DNA of 63,693 nucleotides from Truepera sp. bin119 (GTDB lineage Bacteria > Deinococcota > Deinococci > Deinococcales > Trueperaceae). Both the position numbers and the translations under genes were made by a program. The notes under the pieces are model-generated. The model ran no database searches, had not been told where the DNA came from, and was given only the letters and a program-made list of their open reading frames with translations. Shown in pieces: positions 1 through 63,693 of this stretch; the first letter of the stretch is position 1; each line of letters begins with the position of its first letter. The stretch lies in assembly GCA_002239005.1 (NCBI GenBank), contig MPNL01000015.1:1-63693 (forward strand). Reading direction: 5' to 3'.

Positions 1-1
1 G

Positions 2-325
2 CTCGACCGGCTCTCGAACATCATCAGGGTCTTCAACGAGCAGTTCGGCGCTATCCCCTGGGAGGATCGCGACCGGGTGCAGCAGCTGATCACCGAGACC
101 ATCCCCGCTCGGGTGGCCGAGGACCCCGCCTTCAAGAATGCCCGCCAGAACTCGGATAAGGAGAATACCCGGATCGAGCACGACCAGGCTCTGCAACGGG
201 TCATGGTGGCTCTGATGAAGGATGACACCGAGCTGTTCAAGCGCTTCACCGACGACGAGGGGTTCAAGCGGTGGCTGACCGATACCGTGTTCGGGCTTGC
301 CTATGAGCAGGCGGGGATGCGGTGA
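2..325 (+). CDS. hsdR: Type I restriction enzyme R subunit, C-terminal end (partial)
   Basis: The reading frame is open from base 2 and ends at 325, giving the last 107 residues of a protein that begins outside the window. The sequence runs LDRLSNIIRVFNEQFG, then ITETIPARVAEDPAFKNA, then IEHDQALQRVMVALMKDDTE and ends shortly after WLTDTVFGLAYEQ. This is the conserved C-terminal helical region of HsdR, the ATP-dependent translocase and nuclease subunit of type I restriction-modification systems, where it contacts the methyltransferase core. Motor and nuclease domains lie off the left edge and cannot be checked. It converges on the small leftward genes of the integrative element and is probably its defence cargo. 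The in-frame GTG at 77 is internal and not a start. Confidence 0.85.
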   Translation, partial: LDRLSNIIRVFNEQFGAIPWEDRDRVQQLITETIPARVAEDPAFKNARQNSDKENTRIEHDQALQRVMVALMKDDTELFKRFTDDEGFKRWLTDTVFGLAYEQAGMR

Positions 326-361
326 GGAGCTGGACCAGAGAGCGCTAGCCGACCAGCTGTC

Positions 362-574
362 TCAGTTCCCCGGGTGCTGGGGAGGGGAGTCGGCATAGAC
401 CAACTGAGAGGCAACCTTATCCAACTGGATCCGCCAGCCATTGTCTTCACCGTGGAAGCGCTCGTTCTGCCGGCAGAGCTCCTCGAGCAGGGCGATGGTC
501 CTGGCTCGGTTCTCTTCCTGACGGCGGGCCCGTCTGGCTGCCTTGCGGGCACTCGGGGTGAAGATGTCGATCAT
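362..574 (-). CDS. Small hypothetical protein of the integrative element
   Basis: A 70-residue protein, very basic near the N terminus (ARKAARRARRQEENRAR) and predicted helical. I do not recognise the family. The ATG at 574 is preceded by AGAGGA at a good distance, which supports translation. It is the last leftward gene in the element and converges with hsdR, with only 36 bp between the two stops. The clustered Arg/Lys residues would suit nucleic-acid binding, but that is only inference. Confidence 0.55.
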   Translation of the reverse strand: MIDIFTPSARKAARRARRQEENRARTIALLEELCRQNERFHGEDNGWRIQLDKVASQLVYADSPPQHPGN

Positions 575-753
575 GTCAGGTCCTCTCGGAGGGTCCTGGG
601 TATGGCAGCTTCGCTCCCCTGATCGCAGCGGCTCAGTCCTTCGAGATCCTGGTGACTGCTATGGTCTGTCAATTGCGAGACCATACTCCTATCCTATTCG
701 GTCTTGCTCGAGTAGGTAGTCCACAGTATTGAGGTCTCAAGCGTTCCGACCCT

Positions 754-1311
754 CTAGTTTGCATAGGGTTGTTCCTCAGGATTAGTGGGATCCCCACCCC
801 CCGGTCCTAGGCGCTCCCCCTGCTCGACCACTCCCACCACGGCCTGTCCGCCCTGATTGACATGTACGTGTTCAACAGTCACCTTCTGCTGGCTCTTACC
901 GCGATAGCGATCGAGCGCTGCTAGGAGGGTTGTCCAGGTACGGGAGAGCTTGTTTGCTTGGTTCAGATTCTCCCGCCTCGCTTCAAGGTCCTGTCCGCTG
1001 ATCATGGCCCGGCGGTAGCACTCCATTGCGGCGTTGTGGGCTGCGGTCAGTTGGGCCGCCATCATCCCTTCCAGTTCATCCTTCGGCCTTATGCCGACCA
1101 GCGCCGCCACGGTGGCACTATTCTGTCGATCCTGTGTCGTCTCATCCGAGTGCAGTGTCCACTGGGCCAGAAGTGCCTGTTGGGCTAGTGTGTTGTTCCA
1201 GTCGTCGGAGTTAGAGCCACCGATAAGCTTGAGTTCTCCTTTCTGCTCATTCTCATTGAAAGTAATGGTCGTTGTCGGGTGGCCTGACTTAGCTGATTTC
1301 TGTTTGCTCAT
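754..1311 (-). CDS. Hypothetical protein with a conserved EHVHV...GGQA motif near the C terminus
   Basis: A 185-residue protein with an acidic, low-complexity N-terminal stretch, a helical middle (about residues 80-135, rich in Ala, Leu and Arg) and the segment QKVTVEHVHVNQGGQAVVGV at about 142-161. I recall that C-terminal segment in small uncharacterised proteins of prophages and integrative elements, but I cannot assign a function. A GAGGGGTGA sequence lies upstream of the ATG at 1311. The gene is co-directional with the primase, TubC-like and integrase genes and is likely part of the same module. The C-terminal tail is Gly/Pro-rich and probably disordered. Confidence 0.6.
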   Translation of the reverse strand: MSKQKSAKSGHPTTTITFNENEQKGELKLIGGSNSDDWNNTLAQQALLAQWTLHSDETTQDRQNSATVAALVGIRPKDELEGMMAAQLTAAHNAAMECYRRAMISGQDLEARRENLNQANKLSRTWTTLLAALDRYRGKSQQKVTVEHVHVNQGGQAVVGVVEQGERLGPGGGDPTNPEEQPYAN

Positions 1312-1386
1312 ACGTGATCACCCCTCTCTTCGATTCCCAGCACCGCAAGCGCTGTGACGGCTTGCTCTTTCCTGTCCGCATACTCC

Positions 1387-1782
1387 TTACGAGCACCATG
1401 CACGCCTCGCCTCCTGAAGCCGGGCTATGGCCTGGGATCTAGAGGATCGATCCCCAACCAGATAGGCAGCACACCAGGCGCAGACGTAGCGTCCGAGGTC
1501 GGGGACCATTCCGCCGGGAAGGAAGACGGCTCTAGCGAGGAGTCCCGACGATGCCGCCCTGATCAGAGGTGTGAGTTCGGGTGGCAGCGGTGGTACGCCC
1601 CTAGCCCCGAGTAGGGGGATGAGCTCGGTCTTCTTCTGCCTTAAGAGCTCGAGGAGTTCTTGACTAGGCCGGTGAGGACAGCGATAGCGGACTCGATCTC
1701 CCTCTACCCAGAGCTCGAGTCCCTCATGCTGAGCCCGGAGGAGGACCTCACGGGCCGTCCTTGAGGGTAAGTGAGTGGTCAC
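1387..1782 (-). CDS. TubC N-terminal docking-domain-like protein
   Basis: A 131-residue protein. Residues about 10-60 (LLRAQHEGLELWVEGDRVRY, then a basic turn and ELLELLRQKKTELIPLL) resemble the TubC N-terminal docking fold. That small alpha-beta-beta-alpha domain is known from NRPS/PKS termini but is also found as free-standing proteins in mobile elements beside primases. The C-terminal half holds CAWCAAYLVGDRS, with two cysteines. The GTG start at 1782 overlaps the stop of the primase-helicase gene (GTGA), so the two are probably translationally coupled. There is no sign of a biosynthetic cluster here, so its partner is more likely a replication protein; that part is inference. Confidence 0.6.
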   Translation of the reverse strand: MTTHLPSRTAREVLLRAQHEGLELWVEGDRVRYRCPHRPSQELLELLRQKKTELIPLLGARGVPPLPPELTPLIRAASSGLLARAVFLPGGMVPDLGRYVCAWCAAYLVGDRSSRSQAIARLQEARRAWCS

Positions 1783-4229
1783 AGTTTTCCCTCGATCCAG
1801 GTACTATCTCCTCTCTCATTCTCTGGAGAAGGGTACTCTATCCGTCCCGCCGTCCCAATCGGCTCCTGGACAGGATTTCTCGGATTTTCTATCCGTCCCG
1901 GCTCCAGAGCGTGGGACGGATGGTGATCGGTCGAGAATGCTGTCCCTGACGGGGTTGGTACGGTGGGACGGATAGGAGACCCCTCCTTCGAGGGAGAGAC
2001 GGTGTAGCGCTTCCAGATTGGTTCAAGGTCTTCGCGTCGGTATCCCTTGGACTGCCTTCCTCCGCTCCGCTGATTCCCTGGCTTCACCTTGAACGGTGCG
2101 AGCAGCCTACTTAGGCCTTGAGGTGACAGCGGCCGGTTGCTCCTACCCCACTCGCTCCACGGTCTCGCCTCCAGCTGGTGGAGCTCATCAAGGATCTCCT
2201 GAGTCGACAACGTCTCTGGGTTGCCTGCCTCTTCGAAGATGACCCGGAGGTCGGCCAGCAGCTGTTCTCGGACCCCTGTCTCGTCGGTCTCATTCAGCCG
2301 CAGGGCCTCACAGGCTGCCCAAGCTCGACCGTCCTGGCCTGCCCACTCGCCTCTGGCGATATTGGCGATGGCCAACAGGGACTCCCAAGCATCCCGGGCT
2401 CGGTCGTGAAGGCCGGGCGGGTAGCTCACGGACGCTCGGGCGGCCAGGATCGCTTCCCTGTTGTCGGTTACCCAGCGCAGGAGTTGTCGCTGTAATTCCT
2501 CAATAGCTCCTCGGTCCCGATCACGCCACCTCGGTAGCGCCGGTGCATTGGCGGGTCTGCGCTCGAGGTTGAGAACCAGGGAACGATCGCGAACCGTATC
2601 CGGCAACTTTCCAATGCCCGCGATGGCCTTCGGACACCAAGTAACGAACTTACGGGGTTCGTGCTCCTCACCGACGCAGCGGAGGACGTAGGCCAGTTCA
2701 CGGCGCTGGGAGCCGTTTACCACTCCCCGGAGTTCGTCATCCTTGCCGAAGAAGGTGTCGGCCTCGTCGAGCAGGAGGGTCGGGGCGTGGAGTTCGATGG
2801 TTCGGAACAGTGCTGCCGAGGTGATACGCCCACTGAGTGGCAGGGGTCGGTAGACCAGTTCAGCCAGGATCTCTAGCAATAGGCTCTTGCCGCACCTCTT
2901 CGTCGCGGAGGTCAGGTTCAGGAACGTGCTTACCTCCAGATGGGTGTGAAAATGAGTGTGGACGATCCAGAGTGCGATGGTATCGGCTGCTGTCGAGGGC
3001 AGGTGGATGTAGCGACGCACCAGGGAGCTGAGGTTCGCCAGCAGCTCGGCACCGTCGACCTCCGCCGGCCACGGTTCGATCTCGGTCCATTCGATCGGCC
3101 GTCCCTGGGCTGTCTCCTCGTCGGCTTTGCTGCTGGTTCCCCAAACCTCCCTGTCGAGCAAACTGAGCTGAATCTTGATCTTGCGCTTCGAGACTTCCGC
3201 CCTGAACCGCACCCGGTCGGCTGAGGGGAGCGCCCGGAGAAGAACGACCGTAGCTGGCTCGAGGAGCACCCCTGGATCGTCGGTTGCGCTCTGCAGAAGG
3301 TTCTCGAGCCATTCGCGAGTTGGAGTACTCTCGTCACCGGACACCGTGGAAATCAGTGATGGTGTCCACTCTGGTGCGTCAGCCGCCAGATTCAGCAGAC
3401 CCTCAGCTGTGCCCCCCTTGGCTATCCAGTCCGAGACATCACCACCGTTCTCGGGAAGGTCGGGAAGTACCAAGATCTTCACGCTGGTAGCCATTCCCTG
3501 AAGGCTGGAGGCCACTTGGTCGGAGTGACGGAGGCCCTGTCCTCCAGGGTCGTTGTCGGGCAGTATCACGACCTGTCGGCCCTCGAGAGGGCTTAGATCC
3601 TTGATCAGATCCCATTTGCCCGCTCCTCCCGAGTTGGTGGTCGCTACCAACCCCAGTGCTACAACGTTGTCTGCGTCCTTCTCGCCCTCGCAGATGAATG
3701 CAGGCTGACCGGGGTCGGCGGCCAGCAGTTCGGGCAGGCGATAGAGGATGCGCTCGACGTTGTCTAGCTTCCAGATCCAGCCACCCTTTCCGTTAGGCCG
3801 GCGCTGCCTGAAGTCCTTGGGGTCATAGCGGACTACCTGGTAGAGCAGTGTCCCATCGCCGTTCAGGTAGTCGTATGTCGCCACGATGGGGCCGAGTTTT
3901 CCCCTTGAAGCAGGCTTACGGTCGTTCGGGCCGGGCCGGTGCTTCCTTGGGTGCTGGCTCGAGGTGGGGTTTCGGCTCTGGCCATTACTGCCCTGGTTTA
4001 GGTCCAGACCCTCGAGGATCTCCCGATGGGAGCATCCTGCACTGTGGCACTTTGCTCCGATGCTGCTGTCAGGACCGACCCAAACGCTACAGTTGGCCTC
4101 GGAGCGGTCGCCTGGATGGTTCGGTGCGGGGCATGGAATTCGGCGGCGCTCGCCGTCCAGCTGGGGATGCGACCCCAGAGAGGCTATAGCTGCATCGAGG
4201 TCAGCGACCGTGTAAGGCCCACCCGCCAT
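1779..4229 (-). CDS. Primase-helicase with zinc-binding, Toprim and DUF3631 ATPase domains
   Basis: An 816-residue replication protein of the integrative element. A zinc-binding primase-like head holds C33, H38, C47, C61 and C66. A Toprim domain follows at about 175-265 with the glutamate of EGEKD (E181) and the acidic pair in PDNDPGG (D225, D227). The C-terminal DUF3631 P-loop ATPase has Walker A SATKRCGKS (about 441-449) and Walker B PTLLLDEAD (about 483-491). Such proteins prime and unwind DNA for satellite or plasmid replication. The start ATG at 4229 has GAGG 6 nt upstream. The last 100 residues are Pro/Ser/Arg-rich and look disordered. The gene overlaps the TubC-like gene by 4 bp. Confidence 0.85.
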   Translation of the reverse strand: MAGGPYTVADLDAAIASLGSHPQLDGERRRIPCPAPNHPGDRSEANCSVWVGPDSSIGAKCHSAGCSHREILEGLDLNQGSNGQSRNPTSSQHPRKHRPGPNDRKPASRGKLGPIVATYDYLNGDGTLLYQVVRYDPKDFRQRRPNGKGGWIWKLDNVERILYRLPELLAADPGQPAFICEGEKDADNVVALGLVATTNSGGAGKWDLIKDLSPLEGRQVVILPDNDPGGQGLRHSDQVASSLQGMATSVKILVLPDLPENGGDVSDWIAKGGTAEGLLNLAADAPEWTPSLISTVSGDESTPTREWLENLLQSATDDPGVLLEPATVVLLRALPSADRVRFRAEVSKRKIKIQLSLLDREVWGTSSKADEETAQGRPIEWTEIEPWPAEVDGAELLANLSSLVRRYIHLPSTAADTIALWIVHTHFHTHLEVSTFLNLTSATKRCGKSLLLEILAELVYRPLPLSGRITSAALFRTIELHAPTLLLDEADTFFGKDDELRGVVNGSQRRELAYVLRCVGEEHEPRKFVTWCPKAIAGIGKLPDTVRDRSLVLNLERRPANAPALPRWRDRDRGAIEELQRQLLRWVTDNREAILAARASVSYPPGLHDRARDAWESLLAIANIARGEWAGQDGRAWAACEALRLNETDETGVREQLLADLRVIFEEAGNPETLSTQEILDELHQLEARPWSEWGRSNRPLSPQGLSRLLAPFKVKPGNQRSGGRQSKGYRREDLEPIWKRYTVSPSKEGSPIRPTVPTPSGTAFSTDHHPSHALEPGRIENPRNPVQEPIGTAGRIEYPSPENERGDSTWIEGKL

Positions 4230-4283
4230 TTCGTCCTCACCTGGCCTCGAGTGTGTAGGCGACCGTGTCTATGCATGGCTCAT

Positions 4284-4529
4284 TCACGACGCTGAGGAAG
4301 GATCAGTGGTTTCGGCGGTGCGACGCTTCGGCGAGTAGAGGTCGAGCGGATCGGCTTCAGCACGATTCGAAAGCCAGCGCTCGATCTGGGCCTCGTCCCA
4401 GGCCACAGCCCGCTTACCTATGCGGCGGGGTCGGGGGAACTCACTCTTGTCCATCAGGGCGTAGATCGAGCTGCGGCTGAGGCCGGTTCGGGCCTCGACT
4501 TCTGGACGTCTCAGGAATCTGGTGGGCAT
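4284..4529 (-). CDS. AlpA-family helix-turn-helix regulator
   Basis: An 81-residue protein with the classic AlpA pattern: MPTRFLRRPEVEARTGLSRS, then SIYALMDKSEFPRPRRIG and AVAWDEAQIERWL. AlpA proteins are MerR-like winged-helix activators that control excision and replication genes in P4-like elements and prophages. A near-perfect ribosome binding site, AAAGGAGGT, lies 9 nt before the ATG, the strongest in this module. The gene sits between the 344-residue unknown protein and the primase, the usual place for such a switch. The acidic/serine C-terminal tail (TAETTDPSSAS) is unremarkable. Confidence 0.85.
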   Translation of the reverse strand: MPTRFLRRPEVEARTGLSRSSIYALMDKSEFPRPRRIGKRAVAWDEAQIERWLSNRAEADPLDLYSPKRRTAETTDPSSAS

Positions 4530-4615
4530 ATGGAACTACCTCCTTTATCCGAAGGGTTCCACACCCCAGCCGCGAAAAAAAGGGAAACGCTATTGGATCG
4601 GGTTCCGCCAGCGTC

Positions 4616-5650
4616 CTAGGCCAACCCGGTACTCTCTAGCTTCTTCTGATTCTTCTCACGAAGTTTGGCGATCCGGCGGTATTCCAGATCCCAGATCCAG
4701 GATATGAAAGTGGGAACTGGCTCTTTAGGGACATTTCGAATAGCCTTCTTGACGGCGTCTGGGCACATATTCTCGTAGCCCGAGGACTTCGGGGTACGTG
4801 ACAGCCTCTTGTTGACCGTTTTGGCTACTGCCTCGAGGGCTTTTGCTTCGGTCATGCCCCGCATCTGGAGTTGGGATACTGCGTTCGCAAGCCACGTATC
4901 CCGCGATTCGTTGGCATGGGGGTAGCCGCCGGTGACCTTCTTGGGACGCTTGTATTGACCCTCACGCACTTCCTCGAGCCAAGTGCTTAGGCGCTCAGGG
5001 AGTGATCTCTGCTCCGCCCGGCATCGGTCCGCGATTGCCATCAGACCATCCCAGAAGAGTCTACTGTCGGGGCTGATCTCAATGTATCTCTGCAGCTCCT
5101 TATCAGCATTCTCCTCACCCCATTGGGAGCCGATAGTGAACCAGATGTGGGCGATTACGTCGGGCTCCACAGCTACTGGAGAGATGTCGGTCGGCCATCT
5201 GAGGACTTGCAACATATAGGCGGCCTCTTGTTCGAGGCAGTCGTCGTCAATGTGCTGGCCGTCCCGGCGTCGCTTGAGAACATCGGGGAGGAGAAGCACA
5301 TTCCACAGCGCCCTGTACTCGGTGTTGTTCATCGGCTGCTTAAGCTGTCTATTGAGCCGAATCATTCTCAACCAGGCAGCGCGGCGCTCTCTGCAGAGGG
5401 TACGGAGGATACGGCATTCCTCCTCAGTAAGGTCACATGTGGCCGCAATGGTCTTCCATCTCTCCTGGGGATCCTCAATCGAGGCTAGTCGCTTATCCAG
5501 GCCCTCGCCCGCGCGCTCCCTGGCGTAGGCCTCGATGGCTCGTATCCTCTCACCAGCGTCCCTGATCAACTCGAGGCGGGTGAGCTCGAACACCCTGGAG
5601 CACACATCGTTCCACTTAGGGAATGAGCGGCTATGCGTGGTGCAGTACAT
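4616..5650 (-). CDS. Hypothetical protein downstream of the integrase
   Basis: A 344-residue mostly helical protein with many Arg, Glu and Trp residues and no signal peptide or membrane segment. I do not recognise a catalytic motif. Its start overlaps the integrase 3' end by about 20 bp, so the two are probably cotranscribed; the exact start is uncertain because no clear ribosome binding site precedes the ATG at 5650. It lies between integrase and AlpA, a position often taken by accessory replication or excision proteins in such elements, but that is context only. Confidence 0.55.
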   Translation of the reverse strand: MYCTTHSRSFPKWNDVCSRVFELTRLELIRDAGERIRAIEAYARERAGEGLDKRLASIEDPQERWKTIAATCDLTEEECRILRTLCRERRAAWLRMIRLNRQLKQPMNNTEYRALWNVLLLPDVLKRRRDGQHIDDDCLEQEAAYMLQVLRWPTDISPVAVEPDVIAHIWFTIGSQWGEENADKELQRYIEISPDSRLFWDGLMAIADRCRAEQRSLPERLSTWLEEVREGQYKRPKKVTGGYPHANESRDTWLANAVSQLQMRGMTEAKALEAVAKTVNKRLSRTPKSSGYENMCPDAVKKAIRNVPKEPVPTFISWIWDLEYRRIAKLREKNQKKLESTGLA

Positions 5651-6872
5651 CTACGGTCTCTCGGTGTTGCTTCTCTAGGTAATCCGCCCACTGATTCATC
5701 AGACTGCGGCGCCGGTCGAGCAGATCTGATCTCGCGTAGGCTGCCTCCGCTTTGTCCTTGATGATGTGGGCGAGGGCCGCTTCCATGACCTCACGGGGGG
5801 TGTTGGTGCATTCTGCAGCCCAATCTCGGAAGGAGGAGCGGAACCCGTGTGGTACTGCGGGGATCTTGAGGTCTCGCAGCAGTTTTGAGATCGTGTTGTC
5901 GGAGAGTGGGCGGCCGGTTGGTGAGGGGAAGACCAGTCCGGGGGTATTGGTGCGCTCTTCCCCGTTCGAACTCCCCTTAGCGTTTGAGAGTAGCTGGGCC
6001 TCGAGCAGGATCTCAATGGCGCGACCGGGTAAGGGTACCCGGTGTTCTCTCTTTGCCTTCATCCGTTCGGGGGGAACGGTCCAGGTGGCAGTGTCGAGGT
6101 TGATTTCGTTCCAGGTCGCATGTCGGACCTCGCCCGAGCGGCAGGCGGTCAGGACGATGAATTCGAAGCAGAGTTTGGTTGCCGGATAGGCGTCTGAGTC
6201 CTGGATAGCTGCGATCGCCTTGGCGACCTCTGGATGGGGTAGGGCCCGGTGGTGGGTCTTGATTCCGTTCTGTTTGGGAAGTGCTGCCCCGATGGCCTCA
6301 CCGGCAGGGTTGTCTAGTCGGTAGCCCTGGGTGATGACCCATTTCATGATGGTACTGATCCGTTGGCGGACCCGCCTTGCGGTCTCCGGTTTATCGGACC
6401 AGATCGGTAGCAGTACTTCCATCACATCGGCGGTAGTGATCTGGTCGACCTGTCTGGTGCCGATCTGGGGGAGGACGTAGTCGCGAAGGGAGGCCTGCCA
6501 TTGGGCTGCGCTCCTAGTACTACTCCAGGAGGATCGGTGGAGTTCGATCACCTTTGTCGCTGCTTCGGCAAAGGTCGGTATCCCCTGGGCTCTCCGTTTC
6601 TCGGCTAGGGGGTCGCCGCCTGCTCGAGCTAGTTTGCGATTGGCGAGTGCCTTCTCGCGGGCCTCCTTAAGGGAGACCAGTGGATAGCCGCCCAGCCCCA
6701 GGGTCCGTGGCTTGCCGCGGATCACCAGGCGTTGGACCCAGCGGCGGGCACCTGAGGGGTCCACGCGGAGGTTCAGGCCCTGTCCGTCGCAGTAGAATCC
6801 GGGTGGGGCTGTGCGTACCTTCTGGGCGCTTAGTCGGTTAGTCAGGTGTTTGCTACCGCGTTGTTTAGGCAT
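5631..6872 (-). CDS. P4-type tyrosine recombinase (integrase)
   Basis: A 413-residue site-specific recombinase that inserts and excises the element. The N-terminal DUF4102 arm-binding domain (about 10-95) is followed by a core-binding SAM-like domain and the catalytic domain. Active-site residues can be placed: R245 in TACRSGEVRH, H342 and R345 in PHGFRSSFRDW, H369 and the nucleophile Y379 in AAYARS. The frame stays open to 6926, but the ATG at 6872 is preferred because GAGGAG sits 5 nt before it. As in P4-type elements the gene lies at the element edge and reads inward, so the attachment site is expected between about 6.88 and 7.07 kb. The partner site is outside the window. Confidence 0.92.
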   Translation of the reverse strand: MPKQRGSKHLTNRLSAQKVRTAPPGFYCDGQGLNLRVDPSGARRWVQRLVIRGKPRTLGLGGYPLVSLKEAREKALANRKLARAGGDPLAEKRRAQGIPTFAEAATKVIELHRSSWSSTRSAAQWQASLRDYVLPQIGTRQVDQITTADVMEVLLPIWSDKPETARRVRQRISTIMKWVITQGYRLDNPAGEAIGAALPKQNGIKTHHRALPHPEVAKAIAAIQDSDAYPATKLCFEFIVLTACRSGEVRHATWNEINLDTATWTVPPERMKAKREHRVPLPGRAIEILLEAQLLSNAKGSSNGEERTNTPGLVFPSPTGRPLSDNTISKLLRDLKIPAVPHGFRSSFRDWAAECTNTPREVMEAALAHIIKDKAEAAYARSDLLDRRRSLMNQWADYLEKQHRETVDVLHHA

Positions 6873-6981
6873 TGAATCTCCTCTTATATATACAATTCCG
6901 TGCCATTTCTGGAGATAGAATAACACGGATTCTCTAGGAATGTACAGGTACCGATGATATCTCGGATTTTGTCGTATTACT

Positions 6982-7066
6982 GTCCTGGACAGATTATCCG
7001 GGATTAGTTTGGAAGGCTCGGGAACTTAGTAAGGAGCTCAAGTGGTGGACACCCTCTCCACCATAT
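6982..7066 (+). ncRNA. Putative structured RNA or regulatory element, copy 1
   Basis: This stretch aligns with 18922-18999. Shared blocks are GTCCTGGAC, TTATCC, GGAAGGCT, GGGAAC and GGACACCC. Between the last two blocks lies a segment of different length in the two copies. A hairpin GGTGGA/TCCACC with a 7-nt loop is kept in the second copy with a G-U pair in place of an A-U pair. The CCTGGA/TCCGGG arms can also pair. The copy lies between the integrase and the dead-protease operon. No known RNA family came to mind. It may be a cis-regulatory RNA, a small RNA, or the attachment site of the element. Confidence 0.4.
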
Positions 7067-7266
7067 ACCCTACCCCGAATCACTGCAAGATCGGAGTTTC
7101 CGACCAGCACCAACCTCCACATCCGCCTGCGTCGTTTATAATCTCGGCAATAGCGATGCATCATATATGTCTTGGTCCTCCTGGCCGTTATGCCCCTGGG
7201 TTCCAGTCTCACTGGAGGCTGGGTGGGGATGGAGGCTGGGTGGGGACGAAGCAGGAGGTAGCAACT

Positions 7267-9129
7267 GTGTGGACGGACACCCTTTCCGCTCGTCCCGCGC
7301 CCACGATGGCCCGGGTGGCGGTATTCCTCGCGATGGCACTGGTTGCGGCGACCTTCAGCCTGGCCGCAGCGCAGGAGCTCTGCCCTGAACCCACCCCGCC
7401 TGAGATCCCGCGCCCCGAGACGCCGCTGGCGATCCCCGAGGATGTTCGCATCGGCCTGTTCAACTCGGTGACGGAGGCGGTGCGAGACTTCTACCTCTTC
7501 GAGGACTACAATGGCGTCGACTGGGAGGTGGTGACCGCCGAATTCGCCCCCTTCGTGCTGGAGACGGCGAACGCCTGGGAGTTTTACGACCTGCTCGACC
7601 GCATGGTCGGCACGCTGAACGACCCCCTCACGACCTTCGTCAACCCGCTGGTGCTCGAGGCGATCGCCGCCCAGGAGGCAGAATACGGCGGCATCGGTGC
7701 GCTGCTCGACCGCGGCGGAGTAGAGCGTCCCGGCGAGGCACTGAGGGTGGTGGCGGTCTTCCCGGACAGTCCCGCCGAGGCGGCTGGCCTCAGGTCGCGC
7801 GACCGCATCCTGGCGGTCGACGGCGACGACTGCCCCCGTGTCGAGATCATCCGCGGCCCCGCCGAAAGCACCGTGCGGCTGCTGGTGGCCTCGCCGGACG
7901 AGGATCCGCGCGAGGTCGCGATCAAGCGCGGCACCGTCACCGCGCGCATCCTGCCCGAAGCGCGGCGGATCGGACCGGGTGGCGCCTACGCCTACCTCCG
8001 GCTGGTGAGCCTCGCGGGCGAGGAGACGCTGCGCGGCATTGAGCAGGCGATGGACGCCTTCACCACCCCGCCGCCGCTCGAGGGCGTGATCCTCGATGTG
8101 CGCGGCACCCGTTCAGGGGCGCCGGGTGTGCTGCTGCCGCTGCTGTCGTACTTCCTCGAGGGTGAGATCGGGGCCTTCTACACGCGCGCCGGCGACAGCC
8201 CCATCGAGCTGCCGCCCGCCCCGCTCAAGCCGGGCTTCGATCAGGTGCCCGTGGTGGTACTGGTGGACGAGGCCACCATCGCCGAAGCTGAGCAGCTCGC
8301 CGCCCTGCTGCAAGCGCACGGGCGCGCGCAGGTGGTGGGCCAGCCGACATCTGGCGTGACCCGCGGGGTGCGCCCCCTCGACTTCGTGGGCGGCTCGCTC
8401 CTGCAGCTGACCGTGATCGGGTTGCGGTTGCCAGACGGCAGCGTCCTCGAGCGGGCGGGCGTGACCCCCGACGTGCTGATCGAGGCCGACTGGGCCGAGT
8501 TCCCCGAGCAGGACGATCCCTACCTGCTGAAGGCCTTCGAGCTGCTCACCGCGGGCCCCGCCCCCGGGACCGCCCTCGTGCACGGCGCAACGCCGCACCC
8601 CCTTTGGATGATCGCGTTCGCGGCGATCCTCGCCCGCGCCCAGGGCGACGGCTCGACCGAGCAGGTCCCCGCGGAAGCCGCCGCGCAGATCGAGCAGCTG
8701 CAACGCCTCAACGTCGAGCTGCTCGCCGAGCTACACCACGTCCGCAGCGAGCGTGACAACCTCGAGCGGCTGGTGGACACGCTGGTGCAGCAGGCGGACC
8801 AGATGGAGGCCAGCCGCTTGCTACTCATCGAGCTGCGCAAGGATCTGCCCGAGGACCGCGCGGAGGCCGAGCTGTATCTGGAGCGCCTGCGTGGTCTCGG
8901 GCTCGTAGCCGACCCCGCGCGGCTGGCAAATCCAGCGACGCGCCTGCGCGAGACCAGCGAGGTCTTCCTGGACTGGCGCCACGCCGAATATCCCAGCCCC
9001 GAGGAGCGCAACCGCGCCTTCGGCGAGACCGGCGCCTACGGCTTCTCAGCAGCCTTCGCCAACTACCACAACGCGGCGCTGCTGAGCGTGAGCAACCGGC
9101 TCGATGCGCTGCTAGTCTTGCTCGAATGA
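7267..9129 (+). CDS. Secreted S41/PDZ (C-terminal processing protease) homologue lacking its catalytic residues
   Basis: A 620-residue protein. The GTG at 7267 is chosen because AGGAGGT lies 8 nt upstream; the frame stays open to 7042 without support. A signal peptide (AVFLAMALVAATFSLAAA) precedes an S41 N-terminal helical domain, a PDZ domain (FPDSPAEAAGLRSRDRILAV, about residues 175-190) and an S41 core. Where CtpA/Prc proteins have the SASASE motif this one reads TIAEAE, so the catalytic Ser is Ala (A339). The Lys and Gln of the GKGxVQ segment are both Val (V364, V368). It is therefore probably a binding or scaffold protein. A coiled coil (about 465-520) and a helical C-terminal domain follow. 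It is first in the ABC-transporter operon. Confidence 0.8.
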   Translation: MWTDTLSARPAPTMARVAVFLAMALVAATFSLAAAQELCPEPTPPEIPRPETPLAIPEDVRIGLFNSVTEAVRDFYLFEDYNGVDWEVVTAEFAPFVLETANAWEFYDLLDRMVGTLNDPLTTFVNPLVLEAIAAQEAEYGGIGALLDRGGVERPGEALRVVAVFPDSPAEAAGLRSRDRILAVDGDDCPRVEIIRGPAESTVRLLVASPDEDPREVAIKRGTVTARILPEARRIGPGGAYAYLRLVSLAGEETLRGIEQAMDAFTTPPPLEGVILDVRGTRSGAPGVLLPLLSYFLEGEIGAFYTRAGDSPIELPPAPLKPGFDQVPVVVLVDEATIAEAEQLAALLQAHGRAQVVGQPTSGVTRGVRPLDFVGGSLLQLTVIGLRLPDGSVLERAGVTPDVLIEADWAEFPEQDDPYLLKAFELLTAGPAPGTALVHGATPHPLWMIAFAAILARAQGDGSTEQVPAEAAAQIEQLQRLNVELLAELHHVRSERDNLERLVDTLVQQADQMEASRLLLIELRKDLPEDRAEAELYLERLRGLGLVADPARLANPATRLRETSEVFLDWRHAEYPSPEERNRAFGETGAYGFSAAFANYHNAALLSVSNRLDALLVLLE

Positions 9130-9250
9130 GTCGGCAGATCCCAACTGAAAGAGCCTGCCCCTGGGGGCCTACCGAAGAACACCGCGTTGGGCTCGCGGTG
9201 CGCAGCACAGCCCGTCCCTGCGGGCGAACCAAAGAAGGCGGTGATGTCAA

Positions 9251-11716
9251 GTGAGAATGGTAGAGCAGTTCCGGAACCTGAACGTCGAGCACCCTTGGTG
9301 GTTGGCCGGCCGGTGTTCCCGCTGGCCGAGGCGAGCTGGCGCCCGGACCCGGTGGCCGGCAAACGTCCTGCTCCTAGCGCTGGCGGCAGCGCTGACGCTG
9401 GGAACCGCCGCAGCCCAGCACGCCATCGAGATTCCCTCCACGCCCCAGAGGCCGGACTCTCAGCAGGCCGTCAACCTGCTCGCACCGATCAAGAACATGC
9501 TTTCGGGGCGGGCCTGGCTCCTGGTCGAGGGCATCGACCCCGGGTTGCGGCGGCGGCCCGGCACCAACCTGCTCACGCGCATGGACTTTCTCGGCCTCCA
9601 GGGCGGCATAGGGCAGCCCGGCTCCGCCATGCAGGCGCCGGGGGGGGCGGCGCTGGTGCCGTTCCGCGAACCCGGCCCGGCGTTCAGCCGCGACGTGCTG
9701 GTCACGCGCGACTTCAGCCAGTTCCCCATCCAGACCGAGCCGCATCTGGCGGCCAACCCCCGCGATCCCGAACACCTGGTGCTGGGCATCATCGACTACA
9801 ACTTCCCTTCCAACAGTGTCTACGTCAGCTTCGACGGTGGCGAGACCTGGGAGGGGCCGAACCAGGTACCGTACCTGCCGGACGACCGGGTCTCCGGCGG
9901 CGACCCGGTGCTGGCATTCGGTAGCGACGGGAGTATCTACTTCGCCAGCATTTCGATCGGCGTCGAGGAGTTCGCGGTCGGACCGGTCGTGATCTTCTCG
10001 CTGGTGTCGAGCATCGCCGTGTCCCACTCGGCCGACGACGGCTTTACCTGGCCCCGGCCGGTCTCGACGGCGAGCTCCCGGGTGAGCACCGAGAACCTCG
10101 CGCCCGACCAGTTCGGCCGCCTGCGCGGCACCATCGACGTCGGCTTCCTCGATAAGCCCTGGATGGCAAGCGGTCCGCACCCGGAGGACCCGAGCCGCGA
10201 CGTACTGTACGTCACCTACACCGACTTCGAGACCAACTACGAGGTGTTCTGGATCGGGGAGGTCCCCGCCCTCCTGCCGCGCGAGGTCCGCACGACCATC
10301 CGGATGGTGACGTCCGACGACGGCGGCCTCACCTGGAGCGAGCCGGTGGCGGTCAGCCCCACCGTGCGGCGCGGCTACGGCGAGTCCGAGGGCGGCCCCG
10401 GTTCCAGTGCCTTCGGCACCGAGCGCGTGGTTCAGGGCTCGCAGCCGGTGGTCGGCCCCGATGGCACGGTCTGCGTCGCCTGGCTAGACAGCACCGACGA
10501 CGACAGCATGAAGGGCGTTGCGGAGATCTGGGTAGGGTGCTCGAGCGACCTGGGGCGCAGCTTCGCGACGTCTTCGGTTGCCACCTCCTTCAACGAGATC
10601 AGCTTCCGCCCGCGCAACGCCTTCTTCCGCTACTGGGCGAGCGCTTTCCCGCAACTCGCTATCGGTCCAGACGGCGAGCTGTACGTTGTCTACGTCGCCC
10701 GCCCTTCGGACCGGCTGAACGACGACGGCGACGTCTTCGTCGTCGGCTCGCGCGACCGCGGTCGGACCTGGACGCGACCGCGGCGCCTCAACGACGACGA
10801 TGGTGCGGCGCTTCAGTTCTTTCCCTCGGTGGACGTCGGCCCCGACGGGGTAGTGCATGTGATGTGGGGCGACATGCGCGATGACCCGGCTCAGACCCGC
10901 TACCACATCTACTACACGCGCTCGGAGGACGGCGGCGAGAGCTGGGGCTTCGAGCACGAGCGACTCGGTTTCCGCGTCGGCGACACGCGCGTCACCGACT
11001 TCGCGTCGAACCCGAACCGCGCCTTCCCCAGCGGCCTGTTCATCGGTGACTACTTCTCGATCCGCGCAGCTGGAGAGGAGGTCTACCTGGCCTGGGCCGA
11101 CGCCCGCCTCGGCGAGTTCGGCGGCACCAACCAGAAGATCGGCTTCTCGCGCCTGGAAGCCATCGCCTCGCCCGAAGTATTCCTCTCGCCGCCGGCCGGG
11201 CCGGGGGGGCAGGAGGTGACGCTTCAAGGCTTCGGCTTCCAACCCCAGATGGACATCTTCGTGCTACTCGGCGACGCCACCATCGCCTTCGCACGCACCA
11301 ACGACGAAGGGCGCTTCACCAGCCAGCTATTCATGCCGGTAACCGGCGAGGGTGCGCAGACGGTGCGGGCGGTCGATGCCAGCGGCAACGTCGCCAGCTC
11401 TTCGTTCTATACCGAGTTCGGCTTCGGCACCATCGAGCGCCTGATGCGCGAGCTTGGGCAACAGATCGAGGGCGTGCAGCAGGGGACAGCCACCGATGCG
11501 GGGGCGCCCGTGCTCGTCGCCGGGCAGGGCGGACCACCCGCCTCGGGCCCGTCGACGCCCGGGCCCGGTGCGACCGCGTCCAGCGCGCACTCCGCTGGGG
11601 TGGGGGGTCCGCCGACGTGGATACTCCTAGGTGCACTGCTGGCACTGACGCTGGTGAGCCTGCGGAGGACGGTGGCAGGGGCGAGCCGGCAGCGTGGGCC
11701 GGACGGAAAGGAGTGA
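9251..11716 (+). CDS. Asp-box (BNR/sialidase-like) beta-propeller surface protein with C-terminal membrane anchor
   Basis: An 821-residue protein. A long basic N-terminal region precedes a signal segment (VLLLALAAALTLGTAAAQ). Six Asp-box motifs mark a beta-propeller: SFDGGETW, SADDGFTW, SDDGGLTW, SSDLGRSF, SRDRGRTW and SEDGGESW. An Ig/IPT-like domain follows (PPAGPGGQEVTLQGFGF), then a Gly/Pro/Ser-rich linker and one membrane helix (WILLGALLALTLVSL) with a short basic tail, so the propeller is held outside the membrane. The start at GTG 9251 is weakly supported. Asp boxes occur in sialidases but also in many non-enzymatic propellers, and I cannot confirm a catalytic site. It lies between the dead protease and the substrate-binding protein. 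Confidence 0.75.
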   Translation: MRMVEQFRNLNVEHPWWLAGRCSRWPRRAGARTRWPANVLLLALAAALTLGTAAAQHAIEIPSTPQRPDSQQAVNLLAPIKNMLSGRAWLLVEGIDPGLRRRPGTNLLTRMDFLGLQGGIGQPGSAMQAPGGAALVPFREPGPAFSRDVLVTRDFSQFPIQTEPHLAANPRDPEHLVLGIIDYNFPSNSVYVSFDGGETWEGPNQVPYLPDDRVSGGDPVLAFGSDGSIYFASISIGVEEFAVGPVVIFSLVSSIAVSHSADDGFTWPRPVSTASSRVSTENLAPDQFGRLRGTIDVGFLDKPWMASGPHPEDPSRDVLYVTYTDFETNYEVFWIGEVPALLPREVRTTIRMVTSDDGGLTWSEPVAVSPTVRRGYGESEGGPGSSAFGTERVVQGSQPVVGPDGTVCVAWLDSTDDDSMKGVAEIWVGCSSDLGRSFATSSVATSFNEISFRPRNAFFRYWASAFPQLAIGPDGELYVVYVARPSDRLNDDGDVFVVGSRDRGRTWTRPRRLNDDDGAALQFFPSVDVGPDGVVHVMWGDMRDDPAQTRYHIYYTRSEDGGESWGFEHERLGFRVGDTRVTDFASNPNRAFPSGLFIGDYFSIRAAGEEVYLAWADARLGEFGGTNQKIGFSRLEAIASPEVFLSPPAGPGGQEVTLQGFGFQPQMDIFVLLGDATIAFARTNDEGRFTSQLFMPVTGEGAQTVRAVDASGNVASSSFYTEFGFGTIERLMRELGQQIEGVQQGTATDAGAPVLVAGQGGPPASGPSTPGPGATASSAHSAGVGGPPTWILLGALLALTLVSLRRTVAGASRQRGPDGKE

Positions 11717-11721
11717 GCGCG

Positions 11722-14259
11722 ATGCGCAGATGGGCTCGCAGACAGGCAGGGATCGGCCGGGTCGCAGCATTCGCGAGGGGCTGCCGGCCGGCAGCCGGCG
11801 GCAGAGGGACGCTGCGGACGGCCTTGCCCGTCCTCCTTCAGCGTGCTGCTGCCGGAGCCCGTTCGCCGGTGGCGGCAGGCAAGGCCCGCGCCCTCCGCAC
11901 GGTCACCGCGGTCCTGGTCCTGGCGATGCCCGCCGCCCTCGCCCAGGCCTACGAGCCCCCGCACTCGCTGCCCGGCCCCGCCGCCGATCAGGTGTTCTTC
12001 CGTTCGTTCCACGTCGACCGCGCGCCGCTCGAGCTGCGCGCCGGGGAGATGGATCTCTACTTCTTCGGGTTGCGCACCGACGCCGCCCTCGAGCTGCAGG
12101 GCGACCCGAACGCGCGACTCTACCAGGCACCGGCCACCACGCTCTCGCTCATCCTCAATCCGGCGCCGGCACCGGACGGGCGGCTCAACCCCTTCTCATT
12201 GCCTGAGGTGCGGCGCGCGATGCAGTTCCTGGTCGACCGCGAGTTCATAGCCCAGGACCTCTACCGCGGTCTGGCGACGCCGATGGTGTCGCACGTCAGC
12301 CCGCACGACTACGACTACCTCACCATCTACGAGGTCGATCGCGGCTCCGGCATCCGCTACGACCCCGAGTACGGCCGAGAACTGATCGAACAGGCGATGG
12401 TCGCCGCCGGCGCCGAGCGCGTTGACGATCGCTGGCACTACGACGGCCAGCCGATTCGCCTGCGCTTCATCGCGCGCGTCGAGGACGAACGGCGCGAGAT
12501 CAGCGACCTGATTCGCGCCGAGCTAGAACAGGCCGGCTTCCAGGTGGCGATCTCGTACCAGAACTTCGCTCCGGCGGTGCTGACAGTGTACTCCACCGAC
12601 CCGGCGGCCTTCGAGTGGCACCTCTACACCGAGGGCTGGAGCCGCGGCGCACCGCAACGCTACGACGTCGGCACCATCAACGCCATGACCTCACCCTGGT
12701 TGGGCAACATGCCGGGCTGGCAGGAGATCGGCTTCTGGCAGTACGAACTGCCCCGGCTCGACGAACTGGGACAGCGGCTCTTCCGCGGCGAGTTCGGCAG
12801 CCGCGAGGAGCGCGACGTCATCTACGCCGAGATGACCCGTCTGGCCCTCGAGGAGTCGGTACGGGTCTGGCTGGTTTCCGTTACCAACAGTTTCGCCGCC
12901 AGCACGGAGCTGGAGGGCGTGACCAACGACGTCGTCGCCGGGCCGCGCACGCCCTGGACACTGCGCGAGGCGTACATTCCGGGGCGACCGGACCTGACCG
13001 TGGGACACCTGTGGGTATGGACCGAGCGCACCACCTGGAACCCGGTGGCGGGATTCGGCGACGTCTACGGCGTCGACATCTGGCGCAATCTCACCGACCC
13101 GCCGCTGTGGAACCACCCGTTCACCGGCGTGCCGGGGGCGTTTCGCGCCGAGTACCAGGTCGAGACCGCCGGTCCGGGCGATACCCTGGAGGTACCGGCC
13201 GACGCGTTGCTCTGGGACGTGGCGGCGAAGCACTGGGAGCCTTTGGGGCCGGGCGCCCGCGCGCGCAGCAAGGTGACCTTCGACTACTCGCGCTACCTGG
13301 GAACCCCCTGGCATCACGGTCAGCAGATCACCCTTGCCGACGCCATCTACGGCATCGCACAGGCCTTCGAGCTGGCCTACGACCCCGACAAGGCGCGCAC
13401 GGAGGTGGCGCTGGCAATCACCTCACGGCCCTACCTCGAGACCCTCCGCGGCTACCGCCTCACGGAAGATGGTCGCCTCGAGGTCTACGTCGACTTCTGG
13501 CACTTCGATGAGAACTCCATCGCCTCCTACGCCAGCCCCGCGTCGTTCTCCACGCCGTGGGAGGTGCTGGCGGCGATGGACGACCTGGTGTTCTCGCAGC
13601 GCCGCGCCGCCTACAGCGACACCGCCGCAGCGCGCTTCAACGTCCCCTGGCTCAGCCTAGTGATGAGCCGCGACGCCCGGCTGGTGGAGCGCACGCTGCG
13701 CCAGTTCGCGCGCGGGCGGCACGTGCCAGAGGGCGTATTCGACTTCAGCGGGAGCACGCTCGTGACGCCCGAGGAGGCGCAGCAGCGCTATCAGGCGGCG
13801 CTGGACTGGTTCGACCAGACCGAGCACCTGGTGATCGGCAACGGCCCCTTCTGGCTGGCGCGCTACGACCCGCCGGCCCAGTTCGCCGAACTGCGTGCCT
13901 TCCGCGACGAGGCCTACCCCTTCCACCCAGGCGAGCACTACTTGGGGCAGGCCGAGCTGATCGCCATAGAGGCCCCCGCCACCAGGGAGCTGCGCCCCGG
14001 CGAGGCGAGCGAGCTGAACGTGAACGTCGCAGCCCCTGGCGAGCTCGCGCTGCGCTACCTGCTGCTCGACGCCGCTACCGCTGAACTGATCACGAGCGGG
14101 GAGGCGACGCCCGAAGCGGGAGGCGGGTTCCGCATCACGTTGCCGTCCGAGGTCACAGAGGGGCTCTTCCCGGGCCTCTACCACCTCTATCTGGCCGCCT
14201 CGTCGAGCGAACTCGCACTGATCTCCGAGCGGCGCGTGGACGTCGAGGTGTTGCCGTAG
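11722..14259 (+). CDS. Peptide-type ABC transporter substrate-binding protein (SBP_bac_5), atypical
   Basis: An 845-residue extracytoplasmic binding protein of the DppA/OppA class. The ATG at 11722 follows AGGAG by 8 nt. The signal segment ALRTVTAVLVLAMPAALAQA comes after an unusually long Arg/Ala-rich N-region. Family features include PEVRRAMQFLVDREFIAQDLYRG and the later GTPWHHGQQITLADAIYGI. The usual first domain (about 150 residues) is missing, and the protein starts at the strand normally found after it (QVFFRSFHVDRAPLELRAGE). The last 90 residues (ELRPGEASELNVNVAAPGEL and onward) form an extra Ig-like domain. It is followed after 1 bp by the permease gene. Confidence 0.8.
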   Translation: MRRWARRQAGIGRVAAFARGCRPAAGGRGTLRTALPVLLQRAAAGARSPVAAGKARALRTVTAVLVLAMPAALAQAYEPPHSLPGPAADQVFFRSFHVDRAPLELRAGEMDLYFFGLRTDAALELQGDPNARLYQAPATTLSLILNPAPAPDGRLNPFSLPEVRRAMQFLVDREFIAQDLYRGLATPMVSHVSPHDYDYLTIYEVDRGSGIRYDPEYGRELIEQAMVAAGAERVDDRWHYDGQPIRLRFIARVEDERREISDLIRAELEQAGFQVAISYQNFAPAVLTVYSTDPAAFEWHLYTEGWSRGAPQRYDVGTINAMTSPWLGNMPGWQEIGFWQYELPRLDELGQRLFRGEFGSREERDVIYAEMTRLALEESVRVWLVSVTNSFAASTELEGVTNDVVAGPRTPWTLREAYIPGRPDLTVGHLWVWTERTTWNPVAGFGDVYGVDIWRNLTDPPLWNHPFTGVPGAFRAEYQVETAGPGDTLEVPADALLWDVAAKHWEPLGPGARARSKVTFDYSRYLGTPWHHGQQITLADAIYGIAQAFELAYDPDKARTEVALAITSRPYLETLRGYRLTEDGRLEVYVDFWHFDENSIASYASPASFSTPWEVLAAMDDLVFSQRRAAYSDTAAARFNVPWLSLVMSRDARLVERTLRQFARGRHVPEGVFDFSGSTLVTPEEAQQRYQAALDWFDQTEHLVIGNGPFWLARYDPPAQFAELRAFRDEAYPFHPGEHYLGQAELIAIEAPATRELRPGEASELNVNVAAPGELALRYLLLDAATAELITSGEATPEAGGGFRITLPSEVTEGLFPGLYHLYLAASSSELALISERRVDVEVLP

Positions 14260-14260
14260 C

Positions 14261-15340
14261 GTGACGCCTTCGCTGCTTCGCCCGCTGCTGGTGCGGGCGG
14301 CCAGCCTGATCGCTGTGCTGCTGGTGGTGCTCGTGCTGTTGGTGGTGAGTCTGGGTGCCACGGGGTTCAGCGAGCGCATGCTCGGCGCCATCATCGGCGA
14401 GGAGCTGCGGGCCCTGAGGCCGGCGCTGGCCGAGACCATCACCGACCCCGAGGCGCTCGAGACGGCGGTGGCAGCGCGGCGCAGCGAGCTCGAGGCGGCG
14501 TACGGTCTCGACCGCGCCTGGCACCAGCGCCTGCCGAGCATGGTGCTGCGGGTGTTCACCCTCGACCTCGGCGTGGCGCGCACCATGCGCGCCACCGACG
14601 GAAGCAACCGCATCGCCGACATCGTGCTCGAGCGACTCCCCCCCACGGTGCTGCTGCTCACCACGGCGCTGGCAATCACCGCCATCATCGGCCTGACGCT
14701 GGGGGTATGGCTCTCCACCCAGGTCGGCAGCCTCGCCGACCGCGCCATCTCGTACCTGGCGTCCGTCAGCTACGCCCTGCCCGCCTGGTGGACGGGGATC
14801 ATGCTGATCCTGTTGCTATCGTTCCAACTCGGGCTGCTGCCGGCGGGCGGGATGTACAGCACGCCGCCGCCCGAAGCCGGTCTGGCGCGCTTCCTCGACC
14901 TCGCCCTGCACGCCATCCTACCGGTGCTCACGCTGGTACTCGTGAGCGTCGGGCCCTACATCTACGTGGTGCGGACCATCACGCTCAATGTGGCGCAGGA
15001 GGATTTCGTGACGCTGGCACGTGCCAAGGGGTTGCCAGGACGTGTGGTGGAACGGCGCCACGTGCTGCGGGTGGCGGCGCCGCCGATCGTCACCGGCCTC
15101 ATTCTCGGCCTCGCCGGCTCGCTCGGTGGGTCGATCCTGGTGGAGACGGTGTTCGACTGGCGCGGCATGGGAAGGCTCTATTACGACGCCATCGTGGGCA
15201 CGCCCGACGAGGGGCTGATCATCGGGCTGACCTTCATGTTCACGTTGCTGTACGTCGCGGCCCGCATGGTGCTCGAGGTACTGTACGTGCTGCTCGACCC
15301 GCGTGTGCGGTACGAGGATGCGCAGGCGCTCCGCCATTAG
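14261..15340 (+). CDS. ABC transporter permease, DppB/OppB type
   Basis: A 359-residue inner-membrane permease with about six membrane helices. The EAA-type loop that docks to the ATPase is seen in EDFVTLARAKGLPGRVVERR. Residues about 35-105 form an extracytoplasmic insertion between helix 1 and the permease core, of the kind known in DppB proteins. The GTG start at 14261 lies one base after the stop of the binding protein gene, so translation is probably coupled. Partner of the next gene in the membrane pore. Confidence 0.85.
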   Translation: MTPSLLRPLLVRAASLIAVLLVVLVLLVVSLGATGFSERMLGAIIGEELRALRPALAETITDPEALETAVAARRSELEAAYGLDRAWHQRLPSMVLRVFTLDLGVARTMRATDGSNRIADIVLERLPPTVLLLTTALAITAIIGLTLGVWLSTQVGSLADRAISYLASVSYALPAWWTGIMLILLLSFQLGLLPAGGMYSTPPPEAGLARFLDLALHAILPVLTLVLVSVGPYIYVVRTITLNVAQEDFVTLARAKGLPGRVVERRHVLRVAAPPIVTGLILGLAGSLGGSILVETVFDWRGMGRLYYDAIVGTPDEGLIIGLTFMFTLLYVAARMVLEVLYVLLDPRVRYEDAQALRH

Positions 15341-16754
15341 CCAACTGCTCGCCTCGGTCCCAGGGCGCCTGGGGCTGGGCCTGCTGGCGGCGCTGACGCT
15401 GGTGTCGCTCTACGTCGTGGCCACCTACCCACTCGACTTCGGGCCCGCGCGGTGGAGCAACCCTGCAGTGTGGTCCGACTTCCCGTCCGCCGTACCGCCA
15501 GCCTGGACCAACCAGCTGTCGCGCGAGCGCCGGCCGGTCCACCAAGTGGTGGTGGCGCACGAGCCGAGCGAGGTCGCCGCCGCCGGCTCGCGCGAGACGC
15601 GCGTCTACGAGCTCGCCTTCGTCCAGGACGCCGACGAGCCTCCGACCTTCCTGTCGTTCACCCTGGGCGAGGTGCGCTACGCTGTGCGGCCGCCGCAATA
15701 CGCGTTGGTGCTCGTCCGTCCCGACGGCGTACGCGTACCTCTGGCGCGTGAAGCGGTGACGGGGCCGCGGCCGGGTGAGAGCGGGCCGTACGTGCGCTAC
15801 GCCCAGACACCGCACCGGCTGCTTCTCAGCGGGGAGCGGAGGCTACCCGAGGCGATCGCCCAGGCCCTGTCTTCCATCTATGCCGAGGCGGTGGACGCCG
15901 AGGTCGTGCGGGAGGCCCTGCGCGCCCGGCCACTGGTGGGGCTTTTCGGCGTGCCCGCCGCCGACGGGTCGTTCGAACCGCTGCTCGGCCGCTACCTGCT
16001 CGAGGCGCGCTTCGCGGTGGCGGACCCCGGCGACGTGGTGTCGAGTGTGAAAGGCGTGGCCGGCGGGGCGGTGTACGGCCTGTTCGGCACCGACGCGATC
16101 GGCCGCGACCTCGCCGAGGGGTTGCTCTTCGGGCTGCCCATTGCGCTGCTGATCGGTGTTCTGGCATCGACGCTCAGCACCGCGATCGGCACCGCCCTCG
16201 GGTTGGTGAGCGGTTTCGTCGGCGGCCGCACCGACCTCGTGATCCAGCGCGTTGCCGACGTAATGAACAACGTGCCCGTCCTGCCACTGCTGATCTTTCT
16301 GGTGTTCATCCTGGGGTCGCGACTGTGGCTGATTCTGGCAATCCTGGTCGTGTTCGGTTGGCCGGGGCTCACCATCATGGTGCGCTCGATGGTGCTGCCC
16401 TTGCGCGCCAGCCCCGAAGTGGAGGCGGCGCGCACGCTGGGGGCACCGACAGCACACATCCTGCGTCACCACGTGTTCCCCCACACCGCCCCCTTCGTGT
16501 TCGCCCAGCTCATCTTCTCCGCGCCCGGCGCGATTCTCGCTGAAGCGGGGCTATCGTTCCTCGGGCTCGGTGACCCCAGCCTGCCCACCTGGGGTCAGAT
16601 CCTCGAGCAAGGATTCCGTACCGGTGCGGTGTTTCTCGGCTACTGGTGGTGGGTCGTGCCGCCGGGGCTCCTGATCGTGCTCACGGCCGTCACCTTCATG
16701 CTGCTGGCGCTGGGGATGGAGACGGTCGTGAACCCCCGCCTGCGGGAGGCGTGA
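15318..16754 (+). CDS. ABC transporter permease, DppC/OppC type, with large extracytoplasmic insertion
   Basis: A 478-residue permease; the ATG at 15318 gives a 23-bp overlap with the first permease gene. One membrane helix (LGLGLLAALTLVSLYVVAT) is followed by roughly 190 residues without membrane segments, far longer than in ordinary DppC, before the five-helix core begins near DAIGRDLAEGLLFGLPIALL. The EAA loop is clear (PEVEAARTLGAPTAHILRHH). The C-terminal region FLGLGDPSLPTWGQIL is typical. The large insertion would sit on the outer face of the membrane, where it could contact the binding protein, the propeller or the dead protease; that contact is inference. Confidence 0.83.
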   Translation: MRRRSAISQLLASVPGRLGLGLLAALTLVSLYVVATYPLDFGPARWSNPAVWSDFPSAVPPAWTNQLSRERRPVHQVVVAHEPSEVAAAGSRETRVYELAFVQDADEPPTFLSFTLGEVRYAVRPPQYALVLVRPDGVRVPLAREAVTGPRPGESGPYVRYAQTPHRLLLSGERRLPEAIAQALSSIYAEAVDAEVVREALRARPLVGLFGVPAADGSFEPLLGRYLLEARFAVADPGDVVSSVKGVAGGAVYGLFGTDAIGRDLAEGLLFGLPIALLIGVLASTLSTAIGTALGLVSGFVGGRTDLVIQRVADVMNNVPVLPLLIFLVFILGSRLWLILAILVVFGWPGLTIMVRSMVLPLRASPEVEAARTLGAPTAHILRHHVFPHTAPFVFAQLIFSAPGAILAEAGLSFLGLGDPSLPTWGQILEQGFRTGAVFLGYWWWVVPPGLLIVLTAVTFMLLALGMETVVNPRLREA

Positions 16755-18844
16755 TGGACCGGCTCACCGTCGAGGACCTGCGCCTGACCTACCACGGCGG
16801 CCGCGGCGCAGTGCGGGCGGTCGACGGCGTGTCGTTCGAGCTGGCGCTCGGCGGTGAGGCGCTGGGGGTGATCGGCGAGTCGGGCAGCGGCAAGAGCAGT
16901 CTGGCGCGGGCGCTGATGCGCCTGCTGCCAAAGAGCGCGAGCGTCACCGGGCGCATGCAGCTCGGGGAGCTCGACCTCGGTGCCATGAGCGACGAGCGCT
17001 TCCGCGTCGAGGTGCGCTGGCGGCGCCTGGCGATGGTGATGCAGAGCGCCATGCACGCACTCAACCCGGTGCTGCGCGTCGGGGAGCAACTGGCCGAGTG
17101 CTGGCGACTCGACGGGGTGGGGCGCCGCGAGGCGCTCCGGCGCTCCGGCGAGCTGCTCGAGCAGGTCGGCCTCGGCGCGCGATCCGCCATGCGTTACCCC
17201 CACGAGCTCTCGGGCGGAATGCGCCAACGGGCGATGATCGCCATGGCGCTCGCCCTCGAACCCGCGGTGCTGATCCTCGACGAGCCCACCAGCGCGCTCG
17301 ACGTCTCGATCCAAGCCCAGATTATGAACCTCCTCAAGCGCCTGCGGAGCGAACGCGGCACGTCGATGCTCTTCATTACCCACGACCTGGCGCTCGCAAG
17401 CGACCTGTGCGACAGCCTGGGGGTTCTCTACGCAGGGCAATTGCGCGAGATCGGCGGCGCCGACGAGGTCCTGACGGCCCCGAACGATCCCTATACCAGG
17501 GCGCTACTCGCCAGCATCCCGCGCCTGCACGGCGGCACCCGCCCTACCTTCCTGCCCGGCGCCCCACCCGACCCCCGTACCCCATCGCCCGGCTGTCGCT
17601 TCCAACCCCGCTGCCCTGTGGCGTTCGAGCCGTGCCGCGAGCATGCGCCCGCCCTGGTCGAGGTGGGCACGGGCCCGCGGGCCCGCTGCTGGCTGTACCA
17701 GCCGCTGCCCGAAAGGGTGGGGCCTGCGAGTGGCGAGTCCGCGAACGGCTCCGGCGCCGGGTCCCGACCTTCCACGCCGCCCGTCCCCGGGGGAGTGCCA
17801 GCTCCCGGCAGCGGCAGCGCCGCCTCTCCTGCCGCACAGCCCCTGGCGCGCCTCGAGGGGGTGAGCCTGTACTACTGGGTGCGGCGGGGTCTCTTCGGCA
17901 ACGCCCCAGTGAAGGCACTCGAGCAGGTCGATCTCACTCTCGGCCGCGGCGAGAGCGTTGCCGTAGTGGGCGAGAGCGGCAGCGGCAAGTCGACGCTGGG
18001 GCGGGCGCTGCTGCGGTTGGGGGTGCCGTTGCGGGGCCGTATCGTGTTCGACGGCCAGGACATCACGGCTCTGACCGAAGCGGAGTTGCACGGGTTCCGA
18101 AGGCAGGTGCAGGCGGTGTTCCAAGATCCCTACGCCAGCCTGAGCCCGTACATGCGCGTCTTCGACCTGGTCGAAGAGCCGCTCCAGATACACGGGCCGC
18201 CTTCCCACAAGGCCCGCCAGGAGCGGGTCCTGACGGCGCTCGAGCACGTCAAGCTGCAGCCCGCCTCCGAGTTCTTGGAGCTCTATCCCCACACCCTCTC
18301 CGGCGGTCAGCGGCAGCGCGTGAGCATCGCCCGCGCCATGGTGCTCGAGCCACAGCTGCTGGTGGCCGACGAGCCGGTGTCGATGATCGACGCCAGCAGC
18401 CGCGCCGAGATCCTCTACCTGTTGCGCGAACTGCAGGAAGGGCGCGACCTGACCCTGCTCACCATCACCCACGACCTCGCCAGCGCGCGGCACTTCGCCG
18501 ACCGCATCGCGGTGATGTACCTCGGCCGCGTCGTCGAGCTCGGTCCGGCGCGGCGCGTCATCGAGTCACCCAAGCACCCGTACACCCGCGGTCTGCTCGC
18601 CGCCGTGCCCGAACCCGACCCCGCCAACCGTCATCAGCTGCGGTCCGTCATCGAAGGGGAGCCGCCCAGCGCGCTGCAGGTGCCGAGCGGCTGCCCGTTC
18701 CACACCCGCTGTGCTGAGGCCATCGCCGGTGTCTGTGACGCCACCTTCCCGGCTGTGACGCACCACGGCGAAGGACACGACGTGGCGTGTCACCTGTACC
18801 CCGCAGGGGACGATGGCGCGACAGCGGAGGTTCGGGGGCGGTGA
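16754..18844 (+). CDS. Fused double ABC ATPase, OppD-OppF type
   Basis: A 696-residue fusion of two peptide-importer ATPases. The ATG at 16754 overlaps the previous stop (TGATG). Domain 1 has Walker A GESGSGKSSLARAL, signature LSGGMRQRA and Walker B VLILDEPTSALD, then the cysteine-containing oligo_HPN tail (CRFQPRCPVAFEPCREHAPAL, cysteines spaced as for an iron-sulfur site). A Pro/Ser/Gly linker (about residues 320-370) leads to domain 2, with GESGSGKSTLGRAL, LSGGQRQRVSIARA and LLVADEPVSMIDAS and its own HPN tail (CPFHTRCAEAIAGVC). It powers the importer formed by the two permeases and is the last gene of the operon. Confidence 0.9.
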   Translation: MDRLTVEDLRLTYHGGRGAVRAVDGVSFELALGGEALGVIGESGSGKSSLARALMRLLPKSASVTGRMQLGELDLGAMSDERFRVEVRWRRLAMVMQSAMHALNPVLRVGEQLAECWRLDGVGRREALRRSGELLEQVGLGARSAMRYPHELSGGMRQRAMIAMALALEPAVLILDEPTSALDVSIQAQIMNLLKRLRSERGTSMLFITHDLALASDLCDSLGVLYAGQLREIGGADEVLTAPNDPYTRALLASIPRLHGGTRPTFLPGAPPDPRTPSPGCRFQPRCPVAFEPCREHAPALVEVGTGPRARCWLYQPLPERVGPASGESANGSGAGSRPSTPPVPGGVPAPGSGSAASPAAQPLARLEGVSLYYWVRRGLFGNAPVKALEQVDLTLGRGESVAVVGESGSGKSTLGRALLRLGVPLRGRIVFDGQDITALTEAELHGFRRQVQAVFQDPYASLSPYMRVFDLVEEPLQIHGPPSHKARQERVLTALEHVKLQPASEFLELYPHTLSGGQRQRVSIARAMVLEPQLLVADEPVSMIDASSRAEILYLLRELQEGRDLTLLTITHDLASARHFADRIAVMYLGRVVELGPARRVIESPKHPYTRGLLAAVPEPDPANRHQLRSVIEGEPPSALQVPSGCPFHTRCAEAIAGVCDATFPAVTHHGEGHDVACHLYPAGDDGATAEVRGR

Positions 18845-18921
18845 TGTCCGCGCGTAGGCCGCTGCCGGCGCCCGAAGGTACGGTGGCTTCCGGGCCAAAC
18901 AAGGAGAGCACGATACGAATA

Positions 18922-18999
18922 GTCCTGGACGGGTTATCCTGGCTTAGCTCGGAAGGCTTGGGAACACCGCGGGAGCGCGGTGGACACCCCCTCCGCCAA
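18922..18999 (+). ncRNA. Putative structured RNA or regulatory element, copy 2
   Basis: Homologous to 6982-7066 (blocks GTCCTGGAC, TTATCC, GGAAGGCT, GGGAAC, GGACACCC). Here the variable segment forms a perfect hairpin, ACCGCG GGAG CGCGGT. The last hairpin is GGTGGA/TCCGCC with a 7-nt loop. An intrinsic terminator follows at 19011-19038. The segment also contains a GTG-started 30-codon reading frame (18980-19072). It may be the 3' end of the ABC operon, a free small RNA, or an attenuating leader of upp. Confidence 0.4.
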
Positions 19000-19010
19000 G
19001 TTTTCCAAAT

Positions 19011-19038
19011 CCTCTGAGGTCTACACCTCAGGGCTTTT
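19011..19038 (+). terminator. Intrinsic terminator upstream of upp
   Basis: The stem CTGAGGT (19014-19020) pairs with ACCTCAG (19025-19031) around a CTAC loop and is followed by GGCTTTTCTT. It lies between the RNA-like element and the upp start codon, so it either ends the upstream transcript or acts as an attenuator for upp. Confidence 0.7.
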
Positions 19039-19056
19039 CTTGGGCAGGTGTACCGA

Positions 19057-19683
19057 ATGCATGTCAGCGTAATCGACCATCCCCTGATCCAGCACAAGCT
19101 CTCGCTCCTGCGCGACCGAAACACCAACATCCGCGATTTCCGGGCTCTATGCACCGAGATCACCATGTTGATGGCGTTCGAGGCCATGCGGGACCTCCCC
19201 CTCGAAGAGGCCTACGTGGAGACCCCGGTCGCCCCCACACGGGTGCGCCGACTGACGGGGAAAGAGCTAGCCCTGGTAGGCATCCTCCGGGCCGGACTGA
19301 TCATGGTCGATGGCATCCTCAGCCTCGTTCCCAACGCCCGGGTCGGGCATGTCGGACTCTACCGGGACCCCAGGACGCTGGAGCCGGTGGAGTATTACAG
19401 GAAGCTACCGTCGGACATCTCCGAACGTGGCGTATTCGTACTCGACCCGATGCTCGCAACCGGGGGGAGCGCTGTGGCCACCATCAGGATACTGAAGGAG
19501 AGAGGGGTGAGCAGCATCCGGTTGCTCTGCATCCTCGGGGCACCCGAGGGGGTGGAGGCGGTCCGATCTACTCACCCTGACGTCGAAATCATCCTCGCGG
19601 CCCTCGACGAGCGGCTCAACGAGAAGGGCTACATCGTCCCTGGACTCGGAGATGCCGGAGACCGCATCTACGGGACCCAATAG
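19057..19683 (+). CDS. upp: Uracil phosphoribosyltransferase
   Basis: A 208-residue cytosolic salvage enzyme that makes UMP from uracil and PRPP. The PRPP-binding loop is seen in [15 protein letters not shown]. The uracil-site segment is near the C terminus, in [16 protein letters not shown], and the N terminus [15 protein letters not shown] is typical. The ATG at 19057 is preferred over the upstream GTG at 19048 because AGGTG lies 7 nt before it. The length is normal for the family. The terminator-like hairpin just upstream suggests control by attenuation, although I see no convincing PyrR site. The next gene follows after 43 bp. Confidence 0.95.
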
Positions 19684-19713
19684 ATCTCACATCCACATCT
19701 CGGACCATAAGCG

Positions 19714-19719
19714 TATGAT
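19714..19719 (+). promoter_or_regulatory. TANNNT-type -10 element for the WecA-like gene
   Basis: TATGAT lies 7 nt before GTG 19727, with no ribosome binding site between them. This spacing matches leaderless promoters known in Deinococcus. No clear -35 box is visible. Confidence 0.4.
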
Positions 19720-19726
19720 AGGGGTT

Positions 19727-20812
19727 GTGCAGTTGAATGCGAGCTACCTGCCATTAGCGGTCTTGGCTTTCGTGACAGCCCTCGTCGCCGTGGCCCTCTT
19801 CGTCCCCAATGTGCGTTCGTTCGCCGAGCGCATCGGCGCTGTGCAACAGGGTGGCGGGAGGCGAGTGCACCGTGGGACCATGCCTAATATCGGCGGAGTA
19901 GCCATCCTCGGTGGCTTCCTGCTAGCCCTGGTGGTAGGGAGTCTGCTGCAGCCAGCTCTGATCAACACCTTCCGGACCGAGCTGTTAGCCATCGTTCTGG
20001 GTGGAGTCCTCATGACCCTAGTCGGATTCATCGATGACATCTGGGAGGTACCCGCCGCGATGCGCCTCGTCACGCAGTTCATGGCGGCGGGTATCCTGGT
20101 GGTAAACGGCGTCAAGATCGACTTCATTACCAACTACTTCGGTAGCTCTCGCTATCTATTCATCCCCGAGACGCTCGCGATAATCCTGACCCTGGTGTGG
20201 GTTGTAGGGTTCACCAACGCCTTCAACTTCATCGACGGCCTCGACGGCCTCTCCTCGGGCATCGCGACGATCGCGAGTCTAAGCCTCCTCGCCGTGGCGC
20301 TGCAACTCCCCGACCGTGGCGCGACCGTACTGCTCCTAGCCGCCCTCGCTGGCTCCTCTCTCGGCTTCCTCCGCCACAACTTCAGCCCGGCCAAGATCAT
20401 TATGGGGGACTCCGGTGCCTACCTTCTCGGCTACACGCTCTCTGCGGTAAGCGTCCTGGGCGCCCTCAAAGTGACGGCCGCCGTGACCGTGGTAGCCCCG
20501 GTCCTGGTGCTGGCACTCCCAGTCGTCGACCTTACCCAGGTCACGGTCCGTCGTCTCTCGCGGGGGGTAAGCCCGGCCGTTGCGGGCAACGACCACATCC
20601 ATGACCTCCTCCGGCAGCGGAGCGGGTCGAACCGCCTGACAGTAGTGCTGTTGTGGGTCGCCACGCTGATACTAGGCTTCCTCGGAATGATGCTCTCGAG
20701 CACCCCACCCCCCCTTATGTACCTCACCATCTCGACAACTATTATCCTGATTGCGACCGTGAGCCTCCTGCGCCTTTACGAGGTGCGCCGAGAGCGGCTC
20801 TCGGCGCCGTGA
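19727..20812 (+). CDS. WecA/MraY-family polyprenyl-phosphate glycosyl-1-phosphate transferase
   Basis: A 361-residue membrane enzyme with about ten helices that transfers a sugar-1-phosphate (probably GlcNAc-1-P) to undecaprenyl phosphate, starting cell-surface glycan synthesis. Conserved loops are visible: [12 protein letters not shown] (the DD pair), [17 protein letters not shown] and [12 protein letters not shown] in the cytoplasmic histidine loop. Two starts are possible. GTG 19727 is chosen because TATGAT precedes it by 7 nt; ATG 19715 lies inside that hexamer. It overlaps wecB by 4 bp (GTGA), and a WecA-WecB pair makes and uses UDP-GlcNAc/ManNAc precursors. MraY itself is less likely here because no mur genes are near. 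Confidence 0.85.
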
Positions 20813-21936
20813 CCCGGCGCATCTGCGTCGCATTCGGCACTCGACCCGAGGCCTCCAAAATGGGGCCCGTTATACACGCCCTGCGGAACTGTCCCGACCT
20901 CGAGCCCATCGTGCTCGTCACCGGGCAGCACCGGCAGCAACTCGACATGATGCTAGAGGTGTTCGACCTCAAGGCCGACGCTGACCTCGGCGTGATGACC
21001 GAGAGGCAGTCGCTCGCCGACCTGACCGCCCGAATCGTACCGGCCTCAGCGGAGGCGATCCGGCGGCTCAAACCCGACTACCTGCTCATTCACGGCGACA
21101 CGCTCACCACCTTCGCCGTGGCCCTAGCCGCCTTCTTCGAGGGCGTCCCCATCGCCCACGTGGAAGCGGGGCTACGCTCCCACGACCTTGGACAGCCCTT
21201 CCCCGAAGAGGCCAACCGGCGGCTCACCGACGTGCTCACCGATCTCGACCTCCCCCCTACCCCCCGCGCCCGCGACAACCTCCTCGCTGAGGGGAAGTCA
21301 GCGGAGCGAATGGTGGTGACCGGAAACACCGTTGTGGACGCGGTTCGATACTTCTCCGACCGGGTCGCCCCACCACCCTCTCTGCCAGAGGGTCCGCTGA
21401 TAGGGATCACGCTGCACCGCAGGGAGAATCTGCCGGTCCTCGCCGACCTCGCTGGAGCGATCGCGGACGTGGCCCGGGCGCATCCGGAGATCACCTTCGT
21501 CTACCCTGTACACTTCAATCCGGCTGTGCGGGAGGCGGTCTGGCCCGCCCTGAGCGACCTCCCCAACGTCGTACTCGACGACCCCTGGGACTACCCAGCC
21601 CTGCTCGCGCTGTTAGGGCGCTCTATGCTGTTCATTACCGACTCGGGGGGTATTCAGGAGGAGGGGGCCACCCTCGGCGTGCCCGTAGTGGTGCTTCGCA
21701 ACGTCACCGAACGACCGGAGGGGGTGGAGGTGGGCATCCTCACCCTCGCCGGCACCGACCCCGATCGGGTCCGAGATCTACTGCTCAGACTCCTCGGCGA
21801 TGATGAGAGGTTACGAGCTAAGCGCAGTGCCCCGAATCCGTACGGGGACGGGAGGGCGTCCGAGCGGGTAGTCCAGGCAGTAGCCTGGCGGCTAGGGCTG
21901 GCCGAACGTCCCCAAGATTGGCGACCCGACGCCTGA
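20809..21936 (+). CDS. wecB: UDP-N-acetylglucosamine 2-epimerase (non-hydrolysing)
   Basis: A 375-residue cytosolic enzyme that interconverts UDP-GlcNAc and UDP-ManNAc for surface polysaccharide. Family motifs are intact: [67 protein letters not shown] and the UDP-binding [12 protein letters not shown]. The GTG start at 20809 overlaps the stop of the WecA-like gene; the frame is open further upstream, but that part lies inside the transferase gene. Length and residues suggest a functional enzyme. Confidence 0.92.
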
Positions 21937-21942
21937 TACCAT
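21937..21942 (+). promoter_or_regulatory. TANNNT -10 element for folP
   Basis: TACCAT lies 6 nt before GTG 21949 with no ribosome binding site between, fitting a leaderless transcript. The 12-bp gap after wecB leaves room for little else. Confidence 0.4.
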
Positions 21943-21948
21943 AATCCC

Positions 21949-22806
21949 GTGAGGGCTTTCGAACTCCGCTTCCGGCGACCGGTCCCGGGGGGCGAACCCT
22001 CTGGAGAGGGGTTTGCCCTGCGCTGGCAGGGCACCGCCGTCATGGGCATCGTGAACGTCACTCCGGATAGCTTCAGCGACGGTGGTCACTTCGCCACTGC
22101 CGCCGCCGCCATCGATGCGGGGCTGGCCATGGCAGCGGCCGGGGCATTGCTGGTCGATGTGGGAGGGGAGTCGACCAGACCCGGCGCCACCCCCGTCCCC
22201 GCACACGAGGAGTTAAGTCGGGTTCTACCTGTCATCGAGGGGTTGGCAGCGGGAGAGGTGGCGGTAAGCATCGACACCTCCAAGCCCGATGTCGCCAGGG
22301 AGGCACTCTCCGCAGGAGCCTGCCTGGTGAACGATGTAAGGGGGCTCCGGGACCCCGCCCTGCGCGCGGTCTGTGCGGAGGCCGGGGCGCCTGCGGTCCT
22401 CACGCACATGCAGGGAACACCGGAGACTATGCAGCGCGCGCCCAGCTACGGCGACGTGGTCGAGGAGGTGTCCACCTTCCTACGCCGTGGGGCCGAACGG
22501 GCCCTCAAGGAGGGGATCGTGGACATAATCGTCGATCCCGGGATCGGGTTCGGCAAGCGACTAGAGCATAACCTCGCCCTACTACGAGCCCTGCCGCGAC
22601 TCGCCAGCGGACATCCCCTGCTCATCGGGGCGTCTCGGAAGCAGCTCATCGAGTCTCTCTCCGGCGAGACCGCTCCGACCGCCCGAGATCCGGGCAGTCT
22701 GGCGCTCCACCTCCACGCGGCCGCGTCAGGAGCGGCTATGGTTCGGGCGCATGATGTCGCAGCGCACCTTCAGGCGCTCAGAGTCTGGGAGGGGATCGGT
22801 GGATAA
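21949..22806 (+). CDS. folP: Dihydropteroate synthase
   Basis: A 285-residue TIM-barrel enzyme that joins 6-hydroxymethyl-7,8-dihydropterin pyrophosphate with p-aminobenzoate in folate synthesis. Signature 1 is VMGIVNVTPDSFSDGG and signature 2 is VDVGGESTRPGATPV. NDVRGL, DPGIGFGKRLEHNL and LLIGASRKQLI complete the pterin and pABA sites. The GTG start is supported by a -10-like hexamer 6 nt upstream. About 25 residues precede the barrel, a little longer than usual. It overlaps folB by 8 bp and begins a folP-folB-folK run. Confidence 0.93.
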   Translation: MRAFELRFRRPVPGGEPSGEGFALRWQGTAVMGIVNVTPDSFSDGGHFATAAAAIDAGLAMAAAGALLVDVGGESTRPGATPVPAHEELSRVLPVIEGLAAGEVAVSIDTSKPDVAREALSAGACLVNDVRGLRDPALRAVCAEAGAPAVLTHMQGTPETMQRAPSYGDVVEEVSTFLRRGAERALKEGIVDIIVDPGIGFGKRLEHNLALLRALPRLASGHPLLIGASRKQLIESLSGETAPTARDPGSLALHLHAAASGAAMVRAHDVAAHLQALRVWEGIGG

Positions 22807-23158
22807 GATCGTACTCGAGGGGCTCGATTTCCACGGCCATCATGGGGTGTTCGAGGAGGAGGCTCGGCTCGGTGCCCGCTTCACGATCGATGTAGAGCTC
22901 TACCTCGATCTCCCCAGAGAGGATCTGCTGGCCTGTACCGTCGACTATTCCAGGGTGTATCGCCTGGTTCGCCACGAGGTCACGGAGCAGCGCTACCGCT
23001 TGATCGAAACGCTGGCTACCCGGATAGCGCACCAGCTCCTCGAGACCGAGCCTGCGGTAGGTCAGGTGGTGGTGCGGGTCCATAAGCCCCACGCCCCGCT
23101 ACCGGGCGTTCTGCGCAATGTGTATGTCGAAGTGCGTAGGGACCGGGCTGCTGACTGA
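22799..23158 (+). CDS. folB: Dihydroneopterin aldolase
   Basis: A 119-residue enzyme that converts dihydroneopterin to 6-hydroxymethyl-dihydropterin. Conserved elements are IVLEGLDFHGHHGVFEEEAR near the N terminus, VDYSRVYRLV in the middle and the catalytic-lysine segment VRVHKPHAPLPG. The GTG at 22799 gives the standard family N terminus; the longer open frame lies inside folP. It overlaps both neighbours, which indicates translational coupling. Confidence 0.92.
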   Translation: MDKIVLEGLDFHGHHGVFEEEARLGARFTIDVELYLDLPREDLLACTVDYSRVYRLVRHEVTEQRYRLIETLATRIAHQLLETEPAVGQVVVRVHKPHAPLPGVLRNVYVEVRRDRAAD

Positions 23159-23666
23159 GACCGATCTCGCCTACATCGGGGTGGGGAGCAATCTCGACCG
23201 GCCCCTCGAGCAGCTCTCTGCAGCCAGTATGAAGCTCGCCACCGTCGGAGAGGTGCAGGCCCGGTCGAGCATATACCTCACTGAACCGGTAGGCGGGCCA
23301 CCGAACCAGCCGCTCTACCTCAACGCGGTCCTGGTGCTGGCCCCGGGAGCGGGGCTCGACCGACCCGAGGCACTCCTGGAGGCACTCCTCGAGATCGAGC
23401 GAGGGCAGGGACGGGTGCGCCGCGAACGGTGGGGCGCCCGCAGCCTCGACCTCGACCTGTTGAGCGTCGGCGGTCGCAGCGTCGATTGCCCGCAGTTGAC
23501 ACTGCCCCACCCCCGGATGATGGGGCGGGCCTTCGTCTTAGCCCCACTGTGCGAGGTCGCGCCGGGCTGGCGCCACCCGGTCACGGCTGAGGGTGCCTGT
23601 GAGGCGCTGGAACGGGTCGGGAGTGAGTTCGTGGTCCGGACCGACCTCGCTTGGCAGCTGGGGTAG
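23124..23666 (+). CDS. folK: 6-hydroxymethyl-dihydropterin pyrophosphokinase
   Basis: A 180-residue kinase that supplies the pyrophosphorylated pterin to FolP. Seen motifs: AYIGVGSNLDRP, SSIYLTEPVGGPPNQPLYLN, and RWGARSLDLDLL, which carries the metal-binding aspartates, followed by LPHPRMMGRAFVLAPL. The start is uncertain: ATG 23118, ATG 23124 or a later codon are all possible, since the first residues overlap folB and have no clear ribosome binding site. The next gene starts 11 bp after the stop. Confidence 0.92.
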   Translation: MSKCVGTGLLTETDLAYIGVGSNLDRPLEQLSAASMKLATVGEVQARSSIYLTEPVGGPPNQPLYLNAVLVLAPGAGLDRPEALLEALLEIERGQGRVRRERWGARSLDLDLLSVGGRSVDCPQLTLPHPRMMGRAFVLAPLCEVAPGWRHPVTAEGACEALERVGSEFVVRTDLAWQLG

Positions 23667-23677
23667 ACTGCCTCCCG

Positions 23678-24385
23678 ATGCGCCTATTCGCTATCGCCGA
23701 TCCCCACCTGTCGAGCGCCCAGCCTATGCCCATGAACATCTTCGGCCCGAACTGGGAGGGGCACCCCGAAGCATTCTTCGAAGGGTGGAGTTCGCTGGTG
23801 GGGCGGGATGACCTAGTCCTTATTCCCGGTGACCTGTCCTGGGCGAGAACCCTTGAGGGGGCGATGCCCGATCTCGAATCGATTGCGGCGTTGCCGGGGC
23901 GGAAGGTCATCCTCCGGGGAAACCACGACTTCTGGTGGCCCTCGATAAGCAAGCTCCGCGCCGCCCTCCCGGACGGTATGTGGGCCATCCAGAACGACGC
24001 CGTCGCGATCAACGGTGTTGTCATCGCCGGTACCCGCGGCTGGACCTGCCCCGGGAGTTACAGTTTCAGCGCAGAGGATGAGAAGATCTATCAGCGGGAA
24101 CTTACCCGCCTAGACCTCTCACTGGCGGCCGCCTCGAGGCTTTCGGGAGAGCGATTCGTGGTCATGCTCCACTACCCGCCGACCAACTCCCAGCTCGAGC
24201 CGTCGGGCTTCACCGAGAGGCTGCTGAGAGCTGCCCCAGACGCCGTCATCTTTGGGCATCTCCATAGCGGGGAGCCGGTCCAACTCCCCGATCTAGGGGA
24301 GATAGCCGTCCACTTCGTGGCGGCCGACGCCCTAGGGTTCAGACCGAAGCGGATTGAGACCTGCGCCCTACCTCTGAGTCGGTGA
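23678..24385 (+). CDS. Calcineurin-like metallophosphoesterase
   Basis: A 235-residue cytosolic phosphoesterase. All metal-binding blocks are present: FAIADPHLS, IPGDLSW, LRGNHDFWWP, VVMLHYPPTN and FGHLHSG. I recall similar predicted phosphohydrolases beside folate or cell-wall genes in Gram-positive bacteria and Deinococci, with unknown substrate. TAGACT lies 8 nt before the ATG at 23678 and may be a leaderless -10 element. It converges with the DUF2203 gene. Confidence 0.85.
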   Translation: MRLFAIADPHLSSAQPMPMNIFGPNWEGHPEAFFEGWSSLVGRDDLVLIPGDLSWARTLEGAMPDLESIAALPGRKVILRGNHDFWWPSISKLRAALPDGMWAIQNDAVAINGVVIAGTRGWTCPGSYSFSAEDEKIYQRELTRLDLSLAAASRLSGERFVVMLHYPPTNSQLEPSGFTERLLRAAPDAVIFGHLHSGEPVQLPDLGEIAVHFVAADALGFRPKRIETCALPLSR

Positions 24386-24409
24386 ATCCTGGCCGCTGCG
24401 ACTCGCGCC

Positions 24410-24811
24410 TCAGGCATTGGCTATGGTGGCACCTACGTTCAGGTCCGGCAGCGGTTGCGGTGTGCTATCCCCGGTGAGGCGCCGGAAGTGGGTGATGGTG
24501 TCCTGCCCCCGTTCCCAGGTGAGCAGGATCATCTCGGCACCGAACTTGCTCGGAAAGTCGACCAGGCCGGACTCGACGTCCTCCAGCTGCACGCCGAGGC
24601 GGTCTAGGTCGGCCTTGCGCTCCCGGATTACCGAGAGGAGGAAGTTGATCTCTTGGGAGACGTTTCGGGCCTCGGGGCTATCAGGATCCAGGGAGACCAG
24701 AGACTGGCGCAGACTCAGCATATCACGGATGGCCTCCTGCATCTCGCCGAGGCTTGTGTCGACCACCGGAAGGAGTCCGGTGGCTTCCTCAAGCGTGAAC
24801 AGTCTGTACAT
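24410..24811 (-). CDS. DUF2203 family protein
   Basis: A 133-residue helical cytosolic protein that begins MYRLFTLEEATGLLPVVDTS, the usual start of DUF2203, and includes the segment GVQLEDVESGLVDFPSKFG. The function of the family is unknown. Starts further upstream (ATG 24838 or 24916) are open, but the family N terminus supports 24811; GAGG directly abuts this ATG, an unusually short spacing, so the true start may be 24838. Convergent with the metallophosphoesterase, 24 bp apart. Confidence 0.8.
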   Translation of the reverse strand: MYRLFTLEEATGLLPVVDTSLGEMQEAIRDMLSLRQSLVSLDPDSPEARNVSQEINFLLSVIRERKADLDRLGVQLEDVESGLVDFPSKFGAEMILLTWERGQDTITHFRRLTGDSTPQPLPDLNVGATIANA

Positions 24812-24838
24812 CCTCAGAGCATCCCTTCTACCGCCCAT

Positions 24839-25467
24839 TCTACCCCTTGTGGTCACAAAGCGCTGTATTGGAGCCCGATCACAGCTATTATCCTGCGAAA
24901 GCGAGTGTGCTCGCAACCCTCCAGATAGCTACCAGCCACCGGGATAGTCCGGCGTGGCGCCTTCGCAAACTGCCCTACCACCCGAGTACGGTGGCCAGCA
25001 AGGACCTCAGCCCGGTTCGGGGTGGAGGTAGGGCGCGATTCAAGTGAAGAGCTCCCGGAGGCCACCGAAGCCAACGACCGGGTTCTCTCCCCCTCAGGGG
25101 CGTAGAGCGCAGCGTGGCCGGCCGAACTGCACATCGTGGGCGTGCACAAGCGTTGGCAACTCACCCCGCCGAGTGCAAAGCGCCCAAAGGCGGGGGCCGA
25201 ACCGCTCCTGGCCGGTGTGGCATGGCCCAGGCGCTTGCGAACAAACTCCTCAGACCGGACCCCCCAGGTCAGTCCCGTAACGCCCGCTTCGCCGTTGCGG
25301 TCTGTCGACCGGGGAGATCCCCACCAAATCCAGAGCGCCTTTGGCCTCGAGCACGTTGTCGTGGGCAGGGATACCATAGTGTCAGGGCAATGGGGCGCGA
25401 AGAGCGCGGCGTCACGCCGGCACCGCAGCGCCAATCCCCGAAAGTGGGAAGCGAGGGGAACTATCAC
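24839..25467. other. Intergenic stretch upstream of the SulP gene
   Basis: About 630 bp between divergent genes. Both strands have long open frames, but these have odd composition, no ribosome binding sites and no family I recognise. TACCAT at 25372-25377 is a possible -10 hexamer for the transporter, 90 bp from its start. I see no tRNA or clear hairpin. Confidence 0.4.
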
Positions 25468-27072
25468 ATGAACTACAACTTCGATACGTTCCGCGGGGAC
25501 CTCTTTGGCGGTATCACCTCTGCAGTGGTGGCCCTCCCGGTCGCGCTAGCCTTCGGAGTAGCGTCGGGCTTGGGAGCGGCTGCCGGCCTCTATGGTGCGA
25601 TCGCAGTCGGCTTCTTCGCGGCGGTGTTCGGCGGCACCCGCTCCCAGATATCCGGCCCCACAGCTCCGATGACCGTCGCCATGGCGGTGATCATCACCAG
25701 CCACGCGACCAACCTCACCGAAGCCCTGACGGTGGTCGTTCTGGGCGGTCTGCTGCAGGTGCTCCTGGGCGTCTTGAGGGTCGGCCGCTTCGTGGCCTAC
25801 ACACCCTATGTGGTCGTCTCCGGCTTCATGTCCGGTATCGGCATCATCATCATGCTGATTCAGGCCCTGCCCGCTCTCGGAGCGCCCAACGCGCTAGGTG
25901 GGCCTGTGGGGGCGGTTCGGGCGTTGCCGGCGGCGGTGGGCGATATCAACCTCAGCGCCTTCGCTATCGCCACGCTCACGCTCGCTGTCGGAGTGCTCTG
26001 GCCCCGCCGACTGGCACGCCTCCTGCCCGCTCCCCTGATGGCGCTGATCGCCGGCACGCTGCTAGGAGTGCTCTGGCTAAACGACGCACCGATCATCGGC
26101 CAGGTGCCGACCGGCCTACCGGGAGTGCAGTTCGGGTTGCCTTCCGCCAGCTTCCTGGCGCATGCTGTGCAGCCAGCGCTCATTCTTGCCCTGCTCGGCT
26201 CGGTAGACAGCCTCCTCACCTCCCTGATAGCCGACTCGCTGACCGGTACCCGCCACAATCCGGACCGGGAACTTATCGGACAGGGTATCGGCAACATGGT
26301 TGCGGGAGTATTCGGGGGGCTGCCCGGTGCCGGGGCCACCATGGGTACCGTGACCAACATACGTGCCGGCGGACTTACCCAGGTATCGGGCGCGTTGCGG
26401 GCGGTACTCCTGCTGGCGCTGGTGCTGGGTCTCGGTCGCTATGTCGAGCCGATCCCCCTTGCCGCCCTCGCTGGCGTCCTGATGAAAGTCGGCTGGGATA
26501 TCATCGACTGGCGCCTGCTCACCCGCATCCATCGCATCCGGCGAGAACACCTTCTCGTCATGCTGATGACGTTGGGCCTGACGGTGTTCGTCGATCTGGT
26601 AACCGCTGTAGCGATAGGGCTGATCGCTGCAGGGATGGCCCACGCGCGGCAGTTAGAGCAGTTGGAGCTCGACAGCGTGGTCTCGGTACCGCTGCTGGAC
26701 CGAACCTTCCTCTCCCTGCCCGGAGTAGACCCCTACGCGGCACGGGTCGGCCTGGTGGCGCTCAGGGGGAGTTTCACCGTCGCATCCTCGCATAAGTTGG
26801 TCGGGGTGATAAGCGCGGATATCAAGGATCATGAGGTCGTCATCTTCGATTTCTCCGGCGCCACCTACCTCGACGACAGCGCAGCCATGGTAATAGAGCA
26901 GCTCATGGAGGCTGCCACCAAAGAGCAGACCGAGTTCATCGTGATGGGTCTCTCGGGCTCGGTTGCCAACACCCTTCAGACACTCAATATCCTGCAGCAG
27001 GTACCCGAGGATCAGATCGTCGCAACTCTGGACGAGGCGCGACAAGTTGCGAACGAACTCCTCAACGGTTGA
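25468..27072 (+). CDS. SulP-family inorganic anion transporter with STAS domain
   Basis: A 534-residue inner-membrane transporter. The ATG at 25468 follows GAGGGG by 9 nt. About 12-14 membrane segments begin with the SulP motif (FGGITSAVVALPVALAFGVA), and GPTAPMTVAMAVI is the conserved substrate-site loop. A C-terminal STAS domain (about 430-534) contains IFDFSGATYLDDSAAMVIEQ. The arrangement is close to BicA-like bicarbonate transporters and to sulfate transporters; the substrate cannot be told from sequence alone. No carbonic anhydrase or sulfur gene lies next to it. Confidence 0.88.
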   Translation: MNYNFDTFRGDLFGGITSAVVALPVALAFGVASGLGAAAGLYGAIAVGFFAAVFGGTRSQISGPTAPMTVAMAVIITSHATNLTEALTVVVLGGLLQVLLGVLRVGRFVAYTPYVVVSGFMSGIGIIIMLIQALPALGAPNALGGPVGAVRALPAAVGDINLSAFAIATLTLAVGVLWPRRLARLLPAPLMALIAGTLLGVLWLNDAPIIGQVPTGLPGVQFGLPSASFLAHAVQPALILALLGSVDSLLTSLIADSLTGTRHNPDRELIGQGIGNMVAGVFGGLPGAGATMGTVTNIRAGGLTQVSGALRAVLLLALVLGLGRYVEPIPLAALAGVLMKVGWDIIDWRLLTRIHRIRREHLLVMLMTLGLTVFVDLVTAVAIGLIAAGMAHARQLEQLELDSVVSVPLLDRTFLSLPGVDPYAARVGLVALRGSFTVASSHKLVGVISADIKDHEVVIFDFSGATYLDDSAAMVIEQLMEAATKEQTEFIVMGLSGSVANTLQTLNILQQVPEDQIVATLDEARQVANELLNG

Positions 27073-27564
27073 CAGGTCGCCGGGCGAGGTATGCCGGTCC
27101 CGCCTGCCCGACATCCACGCGACTGTCCGCCAGCTTGTTACCCCTGTTCGTGACCTGAGGCGTCTCCAAGCCCGTTCGACCACCGATCCGCTGGTCAGCT
27201 CAGGCATTCTGCCGAAGGACTCAAGCAAACTGGCAAGGGGCCTCCCGACCGATCTGGCCTCTGGCACGACCGCAGCAAGGTCGGACCGAACGAAGCCGCA
27301 GGATGAGTAAGCACCAGGACCTCTCCGGCCGAGCAGCGCTCAACATGGCTGCCCCGCGCCTCACCCCCCTCTCGTCGTCGACGCAATCCCAGTGCGCACC
27401 GAGCCCGTCCCCGCATTCACGAGACCAGCCTGCAGGACATCCCAAACCGTTTGAGCGGGTGCCGCCCCGACTCCGCAGCGGGCGTCGACCGAGGCGACAG
27501 GCAGGCCTCCTCCCCGACCGCCCACCCCACCCGAGCGGCATAACCGGTAGACTCGAACCTCAGC
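27073..27564. other. Intergenic stretch between SulP and MFS genes
   Basis: About 490 bp with no gene I can support. TAGACT at 27548-27553, 11 nt before the MFS start codon, may be a -10 element. Confidence 0.4.
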
Positions 27565-28782
27565 ATGCTCACCACCCCGAGAGACCGCTTCCTCCTCACC
27601 ACCCTCACCGGCTCCATCATGATGGTGGCGGCGCTCGCGACCGACGCCATGCTGCCGGCCTTTCCCACCATGGCCGAGCACTTCGGCATCGGCGACGCCG
27701 CCGTGCAGCAGGTCCTCACCCTGTTCATGTTCGGTTACGCCCTGCCCCATCTGCTGCTGGGCTCGCTCGCGGACCGATTCGGACGACGCCCGGTGCTCCT
27801 CGCCGGACTAGGCGTCTACGGCCTCGGGGGCGCCCTCTGCCTGTTCGCTCCCAACTTCGGCTGGCTGCTTGTCGGCCGCTTCGTCCAGGGCATGGGAGCG
27901 GCTGCCGGCCCCATCCTGGCACGGGCTATCCTCCGCGACCTCCTCCACGGTGCCGAACTGGGCCGCTATCTGTCGTTCGCGATGGTGGTCTTCACCGCCG
28001 GCCCGGTGTTCGGCCCCAGCATCGGCACGCTGATCCTAACCATCGCCGGCTGGCGGGAGATCTTCATCTTCCTCGCCCTGGTCGGCGCCGCCCTGATATT
28101 CTGGGTGGCGCGAGGGCTGCCCGAAACCCTCGCCACCCTGGACCCGCAGGCACTCGACCCGAGAGCGGTCGTGAGCAACGCCTGGATCGTCCTCCGGCAC
28201 CCCCAGTCCGGCGCCATGGTGCTGCTGCTCTCACTCGTCTACGGGAGCCTGGTCGCCTACCTGGGCTCATCGCCGGGTATCTTCATCGGCTTCTTCGGCG
28301 TGAGCGAGATCACCTTTGCCCTGATCTTCGCCATCATCGCCGGCCTCTCCTTCTTCTCCCAGGCGATCAACGCCGCGCTGCTCAAACGCTTCCCCCCCGC
28401 CCGGATCCTGGAGGTCGTGCTCAGCTTTCACCTGGGGGTCACGCTGCTCATGCTGTGGCAGTCGTATGCGGACCGGGCGAGTGTGCTAAGCCTGACGATC
28501 AACCTAGCCGCCTTCTTCGTCTGCTTCTCGTTCATTCTCGCCAACGCCACCGCGCTCGCCATCGACCCCCATAGGGCCCGAGCAGGGGTGGCGTCGGGAC
28601 TCCTCGGCTTCCTGCAGATTCTGATCGGCACCCTGCTGGGATCGCTGATCGGCAGCTTCGTCGCCCAGGGACCCACCCCCCTGGCGCTGGGCATGTCGCT
28701 GATCGCCGCCGCAATCCTGATCGTGTTCTTCGTCACCCGGAGGCAGTTCTCGCTGTCGGCAGCCGTGACCGTGAAGGGGTGA
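27565..28782 (+). CDS. Bcr/CflA-type MFS drug exporter
   Basis: A 405-residue 12-helix proton-driven exporter. MFS motif A is GSLADRFGRRPVLL after helix 2, and the Bcr/CflA pattern is seen in ATDAMLPAFPTMAEHFG and in GRFVQGMGAAAGPILARAI with motif C nearby. The family exports bicyclomycin, chloramphenicol or sulfonamides; the substrate here is unknown. No regulator gene is adjacent. Confidence 0.88.
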   Translation: MLTTPRDRFLLTTLTGSIMMVAALATDAMLPAFPTMAEHFGIGDAAVQQVLTLFMFGYALPHLLLGSLADRFGRRPVLLAGLGVYGLGGALCLFAPNFGWLLVGRFVQGMGAAAGPILARAILRDLLHGAELGRYLSFAMVVFTAGPVFGPSIGTLILTIAGWREIFIFLALVGAALIFWVARGLPETLATLDPQALDPRAVVSNAWIVLRHPQSGAMVLLLSLVYGSLVAYLGSSPGIFIGFFGVSEITFALIFAIIAGLSFFSQAINAALLKRFPPARILEVVLSFHLGVTLLMLWQSYADRASVLSLTINLAAFFVCFSFILANATALAIDPHRARAGVASGLLGFLQILIGTLLGSLIGSFVAQGPTPLALGMSLIAAAILIVFFVTRRQFSLSAAVTVKG

Positions 28783-29113
28783 CGATCGGCAGACCCGGAG
28801 AAACCCGCCTAGAGACCGACAACTCGAGTACCCTCCCCCCAATCGCAGCTTTAGAAGATCTCCGCCTGCGGTGCGAGCCGACCGCCCCCGCGACGGCCTC
28901 TCCCGCTCCTTCCGGCTCTACCGCGACCCGAGCGTCGGCGCCAAGGTCTGCCGCCGCTCGCGTGGGCAACGCTGGCTCGCTCCCCACTCCAGCTACCGCG
29001 ACACCCGCCCGTGCCCGGTCGGCAGCGCCACCCTGGATAGTCGGAGGATCAACCCCAGTCGGTCGCCCCAGACTGCGGAATGGTGGTATGAAGATGTGCA
29101 GACCGGCTCAGTC
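28783..29113. other. Intergenic stretch before the RecB-like nuclease
   Basis: About 330 bp. The nuclease frame is open through most of it, but the family N terminus begins at 29114, so this part is probably untranslated. No motif seen. Confidence 0.35.
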
Positions 29114-30604
29114 ATGACAGCGCCTATTACCGCCGCCATGCTCTACGACCTCGTCACCTGTCCGCACCGGGTGACGATGGACCTCTTCGGCTCCGCGGAC
29201 GACCGGGAGCCTCCGAACCCCTTCATCAAACTCCTCTGGGAACGCGGCACCCGCCACGAATACGAGGTCATGGCGGGGCTGGACCTACCCTTCCTCGACC
29301 TCTCCCCCTTCGCTGGAGAGGAGAAGGAGCGGCGGACGCTGGAGGCCATGCGTCGCGGGGAGTCGCTGATCTATAGTGGCCGCATTCAGGCTGACGGGCT
29401 CCTCGGGAATCCGGATCTTCTGCGCAAGGAGGGGGCTGGCTACGCCGCCGGTGACATCAAATCGGGCGCAGGCAGACAGGGGTCCGAGACAAAGCCCAAG
29501 AAGCACTACGCCTTACAGCTGGCACTATACACGGACATCCTGGAGCGTAGGGGCCTCTCCGCCCGACGTGGCGGCTTCATCTGGGATATTAGCGGCGAGG
29601 AGGTAAGCTTCGATCTCACCCAATCTTATGGGGTGCGCAGCTACTGGCAGGACTACCAGGTGTATCTTGCCGAGGCGCAGGCGATCGTTGCGCGCAAGTC
29701 GGAGACGCTAGCGGCTTTCAGCGGGGTCTGCAAGCTCTGCCACTGGCACCAAGCCTGCCTCGCTCAACTGACCGCAGCCGATGACCTCACCCTTATTCCG
29801 GAGTTGGGTCGTTCCAAGCGGGACGTCATGAGGGGCGAGGTGGCGACCATACGGGACTTCGCTACGGCCGACCCCGCCCGTTTCCTGATCGGCTCCAAGA
29901 CGATCTTCCCCGGCATCGGCCGAGCGACCCTTGAAAAGCTGCATGCCCGCGCCAGGCTTATCGCCGCCGGTGAGTCCGCCAGACCGTATCTTCGGGAGCC
30001 GGTAACGCTACCGACTGCGGCCCTGGAACTGTTTTTCGATATCGAGGTCGATCCCCTCCGAGATATCTGCTACCTGCACGGCTTTATCGAGCGGCGCGAC
30101 GGTGACAACGGGGCAGAGCGCTTCGTAGCCTTTTTTGCCGAGGAGCCGACCGAAGCGGCCGAGCGGGAGGCGTTCGCCAGCGCCTGGCGCTACCTGCAGA
30201 GCAGTCGACCCTGCGTCGTCTACTACTATTCCAACTACGAGCGGATCTGCTACCGGAAGCTCCACGCCAAGTATCCAGACATCTGCAGCGAGGAAGAGCT
30301 CGAAGCGCTGTTCGACCCAGCCCAGGCGGTGGACCTCTATGCCGATGTGGTGCGGAGGTCCACCGAGTGGCCGACGCGGGATCTCTCGATCAAGACGCTC
30401 GCCAGCTATCTCGGGTTCACCTGGCGGGACACTCATCCCTCGGGCGCAGCTTCGATCGAATGGTTTGACCGCTGGATCGAAACCGCCGACCCGGAGGTGC
30501 GCCGGCGCATCCTCGCTTATAACGAGGACGACTGCCGGGCTACCAGGGTCCTTCGCGACGCGCTTCCCACCCTTCCGGTCATGCCAGGGACCCCACCATG
30601 GTGA
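29114..30604 (+). CDS. TM0106-type RecB-like nuclease fused to a DEDD/RNase H-like exonuclease
   Basis: A 496-residue protein. The N terminus MTAPITAAMLYDLVTCPHRV carries the first cysteine of a probable Cas4-like iron-sulfur site; the other three are in VCKLCHWHQACL (about 205-220). Between them is a PD-(D/E)xK nuclease core (GRIQADGLLGNPDLL, AAGDIKSGAG, HYALQLALYTDIL). The C-terminal half is an RNase_H_2/YprB-like fold with acidic residues in LELFFDIEVDP, SNYERICYRKL, VDLYADVVRR and YNEDDCRAT. The two nuclease folds suggest a role in DNA repair or RNA/DNA processing; substrates are unknown. The ATG at 29114 is chosen by family comparison, with no strong ribosome binding site. Confidence 0.8.
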   Translation: MTAPITAAMLYDLVTCPHRVTMDLFGSADDREPPNPFIKLLWERGTRHEYEVMAGLDLPFLDLSPFAGEEKERRTLEAMRRGESLIYSGRIQADGLLGNPDLLRKEGAGYAAGDIKSGAGRQGSETKPKKHYALQLALYTDILERRGLSARRGGFIWDISGEEVSFDLTQSYGVRSYWQDYQVYLAEAQAIVARKSETLAAFSGVCKLCHWHQACLAQLTAADDLTLIPELGRSKRDVMRGEVATIRDFATADPARFLIGSKTIFPGIGRATLEKLHARARLIAAGESARPYLREPVTLPTAALELFFDIEVDPLRDICYLHGFIERRDGDNGAERFVAFFAEEPTEAAEREAFASAWRYLQSSRPCVVYYYSNYERICYRKLHAKYPDICSEEELEALFDPAQAVDLYADVVRRSTEWPTRDLSIKTLASYLGFTWRDTHPSGAASIEWFDRWIETADPEVRRRILAYNEDDCRATRVLRDALPTLPVMPGTPPW

Positions 30605-30730
30605 TGCGGCCAAGCTTCTGGCGGACCTGCGGGAGCAGTTGGCGCGGCTTGACAGACCGATTACGTCGTCTGCCGGCTGATTGCCCTCAATCGTGCCAAT
30701 CTCACATACTTGGCTCACTCGCCAGCTATC

Positions 30731-30773
30731 CGGTTTGTAATGGAAACTGTAGAAAACTCTCCGTTTTACAACC
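30731..30773. other. Imperfect hairpin downstream of the nuclease gene
   Basis: The arms GGTTTGTAATGGA and TCCGTTTTACAACC can pair with a few mismatches around a 15-nt loop. It lies about 130 bp after the nuclease stop and 40 bp before the end of the leftward membrane-protein frame. It may be a bidirectional terminator, but no T-run follows. Confidence 0.3.
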
Positions 30774-30814
30774 AAATAGCTTCTGCAGTCCCGTTCCCAT
30801 CGTGCGCCCCGCTT

Positions 30815-31231
30815 CTAAGTCGCAAGGATCACCAAGAGCACGATGATCATGGCCAGAAGGAAGCCATAGAAGATGCCGACGGACCAGGATAGTGCAACCC
30901 GCTAGACAGAATCGACCTCGGTAGCGTACGGACGGTAGTCCAGTTCAAACGGTGTCATCTTCCTGCCCACTACGACTGCCTCGTAGAGCCTCACGTAACA
31001 CCTCTCGAGGTGAAGATATCTAGCGTCCATACCCCAGAGGGCGATGACTGGAACGCAACCACCCACGCCGACCAACCAATGCGGATCATCCGATAGCCCC
31101 GAGAAGACAAAGACTGCGGCGACCAGCGACACGGCCCACATCTTCATCTGCGCGCTGTTCCCTGCCATGCGAGTGATGACACCCTGCACCAACTTCAGGT
31201 GCTCAGCCATCCTCTGGAGGTCAGCGGTCAT
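30815..31231 (-). pseudogene. Small membrane protein interrupted by an in-frame TAG
   Basis: The frame from ATG 31231 gives 109 residues (LKLVQGVITRMAGNSAQMKM, then two membrane helices) and stops at TAG 30902-30904. Directly after it the same frame continues for 28 codons with a third hydrophobic segment (LSWSVGIFYGFLLAMIIVLL) to a TAG at 30815. I recall bacterial homologues with the RMAxNSxxxKxW motif ending in such a membrane segment, so the full protein was probably about 138 residues. Those proteins are small membrane proteins seen near TIR-domain or other defence genes; this link is recollection, not proof. TATCCT (31238-31243) lies 6 nt before the ATG, so a leaderless promoter is likely. 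Confidence 0.6.
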
Positions 31232-31237
31232 GCTGAC

Positions 31238-31243
31238 AGGATA
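31238..31243 (-). promoter_or_regulatory. TANNNT -10 element for the small membrane protein gene
   Basis: TATCCT on the minus strand, 6 nt before ATG 31231, with no ribosome binding site between. Confidence 0.4.
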
Positions 31244-31667
31244 GCGCCGTCCGAACGGCGGGAGAGACAAGCAAGGCACAACGCGGAGATCACCGGGCAA
31301 ACTTATGCAGGGCAGCTCAAGATCACTAGGCTGGCTTTCGAGGCAAGAGGAATCTTGTCGCTGCCCACCTGCCGCTGTTCGCGCAAAGGAGGGCTGTGCA
31401 TGCCCGACCGGATACACCAGCCGCCTGCTCGAGAACAAGCCGTGGCCCCTTCTGTAGTGGTGAGGTGGTACCCATTTTCAGAGACAGAGTCCATGATTCT
31501 GCCCCCACGCCCGTCCCCGAACAGGGTCCCGAGGCGATAGGATCCAGGGCCCGGCCAGCCGAGGGTAACCCGGCCAGCGCGGCGACGGGGCCGACGCCAA
31601 AGCGAATGGAGGACGATTCCGGTCCGCAGCGTCCGGTGAGGTCTGCTCCGTCATCACGGCCACCCGG
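31244..31667. other. Intergenic stretch between the membrane protein and the ligase gene
   Basis: About 420 bp with short open frames only, none with a family I recognise. I see nothing else in it. Confidence 0.35.
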
Positions 31668-33035
31668 TCAGATGATTTCGAAATAACGTTCCAGCTCCCA
31701 ATCGGAGATGTGTTTGCGGAACTCGCGCTCCTCCCACTCCCGGGTGGCGGCGAAATGATCGACGAAGGGATCGCCAAATAGCTCCCGGGCGACCTTGGAG
31801 GCCTTGAGTCGCTGGGCCGCCTCCCACAGGGTCGCTGGCAGCGCGAGCCGCTTGGGAAATCTCCTATCGTAGGCGTTGCCTACGACCGCTGCTTCCGGCT
31901 CAACCTGCTCGGCGACGCCCCAAAGTCCGGCGGCCAGCGCGGCGGCCAGCGCCAGGTACGGATTGGCGTCCGCCGCACTGACCCGGCATTCGATCCGTTG
32001 CGATTTGGCACTCCCCGGGACGACCCGCAGTGCACAGGTCCGGTTATCGATCCCCCAACTCGCCTCGGTGGGTGCCCAAAAGCCCGGTATCAGCCGCCGG
32101 TAGGAGTTGACGGTCGGCGCCAGCAGCGCCAGCAGCTCCGGCATCAGCCTCTGCTGCCCACCGAGGAAGTGGCGCATGGTCTGGCTCATTCCGTGCGGCG
32201 AGCCAGGGTCGTGAAAGACGGCGCTGCCGTCATCACTGCCAAGCGACAGGTGGATATGTCCACTCTGTCCCGGCCAGTCGGGAGACCATTTGGCCATAAA
32301 GGTGGCCATCATCCCGGCCCTCTGGGCGAGGACCTTGGTAAAGGCTTTGAACAGGGCCGCCTTGTCCGCAGCGGCGATGCCATCGGAGACGGCGATCGCG
32401 GCCTCCAGAACACCGGGACCGGTCTCCTCATGCAGCCCTTCCAACGCCATCTCCATGGTGCGACAGGAGTCCAGTAGCAGGTTATAGAACTCGGAGTGGA
32501 CGGCGCTGCGCAGCAGCGAATAGCCGAAGAAGTCCGGTGCCATGGGGGTGAGATTGCGGAACCGCTTATCGCGCACCGTCTGCGGCGTCTCCCGAAAGAG
32601 AAAAAATTCGTACTCGAAGCCGGCACGGCAGCTGAAGCCGGCTTCAGCCACCCGCTCAAGGACCCGGCGCAGCACACCGCGCGGACAGACAGCCTCGGCC
32701 GGCGGTGCGAATTCACCGAGGAAGAATAGCGTCCCTTCCTCCCACGGAATCTCACGGCAGCTGGCGGGGAGCAGACGGACCGGCGCATCCGGATAGCCGG
32801 TATGCCAACCGGTGATAGTGACGTTGTCGTAGAGTTGATCCCGCGAGTCCCAGCCCAGCACCACATCGCAGAATCCGAAGCCGCCCTCGAGTGCCGACAG
32901 GAACTTCTCCCGCGACATGTACTTGCCGCGCAAGATGCCGTCGAGGTCGAAGACCCCGACCTTCAGATGATCAAGACCCCGCTGCTCGACGATCTGCTTG
33001 GCATCGGCGGCGGTTGTGACATCCGCAGGATCCAT
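31668..33035 (-). CDS. Glutamine-synthetase-family ligase (PuuA-like)
   Basis: A 455-residue member of the glutamine synthetase superfamily. The catalytic domain shows EYEFFLF (metal-binding Glu), SPDWPGQSGHIHLSL (the ammonia/glutamate site His segment), NSYRRLIPGFWAPTEASWGI and IECRVSAADANPYLALAAAL. The N-terminal beta-grasp part begins DHLKVGVFDLDGILRGKYM, as in PuuA-type gamma-glutamylpolyamine synthetases and related GS-like ligases rather than true GlnA. The start at 33035 is supported by GAGGTGA 3-5 nt upstream. A -10-like TATACT lies at 33089-33094. No other polyamine gene is near, so the amine substrate is open. Confidence 0.82.
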   Translation of the reverse strand: MDPADVTTAADAKQIVEQRGLDHLKVGVFDLDGILRGKYMSREKFLSALEGGFGFCDVVLGWDSRDQLYDNVTITGWHTGYPDAPVRLLPASCREIPWEEGTLFFLGEFAPPAEAVCPRGVLRRVLERVAEAGFSCRAGFEYEFFLFRETPQTVRDKRFRNLTPMAPDFFGYSLLRSAVHSEFYNLLLDSCRTMEMALEGLHEETGPGVLEAAIAVSDGIAAADKAALFKAFTKVLAQRAGMMATFMAKWSPDWPGQSGHIHLSLGSDDGSAVFHDPGSPHGMSQTMRHFLGGQQRLMPELLALLAPTVNSYRRLIPGFWAPTEASWGIDNRTCALRVVPGSAKSQRIECRVSAADANPYLALAAALAAGLWGVAEQVEPEAAVVGNAYDRRFPKRLALPATLWEAAQRLKASKVARELFGDPFVDHFAATREWEEREFRKHISDWELERYFEII

Positions 33036-33088
33036 AAGTCACCTCAGAGCCGGTAGAGGGGATAGCTCAATCAGGACGGCAGACCGGG

Positions 33089-33094
33089 AGTATA
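33089..33094 (-). promoter_or_regulatory. -10 element for the glutamine-synthetase-like gene
   Basis: TGCTATACT on the minus strand gives an extended -10 about 55 bp before the start codon. No clear -35 box. Confidence 0.4.
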
Positions 33095-33159
33095 GCACGG
33101 CTTCACCTGCTCAGCCCCGCAAGAGGGGAATTCACCGAAGCGGCGAGCGGTCGCCCTCA

Positions 33160-33897
33160 CTACTCACAGACCACCCCGTCTCCGTCGGCATCACGCATGA
33201 ATCGGTAGGCCGGATGATCTCTGGGCACCGGCGCGATGCCATGCTCCCTCGCCTCGGCACAGGTGATCCGGCCATTACCGTTGCTATCCCAGAGTTCTAG
33301 CGGATCGGTAGCCGAACTCGTCGGCTCCTCCTCTAGCTGAGGCATGGACAGGTCGATCACCAACTCCGTCGAGCTGCATCTTGAGAGGACGGCCTCCAGG
33401 GCGTCAGCTTCGCGTCGGTCGATGGTGAGGTCATACTTGCGCCGGACCTCCACGATCCGAGCGGCGAACCAGCAGCGATTCAACTCCGGCAGCCAGTCGG
33501 CAGCATCGTGGGCACGCTTCACATAGCGGTTGAGGTCTGGAGCGGCCAGGGTAAGATTGAGAAGGTCTGAGGCAAACCGACGCTTCGTTGCATCATTGAC
33601 TGCACAGAGCCCGCTGTCGTGGGCTTCGGAGACGGCGACCATATGCTCGATGTCGGTCTCTCTTTTGCTAGCGAACTTCTCCCCGGTATAGGGGCTGTAG
33701 ATCCCACCCAGCGCAGCGATGATCCGATCCTCCAGTGACTGAGGGTAGTAGTAGTCGTCCCGGTCGTAGGGTGAGCAGCGATGCTCCGCAGCAACCACCA
33801 GACCGCGCCAGGTGTCGCTTGCTTCGCCGAACTGGAAAGCGAGTAAGGTGACGATGAGGATGGGCAGAGTGAGCAGTGCCGCCAAGGGTGGCCTCAT
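33160..33897 (-). CDS. Secreted HNH nuclease with C-terminal excalibur calcium-binding domain
   Basis: A 245-residue exported protein. A signal segment (LAALLTLPILIVTLLAFQFG) is followed by an HNH/DUF1524-like nuclease domain: YSPYTGEKFASKRETDIEHM with H85, then the Asn/Asp-rich stretch FASDLLNLTLAAPDLNRYVK and ADWLPELNRCWFA. The last 50 residues form an excalibur-type motif (DSNGNGRITCAEA, then FMRDADGDGVVCE) that binds calcium. It may digest DNA outside the cell. GGGGGAG lies 8 nt before the ATG, and TATACT at 33928-33933 is a probable -10 box. It is divergent from the secreted-protein gene at 34 kb. Confidence 0.82.
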   Translation of the reverse strand: MRPPLAALLTLPILIVTLLAFQFGEASDTWRGLVVAAEHRCSPYDRDDYYYPQSLEDRIIAALGGIYSPYTGEKFASKRETDIEHMVAVSEAHDSGLCAVNDATKRRFASDLLNLTLAAPDLNRYVKRAHDAADWLPELNRCWFAARIVEVRRKYDLTIDRREADALEAVLSRCSSTELVIDLSMPQLEEEPTSSATDPLELWDSNGNGRITCAEAREHGIAPVPRDHPAYRFMRDADGDGVVCE

Positions 33898-33927
33898 AGT
33901 CTGTCTCCCCCTAACTCGGAAGCTGGC

Positions 33928-33933
33928 AGTATA
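33928..33933 (-). promoter_or_regulatory. -10 element for the secreted HNH nuclease
   Basis: TATACT on the minus strand, 30 bp before the start codon at 33897. Confidence 0.4.
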
Positions 33934-33962
33934 ACAGATCTGGCGAGCACCTCACCGATGGG

Positions 33963-34038
33963 CAAGGCGCTACACTAGGGCCAAGGGAAAAACCGCGAGG
34001 AACAAGGTTTGCGCTCCACATTTCTCCGGGAGAGTGAG
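33963..34038 (+). promoter_or_regulatory. Conserved promoter and 5' leader of small secreted protein, copy 1
   Basis: The block GCAAGGC.CTACACT.GGGC followed by CAAGGG and ACCGC is shared with 59202-59278 upstream of the paralogue. TACACT (33971-33976) is the likely -10. A ribosome binding site GGGAG ends the block. Confidence 0.55.
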
Positions 34039-34575
34039 TTGGCGATGATTCTAGCCCGAACTGCACAGCGGACCCGAAGGGTCTGGCCTTCAGCGACCTT
34101 GGCCCTAGCCGGGGTCGTGGTGCTCGGTGCGGTGGCGACGGCCACCGCCGAGACCGGCACCTTCAGGCTGATCCAGGTCGAGATACACGACTACACCAGC
34201 TTTGAATTGGCAGACCAGACGATCACCGGTGGCGCGCTCGAGGGGACGAGCACGATCATCGAGAGCAGCGGCGGTCCGTTCGTGGCGGGCGAGAACAGCC
34301 GCTCGACCTGCATGGTCTATGCGAAGCGGAGTGAGGCGGGGCTAGAGCTCGAGTCGTCGTGCGTCACCACCAACGCCGAGGGCGAAAAGCTGTTCCTGTT
34401 GGCGCAGCGGACCCTGGGTGATGTCGAGGTCGGGCGAGGGGGCGAGGGCCGCCTGCAGCTCTTGGGCGGCAGCGGCAAATTCGTCGGTGTTACCGGGAGT
34501 TGCAGCTATGAGAGCAAGTACTTACCAGACAACTGGATAGTAACGACGGCGGAATGCGAGTGGGAGCGGCCCTAG
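34039..34575 (+). CDS. Small secreted protein, paralogue A
   Basis: A 178-residue exported protein. A basic start (AQRTRR) and hydrophobic segment (ATLALAGVVVLGAVATATAE) form a signal peptide. The mature part, with TITGGALEGTSTIIESSGGP and GSGKFVGVTGSCSYESKYL, looks like an all-beta barrel similar to small lipocalin-like secreted proteins; two Cys pairs could form disulfides (STCMVY/SSCVTT and GSCSYE/AECEWE). I do not know its function. The TTG at 34039 aligns with the ATG of the paralogue at 59279 and follows GGGAG by 6 nt; ATG 34045 is the alternative. The two proteins are about 70 percent identical. Confidence 0.7.
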   Translation: MAMILARTAQRTRRVWPSATLALAGVVVLGAVATATAETGTFRLIQVEIHDYTSFELADQTITGGALEGTSTIIESSGGPFVAGENSRSTCMVYAKRSEAGLELESSCVTTNAEGEKLFLLAQRTLGDVEVGRGGEGRLQLLGGSGKFVGVTGSCSYESKYLPDNWIVTTAECEWERP

Positions 34576-34795
34576 AAGACGATTTGGGGCATCATCTGCC
34601 CTCCCACCCGGCCTGATACCTGAGCGCAGGCACCAAACCGCCGCTCGCGCGGACCTGCCGGCTCACTGCTCTTGCATTTACTGCGACCACCACGTTGCCC
34701 TGGTCGAGGTACGGAGCGGGCCGACGCCTGCGAAGACCGAGGCTATATCTCGGATTCCGGCCAGTGCGTGCCAGCGTGAGGCCCTAGCGCCTGTT

Positions 34796-35000
34796 CAGTT
34801 CGAAGATTGTGCGCAGGTAGACACAGGTCTCGCCGGCCTCCAACTCGACGGTGAAGTCACCGGAGCCCAAGGAGGGGGGCAAGACGCTTGCGAAGTCGGA
34901 CGGTTTTCAGGTTGTGGAGGCTCTCCTCATCGAGGAGGGTGAGGCGGCAGCCGAGGCCGTTTTCGGCGAAGGTGAGCTATGTTCGGAGGTTCTTAGGACT
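34796..35000 (-). pseudogene. Decayed fragment of a type III restriction res gene (second copy)
   Basis: On the minus strand this segment aligns with 44112-44310, the N-terminal ATPase part of the broken res gene. It keeps pieces coding for LRTIFELN and for the segment before the P-loop (DEESLHNL-like), but with frameshifts and a damaged P-loop. The codon after the ELNRR segment is TAG here and TGA in the other copy, so both copies carry a stop at the same place. Confidence 0.6.
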
Positions 35001-35131
35001 GCGGGTGACGGTGAACTCGGTACAGCCGAGCTTCTGGCTAGCGAACAGGGTGCAGATGGCCTCGATCGCCTAGAGTTGGAAATCGAGGTTGGGTTCGCAG
35101 TGGAGTTTCGCCGCGCGGTTCAGGAGCCGCC

Positions 35132-35503
35132 CTATACCACCTTCAGACCGAAAGCCTCGAAACGGCGAAAGTCGGCCACATTCTCGGTCGCGATAGCCGC
35201 GCCGTCGGCGAGCGCCACCGCTGCAATCATGCAGTCGATCAAGGAGCCACGTCGCCGCCCCGTCCCATTGAATAGACGGGCGGCAATCGCCGCGTGATCC
35301 GAGGTGAAGTCACTATGCGACTCGACGATCTGGGTTGCCAACGCTAGCTCAGATCCATCAAGGGGGCCGCACAGGAACTCCGCCCAAGCGACCGCGCTCA
35401 TGCTTAGAGTCTCGCCTGCACCGATCCAATCCCGCAACTTGCGGTCCTCGGGCGACCCCGAGTCCAGCGCCCGAATCAGAAAGCTGGTATCCAGTTGGAT
35501 CAT
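35132..35503 (-). CDS. vapC: VapC-family PIN-domain toxin
   Basis: A 123-residue ribonuclease toxin. PIN-domain acidic residues are visible in MIQLDTSFLIRAL (first Asp), AVAWAEFLCG (Glu), SLIDCMIAAVAL (Asp) and ATENVADFRRF (last Asp). VapC toxins cut tRNA or rRNA and are held in check by the adjacent antitoxin. The start at 35503 overlaps the antitoxin stop by 4 bp (ATGA). The pair sits inside the decayed duplicate of the res/cas3-upstream region, so it probably entered after that duplication. All key residues are present. Confidence 0.85.
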   Translation of the reverse strand: MIQLDTSFLIRALDSGSPEDRKLRDWIGAGETLSMSAVAWAEFLCGPLDGSELALATQIVESHSDFTSDHAAIAARLFNGTGRRRGSLIDCMIAAVALADGAAIATENVADFRRFEAFGLKVV

Positions 35504-35781
35504 TGGGGCTCGGAAGGCAGCCGCCGAGCAGATGCGCGGCGCTCGGCCTCCGAGTCCCGCTCCCACTGTGCGAGATCGACTCTGCGCGCACGTAGCGAAG
35601 CTTGCAATCGGTCGAGGGCGCCGAGTGCCGCAGCGTCATCCGGGTCCCCTGCTGCCGCAAGCCGAATGGCGCGCCGCAACACTTCGGACTTCGGCACATT
35701 CCAGCGCTTTGCCAGCCGCTCGATCGTACGCACGGATTCGACATCCAGCGAGTAGGTCGATTTGATGGTTGTTACGGCCAT
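35500..35781 (-). CDS. vapB: Ribbon-helix-helix antitoxin of the VapBC pair
   Basis: A 93-residue protein. The N-terminal third (TTIKSTYSLDVESVRTIERL, then AKRWNVPKSEVLRRAIRLAA) is a CopG/ribbon-helix-helix DNA-binding fold, and the rest is a charged helix that would wrap the toxin. Such antitoxins repress their own operon by binding near their start codon. It precedes vapC with a 4-bp overlap. Confidence 0.82.
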   Translation of the reverse strand: MAVTTIKSTYSLDVESVRTIERLAKRWNVPKSEVLRRAIRLAAAGDPDDAAALGALDRLQASLRARRVDLAQWERDSEAERRASARRLPSEPQ

Positions 35782-36099
35782 ATGATTAGGATATGGCCAT
35801 ACTCAGAGTCGCGTCAATCCCCCGTGCCGCAGGAGTTCGCGAGTCTTTGGGCTCAGAGTGTCGGCAAGTCGGAGCCGCTCCCGAGATCCTCAACAGCCAC
35901 CCGCTACGCCGCTACCGATCTGAATCAAGCTGTGTTAAGCGCCAGAGACACGCCCGCACAAAATATGCCCTCACTCGTCTGGGAAGTAATCTTGAGTCTA
36001 TTCCCCTCAATATCGTAGGTAGCCTCGGGTAGCCATATAGTCGATCAGGTGTTCGGCGAGTCGAGTCCCCAATCAGCATGATCTCGGTCTCTTCGGAAA

Positions 36100-36223
36100 C
36101 CAGGTTGCCGTGGGATGGATCCAGAAGCTGGCAGATTGCGGCTCCTGGATAGCATCAGGTATCGTGCTACGGATCTTGGCGGGTTACCCGGCATCTTGGC
36201 ATGACTGCGCTGACGGGTATTGC
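36100..36223. repeat. Decayed copy of the sequence upstream of cas3
   Basis: Aligns at roughly 75-80 percent identity with about 44350-44470. Shared blocks include GGATCCA.AAGCT.GCA, CGGCT.CTGG, GGTATCGTG, TTGGCGGG.TACC, CATCTTG.CATGACTG and TATTGCGA. No protein is evident. The match stops exactly where the degenerate CRISPR repeat starts. Confidence 0.65.
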
Positions 36224-36255
36224 GATCCCCCGGCATGCGCGGGGAGGGGATAGAC
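36224..36255 (+). repeat. Solitary degenerate CRISPR repeat
   Basis: This stretch reads TCCCCCGGCATGCGCGGGG and then AGGGGATAGACC. The array repeat reads TTCCCCCGCACACGCGGGG and then ATAGACC. The stem CCCCG/CGGGG and the 3' handle ATAGACC are kept. The loop differs and 4-5 bases are inserted. It follows directly the decayed cas3-upstream sequence. Confidence 0.5.
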
Positions 36256-36350
36256 CTTGATGGCGGCACCTTGTGGTGGGGCGTGGCAAAACAGGTGTGC
36301 GGAGGGCTACCTCAGGGTGTTGGCTGACCAGGTTCAGGAGGAGTTGCGAT

Positions 36351-37034
36351 ATGAAGCACAGGGTGGAGTTCGCCCCGGCGTACTCGATGATCACGGTGGA
36401 GCTGGAAGCTGGCGAGTCGGTGAAGGCCGAGCCGGGAGCGATGGTCGCGCAGAGCAATGTGCAAATGCGCACCGGTATGCCATCGGGCTTGATGAAGGGC
36501 TTCCGGCGGATGCTGGGCGGCGAGAGTTTCTTCATGAACACCTTCACCGCTGAGAGCGGTGGCGGTTGGGTAGCGCTGGCCCCGTCATTACCGGGGGACC
36601 TGGGAGTGCTGGAGCTGCAGCCGGAGCAGCCGGTGCATATCCAGGGCAGTTCGTTCCTGGGCGCGACGGTGGACGTCGACGTGGACACCAAATTCCAGGG
36701 TTTCCGGGGGATCCTCTCAGGAGAGTCGCTGTTTTTCGTCCGGGTGGAGGCGCGAGGTTCCGGTGAGCTGGTGTTTTACAACTGCTATGGCGCCATGAAG
36801 GAGCTAGCGGTAGCGCCCGGTGAAGAGTTGGTGGTGGACACCGGTCATGTGGTGGCCTTCACCGCCGGGGTCAGCTACGACATCGGCAAAGTGGGTGGCC
36901 TGGGCTCGCTGGTACTGGGTGGCGAGGGCCTGGTGATGAAGTTTCGCGGCACCGGAGTGGTGTGGGTGCAGACGCGAGCCTTGTCGGCGTTGGCGGCGAT
37001 GCTGCAGCCTTTGCTGAAATCGAAATCGAACTGA
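36351..37034 (+). CDS. AIM24/TIGR00266 family protein
   Basis: A 227-residue beta-rich cytosolic protein of the AIM24 family (Pfam AIM24). Family features are VELEAGESVKAEPGAMVAQS, GLMKGFRRMLGGESFFMNTF and VVDTGHVVAFTAGVSYDIGK. The function in bacteria is unknown; the yeast homologue helps organise mitochondrial membranes. The ATG at 36351 is supported by AGGAGGAG 8 nt upstream. It stands alone with no operon partner. Confidence 0.88.
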   Translation: MKHRVEFAPAYSMITVELEAGESVKAEPGAMVAQSNVQMRTGMPSGLMKGFRRMLGGESFFMNTFTAESGGGWVALAPSLPGDLGVLELQPEQPVHIQGSSFLGATVDVDVDTKFQGFRGILSGESLFFVRVEARGSGELVFYNCYGAMKELAVAPGEELVVDTGHVVAFTAGVSYDIGKVGGLGSLVLGGEGLVMKFRGTGVVWVQTRALSALAAMLQPLLKSKSN

Positions 37035-37203
37035 TGCGACGTGGCAGCGCCTGGTTTTTGCGGACTGGGACGGGGCGCCAGGCGCGTCTGAGTGAGCCCG
37101 GCGGCCTGGATTTTCGGTCGCTTCGCCGACCGTCAGCCTGGCGTTGCAGTGGCGACAACAACCCAGACCGTGCAAGCACGCGCCAACCCGACGAAGTCAT
37201 TCC

Positions 37204-38772
37204 ATGCTGACACCGAAGACCAGTGAAAGCGATCCACTCCGCATCGCCGCGGTGACCCCGGGCGATGGCCAGGGCCGGATCGGCATCACGCTCTGCCCCG
37301 GCAAGACCGATCCCGCCACGATTTCGGGAGCCTGGGCCCGCGATCTGGACACCGACCTCGACGCGATTCAGCGCTGGGGGGCGACCGCAGTGGTCAGCCT
37401 GATCACCGACGAGGAGATCGACCACCTGTCGGTACGCGATCTCCCGAAGGGGGTCCGGGACCGGCACCTGGAGTGGTGGCACGCGCCGATCCCGGACGGG
37501 CGGCCGCCGGGACCCGAGTTCGAGGCCGCCTGGGCGGTCGCCGGCGAGGCCATCCGGGACCGACTGCGGTTGGGCTTCGACGTGCTCATCCATTGCCGGG
37601 GTGGTCTGGGCCGCGCCGGAACCATCGCCGCCCGCCTGCTCGTGGAGCTGGGCGCGCGCCCGAACGACGCGATCCGCCGCGTGCGCGACGCCCGATCCCG
37701 CTACGCCATCGAGACCATGTCCCAGGAAGTCCATGTGGCGCAGTGCACGCTTCGAGCGCCGCTGGCTCCATCGCGGAGCGCAGAGGATATCCGCGACCGG
37801 GCGCTCGGGGCCTTCCTCGGTCTGGCGGTGGGCGATGCAGTCGGCACGACGCTCGAATTCTGCTCTCGCGACGCGCAGCCGCGCCTGCAAGACCTAGTCG
37901 GCGGCGGCCCGTTCGAGCTGCCGCCCGGCGCCTGGACCGACGACACGGCCATGGCGCTGGCGCTCGCCGACAGCCTGGCGGCCTCCGAGACGCTCGACTG
38001 CCGGGACCTGATGGACCGCTTCATCAGGTGGTGGCAGGAGGGTGACTATTCATGCACCGGCCACTGCTTCGATATCGGCAATACCACCCGCCAGGCACTG
38101 GACCGGTATCGACGAACCGGCGACCCACTCGCCGGTTCGACCGATCCCCCGAGCGCAGGCAACCGCTCCCTCATTCGGCTCCCCCCCGCGGCCCCCCCCG
38201 CCGGTCCGACCGACCCCCAGAGCGCAGGCAACGGCTCGCTGATGCGGCTCGCCCCGGTCGCCCTCCGGTTCTGGCACGACCGGCCGCGCCTGATCGCCGA
38301 CGCCGCCGACCAGTCCCGGACAACCCACGGAGCCGAGGAAGCCGTAGGCGCCTGCCGGGCGTTCGCGGAACTGCTGGCGGAGGCCATCGCCGGGTCACCG
38401 CGCGCCGACCTCCTTGCCCGGAGATCGTTCGAGGGAGCGCCGGCTGTCGCTCGGGTCATGGCCGGCAGCTGGCGCGGACGCCCCAGGAACAGGATCCGCT
38501 CCAGCGGGTACGTCGTGCACACCCTTGAAGCCGCCATCTGGTCGGTCGCCCGTACCGGCGACTTCCGCAACGCGGTGCTGCTCGCAGCCAACCTGGCCGA
38601 CGACGCCGATACGGTAGCGGCGGTGACCGGACAGCTCGCTGGCGCCCTTTACGGCCTGAGCGGCATCCCCGACAGCTGGCTCGAACGGGTCGCCTGGAAG
38701 GATCGGCTCCTGGAAGCGGCGCAGCGGCTGTTATCGGCATCCCTCGCCGACCGGGCGGAGTCGGCAGAGTAG
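37204..38772 (+). CDS. Fusion of a dual-specificity phosphatase and an ADP-ribosylglycohydrolase
   Basis: A 522-residue protein. The N-terminal part (about 1-180) is a CDKN3-like tyrosine/dual-specificity phosphatase with the signature HCRGGLGRAG (C131, R137) and a possible general acid D98. The C-terminal part (about 196-515) is a DraG-type ADP-ribosylglycohydrolase. Its metal ligands are in WTDDTAMALALADSL and LADDADTVAAVTGQLAGALY. It probably removes ADP-ribose and phosphate from a common target or signalling molecule; that link is inference. The active-site loop (SAGNGSLMRLAP) is preceded by a diverged tandem copy (SAGNRSLIRLPP), an in-frame 69-bp duplication. ATG 37204 has only a weak ribosome binding site. 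Confidence 0.85.
   Translation: MLTPKTSESDPLRIAAVTPGDGQGRIGITLCPGKTDPATISGAWARDLDTDLDAIQRWGATAVVSLITDEEIDHLSVRDLPKGVRDRHLEWWHAPIPDGRPPGPEFEAAWAVAGEAIRDRLRLGFDVLIHCRGGLGRAGTIAARLLVELGARPNDAIRRVRDARSRYAIETMSQEVHVAQCTLRAPLAPSRSAEDIRDRALGAFLGLAVGDAVGTTLEFCSRDAQPRLQDLVGGGPFELPPGAWTDDTAMALALADSLAASETLDCRDLMDRFIRWWQEGDYSCTGHCFDIGNTTRQALDRYRRTGDPLAGSTDPPSAGNRSLIRLPPAAPPAGPTDPQSAGNGSLMRLAPVALRFWHDRPRLIADAADQSRTTHGAEEAVGACRAFAELLAEAIAGSPRADLLARRSFEGAPAVARVMAGSWRGRPRNRIRSSGYVVHTLEAAIWSVARTGDFRNAVLLAANLADDADTVAAVTGQLAGALYGLSGIPDSWLERVAWKDRLLEAAQRLLSASLADRAESAE
38132..38269 (+). repeat. 69-bp imperfect tandem duplication inside the glycohydrolase domain
   Basis: The unit starting CCGGTTCGACCGA at 38132 recurs as CCGGTCCGACCGA at 38201. 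Both encode a TDP.SAGN.SL.RL segment. The first copy has drifted (Arg for Gly, Ile for Met), while the second matches the family. Confidence 0.75.
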
Positions 38773-39335
38773 TCGAAGCGAGGCGACCGGTAGCCGGCAC
38801 GTGAGGAGCGGCGCGCTACTCCGGCGGGCATATAGGCGAGCCCGTCACCGTGGCACGATCCCAGCCACAGTCGCGATCCGAATCATGGTGGTGGGCGAGA
38901 CGAACCCGTCGATGGCGGGGTGCACGAACACCCGCTCGAAATCGCGGGGCTCTGGACCGACGACCGCCACGCTGCTCGTCTCCAACGCCTGCTCCCGCGG
39001 GTCGGTGACCTAGTTGCCCTCCCTGTCGGCATGACCGGCGACGAAGATCACGGGACTGCCAAGCGCAGGTTGCCGGGTCGGAACCCGAGCGACATCCTTA
39101 CCGCACCAGCCTGACTCCACGCGACAGACGCATCAGCCTCTCCTCGGCTCAGCCGGCGATTGCCTGTCCGCCAACACCTCGATACGGGAAAGTGCAGCGC
39201 TTTTGGGTCCCGAGCTAGCTGGCAGGCGGCGTCAGAGGCACGTCCCAGCTAGGCGTCTCCCAGGCTGGGAAGCAAGGGAATTACCAACTTGACAGCCCAC
39301 TCTAACAACAAACGTTGGAGATAAGGCATTCGCTT
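38773..39335. other. Gene-poor stretch after the fusion gene
   Basis: About 560 bp. On the minus strand 39080-38860 reads as protein-like sequence (VIFVAGHADREGN, stop, then FERVFVHPAIDGFVSPTT) with one stop inside, so it may be a decayed gene of unknown type. Nothing else is recognised. Confidence 0.3.
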
Positions 39336-39467
39336 TTACTCAGCCTTTTTCTTCTCACTCAGTTTTTTGGCTGCTATCTTCTCAACACCTTTGAACATGG
39401 CTCGGGCCAAGTCTTTGGGGTCGGTAGGCATGGGTCGGCGAGCCGGTTTCTTCTGCTCACCACTCAT
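39336..39467 (-). CDS. Small basic hypothetical protein
   Basis: A 43-residue protein with MSGEQKKPARRPMPTDPKDL followed by a Lys-rich helix (IAAKKLSEKKKAE). The ATG at 39467 has AGGAG 8 nt upstream, a good sign of real translation. I recall similar tiny proteins annotated as hypothetical in many proteobacteria. It is divergent from the Fic gene, 105 bp apart. Function unknown. Confidence 0.55.
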   Translation of the reverse strand: MSGEQKKPARRPMPTDPKDLARAMFKGVEKIAAKKLSEKKKAE

Positions 39468-39572
39468 AGCCAATCTCCTTGGTATCCTAGGCCCTGCCAA
39501 CAGTGTACAGTGGGTTTTGGCGCAAGTACCGAAACAATACACGGTCACTGAAATCGATTATTCAAGGACTTG

Positions 39573-40688
39573 ATGGTGGCAGTTCACTATCACACGGGCC
39601 AGTTCCCGCCTGACGAACGGCTCGATTGGCAAAAGCTGATCCCCCTCATCGGCCCGGCCCAAGCAGCGATAGCGCGCTACGATGGGATGCTCGCCGCCAT
39701 TCCAAATCCCGGCGTTCTGCTCGCGCCCCTCACCACCCGCGAAGCGGTGCTCTCGTCGCGCATCGAGGGCACCCAAGCCACTATGGGGGAAGTTTTGGAG
39801 TTCGAAGCTGGGCAGGAACCGGACTCCCCTGCGCTCCGCGCTGACATCCGCGAGGTGCTTAACTACCGTGCCGCCCTGCGGCGGGCGGAAGAGATGCTTG
39901 AGAATCTTCCCCTAGCCGGGCGGGTCATCCGCGAGGCGCACTCCGTGTTGCTGGCCGGGGTTCGTGGCGAGGGTAGAGCACCTGGTGAGTACCGACGAAT
40001 CTCCAACTGGATTGGGCCGCCCAACTGCACCATCGATGAGGCTACCTTCGTGCCCATCGGGGCGGACAAGCTCCCCGACGCCATGAGTGCGTGGGAGCGC
40101 TACCTTCACCGGGATGCCCCCGACCGACTGGTGCAACTCGCTATCCTTCACGCCGAGTTCGAGGCCCTACACCCATTCCTGGATGGCAATGGCCGCCTGG
40201 GGCGCTTGCTGGTGCCTTTGTTTCTGTGGCAACGCAACCTCATCCGGGTGCCCAGGTTCTATATCAGCGCCTACCTTGAGCCACGCCGTGACGCTTACTA
40301 CGACGGTCTACTTTCTGTCTCGCGCGATGACGATTGGACCGGCTGGTGTCAGTTCTTCCTAAGAGCAATGAAAGAGCAGGCAGAGGACAATATGGTCAAG
40401 ACACAGAGCATTATCGACCTCTACGACGACATGAAGCGGCAGGTAGCGGACCTGACCCACTCCCAGTACGCCATTCGTGCCTTGGACTGGCTATTTGAAC
40501 GCCCGATCTTCCGCCTCCCCGATTTTGCGGTGAAGACAGATACTCCTCCACGAACGGCGCGTCGGATTCTGGAGGTGTTGTGCGAAGGCGGTGTGCTACG
40601 GGTAATCATTCGCGGTCGCGGCAGTCGGGCATCCCTTCTCGCATTTCCCGCTCTCTTGAGCCTTGTTGAAGGGCAGCAAGTATGGTGA
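39573..40688 (+). CDS. Fic-family AMP transferase with N-terminal inhibitory helix
   Basis: A 371-residue protein. The Fic motif HPFLDGNGRLGR starts at H200 and is complete, so AMP (or another nucleotide group) can be transferred to Ser, Thr or Tyr of a target. The N-terminal segment SSRIEGT (61-67) matches the inhibitory motif (S/T)xxxE(G/N), placing it with class II Fic proteins that hold themselves inactive. The C-terminal part looks like a winged helix (DFAVKTDTPPRTARRILEVL), which could bind DNA. ATG 39573 follows AAGGA by 5 nt. No antitoxin gene is needed or seen. Confidence 0.88.
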   Translation: MVAVHYHTGQFPPDERLDWQKLIPLIGPAQAAIARYDGMLAAIPNPGVLLAPLTTREAVLSSRIEGTQATMGEVLEFEAGQEPDSPALRADIREVLNYRAALRRAEEMLENLPLAGRVIREAHSVLLAGVRGEGRAPGEYRRISNWIGPPNCTIDEATFVPIGADKLPDAMSAWERYLHRDAPDRLVQLAILHAEFEALHPFLDGNGRLGRLLVPLFLWQRNLIRVPRFYISAYLEPRRDAYYDGLLSVSRDDDWTGWCQFFLRAMKEQAEDNMVKTQSIIDLYDDMKRQVADLTHSQYAIRALDWLFERPIFRLPDFAVKTDTPPRTARRILEVLCEGGVLRVIIRGRGSRASLLAFPALLSLVEGQQVW

Positions 40689-40697
40689 TGGTCACGT

Positions 40698-40725
40698 ATG
40701 ACACACAAATCTCTTTGTGTGTCAT
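40698..40725 (+). terminator. Perfect 12-bp hairpin after the Fic gene
   Basis: ATGACACACAAA (40698-40709) and TTTGTGTGTCAT (40714-40725) pair around TCTC, starting 9 bp after the Fic stop. The following bases are TTATATACC, so it works as at best a weak intrinsic terminator. It borders the insertion-sequence remnant and could also be linked to it. Confidence 0.55.
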
Positions 40726-41434
40726 TTATATACCAAACTGACCAACAATGCGGAGTGAAATCGATTCCCCACTAACCCTCGCCAGGTAAGCCGCTTCCCG
40801 CTCATTCCTACCGCTAACGCCCCCATCTGCTTTATCGCGTCCCAATCCCTGACGTTGTGACGCCCCACAAACTCACTAATGTAGCGGTGTAAGTGCTTAC
40901 TCATCTTGTGGTAGACGCCACTATGTGCCCATTGCTGCAACCGGTGCTGTGCTAACTCGGTTTGTATCTCTCCCCTTCACACCGACTACAGCAGCCTTAA
41001 CCTACCGCGCCCCGGCCAGCCCGGATCTATCAGCGTGTTTGTTACCTTCCCGACCGCCCATGTACGTCTCTTTAACCTCGGCAGACCCGGAGAGGCTGAT
41101 AGGTCCATCCTCTTCCCACGCCTTGCGGATTCGATGAATCATGAACCAAGCGGTCTTCTGAGAGACGCCTAGATCCCTGTGCAGTTATCCACTTGCGCAA
41201 GGGGAGTCTGCTGCACTCCATCGGAGTACCCGTCTTGACGCTGAAGTAGCTCTGGCAATCCCTACACCAGTAGGGCATCGGCTTCTCGTTCTTAACCGGA
41301 CTGGCACGGGCGCTGCCACAGTAGCGCCCAGCACTCCAAAAGACACCTTCGAACCACTCTCTAGCAGCCCCTTCATCGGGGAATATTTCGAACAGTTCAA
41401 AGGCCGTTAAACCGTTGCGATAGCTCTTTCCAGC
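40722..41434 (-). mobile_element. IS1595-family transposase remnant
   Basis: On the minus strand the frames read AGKSYRNGLTAFELFEIFPD, then EKPMPYWCRDCQSYFSVKTG and CSRLPLRKWI, and in a shifted frame LGVSQKTAWFMIHRIRKAWE and EVKETYMGGREGNKHADRSG. The 3' part gives YHKMSKHLHRYISEFVGRHN. These are ISXO2/IS1595 transposase blocks with the zinc ribbon. The gene is dead: the second zinc knuckle is deleted (GRYCGSAR), about 20 codons are missing after LRKW, several frames are needed, and the DDE-type VDETYMGG has become VKETYMGG. Terminal repeats were not identified. It abuts the 3' end of the broken res gene. Confidence 0.8.
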
Positions 41435-41459
41435 CGCAAGTCGACTCGAACCAGACAGC

Positions 41460-44310
41460 TTAACAAGTTAGGTTAGCAAGTCCCACGAGTAACTCATCGA
41501 CAGTGGTCGCCTCCGCATATTGGGCCGGAGACTGCCCTGCCCTGAGCGCGTCGAAGTGCGCCCTGCCGCATCTGATCTTGGCGCTCTCGGTGGTGCGAAG
41601 ATCGCTGCTGAACAGGCTGCCCTTCGTCTCAACTACCAGGTAGAGCCGCTCCCCCTCTTCAGAGTCGACCAGCACGGCCCAGTCCGGGTTATAGCTCCCG
41701 AGCGGCGTCGGCACCTTGAACCAGCTGGGGAGCTTGGCGTACACCTTGACGGCGGTGTTCTGCTCTAGCTGCTCCGCAAACTTGGCCTCGGTACCGGACT
41801 CGTAGACGACCTGTTCGTAGACCGATTTGGTCGAGTCGAGCATGTTCCTCAGGTAGCCGGTCAGCTCCTCCTCTTCGAAGAGTTCCTGGGCGTAGTAGCT
41901 ATCCTCCCCGAGGCGGCGGTAGCTGATGCCGTCGACCAGCGCCTGCTGTTTACAGCGGTTGATGGCCTGGGCAGCGAGTTCGATGAACCGTTGGGGATTG
42001 CGCTTGAAGTCAGCGAGGCGTCCGCTCTCAGAGAGGATCCGCTGGATGCTGCGTCGGGTGAGCTGGGTCCGGTCCTGAAGTTCGGTGAGCAGATCGGGCA
42101 GTTCGGTCTCGGTCTCATCCAGGCCCACGGGGGCCGAGACGGCCCGCTCGGTCGCCTCCACCCCGGCCTTACCGATGGCGATATCGGCCTTGCGCTACTG
42201 GAGGCGGGTCCTCGGGATGGCTGGAGCCTCCCGAAGCGCCTGGGTGCACTGGGTGAGCAGCTCTTCGTTGTCGAACGCCACCCGGTAGGTGGTCTTAGGT
42301 TTGATCCGGTCCCAGAGCGCCCTGAATTCGGGGCTCTGGAGCAGCGCCTGACGGGGGCGTACCTTGCGCCGTTCGTCGGCATTCTTGATCTCGAAACGGC
42401 CAGCCAGCTTGCGCAGCTCCGCGGCGATCTCAGCGCGCTGTCCGGTGAACTTCTCCGGGACGATGAACGGTTCCTCGTTGAGCGCCAGCCGGAGCAGGTC
42501 CTGGATCCGCCCCGTCCCGTCGATGTAGCCTAGCGACTTCAGGTGGCTCCACAGCTCCTCTGAGGCTTCAAAGCCGAGCGCCGTCACCGCCCCGTCTGTG
42601 CTGGTGACCGGGATGGCGGCGAACTGGCCTGGCTCTACGACGCCGAAGCGAATCCCGGTGTCGGCCTCGATCTCGTGCTGCAGCTTCTCGGCGAACTCCT
42701 CGTAGCTCTCGTTCGCGACGACCGTGAGGGTGTTGAGGCCAGAGTCGCGCAGGCGTCTACCCTCCTGGTCAACGCAGAGGCGGAGGCCGCGGCCGATCGT
42801 CTGGCGCCGCTCCCGCTCGCTCCGAATCTCGCGCAGGGTGCAGATCTGGAAGACGTTGGGGTTGTCCCAGCCCTCGCGCAGCGCCGAGTGGGAGAAGATG
42901 AACTTGAGCGGCGTCTCCAGGCTCAGGAGTTTCTCCTTCTCCTTCATGATCAGGTTGTAGGCCCGTTCGGCGTTGTCGCGACCAGCCTGGTTCTTCTCGC
43001 TGGTCTCAGTCCAGCTGCCCCGCTTGTCGATGGAGAAGTAGCCGTTGTGAGCCTCCTCGGCGGCGCTGGCGGGGTCCTTTCCCTTAAAGAGGTCGAGGTC
43101 CTGGTAGTCGGGGTGCTGGGCGAGGCGCCGGTACTCCGCTTCGAAGAGCTGGGCGTACTCCCCCTTGACGGCATTGCCCTCGGCGTCGTAGCGGCGGTAG
43201 TACTCTACTCGGTCGATAAAGAAGAGGCTCAGCACCTTGATCCCTTGGGGGCGCAGGCGCCTCTCCTTGTCGAGATGTTCCCGGATGGTCCGGCGGACCA
43301 GCTGGCGCTGAACGGTGCGGGGGTCGACGTCGCCGTAGGTCTCGCCTAGGCGGAGGTAGTGCTCACTGCCGGGCAAGCGGAGTTCGACGAACTCGTTGCG
43401 CTTCTCAACCCGGATCTCACCGATGCGGAAGTCGCGGTAGACGGCGCGACCGGTGGTCTGTTCGAGGTCGTCGCCATCCTGGACGATCCTCTCCTGGCGG
43501 CGGACCGACCCTCCGGCCGTCTCGACGTCGAGTTCGAGCTTGGCGCTGATGGTCCCGCGGCGGTTGCTCGTCGACAGCAGCCGGAGGTAGGGACGATTGT
43601 GGGCATCTTGGAGCGTAGCCGACGCCACCTCGATCTGTTTCACCAGTTTGCGTTCGTAGGCGTCGACGGCGTCGAGCCGGTAGATCATCTGATACCGGTC
43701 TACATGGGTCGCCGAGTAGCGGAGGGTGCAGAGGGGGTTCATCGCTGCCAGGGCCTCTTTGCCGCGTCCCTGCAGGCCGCCATCGACACTCTGCGGTTCG
43801 TCGACGATCAGGACGGGGCGGGTGGCCCGGATCAGGTCGATCGGTTTCTCGCCGCCGGTCTTCTCGTTCGCTTGGTAGATGTTGTTGACATCTCTCTTGT
43901 TGATGGCGCCGACCGTCACCACCATGATCTGGATCTGGGGGCTGGTGGCAAAGTTGCGGACCTGACCGAGCTTGGCAGAATCGTAGAGGAAGTGGTTGAA
44001 GGGGGTTTCTGAGTAGAGGGCCTGGAAGTGATCTTCCGTGATCTGGAGTGATTTGTAGACGCCCTCTTTGATTGCGATCAATGGGACTGCGATGACGAAC
44101 TTGGTGAAGCCTCAGCGTTTGTTCAGTTCGAAGATCGTGCACAGGTATGATGTCGGTCTTGCCGGCCCCGGTCTCCATCTCGACGGCGAAGTCGCCGGAG
44201 TCCAAGGCAGCAGGGGTCAAGCCGTTGCGGAGTTGGACGGTTTGCAGGTTTTGGAGAATCTCCTCGTCAAGCAGGGTGAGGCGGTTGCCGATTGCGGAGG
44301 TTGAAGCCGA
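41460..44310 (-). pseudogene. res: Type III restriction enzyme Res subunit, multiply disrupted
   Basis: Read leftward, the pieces rebuild a Res protein of about 950 residues. The N-terminal GNRLTLLDEEILQNLQTVQL and P-loop METGAGKTDI are followed by a frameshift. In the next frame LCTIFELNKR meets TGA (44112-44114) before GFTKFVIAVPLIAIKEG. The helicase part (LIVDEPQSVDGG, FSHSALREGWDNPNVFQICT, RQTIGRGLRLCVD) stays open to TAG 42195-42197. The same frame then carries on to 41460 with the nuclease domain (NPDWAVLVDSEEGERLYLVV, then ETKG). One extra base also breaks the start (FNL to AIGNRL). No mod methyltransferase gene is present. It is upstream of cas3 in the opposite direction. Confidence 0.85.
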
Positions 44311-44329
44311 TCGAGTGCCGGGATTCGGA

Positions 44330-44483
44330 AATCATGGGGTTTCGGTGGGAGCTTCCGGATCCACAAGCTAGCAACCTACGGCTTCTGGGCAGTACCAAGG
44401 TGGTATCGTGATATGGATTTTGGCGGGCTACCCTACCGACATCTTGACATGACTGTGGTGACGATATTGCGACGAACGAACAG
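44330..44483. promoter_or_regulatory. Region upstream of cas3
   Basis: About 150 bp between the broken res gene and cas3. It is duplicated in decayed form at 36100-36223. The copies are best conserved around TTGGCGGG.TACC and CATCTTG.CATGACTG. It probably holds the cas3 promoter; I cannot place -35/-10 boxes with confidence. No ribosome binding site precedes cas3 ATG 44484. Confidence 0.4.
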
Positions 44484-47024
44484 ATGACGCGCAAAGCTTG
44501 GGGCAAGACTGACAGGGAGAGGGGCGGCGCCCACCCACTGGCGCATCACTGTATGGATGTGGCAGCGGTATTTGCGCGGATGACGGAGTTACCGACCATC
44601 CGTAATCGGTTGAATGTCGCAGCAGACGCCCCGCTAACGGATTCGGCTCGCCAGCGGCTAGCAGCCTTGGTGTTCCTGCATGACATTGGAAAGTTGCATC
44701 CGGGATTTCAGGCGAAGGGCTGGCCCTCAAAACTGTGGAACAGGTCTTTGAGGGGGCATCTGAAGGAAGGATGGGAATTCCTGACACTGGCCTTGAAATG
44801 GCCGGAGCACCCGTTTCACGAGACGATGAAGGAGATTATGCAATGGGGAGCGGTCGCACCACTCATTGCAGCGACTATTGCGCATCACGGGCGGCCCGTA
44901 GAACCATCGTCAGCTCCGACACTCAAGGATTGGCCTTCCTTGCCCCATTACGACTGGCGGGTAGAAGCATGCGTAATGGACGAAGCATTGCATTGCTGGT
45001 TCGCCGGAGCCTTCGAATCCGGGGGGGCATCTCTGTCGGGCAGGCCGCAGTTCCACCACGCAGTTGCCGGGCTAGTAGCACTAGCGGATTGGATCGGATC
45101 GGATACGAGATTCTTCTGTTTCGCGGAACCTCTGGACCGCAGCTACGACTCCACAGCCCACAATGCTGCAGCCCAAGCCCTAGCGGCAATCGGCTTGGAC
45201 CCTGGCACGTTGGCCACTCACCCAGTACCGGATTTTGCGAAGCTGTCAGGCTTCCCCAAACCCAACTCGGCACAGATCACAGTCGGGAATGTGGAGTCGA
45301 CAGCACGACTCCTAATTCTTGAAGCCGAAACTGGATCGGGCAAGACGGAGGCCGCACTGTGGCGCTTCACTCAGCTCTTTGCTGCAGGAGAGGTCTCGGG
45401 CCTCTACTTCGCTGTGCCGACGCGCGCCGCTGCCAGACAGCTTCATAGCCGTATCGTTAAAGTGCTGCACCGGGTGTTCGGCGAAGCTGCACCCGAAGCT
45501 GTCTTAGCTATCCCCGGCATGCTGCGTGCGGGAGAATTCGAAGGCCAACGTCTGCCGCACTGGCGCGTAAGGTGGGATGACGATGCACAATCGGCTCCGC
45601 AACGATGGGCGGCGGAGCACGCGACACGGTTCCTAGCAGCATCGGTCGCGGTCGGCACAGTGGACCAAGCGATGCTCGCGGGACTTCAGGTTAAGCATGC
45701 GCACTTACGGGGCAGTGCGCTAACTCGCAGCCTTTTGGTGATCGACGAAGTTCACGCCTCCGACGCCTACATGACCGAGATTCTAGTGCAACTCCTAGAA
45801 GGTCATCTCGCCACTGGGGGCTATGCAATGCTGATGTCTGCAACGCTGGGTGCACGAGCGCGGGTGCGCTGGACTCGCGACACATTACCGGAGTTCGGAG
45901 TCGCAAGTGCGGCACCCTATCCGGCGGTCTGGGTACAAGGGGAAACCGAACCGCGTGTAGCGACAGGAGCAGGCCGGCCTAAGGCAGTACATCCAGAAAC
46001 TGTGCCGACGATGGATCCGGGGGAAACAGCGGAACGAGCAATCTCGGCAGCGAGGCAGGGTGCACGAGTCCTGGTGATCCGCAACACAGTCAGCAAGGCG
46101 GTGGCCACTTGGCGCGCTGTACAGGAGGCTGGGGCCGGATCACTACTGATGCAGGTGGCGGCCGGGCCAGCGCTGCACCACGGCCGCTTCGCAGTCGAGG
46201 ATCGCTCCCTGCTCGATCAAGCCGTGGAAACGGCACTTGCCCCCGACAAAGATCGAGAACGACGAGGTTGTATCGTCATTGGAACACAAACTCTGGAACA
46301 GTCTCTCGATATTGATGCCGATCTACTGATTTCCGATCTCTGTCCGATGGATGTGTTATTGCAGCGCATCGGGCGTCTACACCGACACGACTTGCCCCGG
46401 CCTGAGGCCTTCGAGGCTACCCACGCCGTCGTGCTCCTTCCAGAAGATGGGTTAGATCGTCTTACGGCGCCGGCTTTCTTTAACGGGCTAGGGGGGTGGG
46501 AGGAGGGAGGAGGGTTTAACGGCATCTATCAGGACCTCGCAGGACTGGAGTTGACCCGCCAGTTGATCGAAGAGCATTCTGTTTGGCAGATACCGGAGAT
46601 CAATCGCAGACTTGTAGAAGGTGCCACCCACCCCGACCGAATCGCCAGGCTAATTGCTGAGAAGGGGGAGGATTGGGAGCGCTATGACAGGATAAACGGC
46701 GGTGCGAGAGCAGCGGAAAGGATGATTGCCAAGTACAACGTGCTGGATCGCTCGACAAGATTCGAAGACCTGCGCTTCCCCAGTTCCGATGAACGGATCA
46801 TGACCCGCCTGGGGGAAGAAGGTGTGATCCTGTCATTCGAGCCACCGCCCGAAGGTCCCTTTCACTGCTCCATAACGCGGATTGCCCTGCCGGCACGCTG
46901 GTCCCACGGGATCGCGAAAGATGACCGAGTGGAGATCACGCAGGACAAAGCCGGCCTGATCCTGTCGGTCGGAGAATGGCGTTTTCGCTACTCGCGTGAA
47001 GGGCTGGAGCAAATCGCCTCTTGA
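44484..47024 (+). CDS. cas3: CRISPR-associated nuclease-helicase Cas3 (type I-E)
   Basis: An 846-residue interference effector recruited by Cascade to nick and shred target DNA. The N-terminal HD nuclease has HPLAHHCMD (H17, H21, D25) and FLHDIGKLHPGF (H66-D67). The SF2 helicase has Walker A EAETGSGKTEAAL (about residue 280-292), DEVH in VIDEVHASDAYM, motif III SATLGARAR and motif VI LLQRIGRLHRH. A C-terminal accessory domain completes the normal I-E length. It is the first cas gene, separated from cse1 by 322 bp that includes a small ORF. The GC content seems lower than that of the core genes, in keeping with transfer. Confidence 0.95.
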   Translation: MTRKAWGKTDRERGGAHPLAHHCMDVAAVFARMTELPTIRNRLNVAADAPLTDSARQRLAALVFLHDIGKLHPGFQAKGWPSKLWNRSLRGHLKEGWEFLTLALKWPEHPFHETMKEIMQWGAVAPLIAATIAHHGRPVEPSSAPTLKDWPSLPHYDWRVEACVMDEALHCWFAGAFESGGASLSGRPQFHHAVAGLVALADWIGSDTRFFCFAEPLDRSYDSTAHNAAAQALAAIGLDPGTLATHPVPDFAKLSGFPKPNSAQITVGNVESTARLLILEAETGSGKTEAALWRFTQLFAAGEVSGLYFAVPTRAAARQLHSRIVKVLHRVFGEAAPEAVLAIPGMLRAGEFEGQRLPHWRVRWDDDAQSAPQRWAAEHATRFLAASVAVGTVDQAMLAGLQVKHAHLRGSALTRSLLVIDEVHASDAYMTEILVQLLEGHLATGGYAMLMSATLGARARVRWTRDTLPEFGVASAAPYPAVWVQGETEPRVATGAGRPKAVHPETVPTMDPGETAERAISAARQGARVLVIRNTVSKAVATWRAVQEAGAGSLLMQVAAGPALHHGRFAVEDRSLLDQAVETALAPDKDRERRGCIVIGTQTLEQSLDIDADLLISDLCPMDVLLQRIGRLHRHDLPRPEAFEATHAVVLLPEDGLDRLTAPAFFNGLGGWEEGGGFNGIYQDLAGLELTRQLIEEHSVWQIPEINRRLVEGATHPDRIARLIAEKGEDWERYDRINGGARAAERMIAKYNVLDRSTRFEDLRFPSSDERIMTRLGEEGVILSFEPPPEGPFHCSITRIALPARWSHGIAKDDRVEITQDKAGLILSVGEWRFRYSREGLEQIAS

Positions 47025-47142
47025 CAAGCTTGACAAGGTATCTCTGGATCTGGTTGGATAAGGAACTATGTCACTGGTTGTAAAGTGCGCTTTCTGGTCA
47101 TGAACCACCTTTATACGTAACGAGCTTTATTTGGAGGAACAG

Positions 47143-47346
47143 ATGATGTGGCTCAGAGCAAGCTTGGAGCTCGAGTTTCCAAGGCGACTTGGTAACTGGG
47201 GCGGCACTCGCCGATGGACGTGCATCGCGATGCTGGCTTTTTCCCGAAAGCAGTCTCGGGATAGACCCGATGTGACTGGGTGTGGGCCATTCGGTCAGAC
47301 AGGTTCCCCATCGCTCATGGGGTCGCCAACGGTACCGGATCGGTAA
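47143..47346 (+). CDS. Candidate small protein encoded between cas3 and cse1
   Basis: A 67-residue reading frame beginning MMWLRASLELEFPRRLGNWG and ending PSLMGSPTVPDR. TTTGGAGGAAC gives a strong ribosome binding site 5 nt before ATG 47143 (8 nt before ATG 47146). Its TAA (47344-47346) is followed directly by the cse1 ATG, which has no convincing site of its own, so translation of this frame could feed ribosomes to cse1. I recognise no family. It may be a coupling leader peptide, a small Cas accessory, or chance. Confidence 0.4.
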   Translation: MMWLRASLELEFPRRLGNWGGTRRWTCIAMLAFSRKQSRDRPDVTGCGPFGQTGSPSLMGSPTVPDR

Positions 47347-48885
47347 ATGAACCTTTTGACCGATCCGGTCCTGACTCTTTCTGGAGGCAACCAGGCTTCG
47401 CTCCCCGCCCTGTTTGCAGCGATGGCCAGGGGGGAGGTGCGGGATTTTCCCGTATTGCGTCCGCACCAGCGCCCGGCCTGGCACATGTTCCTTGTGCAGC
47501 TTGGTGCGCTGTCGCTTCGGGCAGCGGACATTAATGAACTCCCAAAGGATGCAGAGGAATGGGCCAGTGCCTTGCGTGGATTGACGCCGAACCATACTGA
47601 CGACGCGCCCTGGCGGCTCATTGTCGACGAATGGGATAAACCGGCCTTCCTACAACCGCCGGACCCGGGTAGCCTTAAGTGGTCCAAGGTGGAGACGCCT
47701 GACGCTTTGGACCTGCTCATCACCTCCCGCAACCATGACCTGAAGCAGACCGTGGCAAGGCAGGCGACGGCGGAAGATTGGATATTCGCGTTGGTATCGC
47801 TGCAAACGTGTGAGGGCTTTGGTGGCAGAGGGAATTATGGTATCGCCCGCATGAACGGTGGATCATCCAGCCGCCCGATGCTGGGACTCGTCCCAGGCCG
47901 AGAGAAGGACGTGTCTGTAGATCCTTCCGCGTGGTGGGCACGGGACGTTCAACGATTAGTCAAGGCGCGCGCAGTAGAGGGAAGAGAAGTCGGCATCGTG
48001 GGCGGACCTGCCCTCCTATGGTGCCTCGACTGGCCGGGAGGTCAACAACTTGACTTGCGCAACCTAGACCCTTGGTTCATCGAGATATGTCGCCGGGTGC
48101 GGTTGGTGGGCGCGGACGGTGTGATCTCTGCTCGGCGCACCACATCGAAATCTGCACGGATCGACGCGAAGGTGCGCAAGGGCAATCTTGGCGATCCTTG
48201 GGCACCGGTCCACAAGATGGAAGGCAAGAGCCTTACGATCAGCGGCGGGAATTTCGATTACAAACGGCTTTGCGAACTTCTGTTCTCCGGCGATTGGGAG
48301 GTGCCACTCCTCGCTCGGCCGGAAAGTAGCGAAACCGGCGATATGCTTCTGGTGGCCGAGGCTCTTTCGCGCGGCAACAGCAAGACTGAAGGTTTCAAAT
48401 CCCGTGTCGTCCTAGTGCCAGGACAGGTAATATCGCTTCTTCCGTCGGAGACCACCGCAACTCTTTCCAAAGCGCAAATGCAGGAGATCGAAGGATTTGA
48501 CGGAGCTATAGGGAAGGCACTTGCACTGATGGCTGCGGGGGGTGAGCGCAGTGCTGTCAAGAAGGAGCATTATGCTCATGCTAGACCAGCACGCGCGCGC
48601 TTCGACCGCGCCGCCGATCAATTGTTCTTCCCCAGCCTGTGGCGGCGAGTCGCAATCGCTTCACATAGCGACGATGCGGTTTTCAAGGCTAAGTACGACT
48701 TCCTCGACAATTTGATGAAAGCGGCGCAGGCCGAATTGGATGCCGCGCTGCCCGCAATCTCCTGCGCCGCGATTCACCGACCCAGGGCAGAAGCACGAGC
48801 ACGGCAGGTCTTCAGGGGAACCCTGCGAGGCAACCCTGCTTGTCGCGAACTGTTCATCGGAGAGGAAATGAATGTCGCAGTGTAA
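47347..48885 (+). CDS. cse1: Cascade large subunit Cse1 (Cas8e)
   Basis: A 512-residue protein of the type I-E effector complex that reads the PAM and recruits Cas3. The start MNLLTDPVL is the family signature. Other marks are LLITSRNHDLKQ, WIFALVSLQTCEGFGGRGNYGIARMNGGSS (the L1-loop region) and a C-terminal helical bundle ending at NVAV. The ATG directly follows the stop of the small ORF. It overlaps cse2 by 14 bp. Confidence 0.92.
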   Translation: MNLLTDPVLTLSGGNQASLPALFAAMARGEVRDFPVLRPHQRPAWHMFLVQLGALSLRAADINELPKDAEEWASALRGLTPNHTDDAPWRLIVDEWDKPAFLQPPDPGSLKWSKVETPDALDLLITSRNHDLKQTVARQATAEDWIFALVSLQTCEGFGGRGNYGIARMNGGSSSRPMLGLVPGREKDVSVDPSAWWARDVQRLVKARAVEGREVGIVGGPALLWCLDWPGGQQLDLRNLDPWFIEICRRVRLVGADGVISARRTTSKSARIDAKVRKGNLGDPWAPVHKMEGKSLTISGGNFDYKRLCELLFSGDWEVPLLARPESSETGDMLLVAEALSRGNSKTEGFKSRVVLVPGQVISLLPSETTATLSKAQMQEIEGFDGAIGKALALMAAGGERSAVKKEHYAHARPARARFDRAADQLFFPSLWRRVAIASHSDDAVFKAKYDFLDNLMKAAQAELDAALPAISCAAIHRPRAEARARQVFRGTLRGNPACRELFIGEEMNVAV

Positions 48886-49438
48886 GGAAACCCCAACGCA
48901 GGCAGTGATGGCCGCCGCCGCAATGATGCGAAACCTTGACCCTGGCCCGCTGGCAGAGTTACGCCGGATGGACGCTAGCACAGGCGCACCTGCATTCTGG
49001 CGACTCGCAGCGAAACATCCAAACACTATCGGGGGAAGAAAAACGCAGGAGCGGTGGATCGAAATCATCCGCATAGTCGCCATCCTGACTCCAAAGGGCG
49101 ACCCTGCTACTCGGCCTCCCTTGCACGACCCCAACCGCCGACTCGGTGCAGTGTTATGTGATGGTGGCAGTCCGTCTTGGCCCGGTGGTGGACAGCCGAG
49201 GCCAGCTTTCAGCGAACGCCGGCTAGCGCAGCTCATGGCCGCGCGCGGGCCACAGCGCGCGATACTCCTAGAACGCGCAGCCCGAATGCTTGCAGGCAGC
49301 CGAGAATCGGGCAGCGGAGTCGATGTTGTCGACATAGCCTGGATATTACTCAAGCCTGACAACGGGCAGCGGCTGGCCGAACCGTATTACCGTCGACTCG
49401 ACCGGGCCGAACGGGCCATCGAAGAAGGGACTGCTTGA
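48872..49438 (+). CDS. cse2: Cascade small subunit Cse2 (Cas11e)
   Basis: A 188-residue helical protein, present in two copies per Cascade complex, that stabilises the displaced strand. Family-like segments are LAELRRMDASTGAPAFWRLA and LAQLMAARGPQRAILLERAA. It overlaps cse1 by 14 bp and cas7e by one base (TGATG), so the operon is translationally coupled. Confidence 0.88.
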   Translation: MSQCKETPTQAVMAAAAMMRNLDPGPLAELRRMDASTGAPAFWRLAAKHPNTIGGRKTQERWIEIIRIVAILTPKGDPATRPPLHDPNRRLGAVLCDGGSPSWPGGGQPRPAFSERRLAQLMAARGPQRAILLERAARMLAGSRESGSGVDVVDIAWILLKPDNGQRLAEPYYRRLDRAERAIEEGTA

Positions 49439-50655
49439 TGACAAGACCGCGTTTCCTGCAAATCCACACGCTGAGCCCCTATACGGCCGCGCTTCTCAAT
49501 CGGGACGACAGTGGGCTGGCGAAGCGCCTGCCCTATGGCGGCGCGCTGCGCACGCGAGTGTCATCCCAGTGCCTCAAACGGCATTGGCGCATCGCCGACG
49601 GCCCCCATGCATTGCTTTCCATCAATGGCGTGGAGAAATCCATCCGTTCGCGCGATCTTGTGACGGACGGTGTTGTTGCTGAAGCCCGTAGTCGTCTCGG
49701 GGAAGAACTCGTGGAGGAGGTCGCCTCAGCGCTCGAGCCCTGGTTTCAATTCGCAGTGTATGGCTCAAAGAAGGAAGATCGCCCGAAGGAGCGGGGGGGC
49801 AAGACATCCAAGTTCATGGAGAAATCCAGTAGACAAACCCTCCTGTTCGGCAAGCCGGAGGTTGACTGGCTCACATCGGAGTTTGTACGTCTCTGCAAGG
49901 AGGCGGATGGCGATCCTGATGCTGCGTTCCGCCTAGGGGGTGAATGGGTGGATGGCGCTGATGTTTCCAATAAGGCACAAGGGGAAAAGAAGGCATTCCT
50001 GAACAACATGAAGGTGATGCGCGAGAACGCTGCACTACCTGCTGGCCTTACATCGGCGCTGTTCGGGCGAATGGTCACATCGGATCCAGATGCGAACATT
50101 ACTGCACCGATGCATGTCGCCCATGCGTTTACAGTCCACGCGGAGGAAGCGGAGAGCGATTACTTTACCGCTGTCGATGACCTCTCGGGCGATGAGCCGG
50201 GGGCGGACACGATTCAGGAGACCGAACTGACTTCCGGCCTATTCTATGGCTACGTCGTCATCGACTTACCGGGGCTGGTATCGAACCTCGGCCGTGATGC
50301 GGAGCTAGCAGGACAGGTACTGCATAATCTGATCTACCTGATCTCTGAGGTTTCCCCTGGAGCCAAACTGGGATCCACTGCCCCTTATGGTCGGGCATCT
50401 TTCATGCTGCTGGAGGCCGGGGACAGGCAACCCCGTAGTCTGGCCGAAGCCTATCGCACTCCCTGCGACCCTCATACCGGACCAGCGGTTGCAGCCCTGT
50501 CACAGCACCTTGCGGCGCTGGATGAAGCCTATGCGACTGGGGAGGAGCGGCGCATGATGTCGCTGACGAATACCGAGGTGCCGGGAGCCGAGAGCGGGTC
50601 GCTAGCCGATCTCGCAAGTTGGGTGCAGAGCCTGCCGGGGGCGGCATTGTCGTGA
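49438..50655 (+). CDS. cas7e: Cascade backbone subunit Cas7e (Cse4/CasC)
   Basis: A 405-residue RRM-fold protein; six copies hold the crRNA spacer. The start RPRFLQIHTLSPYTAALLNR and the block YGGALRTRVSSQCLKRHWR are diagnostic, as are DPDANITAPMHVAHAFTVHA and LGSTAPYGRASFMLLEAG. ATG 49438 overlaps the cse2 stop; a TTG one codon earlier is open but less likely. It overlaps cas5e by 4 bp. At 405 residues it is longer than the E. coli protein (363), with an inserted Lys-rich segment around 105-120 (GSKKEDRPKERGGKTSKFME). Confidence 0.93.
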   Translation: MTRPRFLQIHTLSPYTAALLNRDDSGLAKRLPYGGALRTRVSSQCLKRHWRIADGPHALLSINGVEKSIRSRDLVTDGVVAEARSRLGEELVEEVASALEPWFQFAVYGSKKEDRPKERGGKTSKFMEKSSRQTLLFGKPEVDWLTSEFVRLCKEADGDPDAAFRLGGEWVDGADVSNKAQGEKKAFLNNMKVMRENAALPAGLTSALFGRMVTSDPDANITAPMHVAHAFTVHAEEAESDYFTAVDDLSGDEPGADTIQETELTSGLFYGYVVIDLPGLVSNLGRDAELAGQVLHNLIYLISEVSPGAKLGSTAPYGRASFMLLEAGDRQPRSLAEAYRTPCDPHTGPAVAALSQHLAALDEAYATGEERRMMSLTNTEVPGAESGSLADLASWVQSLPGAALS

Positions 50656-51371
50656 ACCCTTGCTGGCTGGTCCTGCGACTCGAAGCACCGCTGATGGCCT
50701 TCGGGGGTGTGGCGATAGATCAGGTCGGCCCGGTGCGGGATTTCCCAGCGGCCTCGATGCTAACCGGACTGATTGGCAATGCACTCGGCTGGCACTGGTC
50801 AGACAGCGCTGCGCATCAAGCAATCCAGAACCAACTGATCTTCGCAGCGCGTCGCGAACGGGAAGGGGTGCTGCTGACCGACACACAGAATGCGCAGCTT
50901 GCTGGGACCGACAAGGGCTGGACAACGCGTGGAGCACCGGAGGGACGGGGCGGTGCAAGCTATGATGCTCCTCATCGGCGATTGCGGGACTATCACGCCG
51001 ATCTGTCGGTACGTGTCGTGCTGCGTCTCGTCCCGACAGAAGGGGTCCCGACGCTCGAAGATCTGGCAGAGGCCTTCGATCGGCCTGCACGGCCGCTGTT
51101 CCTGGGGCGCAAGCCGTGCCTACCTTCCGCCCCTCTGCTAGCAAACGAACCGGCCCGCTGGGTAACCGGCAACACGGCTCACGAGGCGCTGCGCACTGTG
51201 CCCGGACAGGGAAATCTCCGCGCGCTGTGGCCGGTGGGACAGGGCCCCGAGGCGGGTAATGGTGTTGACCGTATCACCGACCTAGCCGATCTACGGAACT
51301 GGCACACCGGTCTACATAGCGGATCGCGCCGCGTGGTAGAGGGCCGGGTCACTCCAGAGGTCACCGGATGA
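50652..51371 (+). CDS. cas5e: Cascade subunit Cas5e (CasD)
   Basis: A 239-residue protein that caps the 5' handle of the crRNA. Family blocks are LVLRLEAPLMAFGG near the N terminus, FPAASMLTGLIGNALGW and RPLFLGRKPCLPSAPL. The GTG at 50652 overlaps the cas7e stop and gives the normal N terminus; the frame is open 11 codons further up. It overlaps cas6e by 4 bp. Confidence 0.92.
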   Translation: MNPCWLVLRLEAPLMAFGGVAIDQVGPVRDFPAASMLTGLIGNALGWHWSDSAAHQAIQNQLIFAARREREGVLLTDTQNAQLAGTDKGWTTRGAPEGRGGASYDAPHRRLRDYHADLSVRVVLRLVPTEGVPTLEDLAEAFDRPARPLFLGRKPCLPSAPLLANEPARWVTGNTAHEALRTVPGQGNLRALWPVGQGPEAGNGVDRITDLADLRNWHTGLHSGSRRVVEGRVTPEVTG

Positions 51372-52156
51372 CGTCACTGAACCTGATCCGTGTGCCGGTG
51401 GCTACTAACGCGCTCGCGCGTTGGGCGGGAGAGCGTGGCTGGGCCCGAGGACATGGCAGGGTCGCCGCCTTCGACGAAGGACGCGCGTTGCATCATCTGC
51501 TGAGCGAGATACTGGGGCCAGGTGTGCTCCGTCCTTTTCGAATGCTTGTCCCACCCCGTCGGACTCAAGGCAACCTTTATGGATATTCCAAGCTAGACGC
51601 AGTGGCGCTGCACGCGGCCGCTCGGGCTCATGCCCTGCCAGATCATCTGAGTGTCCTGTCTCTTGATCGGCTGGAGGGCAAGCCCATGCCTAATATCTGG
51701 CGTGTCGGGCAACGGCTGGGGTTCGACCTTCGTGTGCGTCCCATCCGGCGGCTGCGTAGTGAATGGTCTACCCCGTCGGGAGAGAAGATTAGCCAGGGGT
51801 CTGAGATTGATGCATTCTTGCTAGAAGTCCTGCGCCAACATCCCACTGCGCCCGACGGAATGGTGGAAGAGAATCGGACACGCGAAGTCGTCTATCTGGA
51901 CTGGTTGGCCCAGCGGCTAGCGCCCGCCGCCGAGCTCAATCGCTCGACAAGTCGCCTCGCGCGGTTCCGACGTACCCGCGTCTCGCGCGGAAACAGTGGC
52001 CTTGAAGGACCAGATGCCACGATCCACGGAACCCTGACCGTGACCGACTCTGCCGCTTTCGCCGGACTGCTAGCGCGCGGAGTCGGACGGCATCGCGCCT
52101 ATGGCTACGGCATGCTGCTGCTGCGACCTCCAAACCGGCCAGCACCGGAGCGCTGA
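51368..52156 (+). CDS. cas6e: crRNA-processing endoribonuclease Cas6e
   Basis: A 262-residue enzyme that cuts the repeat hairpin and leaves the ATAGACC(C) handle. The likely catalytic histidine is in DEGRALHHLL (H42 or H43), in line with His26 of the E. coli protein. The C-terminal Gly-rich loop GVGRHRAYGYGMLLLRPP is typical. The length is larger than the E. coli protein (199), with extra residues between the two ferredoxin-like halves. It overlaps cas5e by 4 bp, and cas1 starts one base after its stop. Confidence 0.92.
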   Translation: MTSLNLIRVPVATNALARWAGERGWARGHGRVAAFDEGRALHHLLSEILGPGVLRPFRMLVPPRRTQGNLYGYSKLDAVALHAAARAHALPDHLSVLSLDRLEGKPMPNIWRVGQRLGFDLRVRPIRRLRSEWSTPSGEKISQGSEIDAFLLEVLRQHPTAPDGMVEENRTREVVYLDWLAQRLAPAAELNRSTSRLARFRRTRVSRGNSGLEGPDATIHGTLTVTDSAAFAGLLARGVGRHRAYGYGMLLLRPPNRPAPER

Positions 52157-53026
52157 GTGCTCAAGGGCCGACTCGGCATCGACAGCGCGAAAGTCCCTCA
52201 TAAGGACCGAGCAGGACTGCTCTATCTCGCGCGCGGCGCGCTGACCGCGCGAGACGGCACGCTTGCCTTTATGCAGAAGGAAGCGACAGCGGCCGACGCA
52301 CTCACACCCGGCGATCATGCGATCCCACTTCAGGGCATCTCAATCATCCTGCTTGGACCGGGTTCCACAGTCAGCCATGACGCACTACGACTACTCGCTT
52401 ATGCACGTACAGCCCTCGCTGCAGTTGGAGAGGATGGCGTGCGGTTCTATACCGCACCGCCACTGATCCCGGACCAGTCCGGACTGGCACGGAAACAGGC
52501 ACGGCTTTGGGCCAATGATGGTCTGCGCGTGATGATTGCGCGACGCATGTATGCTTGGCGATCAGGGGAAGTGCTACCGCACAGCTCTCTGGACAAGTTG
52601 CGCGGGATCGAAGGTGCGCGGATGAAGGAAAGCTACCGTCTGCTCGCCCGGCAGATCGGGGTAGACTGGCACGGGCGGCGCTATGACCGTGCCCAGCCAC
52701 AGGCGGCGGACTTTGCCAATCAGGCGCTCAATCATGCATCCAGTGCAGTGGAGGCTGCAGCTGCCATTGCTGTTGCTGCAACAGCGACAATTCCGCAATT
52801 GGGCTTCATTCATGAAGACCCGGGACAATCATTCGTTCTGGACATTGCCGACCTCTACCGCGACACCGTGATCATTCCTTGTGCCTTCCGCGCCGCCAAG
52901 CGTGTCGCTGAACAGCCGGGAGAGAATATCGAACGCATCACCCGCCGTGTCACAGGACAGACACTAGCCCGAGAACAGATCATCCCTGCAATGATCGGTC
53001 GGATTAAATCTCTGTTCTCGGATTAA
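52157..53026 (+). CDS. cas1: CRISPR adaptation integrase Cas1 (type I-E)
   Basis: A 289-residue spacer integrase. Metal ligands: E152 in LRGIEGARMKESY, H219 in LGFIHEDPGQS and D229/D232 in FVLDIADLYRDT. The GTG start directly follows the cas6e stop. Length and residues indicate an active enzyme; it works with Cas2 in adding new spacers next to the leader. Confidence 0.94.
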   Translation: MLKGRLGIDSAKVPHKDRAGLLYLARGALTARDGTLAFMQKEATAADALTPGDHAIPLQGISIILLGPGSTVSHDALRLLAYARTALAAVGEDGVRFYTAPPLIPDQSGLARKQARLWANDGLRVMIARRMYAWRSGEVLPHSSLDKLRGIEGARMKESYRLLARQIGVDWHGRRYDRAQPQAADFANQALNHASSAVEAAAAIAVAATATIPQLGFIHEDPGQSFVLDIADLYRDTVIIPCAFRAAKRVAEQPGENIERITRRVTGQTLAREQIIPAMIGRIKSLFSD

Positions 53027-53066
53027 GTCTCTGTCCGCCGGATGAAACGGAGAGGGACAAATACCA

Positions 53067-53360
53067 ATGCCGACGACTCTGGTTGTCACTCGCAACGTCG
53101 AGGCCCGCTATCGTGGCTTCCTCACTTCGATCATGCTAGAAGTTGCGCCCGGCGTCTATGTGGCGCCCGATCTGTCGGTGGGTGTCCGAACGCGAGTGTG
53201 GAATGTGCTGTCCAGCTGGTGGAGTGTACTGAGGAATGGGTCGATCGTTATGGTCTGGCGGGATACACAGGCTGTTGGAAACCTCCGAATCGAAATTCTC
53301 GGTGAGCCCCCTAAAGAGATCGTGGACGCGGACGGAGTTCTACTCGTAAAGCGACAGTAG
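53067..53360 (+). CDS. cas2: CRISPR adaptation protein Cas2 (type I-E)
   Basis: A 97-residue protein that bridges the two Cas1 dimers. It has the Cas2e pattern TLVVTRNVEARYRGFLTSIM, then GVYVAPDLSVGVRTRVWNVL and GSIVMVWRDTQAVGNLRIEI. The 40-bp gap after cas1 contains a second start region with GAGAGGGAC upstream. It is the last cas gene before the leader and array. Confidence 0.94.
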   Translation: MPTTLVVTRNVEARYRGFLTSIMLEVAPGVYVAPDLSVGVRTRVWNVLSSWWSVLRNGSIVMVWRDTQAVGNLRIEILGEPPKEIVDADGVLLVKRQ

Positions 53361-53791
53361 ACATAAACTCAGCACGCTTCACCACGCTTTAGGCTATTGT
53401 AGAGAGATATTGAGGAGTTAAGGGTCGTAGTGTGAGATTATCTCATACCCCTACCTGGATAAGTAGGTGAGCGAATCCAGCGAATCCGTCCTTCCCTGAG
53501 GTTGCCCTGTCCTATCTGGCCGTAACTGGGGCACTCATGATTGACACAGGCTAAACTTGCTATTGGAGGTCGGTTTGTTTTTTCCATCCGGTGCAGGATG
53601 CACCAGGACTGGCCTCCCCCCTTTGGGGGGCAGAGATGATCTCACGTTACGACCGGAGTTAAACATGAGGGTTTTTCAGAACGCACAGGGATCGATTATC
53701 CCCAACAGCCTCCTCTACTTCCTCCCCATAGTTCCTCAGAGCGCGCAGGGAACGACACTTTTCGACACTCCACGCTAAGTTATCCACAAGA
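53361..53791 (+). promoter_or_regulatory. CRISPR leader
   Basis: About 430 bp, more AT-rich than the surroundings, between cas2 and the first repeat. It includes two hairpins (GGTGCA/TGCACC at 53590-53604 and CCCCCC/GGGGGG at 53616-53630), a 20-bp direct repeat 60 bp apart (53676-53695 and 53736-53755), and TTATCCACA, a consensus DnaA box, at 53780-53788. The array is transcribed rightward from here, as the repeat orientation and handle match E. coli type I-E crRNA. Confidence 0.65.
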
Positions 53792-56700
53792 GGTTCCCCC
53801 GCACACGCGGGGATAGACCCTGGATCGGCACCAAGGTGTCAGCTGGCTGGGGGGTTCCCCCGCACACGCGGGGATAGACCTGTTGAAGGGTTCCACGTCC
53901 TGCTGAATCAGAGGGTTCCCCCGCACACGCGGGGATAGACCCTGTTCCTGCTCCTCTAGCTCCTGCTCTACCTGGGTTCCCCCGCACACGCGGGGATAGA
54001 CCCCGATGACCTCAGCCCTGGGCATCCCCCTTCTGGGTTCCCCCGCACACGCGGGGATAGACCCTTCCCCTCCCCCATCAATCGGTAGATGGTGGCGGTT
54101 CCCCCGCACACGCGGGGATAGACCCACCGTAACAGCGGTGCAGGCTACCGAGGCGCAGGTTCCCCCGCACACGCGGGGATAGACCCCCTTCTTTGTGGTG
54201 CCCCGGAGGGCGTTTGAGGGTTCCCCCGCACACGCGGGGATAGACCCCAGCTGGAGGCGGCTCTGTGGAGAGGAGTGCCGGTTCCCCCGCACACGCGGGG
54301 ATAGACCCGGGTTGCAGACAAGGTGGCTTGGGCGCGGCGAGGTTCCCCCGCACACGCGGGGATAGACCCCAGGGATGGAGACGAGGTGACTCTGGAGCCC
54401 TGGTTCCCCCGCACACGCGGGGATAGACCCAAAAACGAGATTGAGATGGCTGCCTATGACCAGGTTCCCCCGCACACGCGGGGATAGACCCTTTGGCAAG
54501 TACGATGTGCCCGAGGGCATCAGGGTTCCCCCGCACACGCGGGGATAGACCTGGGGTTGGGCAACCACTTCCCCCGCAACGTCGGGTTCCCCCGCACACG
54601 CGGGGATAGACCCACGCTCTATCACTTCCAGGTGAGGGCGGTCAAGGTTCCCCCGCACACGCGGGGATAGACCCCGAGTTGCGGGCCCGCACCCTGGCTT
54701 GCACCGGGTTCCCCCGCACACGCGGGGATAGACCCCCCGTGAGACCCAGACGCCTGGATGAGAAGTCGGTTCCCCCGCACACGCGGGGATAGACCCGGTA
54801 CGGTCCCGCAACCTCAGCTACCGCGAGCGGTTCCCCCGCACACGCGGGGATAGACCCATCGACCGCTACGACGCTGAGGACTCGGCAGTGGTTCCCCCGC
54901 ACACGCGGGGATAGACCCCGGCCGTCCGCGATAAGTTTGCCCGGGCCATGGGTTCCCCCGCACACGCGGGGATAGACCCTCACTGGTACTCTGCCGGTAT
55001 CGGCCCCAGGTGGGTCCCCCGCCCACGCGGGGATAGCCCCTCTCTGGTCCTCTGCCGTTACCGGCCCCAGGTGGTTCCCCCGCACACGCGGGGATAGACC
55101 CCAGGGCCTGCCATCGAGCGCGGGGCCCATGTGGGTTCCCCCGCACACGCGGGGATAGACCCGGGATCCAGACCAACGGCGTCCTGATCGACGCGGTTCC
55201 CCCGCACACGCGGGGATAGACCCCCGTGCCAGCCCTGCTTACCACTGCTGCCCAGGGTTCCCCCGCACACGCGGGGATAGACCCGTCAGGTGGAGCCGAG
55301 GCGCCGAGATTGAAGTGGTTCCCCCGCACACGCGGGGATAGACCTGATGCACTCGCCTCGTGCCTGATCCTCAGCAGGGTTCCCCCGCACACGCGGGGAT
55401 AGACCCCTCTTTGCGATCGCTGATGCGCTGCGGGAGTTGGTTCCCCCGCACACGCGGGGATAGACCCGTGATATGCCGCTCGAGGTCGTCCCAAGCAGGG
55501 GTTCCCCCGCACACGCGGGGATAGACCCTCAGGGAGGGTGACAGCCTCTGGGTCCGCTGGGGTTCCCCCGCACACGCGGGGATAGACCCCAATCGAGCAC
55601 CCCGCGCCACGCATTGCCCACGGTTCCCCCGCACACGCGGGGATAGACCCGTAGTGCCAGCGGTGGCGCGGTTTGACCCCCAGGTTCCCCCGCACACGCG
55701 GGGATAGACCCGGATATCCCGGAGCCTAGCCGTTCACGCGGTCGGTTCCCCCGCACACGCGGGGATAGACCCTCTTTCCTCTCAACCTCGCTCATCGCGC
55801 CTCCGGTTCCCCCGCACACGCGGGGATAGACCCTATCAGTGGTTCGTAGCCCTGTCCGATCCAGAGGTTCCCCCGCACACGCGGGGATAGACCCCACCTC
55901 TGCCGCCGCATCCCAATCCCAGGCCGGGTTCCCCCGCACACGCGGGGATAGACCCGAGTTCGGCGCGACCTTCCTCAGCACCTTCTCGGTTCCCCCGCAC
56001 ACGCGGGGATAGACCCGACAGTGACTGGAGCTGGAGAGCGCGGAACCCGGTTCCCCCGCACACGCGGGGATAGACCCTTCGGCGGCGAGGTCGGCGGGAA
56101 GCGGCGCCAGGTTCCCCCGCACACGCGGGGATAGACCCCTGGCAGCGGATCGAGGGGCACGCCGAGCCCGGGTTCCCCCGCACACGCGGGGATAGACCCT
56201 GGTACGCCTACGATGCAAGCCTCACCGAGGCGGTTCCCCCGCACACGCGGGGATAGACCCATTACCAAGGCCAGCGGCGAGGGCGAAAACACGGTTCCCC
56301 CGCACACGCGGGGATAGACCCCCGGATGGAGTTCAGGGGCAACCTTGGCCAGTGGTTCCCCCGCACACGCGGGGATAGACCTCGAGGCTGCTCGGCTTCT
56401 CGCCCTCCGCGCCGGGTTCCCCCGCACACGCGGGGATAGACCCTATGCCGACATAGCCGGTGACGCCTGGCCCACGGTTCCCCCGCACACGCGGGGATAG
56501 ACCCTCGGTGTCGTCCACCAGAGTGTCGAAGGCGTAGGTTCCCCCGCACACGCGGGGATAGACCCAAGACCGAAGAGGTTCCGACCGCTGCTGAGGGGGT
56601 TCCCCCGCACACGCGGGGATAGACCCTGATCGGCGGCAACCGCGCCCACGCAGTCCTGGGTTCCCCCGCACACGCGGGGATAGACCCGCCCGCTGCTTAT

Positions 56701-57053
56701 ACGACAAGGCCACGCAGTAGGTTCCCCCGCACACGCGGGGATAGACCCGGCACCTCAGATGTGATCGCGCACGAGGTCGAGGTTCCCCCGCACACGCGGG
56801 GATAGACCCTAATGCCTGACATTTTTGGGCGCAACGAGAACGGTTCCCCCGCACACGCGGGGATAGACCCCAATCACTCGCTTGCATGGCTCGCCGCCTT
56901 CTGGTTCCCCCGCACACGCGGGGATAGACCCCACGCTATGACTGCCGATGTCGCCTTTGCCGAGGTTCCCCCGCACACGCGGGGATAGACCCCATCACCT
57001 TCTTTGGCTGGCTGCTCATCAAAAGGTTCCCCCGCACACGCGGGGATAGACCC
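53792..57053 (+). CRISPR. Type I-E CRISPR array: 54 repeats, 53 spacers
   Basis: The 29-bp repeat starts GGTTCCCCCGCACACGCG and ends GGGATAGACCC, with a CCCCGC/GCGGGG stem and an ACAC loop. The first starts at 53792 and the last at 57025. The distance equals exactly 53 x 61 bp, so spacers are 32 bp throughout. Four repeats end in T instead of C at position 29 (53853, 54524, 55317, 56354). One repeat (55012-55040) has three other changes. The last repeat is intact, which is unusual for an old distal end. Leader and cas genes lie to the left, so new spacers are added at 53.8 kb. No spacer target could be searched here. Confidence 0.98.
55012..55040 (+). repeat. Mutated internal repeat flanked by near-duplicate spacers
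   Basis: Repeat 21 of 54 has T to G at position 3, A to C in the loop and A to C in the handle (ATAGCCCC). The spacers before it (54980-55011) and after it (55041-55072) match at 28 of 32 positions. Confidence 0.85.
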
Positions 57054-57296
57054 TCGATCGCGTCTCCGGGTCATTGGCAACAATCTTTTCCATGCGGTCT
57101 CCCTGTTCACAGCCTAGCGCCTCAGCAGTGGCAGTCAAACCCCCAGGGCGCACAACGGATGTTCACCGACCTGCCTGAATAGACAAGTAACGGTAGACTC
57201 CCCGTCGCTGCGCACAAGCACCACAAGCGCGCCGCCGAGCATCTCACACACTATGTGGTGATCACCAATGCGCACCCGGCGAAATCCTGCCGATCC
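57054..57296. other. Region distal to the array
   Basis: About 240 bp between the last repeat and the end of the leftward cytochrome gene. No further repeat and no supported gene. TAGACT occurs at 57195-57200. Confidence 0.4.
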
Positions 57297-58109
57297 CTAC
57301 GGCTGTACCGGCACCGCCTTGAGGTAATCGAATATGATCCCGGCAATACGCCGGCGTTCCGGTTCCGGCAGACGATCCGAAAGCGCCGGCATCGTCGCGC
57401 CGCGTCGCGCGGAAGCGGGCGTCAGGACCAATCGAAGGAAGTCCGCCTCACGATATCCCTTGACAATCTTGGCCAGATCGCCCTCGAACTTCGCCCCGCC
57501 GAAACCGTTCACCTTGTGGCAGGCGAGGCAATGGGTTCGGACGAGTTCGGCGCCCTCGCGGAAACGGGCATCGAAACCTTCCGGCAACAAGGCGGCATCC
57601 GACACCGAAACGAGGTCGATCTCCGTCACCTGGTACGGCCAGCGCCCAGCGCCCTCGGCCAGCAGCGCCGGGTTGGAGATGTTGTCCCAGACCAGATACC
57701 AGGGGCCGAGCGGCACATCGGTCTGGTTCTGCCGGATGTTATCGATGGTGAACGGGGCATTGTCCTTCCGCGCAAAGACGAGAAAGGCTCTCTCTTCCAG
57801 AAAGCGGTGGGCGTCGATCTGCACAACGTAGCCGTCCAGTGCCCGCAACTCGACCGTTTCCGCCCGGCCTCGCCAGTCCTTGCCGAAGACATGCTCGAAA
57901 ACGTCGACGGCCGGATAACCGACATACTGGACCTCGACATGCTCGTCGCCCACGCTCAGATGCGCTTCGTAGACCGACACCGTTTGCGGCGGGAACCCCA
58001 TCTGTTGCCGAAGCTGCTCAACAGAAGGCAACTCCGCCGCCTGCGTCGCGCAAGCCAGCAGAGCGATCAGGCCGGCCAGCCCGCTGGCAAGAGAGAGGGC
58101 GGTCCGCAT
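57297..58109 (-). CDS. Exported cytochrome c-type protein with an N-terminal molybdopterin-fold-like domain
   Basis: A 270-residue protein. ATG 58109 has GGGAGG 8 nt upstream and gives a signal peptide (ALSLASGLAGLIALLACATQ); the frame is open further upstream without support. Residues about 25-165 (VEQLRQQMGFPPQTVSVYEA and GPWYLVWDNISNPALL) resemble the oxidoreductase molybdopterin-binding fold seen in some cytochrome-linked proteins, without obvious cofactor residues. A single class I haem site is THCLACHKVNGFGG, and the distal Met is probably in RGATMPALSDRL. It probably carries electrons in the periplasm. It has no partner gene here and looks proteobacterial in style, so it may have been acquired. 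Confidence 0.78.
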   Translation of the reverse strand: MRTALSLASGLAGLIALLACATQAAELPSVEQLRQQMGFPPQTVSVYEAHLSVGDEHVEVQYVGYPAVDVFEHVFGKDWRGRAETVELRALDGYVVQIDAHRFLEERAFLVFARKDNAPFTIDNIRQNQTDVPLGPWYLVWDNISNPALLAEGAGRWPYQVTEIDLVSVSDAALLPEGFDARFREGAELVRTHCLACHKVNGFGGAKFEGDLAKIVKGYREADFLRLVLTPASARRGATMPALSDRLPEPERRRIAGIIFDYLKAVPVQP

Positions 58110-58283
58110 GTTCCCGTCCTCCCGATGAAGGCCTCGCAAGAATTCCAGCCGACCGCTGCCGCTGCCCAGATCCCTGCCGACCGCGATGGCGGCTGTTCCA
58201 GCTTCCCGATCGCGCGAGTGTACATGTAGCCGAAACAGCTGCCGACGCGCCAGCATGCTCTGCCGACCAGGCGGCAAGACTCT

Positions 58284-58312
58284 GGTTCCGCCGCACGCTC
58301 GGGGTAGAGACC
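58284..58312 (+). repeat. Degenerate CRISPR repeat outside the array (1)
   Basis: GGTTCCGCCGCACGCTCGGG followed by GTAGAGACC resembles the array repeat over its full 29-bp length, with about six changes. It lies 1.2 kb past the last array repeat, upstream of the cytochrome start. Confidence 0.45.
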
Positions 58313-58399
58313 TTCGGCAAGGTAACCTTGGAACAAGCCACTCCAAATGGGCAAACCGCCCCAAAAGGCCGAGACTCTGAAGGACAGGCAAGAGTCTCT

Positions 58400-58699
58400 T
58401 CACGCACCTTCGCTAAGTATCTGGACGATCTCATCCTTTGCCCTTTTTGTCTCCCATGTGACTCTGGAAAGGGTCTGTTGCTCAAACATGTACTGGGAGC
58501 CAGTCACGTAGACTTTGAAGTCCTTGGTGCTGACAGCGGGCTCCTCTCCCCAGCGAAAGCAGGCCACCCAGTTGCCTTCGGCGTTTCGTACCGGCTGACC
58601 CTCTTCGGGCAGCAGCTGGGGCTCTAGGATTTTGATGAGGGCCTTGGCCCTCTTGTAGACGGCCTGACCTGCGTCTCGCTTGATCCACTTTAGGTCCAT
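58400..58699 (-). CDS. Small hypothetical protein
   Basis: A 99-residue protein with MDLKWIKRDAGQAVYKRAKA, then PVRNAEGNWVACFRWGEEPA and SQYMFEQQTLSRVTWETKRA. ATG 58699 has AAGGA 6 nt upstream. The family is not recognised. It is leftward, like the cytochrome gene, with two degenerate CRISPR repeats flanking it (58284 and 58761). That placement, close to a CRISPR locus, makes it worth a look, but no defence motif is seen. Confidence 0.55.
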   Translation of the reverse strand: MDLKWIKRDAGQAVYKRAKALIKILEPQLLPEEGQPVRNAEGNWVACFRWGEEPAVSTKDFKVYVTGSQYMFEQQTLSRVTWETKRAKDEIVQILSEGA

Positions 58700-58760
58700 A
58701 TCGATCCTTTGGCGCTTTGGGTACTCAGGCATATAGCCATTATAGCCACCGCATATGCGA

Positions 58761-58787
58761 GGATTCCCTGCATGAGGGGGATAGACC
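58761..58787 (+). repeat. Degenerate CRISPR repeat outside the array (2)
   Basis: GGATTCCCTGCATGAGGGGG followed by ATAGACC keeps the 3' handle ATAGACC exactly and most of the stem. A CGCATATGCG palindrome lies just upstream. Confidence 0.45.
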
Positions 58788-59201
58788 TTCAGGCCCAGCG
58801 CTTGCCTTGCCAGTCGAGACCACACCTCTCCTCACGCTCCTCCCGTCACCAAGAAGTCGCCCGAGCACCTTGAGGTCGACCTCCCGGCGAACCCCGCACG
58901 AAACTGGCGGTCCAACACTCTCCCCCACAACACCTGCCGAGCGCACTTCCAAGCCACCGGCGGTAAGCTCCTCCACCCGGTCTCCCCCGTCTGCTGTCAG
59001 GCTGGTCCCTCGCACCCACGGAATCGCGGCCAACCCGCAAGCGCTCAAGTTCCAGACTCACCTCTATCCAGCGGGCTATCTGCCTCTCCTTGCCAGCAGC
59101 GGCGTGCAGGTCGGCGACCCCAGGGCCGAGACATCGGTACTCCCGCAGCGCCACCCTCCGCTCCGCCACCAGGGTGAGCACGATGGCTTGCCTGCAGTTG
59201 A
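58788..59201. other. Stretch without a supported gene
   Basis: About 410 bp. Long frames exist on both strands but are Ser/Pro/Arg-rich shadows without ribosome binding sites or family resemblance. Confidence 0.4.
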
Positions 59202-59278
59202 GCAAGGCACTACACTGGGGCCAAGGGGAGAACCGCAAGCTTCGTTCCTCGCGGTTCAAACTCCCCCAGGAGGGTAAG
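59202..59278 (+). promoter_or_regulatory. Conserved promoter and 5' leader of small secreted protein, copy 2
   Basis: Matches 33963-34038. The -10 TACACT is at 59211-59216. A GAACCGC/GCGGTTC hairpin and the ribosome binding site AGGAGGG follow. Confidence 0.55.
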
Positions 59279-59827
59279 ATGGAGATTGCCGAGCCAATGT
59301 CATCACGAGCTGCCCAGCGGACCCGAAGAGTCTTCCCTGTAGCGACCATGGCCCTAGCCGGGATCGTGGTCCTCTCTCTGGCAGCAACAGCCTCCGCCGA
59401 GTCGGGCACCTTCCGGTCGATCATCACTTACCTGCACGACTACACCAGCTTCGAATTCGCCGACCAGACCATCACCGGCGGCGCGCTCGAGGGAGTGAGC
59501 ACGATCATCGAGAGCAGCGGCGGCCCGTTCGTAGTGGGAGCACACAGCCGCATAACCTGCATGGCCTACGCAAAGCGGAGTGAAGCGGGGCTGGAGCTCG
59601 AGTCGCCGTGCGTCACGGTCGATGCCATGGGCGATAAGCAGTTCACGCTAGGGAAGCGTACCCTGGGCGACATCGGCGGGGCCGGACAGGGGGGCGAGGG
59701 CACTGGACAGCTCCTAGGCGGCACCGGCAAGCACGCTGGTATTACTGGGATTTGCAGCTATGAGACCGAGTACTTGGCGGATAACTGGATAGTGACGATG
59801 GTGGAATGCGAGTGGGAGCGGCCCTAG
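59279..59827 (+). CDS. Small secreted protein, paralogue B
   Basis: A 182-residue exported protein closely related to the one at 34039-34575. The ATG at 59279 follows AGGAGGG by 4-5 nt. The signal segment is ATMALAGIVVLSLAATASAE, then the conserved mature part: LHDYTSFEFADQTITGGALE, IIESSGGPFVVG, AKRSEAGLELESPCVTVDAM, GTGKHAGITGICSYETEYL. The barrel-like pattern and cysteines are kept. Both copies are single genes with their own matching promoter. Function unknown. Confidence 0.75.
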   Translation: MEIAEPMSSRAAQRTRRVFPVATMALAGIVVLSLAATASAESGTFRSIITYLHDYTSFEFADQTITGGALEGVSTIIESSGGPFVVGAHSRITCMAYAKRSEAGLELESPCVTVDAMGDKQFTLGKRTLGDIGGAGQGGEGTGQLLGGTGKHAGITGICSYETEYLADNWIVTMVECEWERP

Positions 59828-60175
59828 AGGACGATTCGGGGCATCACCAGCACTAAGAGTTGAGGAGGCAGGTGTCGAAGGTCGGATCTCTGGATCCCAA
59901 GAACGGACTGGGTGGAGCTGCGCAGTCCTTGGCCACCTACGGTGCAACAGCCACCGAGATGCAGCAGGTGAGCCGCTGGCAGTCGCCCTCGCTGCCGGAG
60001 CGCTGCGCCCAGGCGCACCTCGCCGGTCGGGACACGGTAGCGAGATTGAGGGAAGTAAGGGTGTGGCGCAGAGTCGACAGGCCTCGAGCGCATAGGTACT
60101 CACAATCCTGCAAGGACGGATCCTCCGGGTCCGGCGGCTAGCGGAACGAGTGGAAGAGGGGAAAAGGCCGCGGGA
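59828..60175. other. Intergenic stretch before the ankyrin gene
   Basis: About 350 bp. No gene supported; short open frames only. AGAGGGG lies before the ankyrin start. Confidence 0.4.
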
Positions 60176-60838
60176 ATGAGACACTTGGTGGTGACTGGGA
60201 TCGTGCTCGCGCTCTCTGCACAGACGTTCGCAGCGGACTGTGCGGAGTGGAACACGGCGGGGTTCTTCGAGTCGGCGACGCTAGCGGAGGTGGTCGGTTG
60301 CCTTGCGGCTGGGGCGGAGGTGAGCGCGCGGGACGAGTCCAGCAATACACTCCTGCACACCGCAGCCGCAAACGCCAACAGCCACACCATCATCTGGGCG
60401 CTGGTGGACGCCGGTGCAGAGGTGAACGCCCGAGGCTGGTTTGACAAAACCCCCCTGCACACTGCGGCCGCGGTCAACGACAATCCTCTCGTCGTCGTCG
60501 CCCTGGTGGCTGCTGGGGCAAGGGTGAATGCTCGGGACAAGTACGGCCGGACCCCCCTGCACGATGCGGCCGCATTCAACGACAATCACCTGGTCGGCAG
60601 CGCCCTAGTGTTACATGGGGCCGATGCGAATGCGCGGGACGGGAGTGGCGCTACCCCCCTCCACCGGGCGGCCTGGAGCACCGCCAACGACAGATTCATC
60701 TGGGTTCTGCTCGGTGCCGGGGCGGACGCGGCTGCCCGAGACGACTACGGCCTGACGCCCTGGGACCACGCTCAAGACAACCAGGCCCTCAGCGACACAG
60801 GTGCCTGGTGGCGACTGCACGACGGGCGCTTCGAGTAG
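60176..60838 (+). CDS. Exported ankyrin-repeat protein
   Basis: A 220-residue protein with a signal peptide (LVVTGIVLALSAQTFA) and five ankyrin repeats from about residue 35. Repeat marks include SNTLLHTAAANANSHTIIWA, KTPLHTAAAVNDNPLVVVAL, RTPLHDAAAFNDNHLVGSAL, ATPLHRAAWSTANDRFIWVL and LTPWDHAQDNQALSD. It ends just after the last repeat. Bacterial exported ankyrin proteins bind other proteins; some protect against periplasmic stress. No catalase or other known partner is adjacent. Confidence 0.85.
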   Translation: MRHLVVTGIVLALSAQTFAADCAEWNTAGFFESATLAEVVGCLAAGAEVSARDESSNTLLHTAAANANSHTIIWALVDAGAEVNARGWFDKTPLHTAAAVNDNPLVVVALVAAGARVNARDKYGRTPLHDAAAFNDNHLVGSALVLHGADANARDGSGATPLHRAAWSTANDRFIWVLLGAGADAAARDDYGLTPWDHAQDNQALSDTGAWWRLHDGRFE

Positions 60839-60998
60839 ACGACCACTCCACCGATTAGTTCGCATTGAGCGCCGCAGCGTGGCGGGGGCAACCCGTACCA
60901 GGTGGTTATTACGTCGTTTGCTACTTGATCTGCAGGTATAGAAAGGGGGATGGTAATTGACTACCAATCCCTGATACCAGAGGTTGGCACCCTTCGTT

Positions 60999-61409
60999 TC
61001 ACGTCCTCTTGCGCAGCAGGTACAGGCCCAGCACGCTCGAGAGCAGCGGCAGTGCGGCGTCTATGAAAACCCACGTCAGGCCGACCACCTCCACCGGTGG
61101 CCCGTCGTAGGCAGGGCGCAGGTAGTCAAACCAATTCCGAAAGAAGAGGATGCCGACGAAGAGGAAACCGTAGAAGAGGATATTGGCTGCCAAAGCGGCC
61201 TCGCCAGCAGCGCCCCGCTTGTGGAGGTAGCTGAAGATCACACCCAGCACAACCGCCGCTGCCATCAGCGCGTCGATGGTACCCCAGAGCGGGCTAAAGG
61301 GGTTGGCCTCGGTGGAGGTGTGAAACAGGGGCTCGAGCATCGTGTGGGCCGCGACCACCAGCGCAATGGCAAACAGGATCAAGCCGACCAGGGACCGCAG
61401 AGTTGCCAT
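60999..61409 (-). CDS. Four-helix membrane protein
   Basis: A 136-residue hydrophobic protein with four predicted membrane helices (LVGLILFAIALVVAAHTML, IDALMAAAVVLGVIFSYLH, ILFYGFLFVGILFF, TWVFIDAALPLLSSVLGLYLL). ATG 61409 has GGAGGAG 7 nt upstream, and a TATACT -10 box lies at 61425-61430. The family is not recognised with certainty. It stands alone. Confidence 0.7.
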   Translation of the reverse strand: MATLRSLVGLILFAIALVVAAHTMLEPLFHTSTEANPFSPLWGTIDALMAAAVVLGVIFSYLHKRGAAGEAALAANILFYGFLFVGILFFRNWFDYLRPAYDGPPVEVVGLTWVFIDAALPLLSSVLGLYLLRKRT

Positions 61410-61424
61410 GGGTTCTCCTCCTTA

Positions 61425-61430
61425 AAGTAT
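61425..61430 (-). promoter_or_regulatory. -10 element for the four-helix membrane protein
   Basis: TATACT on the minus strand, directly upstream of the ribosome binding site of the gene starting at 61409. Confidence 0.45.
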
Positions 61431-61567
61431 AGGATACCGGGTGTCGTATAGCCGGTTGTAGCCTTCCCCCCTGATGGTGTGGTCTGCGACCGCCATCAGA
61501 GCATTCTGGATCCGCTACTCCCCCTCTCTTGGCCGGCAGAGTAGGTGAACGACATAATCGGGGCACC

Positions 61568-62485
61568 ATGATCCGCCAGACCATCCCCCTGGAACCGCGC
61601 CCGCCGTTCGATCTGGCGAAGACCCTCCGGGCACTCGCACACTTCCAGGTGACCCAGGCGAACCGCCTGGTCGAGGAGGGTAAGCTCATCGAGGCGCTCG
61701 CCACCTCGGCAGGTCCCGTCATCTGTGAACTGGCAGCCTGCACGGCGGAGCGGCCGCGCCTCCGGCTAACCACCCACGCCGACCGTGAACTCCCGGGAGA
61801 GGTCGTTCGGGAGGCCGGTGCCGCCCTCTCCCAGCGGCTGGGCCTCGACGACGACCTGTCGACCCTATACCGGGCCGCCCGCGCGGACCCGGCCTTCGAG
61901 CCGGTGCTCGAGCACTGCCTCGGCCTGCGGCTGATCCGCACCAGCACCCCGTTCGAGGCCGCCTGCTGGGCGCTGATCCAGCAGCGGACGCCGAACGGAT
62001 TCGCCTACCGGACCATGGCCCGCCTGATCGACCTCTTAGGCGAGCGGATCGACTTCAGGGGCCGGACCTATACCCTCTTCCCTACCCCGGAACGCCTCGC
62101 CTATGGCGCTAGGCCCGCGCTGCTGGCGGCCACCAACAACACCCGCAAGGTGGACCGGCTCGAGCCCCTCGGCCAGGCCTTCAGTCGCCTCGAGCCCACC
62201 TTCCTCAGCGAAGCTCCCTATGCGGAGCTGGCAGCCTGGCTCCGGCGGATCCCCGGCGTAGGTGCCTGGTCGGTCGATTACATCCTCCTGCGAGGTCTCG
62301 GACGGACCGAGCGGACCCCCTGGAACGATACGGGGCTGCTCGAGGCGATCTCACAGGTATACACCCAGGGATTTCAGATCAGCAGGGGTTCGGCCCGCGA
62401 ACTAGCGGAGCGCTACGGCTGGCTTCAAGGCTACTGGGCCCACTACCTCAAGGTGTTCGCGTTCGGAGAGCTGAGGAGTTACTAG
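61568..62485 (+). CDS. AlkA-type DNA-3-methyladenine glycosylase II
   Basis: A 305-residue base-excision repair enzyme that removes alkylated bases. The helix-hairpin-helix-GPD core begins at STPFEAACWALIQQRTPNGF. The hairpin is LRRIPGVGAWSVDYILLRGL, and the catalytic Asp follows in TPWNDTGLL. The N-terminal AlkA-like beta domain (about 1-110) is present. ATG 61568 gives this domain start; the frame is open 13 codons upstream. The SDR gene follows 67 bp later in the same direction but is not related in role. Confidence 0.85.
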   Translation: MIRQTIPLEPRPPFDLAKTLRALAHFQVTQANRLVEEGKLIEALATSAGPVICELAACTAERPRLRLTTHADRELPGEVVREAGAALSQRLGLDDDLSTLYRAARADPAFEPVLEHCLGLRLIRTSTPFEAACWALIQQRTPNGFAYRTMARLIDLLGERIDFRGRTYTLFPTPERLAYGARPALLAATNNTRKVDRLEPLGQAFSRLEPTFLSEAPYAELAAWLRRIPGVGAWSVDYILLRGLGRTERTPWNDTGLLEAISQVYTQGFQISRGSARELAERYGWLQGYWAHYLKVFAFGELRSY

Positions 62486-62552
62486 CTCCTTCCCCAGACA
62501 GCTACGGCAGAGCCCGGCCCCAATCGGAGCCGGAGATGGATCGGGAGGAATC

Positions 62553-63326
62553 ATGCTACCAGGGATCAGACAGTTCGAGCTCACGGGACGGACGGCCATC
62601 GTCACCGGTGGGACCAAGGGGCTAGGCCGAGCGATGGCCGAGGGTCTGGCCTCCGCGGGCGCCGATGTCGTCGTAACCAGTCGCCACGGCGACGAGGCTG
62701 AGAGCGTTGCCGGAGAGATCGCGAACGACTATGGCGTACGCGCAGTCGGCATGGGCGGGGATGTCACCGCCCCGGACGAGGTGAACGCCGTGATCGAGAG
62801 GACTGCCAGCGATTTCGGGAAGATCGACGTGCTCATCAATAACGCCGGCATCAACATCCGGGGACCGATCGAGGACCTCTCCTTTGAACAGTTCCAGCGG
62901 GTACAGGCTGTCAACGCCAGCGGTGTCTGGCTCTGCTGCCAGGCCGTGATCCCCCTGATGAAGTGGGCGGGGTACGGCCGGATCGTCAACGTGGCCAACG
63001 CCCTCGGCCTCGTCGGTCTGGGCGAACGGAGCCCCTACGCCGCCAGTAAGGGAGCGGTCGTGCAGCTCACCCGCACCCTGGGGCTCGAGCTCGCCCCCTC
63101 CGGAATCACCTGCAACGCCATCTGTCCGGGGCCGTTCCTGACCCCGATGAACGAACCTATCGCCGGCACCGAGGCTGCCAGGAGGGTCGTCGAGGACGTC
63201 GTAGCACTCAAGCGCTGGGGCCGGCTCGAGGAGATCCAGGGGGCGGCGATCTTCCTCGCCAGTGACGCCTCGAGCTATATGACCGGAAGCCTCGTCACTG
63301 TCGATGGCGGTTGGACCGCTAGGTAG
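62553..63326 (+). CDS. Short-chain dehydrogenase/reductase with Asn in place of the catalytic Ser
   Basis: A 257-residue Rossmann-fold oxidoreductase. The cofactor motif is TGGTKGLG and the structural motif is NNAG. The active-site Tyr and Lys are Y162 and K166 in YAASKG. The Ser expected 13 residues before the Tyr is Asn149 (NVANALG). The overall pattern (MTGSLVTVDGGWTAR at the end) is like gluconate 5-dehydrogenase or 3-oxoacyl reductase-type SDRs. GGGAGGAATC lies before the ATG. The substrate is not known. Confidence 0.85.
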   Translation: MLPGIRQFELTGRTAIVTGGTKGLGRAMAEGLASAGADVVVTSRHGDEAESVAGEIANDYGVRAVGMGGDVTAPDEVNAVIERTASDFGKIDVLINNAGINIRGPIEDLSFEQFQRVQAVNASGVWLCCQAVIPLMKWAGYGRIVNVANALGLVGLGERSPYAASKGAVVQLTRTLGLELAPSGITCNAICPGPFLTPMNEPIAGTEAARRVVEDVVALKRWGRLEEIQGAAIFLASDASSYMTGSLVTVDGGWTAR

Positions 63327-63533
63327 CCCTACCTCGGTGGAGGTCACCTCTCCTCACGAGACTCTGGGGTTGACGGCACGAGGTCCTGAGAAGGGTCCTG
63401 GGTGCCCCTGGTACCAGGCCAGGGACGGTAGTGGCCAGTTGGCTACCGAGTTGGATGAAGTAGAGTCAATTGCACCCTGCCAGAAGAACCGGCTGAAGGG
63501 GTGCATGCAGGGTGGCGGAAGTTGCTGAACCGC

Positions 63534-63692
63534 TCAAAAGACAACCTGCCAACCTGCAGCCAGACTGAAGATCGGTTCGGTCTCGAGATGACCCGGATCG
63601 CTCGATAGGGCTGCCTCTGCCCGCAAGGTGCCGCCAAGCAACTCCTCCCGGTGCCAACTAGCCGCCAGATCGAGCTGCCTCCCCGAGGGGGT
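63534..63692 (-). CDS. C-terminal end of a probable outer-membrane beta-barrel protein (partial)
   Basis: The minus-strand frame is open from the window edge to TGA at 63534-63536, giving 52 residues. Alternating hydrophobic strands (RQLDLAASWHREE, GGTLRAEAALS, IFSLAAGWQVVF) and a terminal Phe are the usual signature of the last strands of an outer-membrane barrel, where the final aromatic residue is the assembly signal. The rest lies outside the window. It converges with the SDR gene. Confidence 0.45.
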   Translation of the reverse strand, partial: TPSGRQLDLAASWHREELLGGTLRAEAALSSDPGHLETEPIFSLAAGWQVVF

Positions 63693-63693
63693 C

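Follow-up and report, generated by a model that had tools for sequence, protein, structure and literature searches.

A likely relic of a duplicated left edge of a type I-E CRISPR-Cas locus

Results and discussion

Positions 34776 to 36256 of the analysed stretch of DNA (the window, one complete contig of 63,693 bases from an assembly of 3.2 Mb in 91 contigs) are best explained, with moderate confidence, as a relic without function, derived from a duplicate of the left edge of a type I-E CRISPR-Cas locus. At this edge a type III restriction gene (res) and cas3 face in opposite directions, away from the intergenic region that they share. This left edge would then have been duplicated. The copy within the relic (the far copy) would have been stripped of the remainder of res at one end and of the cas genes and array at the other, the one eroded repeat that it carries being the scar of the latter. 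The copy adjoining the intact locus (the near copy) would have retained cas genes and array, and lost about 1.1 kb comprising the res 5' end and a VapBC pair. The original prediction of a duplicated and since decayed junction is supported for res and the cas3-upstream region.

The coordinates of all features are collected in Table 1. At the near locus all eight cas genes of a type I-E system are found together with a CRISPR array, and res lies on the minus strand to the left of the cas operon.

Table 1. Features of the far and near copies and of the intact type I-E locus (positions in the window)
Feature	Positions	Strand	Evidence or remark
Far res 5' fragment, codons 2-118, pseudogene	34776..35108	-	Matches intact L048 Res; 34776-34954 = block 1
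VapC-like PIN-domain toxin gene, intact frame	35132..35503	-	PF01850 E 9e-15; NCBIfam VapC E 2e-8, below curated cut-off
Antitoxin-like small gene, 93 aa, overlaps vapC	35500..35781	-	Reading frame
Block 2, far copy of cas3-upstream region	36092..36225	+	72.7% identity to 44324-44472; 32 SD above shuffles
Degenerate type I-E CRISPR repeat (taken as repeat-derived), end of block 2	36226..36256	+	Score 30 against array repeat; exact 3' end GGGGATAGACC
Near res, codons 52-987, pseudogene	41487..44301	-	65% protein identity to L048 Res; 44104-44291 = block 1
Block 2, near copy of cas3-upstream region	44324..44472	+	Ends 11 bases before cas3 start codon
Type I-E cas operon, complete: cas3, cas8e, cas11e, cas7e, cas5e, cas6e, cas1e, cas2e	44484..53360	+	Pfam and PADLOC matches
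CRISPR array, 54 repeats of GGTTCCCCCGCACACGCGGGGATAGACCC, 61-bp unit	53792..57053	+

Two homologous blocks

Comparison of the window with itself yields two blocks that are shared by the far and the near copy. Block 1 pairs 34776-34954 with 44104-44291 (78.8% identity over 189 columns, E 1.8e-26 in a window self-BLAST), and block 2 pairs the two cas3-upstream regions (72.7% over 150 columns in the window self-comparison). Local-alignment scores lie 52 SD (block 1) and 32 SD (block 2) above those of shuffled sequence. The blocks are collinear and have the same strand in both copies, which lie about 8 kb apart. This bears out the earlier claim of two blocks in the same order: the self-comparison, a check of the dot-plot type, returns strong collinear blocks and not scattered matches of low identity. 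The homology stands as predicted, but the block boundaries had been placed 10 to 50 bp off.

Searching the whole 3.2-Mb assembly reveals just two copies of block 1, and the same search with near block 2 as the query gives no third copy of block 2. None of the six frames of block 2 has a recognised coding sense. Because the copies differ by 21-27%, an assembly artefact would not be a plausible origin of the blocks.

Fragments of a type III restriction gene

As a ruler for both res copies we used the intact Res of another genome (G157, locus L048), whose gene shows 77% DNA identity in the best stretch. Homology to type III Res is found in both copies, and the C-terminal part of the near one matches REase_III. 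Neither copy, however, has the uninterrupted frame with 5' end and Walker A motif that a functional Res needs. The far fragment contains three in-frame stops and a frame shift, and has lost two Walker A codons as well as the start codon; the near gene misses its 5' end, contains two stops and shifts frame near codon 96. The two truncations are complementary and the overlap between the fragments is block 1: homology with the near copy stops at 34954 in the far copy, whereas res itself continues to 35108. Describing the far copy as a decayed second copy was therefore correct as regards the decay, but it is not merely a decayed version of the near copy, since the res 5' end (codons 2-118), lost from the near copy, is still present in it. 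A close Mod partner is absent from the genome (best match 33%), and no remnant of the gene upstream of the intact L048 res was found in the far copy.

Counted by codon position, the differences between far and near copy amount to 13/7/15, and those on the two branches to 5/4/6 and 7/3/3, which is too few to be decisive for neutral drift. Each copy compared with the intact homolog shows a third-position excess. Small as these numbers are, the pattern is what a split and subsequent drift would be expected to produce. On the other hand, the near res has only two stops in 890 codons and so died recently, which is hard to reconcile with block 1 having drifted neutrally for long in either copy. One Res residue (TAC in the homolog) is a stop in each of the two copies, TAG in one and TGA in the other. 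A shared inactivation was considered as the source of this coincidence but is no more parsimonious than independent hits.

The stretch between the blocks

The spacing between the blocks is 1,137 bases in the far copy against 32 in the near copy. The extra far-copy stretch begins the res gene with its 52-54 initial codons; besides these it contains a VapBC-like pair (35132-35781) and some 310 further bases. The presence of VapBC between the blocks had been predicted correctly: a PIN-domain toxin gene is accompanied by a small overlapping antitoxin gene, both in intact reading frames; the NCBIfam match for the name VapC lies below its curated cut-off. For the antitoxin-like gene we obtained only a weak NCBIfam match (aCcr1 family, E 3e-4, below cut-off), and we name it VapB, presumptively, from its position and overlap. 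Within the relic the toxin-antitoxin pair looks intact.

Loss of VapBC from the near copy is more likely than its gain by the far copy. A single deletion of about 1.1 kb in the near copy, covering the res 5' end and VapBC, would explain the whole difference. One such event suffices, as the ancestral state must have included the res 5' end, whereas a VapBC insertion would need an additional event; this is an argument of parsimony and not a proof. A search for target-site or terminal repeats on either side of the far copy gave short matches only. A 24-base inverted pair (35121-35144 and 36124-36147, 79%) was considered as a terminal repeat and judged compatible with chance.

The degenerate repeat

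The homology of the far copy was predicted to stop where a degenerate CRISPR repeat begins, and indeed a repeat-like element starts at 36226, at the very base where block homology ends. Its palindrome is about five bases longer than that of the array repeat, and its last 11 bases are exact; the 3' end is the one found in the repeat of the intact array, belonging to a complete I-E system 8 kb away. In Markov-random 45-base windows a score of at least 30 is reached in 3 out of 39,998 cases. The match thus exceeds chance at that position (approximately 1e-4), with the restriction that the position was chosen after the element had been seen, so that the true chance value is weaker. Scores of 28-30 also occur elsewhere in the window, and it is the element's position that stands out; its score alone would not. 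An exact GGGGATAGACC has two occurrences in the contig outside the array, and in the rest of the genome this 11-mer is at chance level (four places versus six for a control pattern). Rfam gives no match at 33900-60000. With the caveats of score and of a position picked post hoc, we take the element to be repeat-derived.

No cas gene fragment is found in the far copy. Having one degenerate repeat only, it falls short of a type I-E locus, for which a cas gene or at least two repeats would be needed, and right of 36256 nothing resembles the sequence beyond the real array. A former second cas operon at the far site would be indicated only by the single eroded repeat. These absences, together with the scores of 28-30 reached elsewhere in the window, would also fit a shorter event, in which only the junction from the res 5' end to the cas3-upstream region (about 1.4 kb) was copied, the far site never had a cas operon or array, and the repeat-like element matches by chance or arrived separately. 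We hold this to be possible but clearly the less probable course: an element with the exact last 11 repeat bases then has to start by accident just where the homology ends, at odds which are low even if weakened by the spot being picked afterwards.

Origin of the second copy

For the relic of a duplicated left edge, a simple tandem duplication would be insufficient, because it is the left (far) copy in which res is truncated at its outer end; one more deletion would be required. The divergence of 21-27% is moreover large for a local duplication, and could point to related res/CRISPR-Cas modules having been imported twice, independently, into one defence-rich region, with later loss of one of them. 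Both sites are indeed located among defence-type genes (Fic, res, cas, VapBC), and the far repeat differs from the repeats of the array. Still, we regard such a double import as unlikely, given that the copies are nearer to each other than to any relative found and that their differences, though small in number, are spread over the codon positions rather than concentrated at the third.

A working regulatory RNA, formed by the far cas3-upstream copy and its repeat and acting on the intact I-E effector like the CreR-, CreA- or Racr-like RNAs that exist in other systems (PMC10651486, PMC10097628), is highly improbable: the repeat could still form a short stem and adjoins the cas3-upstream copy, but it is a single one and not one of two degenerate repeats around a spacer-like stretch matching a nearby promoter, the next 32 bases have no above-chance match anywhere in the window, not even in the cas3 upstream region, no consensus promoter faces the repeat, and both the repeat and its surroundings are eroded. 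We give just as little credence to the idea that the copied cas3-upstream region drives a single-repeat RNA feeding back on the Cascade of the intact locus, which would make it a cas-flanking region turned regulator. Apart from the intact-looking toxin-antitoxin pair, nothing in the sequence indicates a current role of the relic.

Leaders and related genomes

Block 2 had also been described as CRISPR leader-like, which we cannot support. We compared it with seven leaders (that of the own array, two of Azospirillum picis, and those of A. argentinense, Bosea, Pontibrevibacter and genome G186); z values range between -1.3 and 0.7, and neither the own leader nor the six of related arrays show similarity above shuffles. 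Across genera this test is weak, as most such leaders fail to match each other; the negative outcome for the own leader is the stronger one. In three of the closest cas3 relatives an array lies between a leader and cas3, and an ancestral array at the cas3-upstream site is therefore possible.

The proposed intact ancestral order (res, leader, repeats) was looked for in 198 relatives and 111 genomes of the phylum, and was not found. DNA searches of these genomes never returned block 2, only the res part, and where a genome has both a res and a cas3 match the two are on different contigs or far apart.

Comparison with known systems

The relic is probably genome debris of an ordinary type, similar in nature to the orphan CRISPR sequences that persist after loss of cas genes. 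In the type I-F orphan arrays of Escherichia coli, CRISPR sequence likewise occurs without adjacent cas genes; there a small array persists of which the spacers match cas genes (PMC8616872), whereas here we find one eroded repeat without a recognisable spacer and a full I-E locus about 8 kb away. The I-E loci of A. picis, A. argentinense and Bosea, with an array upstream of cas3, share the operon order, similar repeats and the presence of CRISPR sequence near the cas3-upstream region. In our case, however, there is no array before the intact cas3, the repeat is found at a second copy about 8 kb off, and block 2 is unlike their leaders. Solitary repeat units, or RNA anti-CRISPRs, are likewise lone repeat-like units away from an array, but these are encoded in viral genomes and mimic repeats (PMC10651486), while the present element is eroded, comes from a bacterial contig and forms the end of a duplicated segment. 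The defining traits of such a unit, or of a Racr, are transcription of the repeat mimic and its binding by Cas proteins. Finally, each copy of block 1 represents part of a type III restriction endonuclease Res, but both are pseudogenes, and a close Mod partner is lacking.

As such the relic would illustrate on a small scale how defence-rich regions copy, break and lose CRISPR-Cas loci. It suggests a possible way to spot former loci, namely by a cas-flanking block followed by one eroded repeat. On its own it alters no view of CRISPR biology.

Additional observations

Gene X (34057-34594 and 59306-59846, 80% identical) was considered as the shared flank of a larger duplication and dismissed, as its family is dispersed over seven genomic places. 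The family members count approximately 185-188 codons, are without a Pfam match and are mostly 78-81% identical; two of the seven places flank the CRISPR region. The far site is situated between gene X and an AIM24 gene. At 37144-38772 a single protein combines a dual-specificity-phosphatase-like part with an ADP-ribosylglycohydrolase domain.

In the intact array, spacers 20 and 21 are alike at 28 of 32 positions, and the two adjacent repeat-spacer units to which they belong (54951-55072) look like a tandem duplication. The repeat at 55012 has three mismatches and is the sole array repeat mutated within its first 28 bases. Self-matching spacers above chance are absent within the window. Two further degenerate I-E repeats (58284-58312 and 58761-58787) are located 1.2 and 1.7 kb past the array end, beyond a cytochrome-c-like gene, and may be what erosion has left of the far end of an older array.

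In A. picis two arrays surround one I-E operon (8733-9801 and 19576-22188 of locus L047). Their repeats differ slightly, with CACAGG versus CACATG cores, and the first array holds one repeat of the second type, at 9711.
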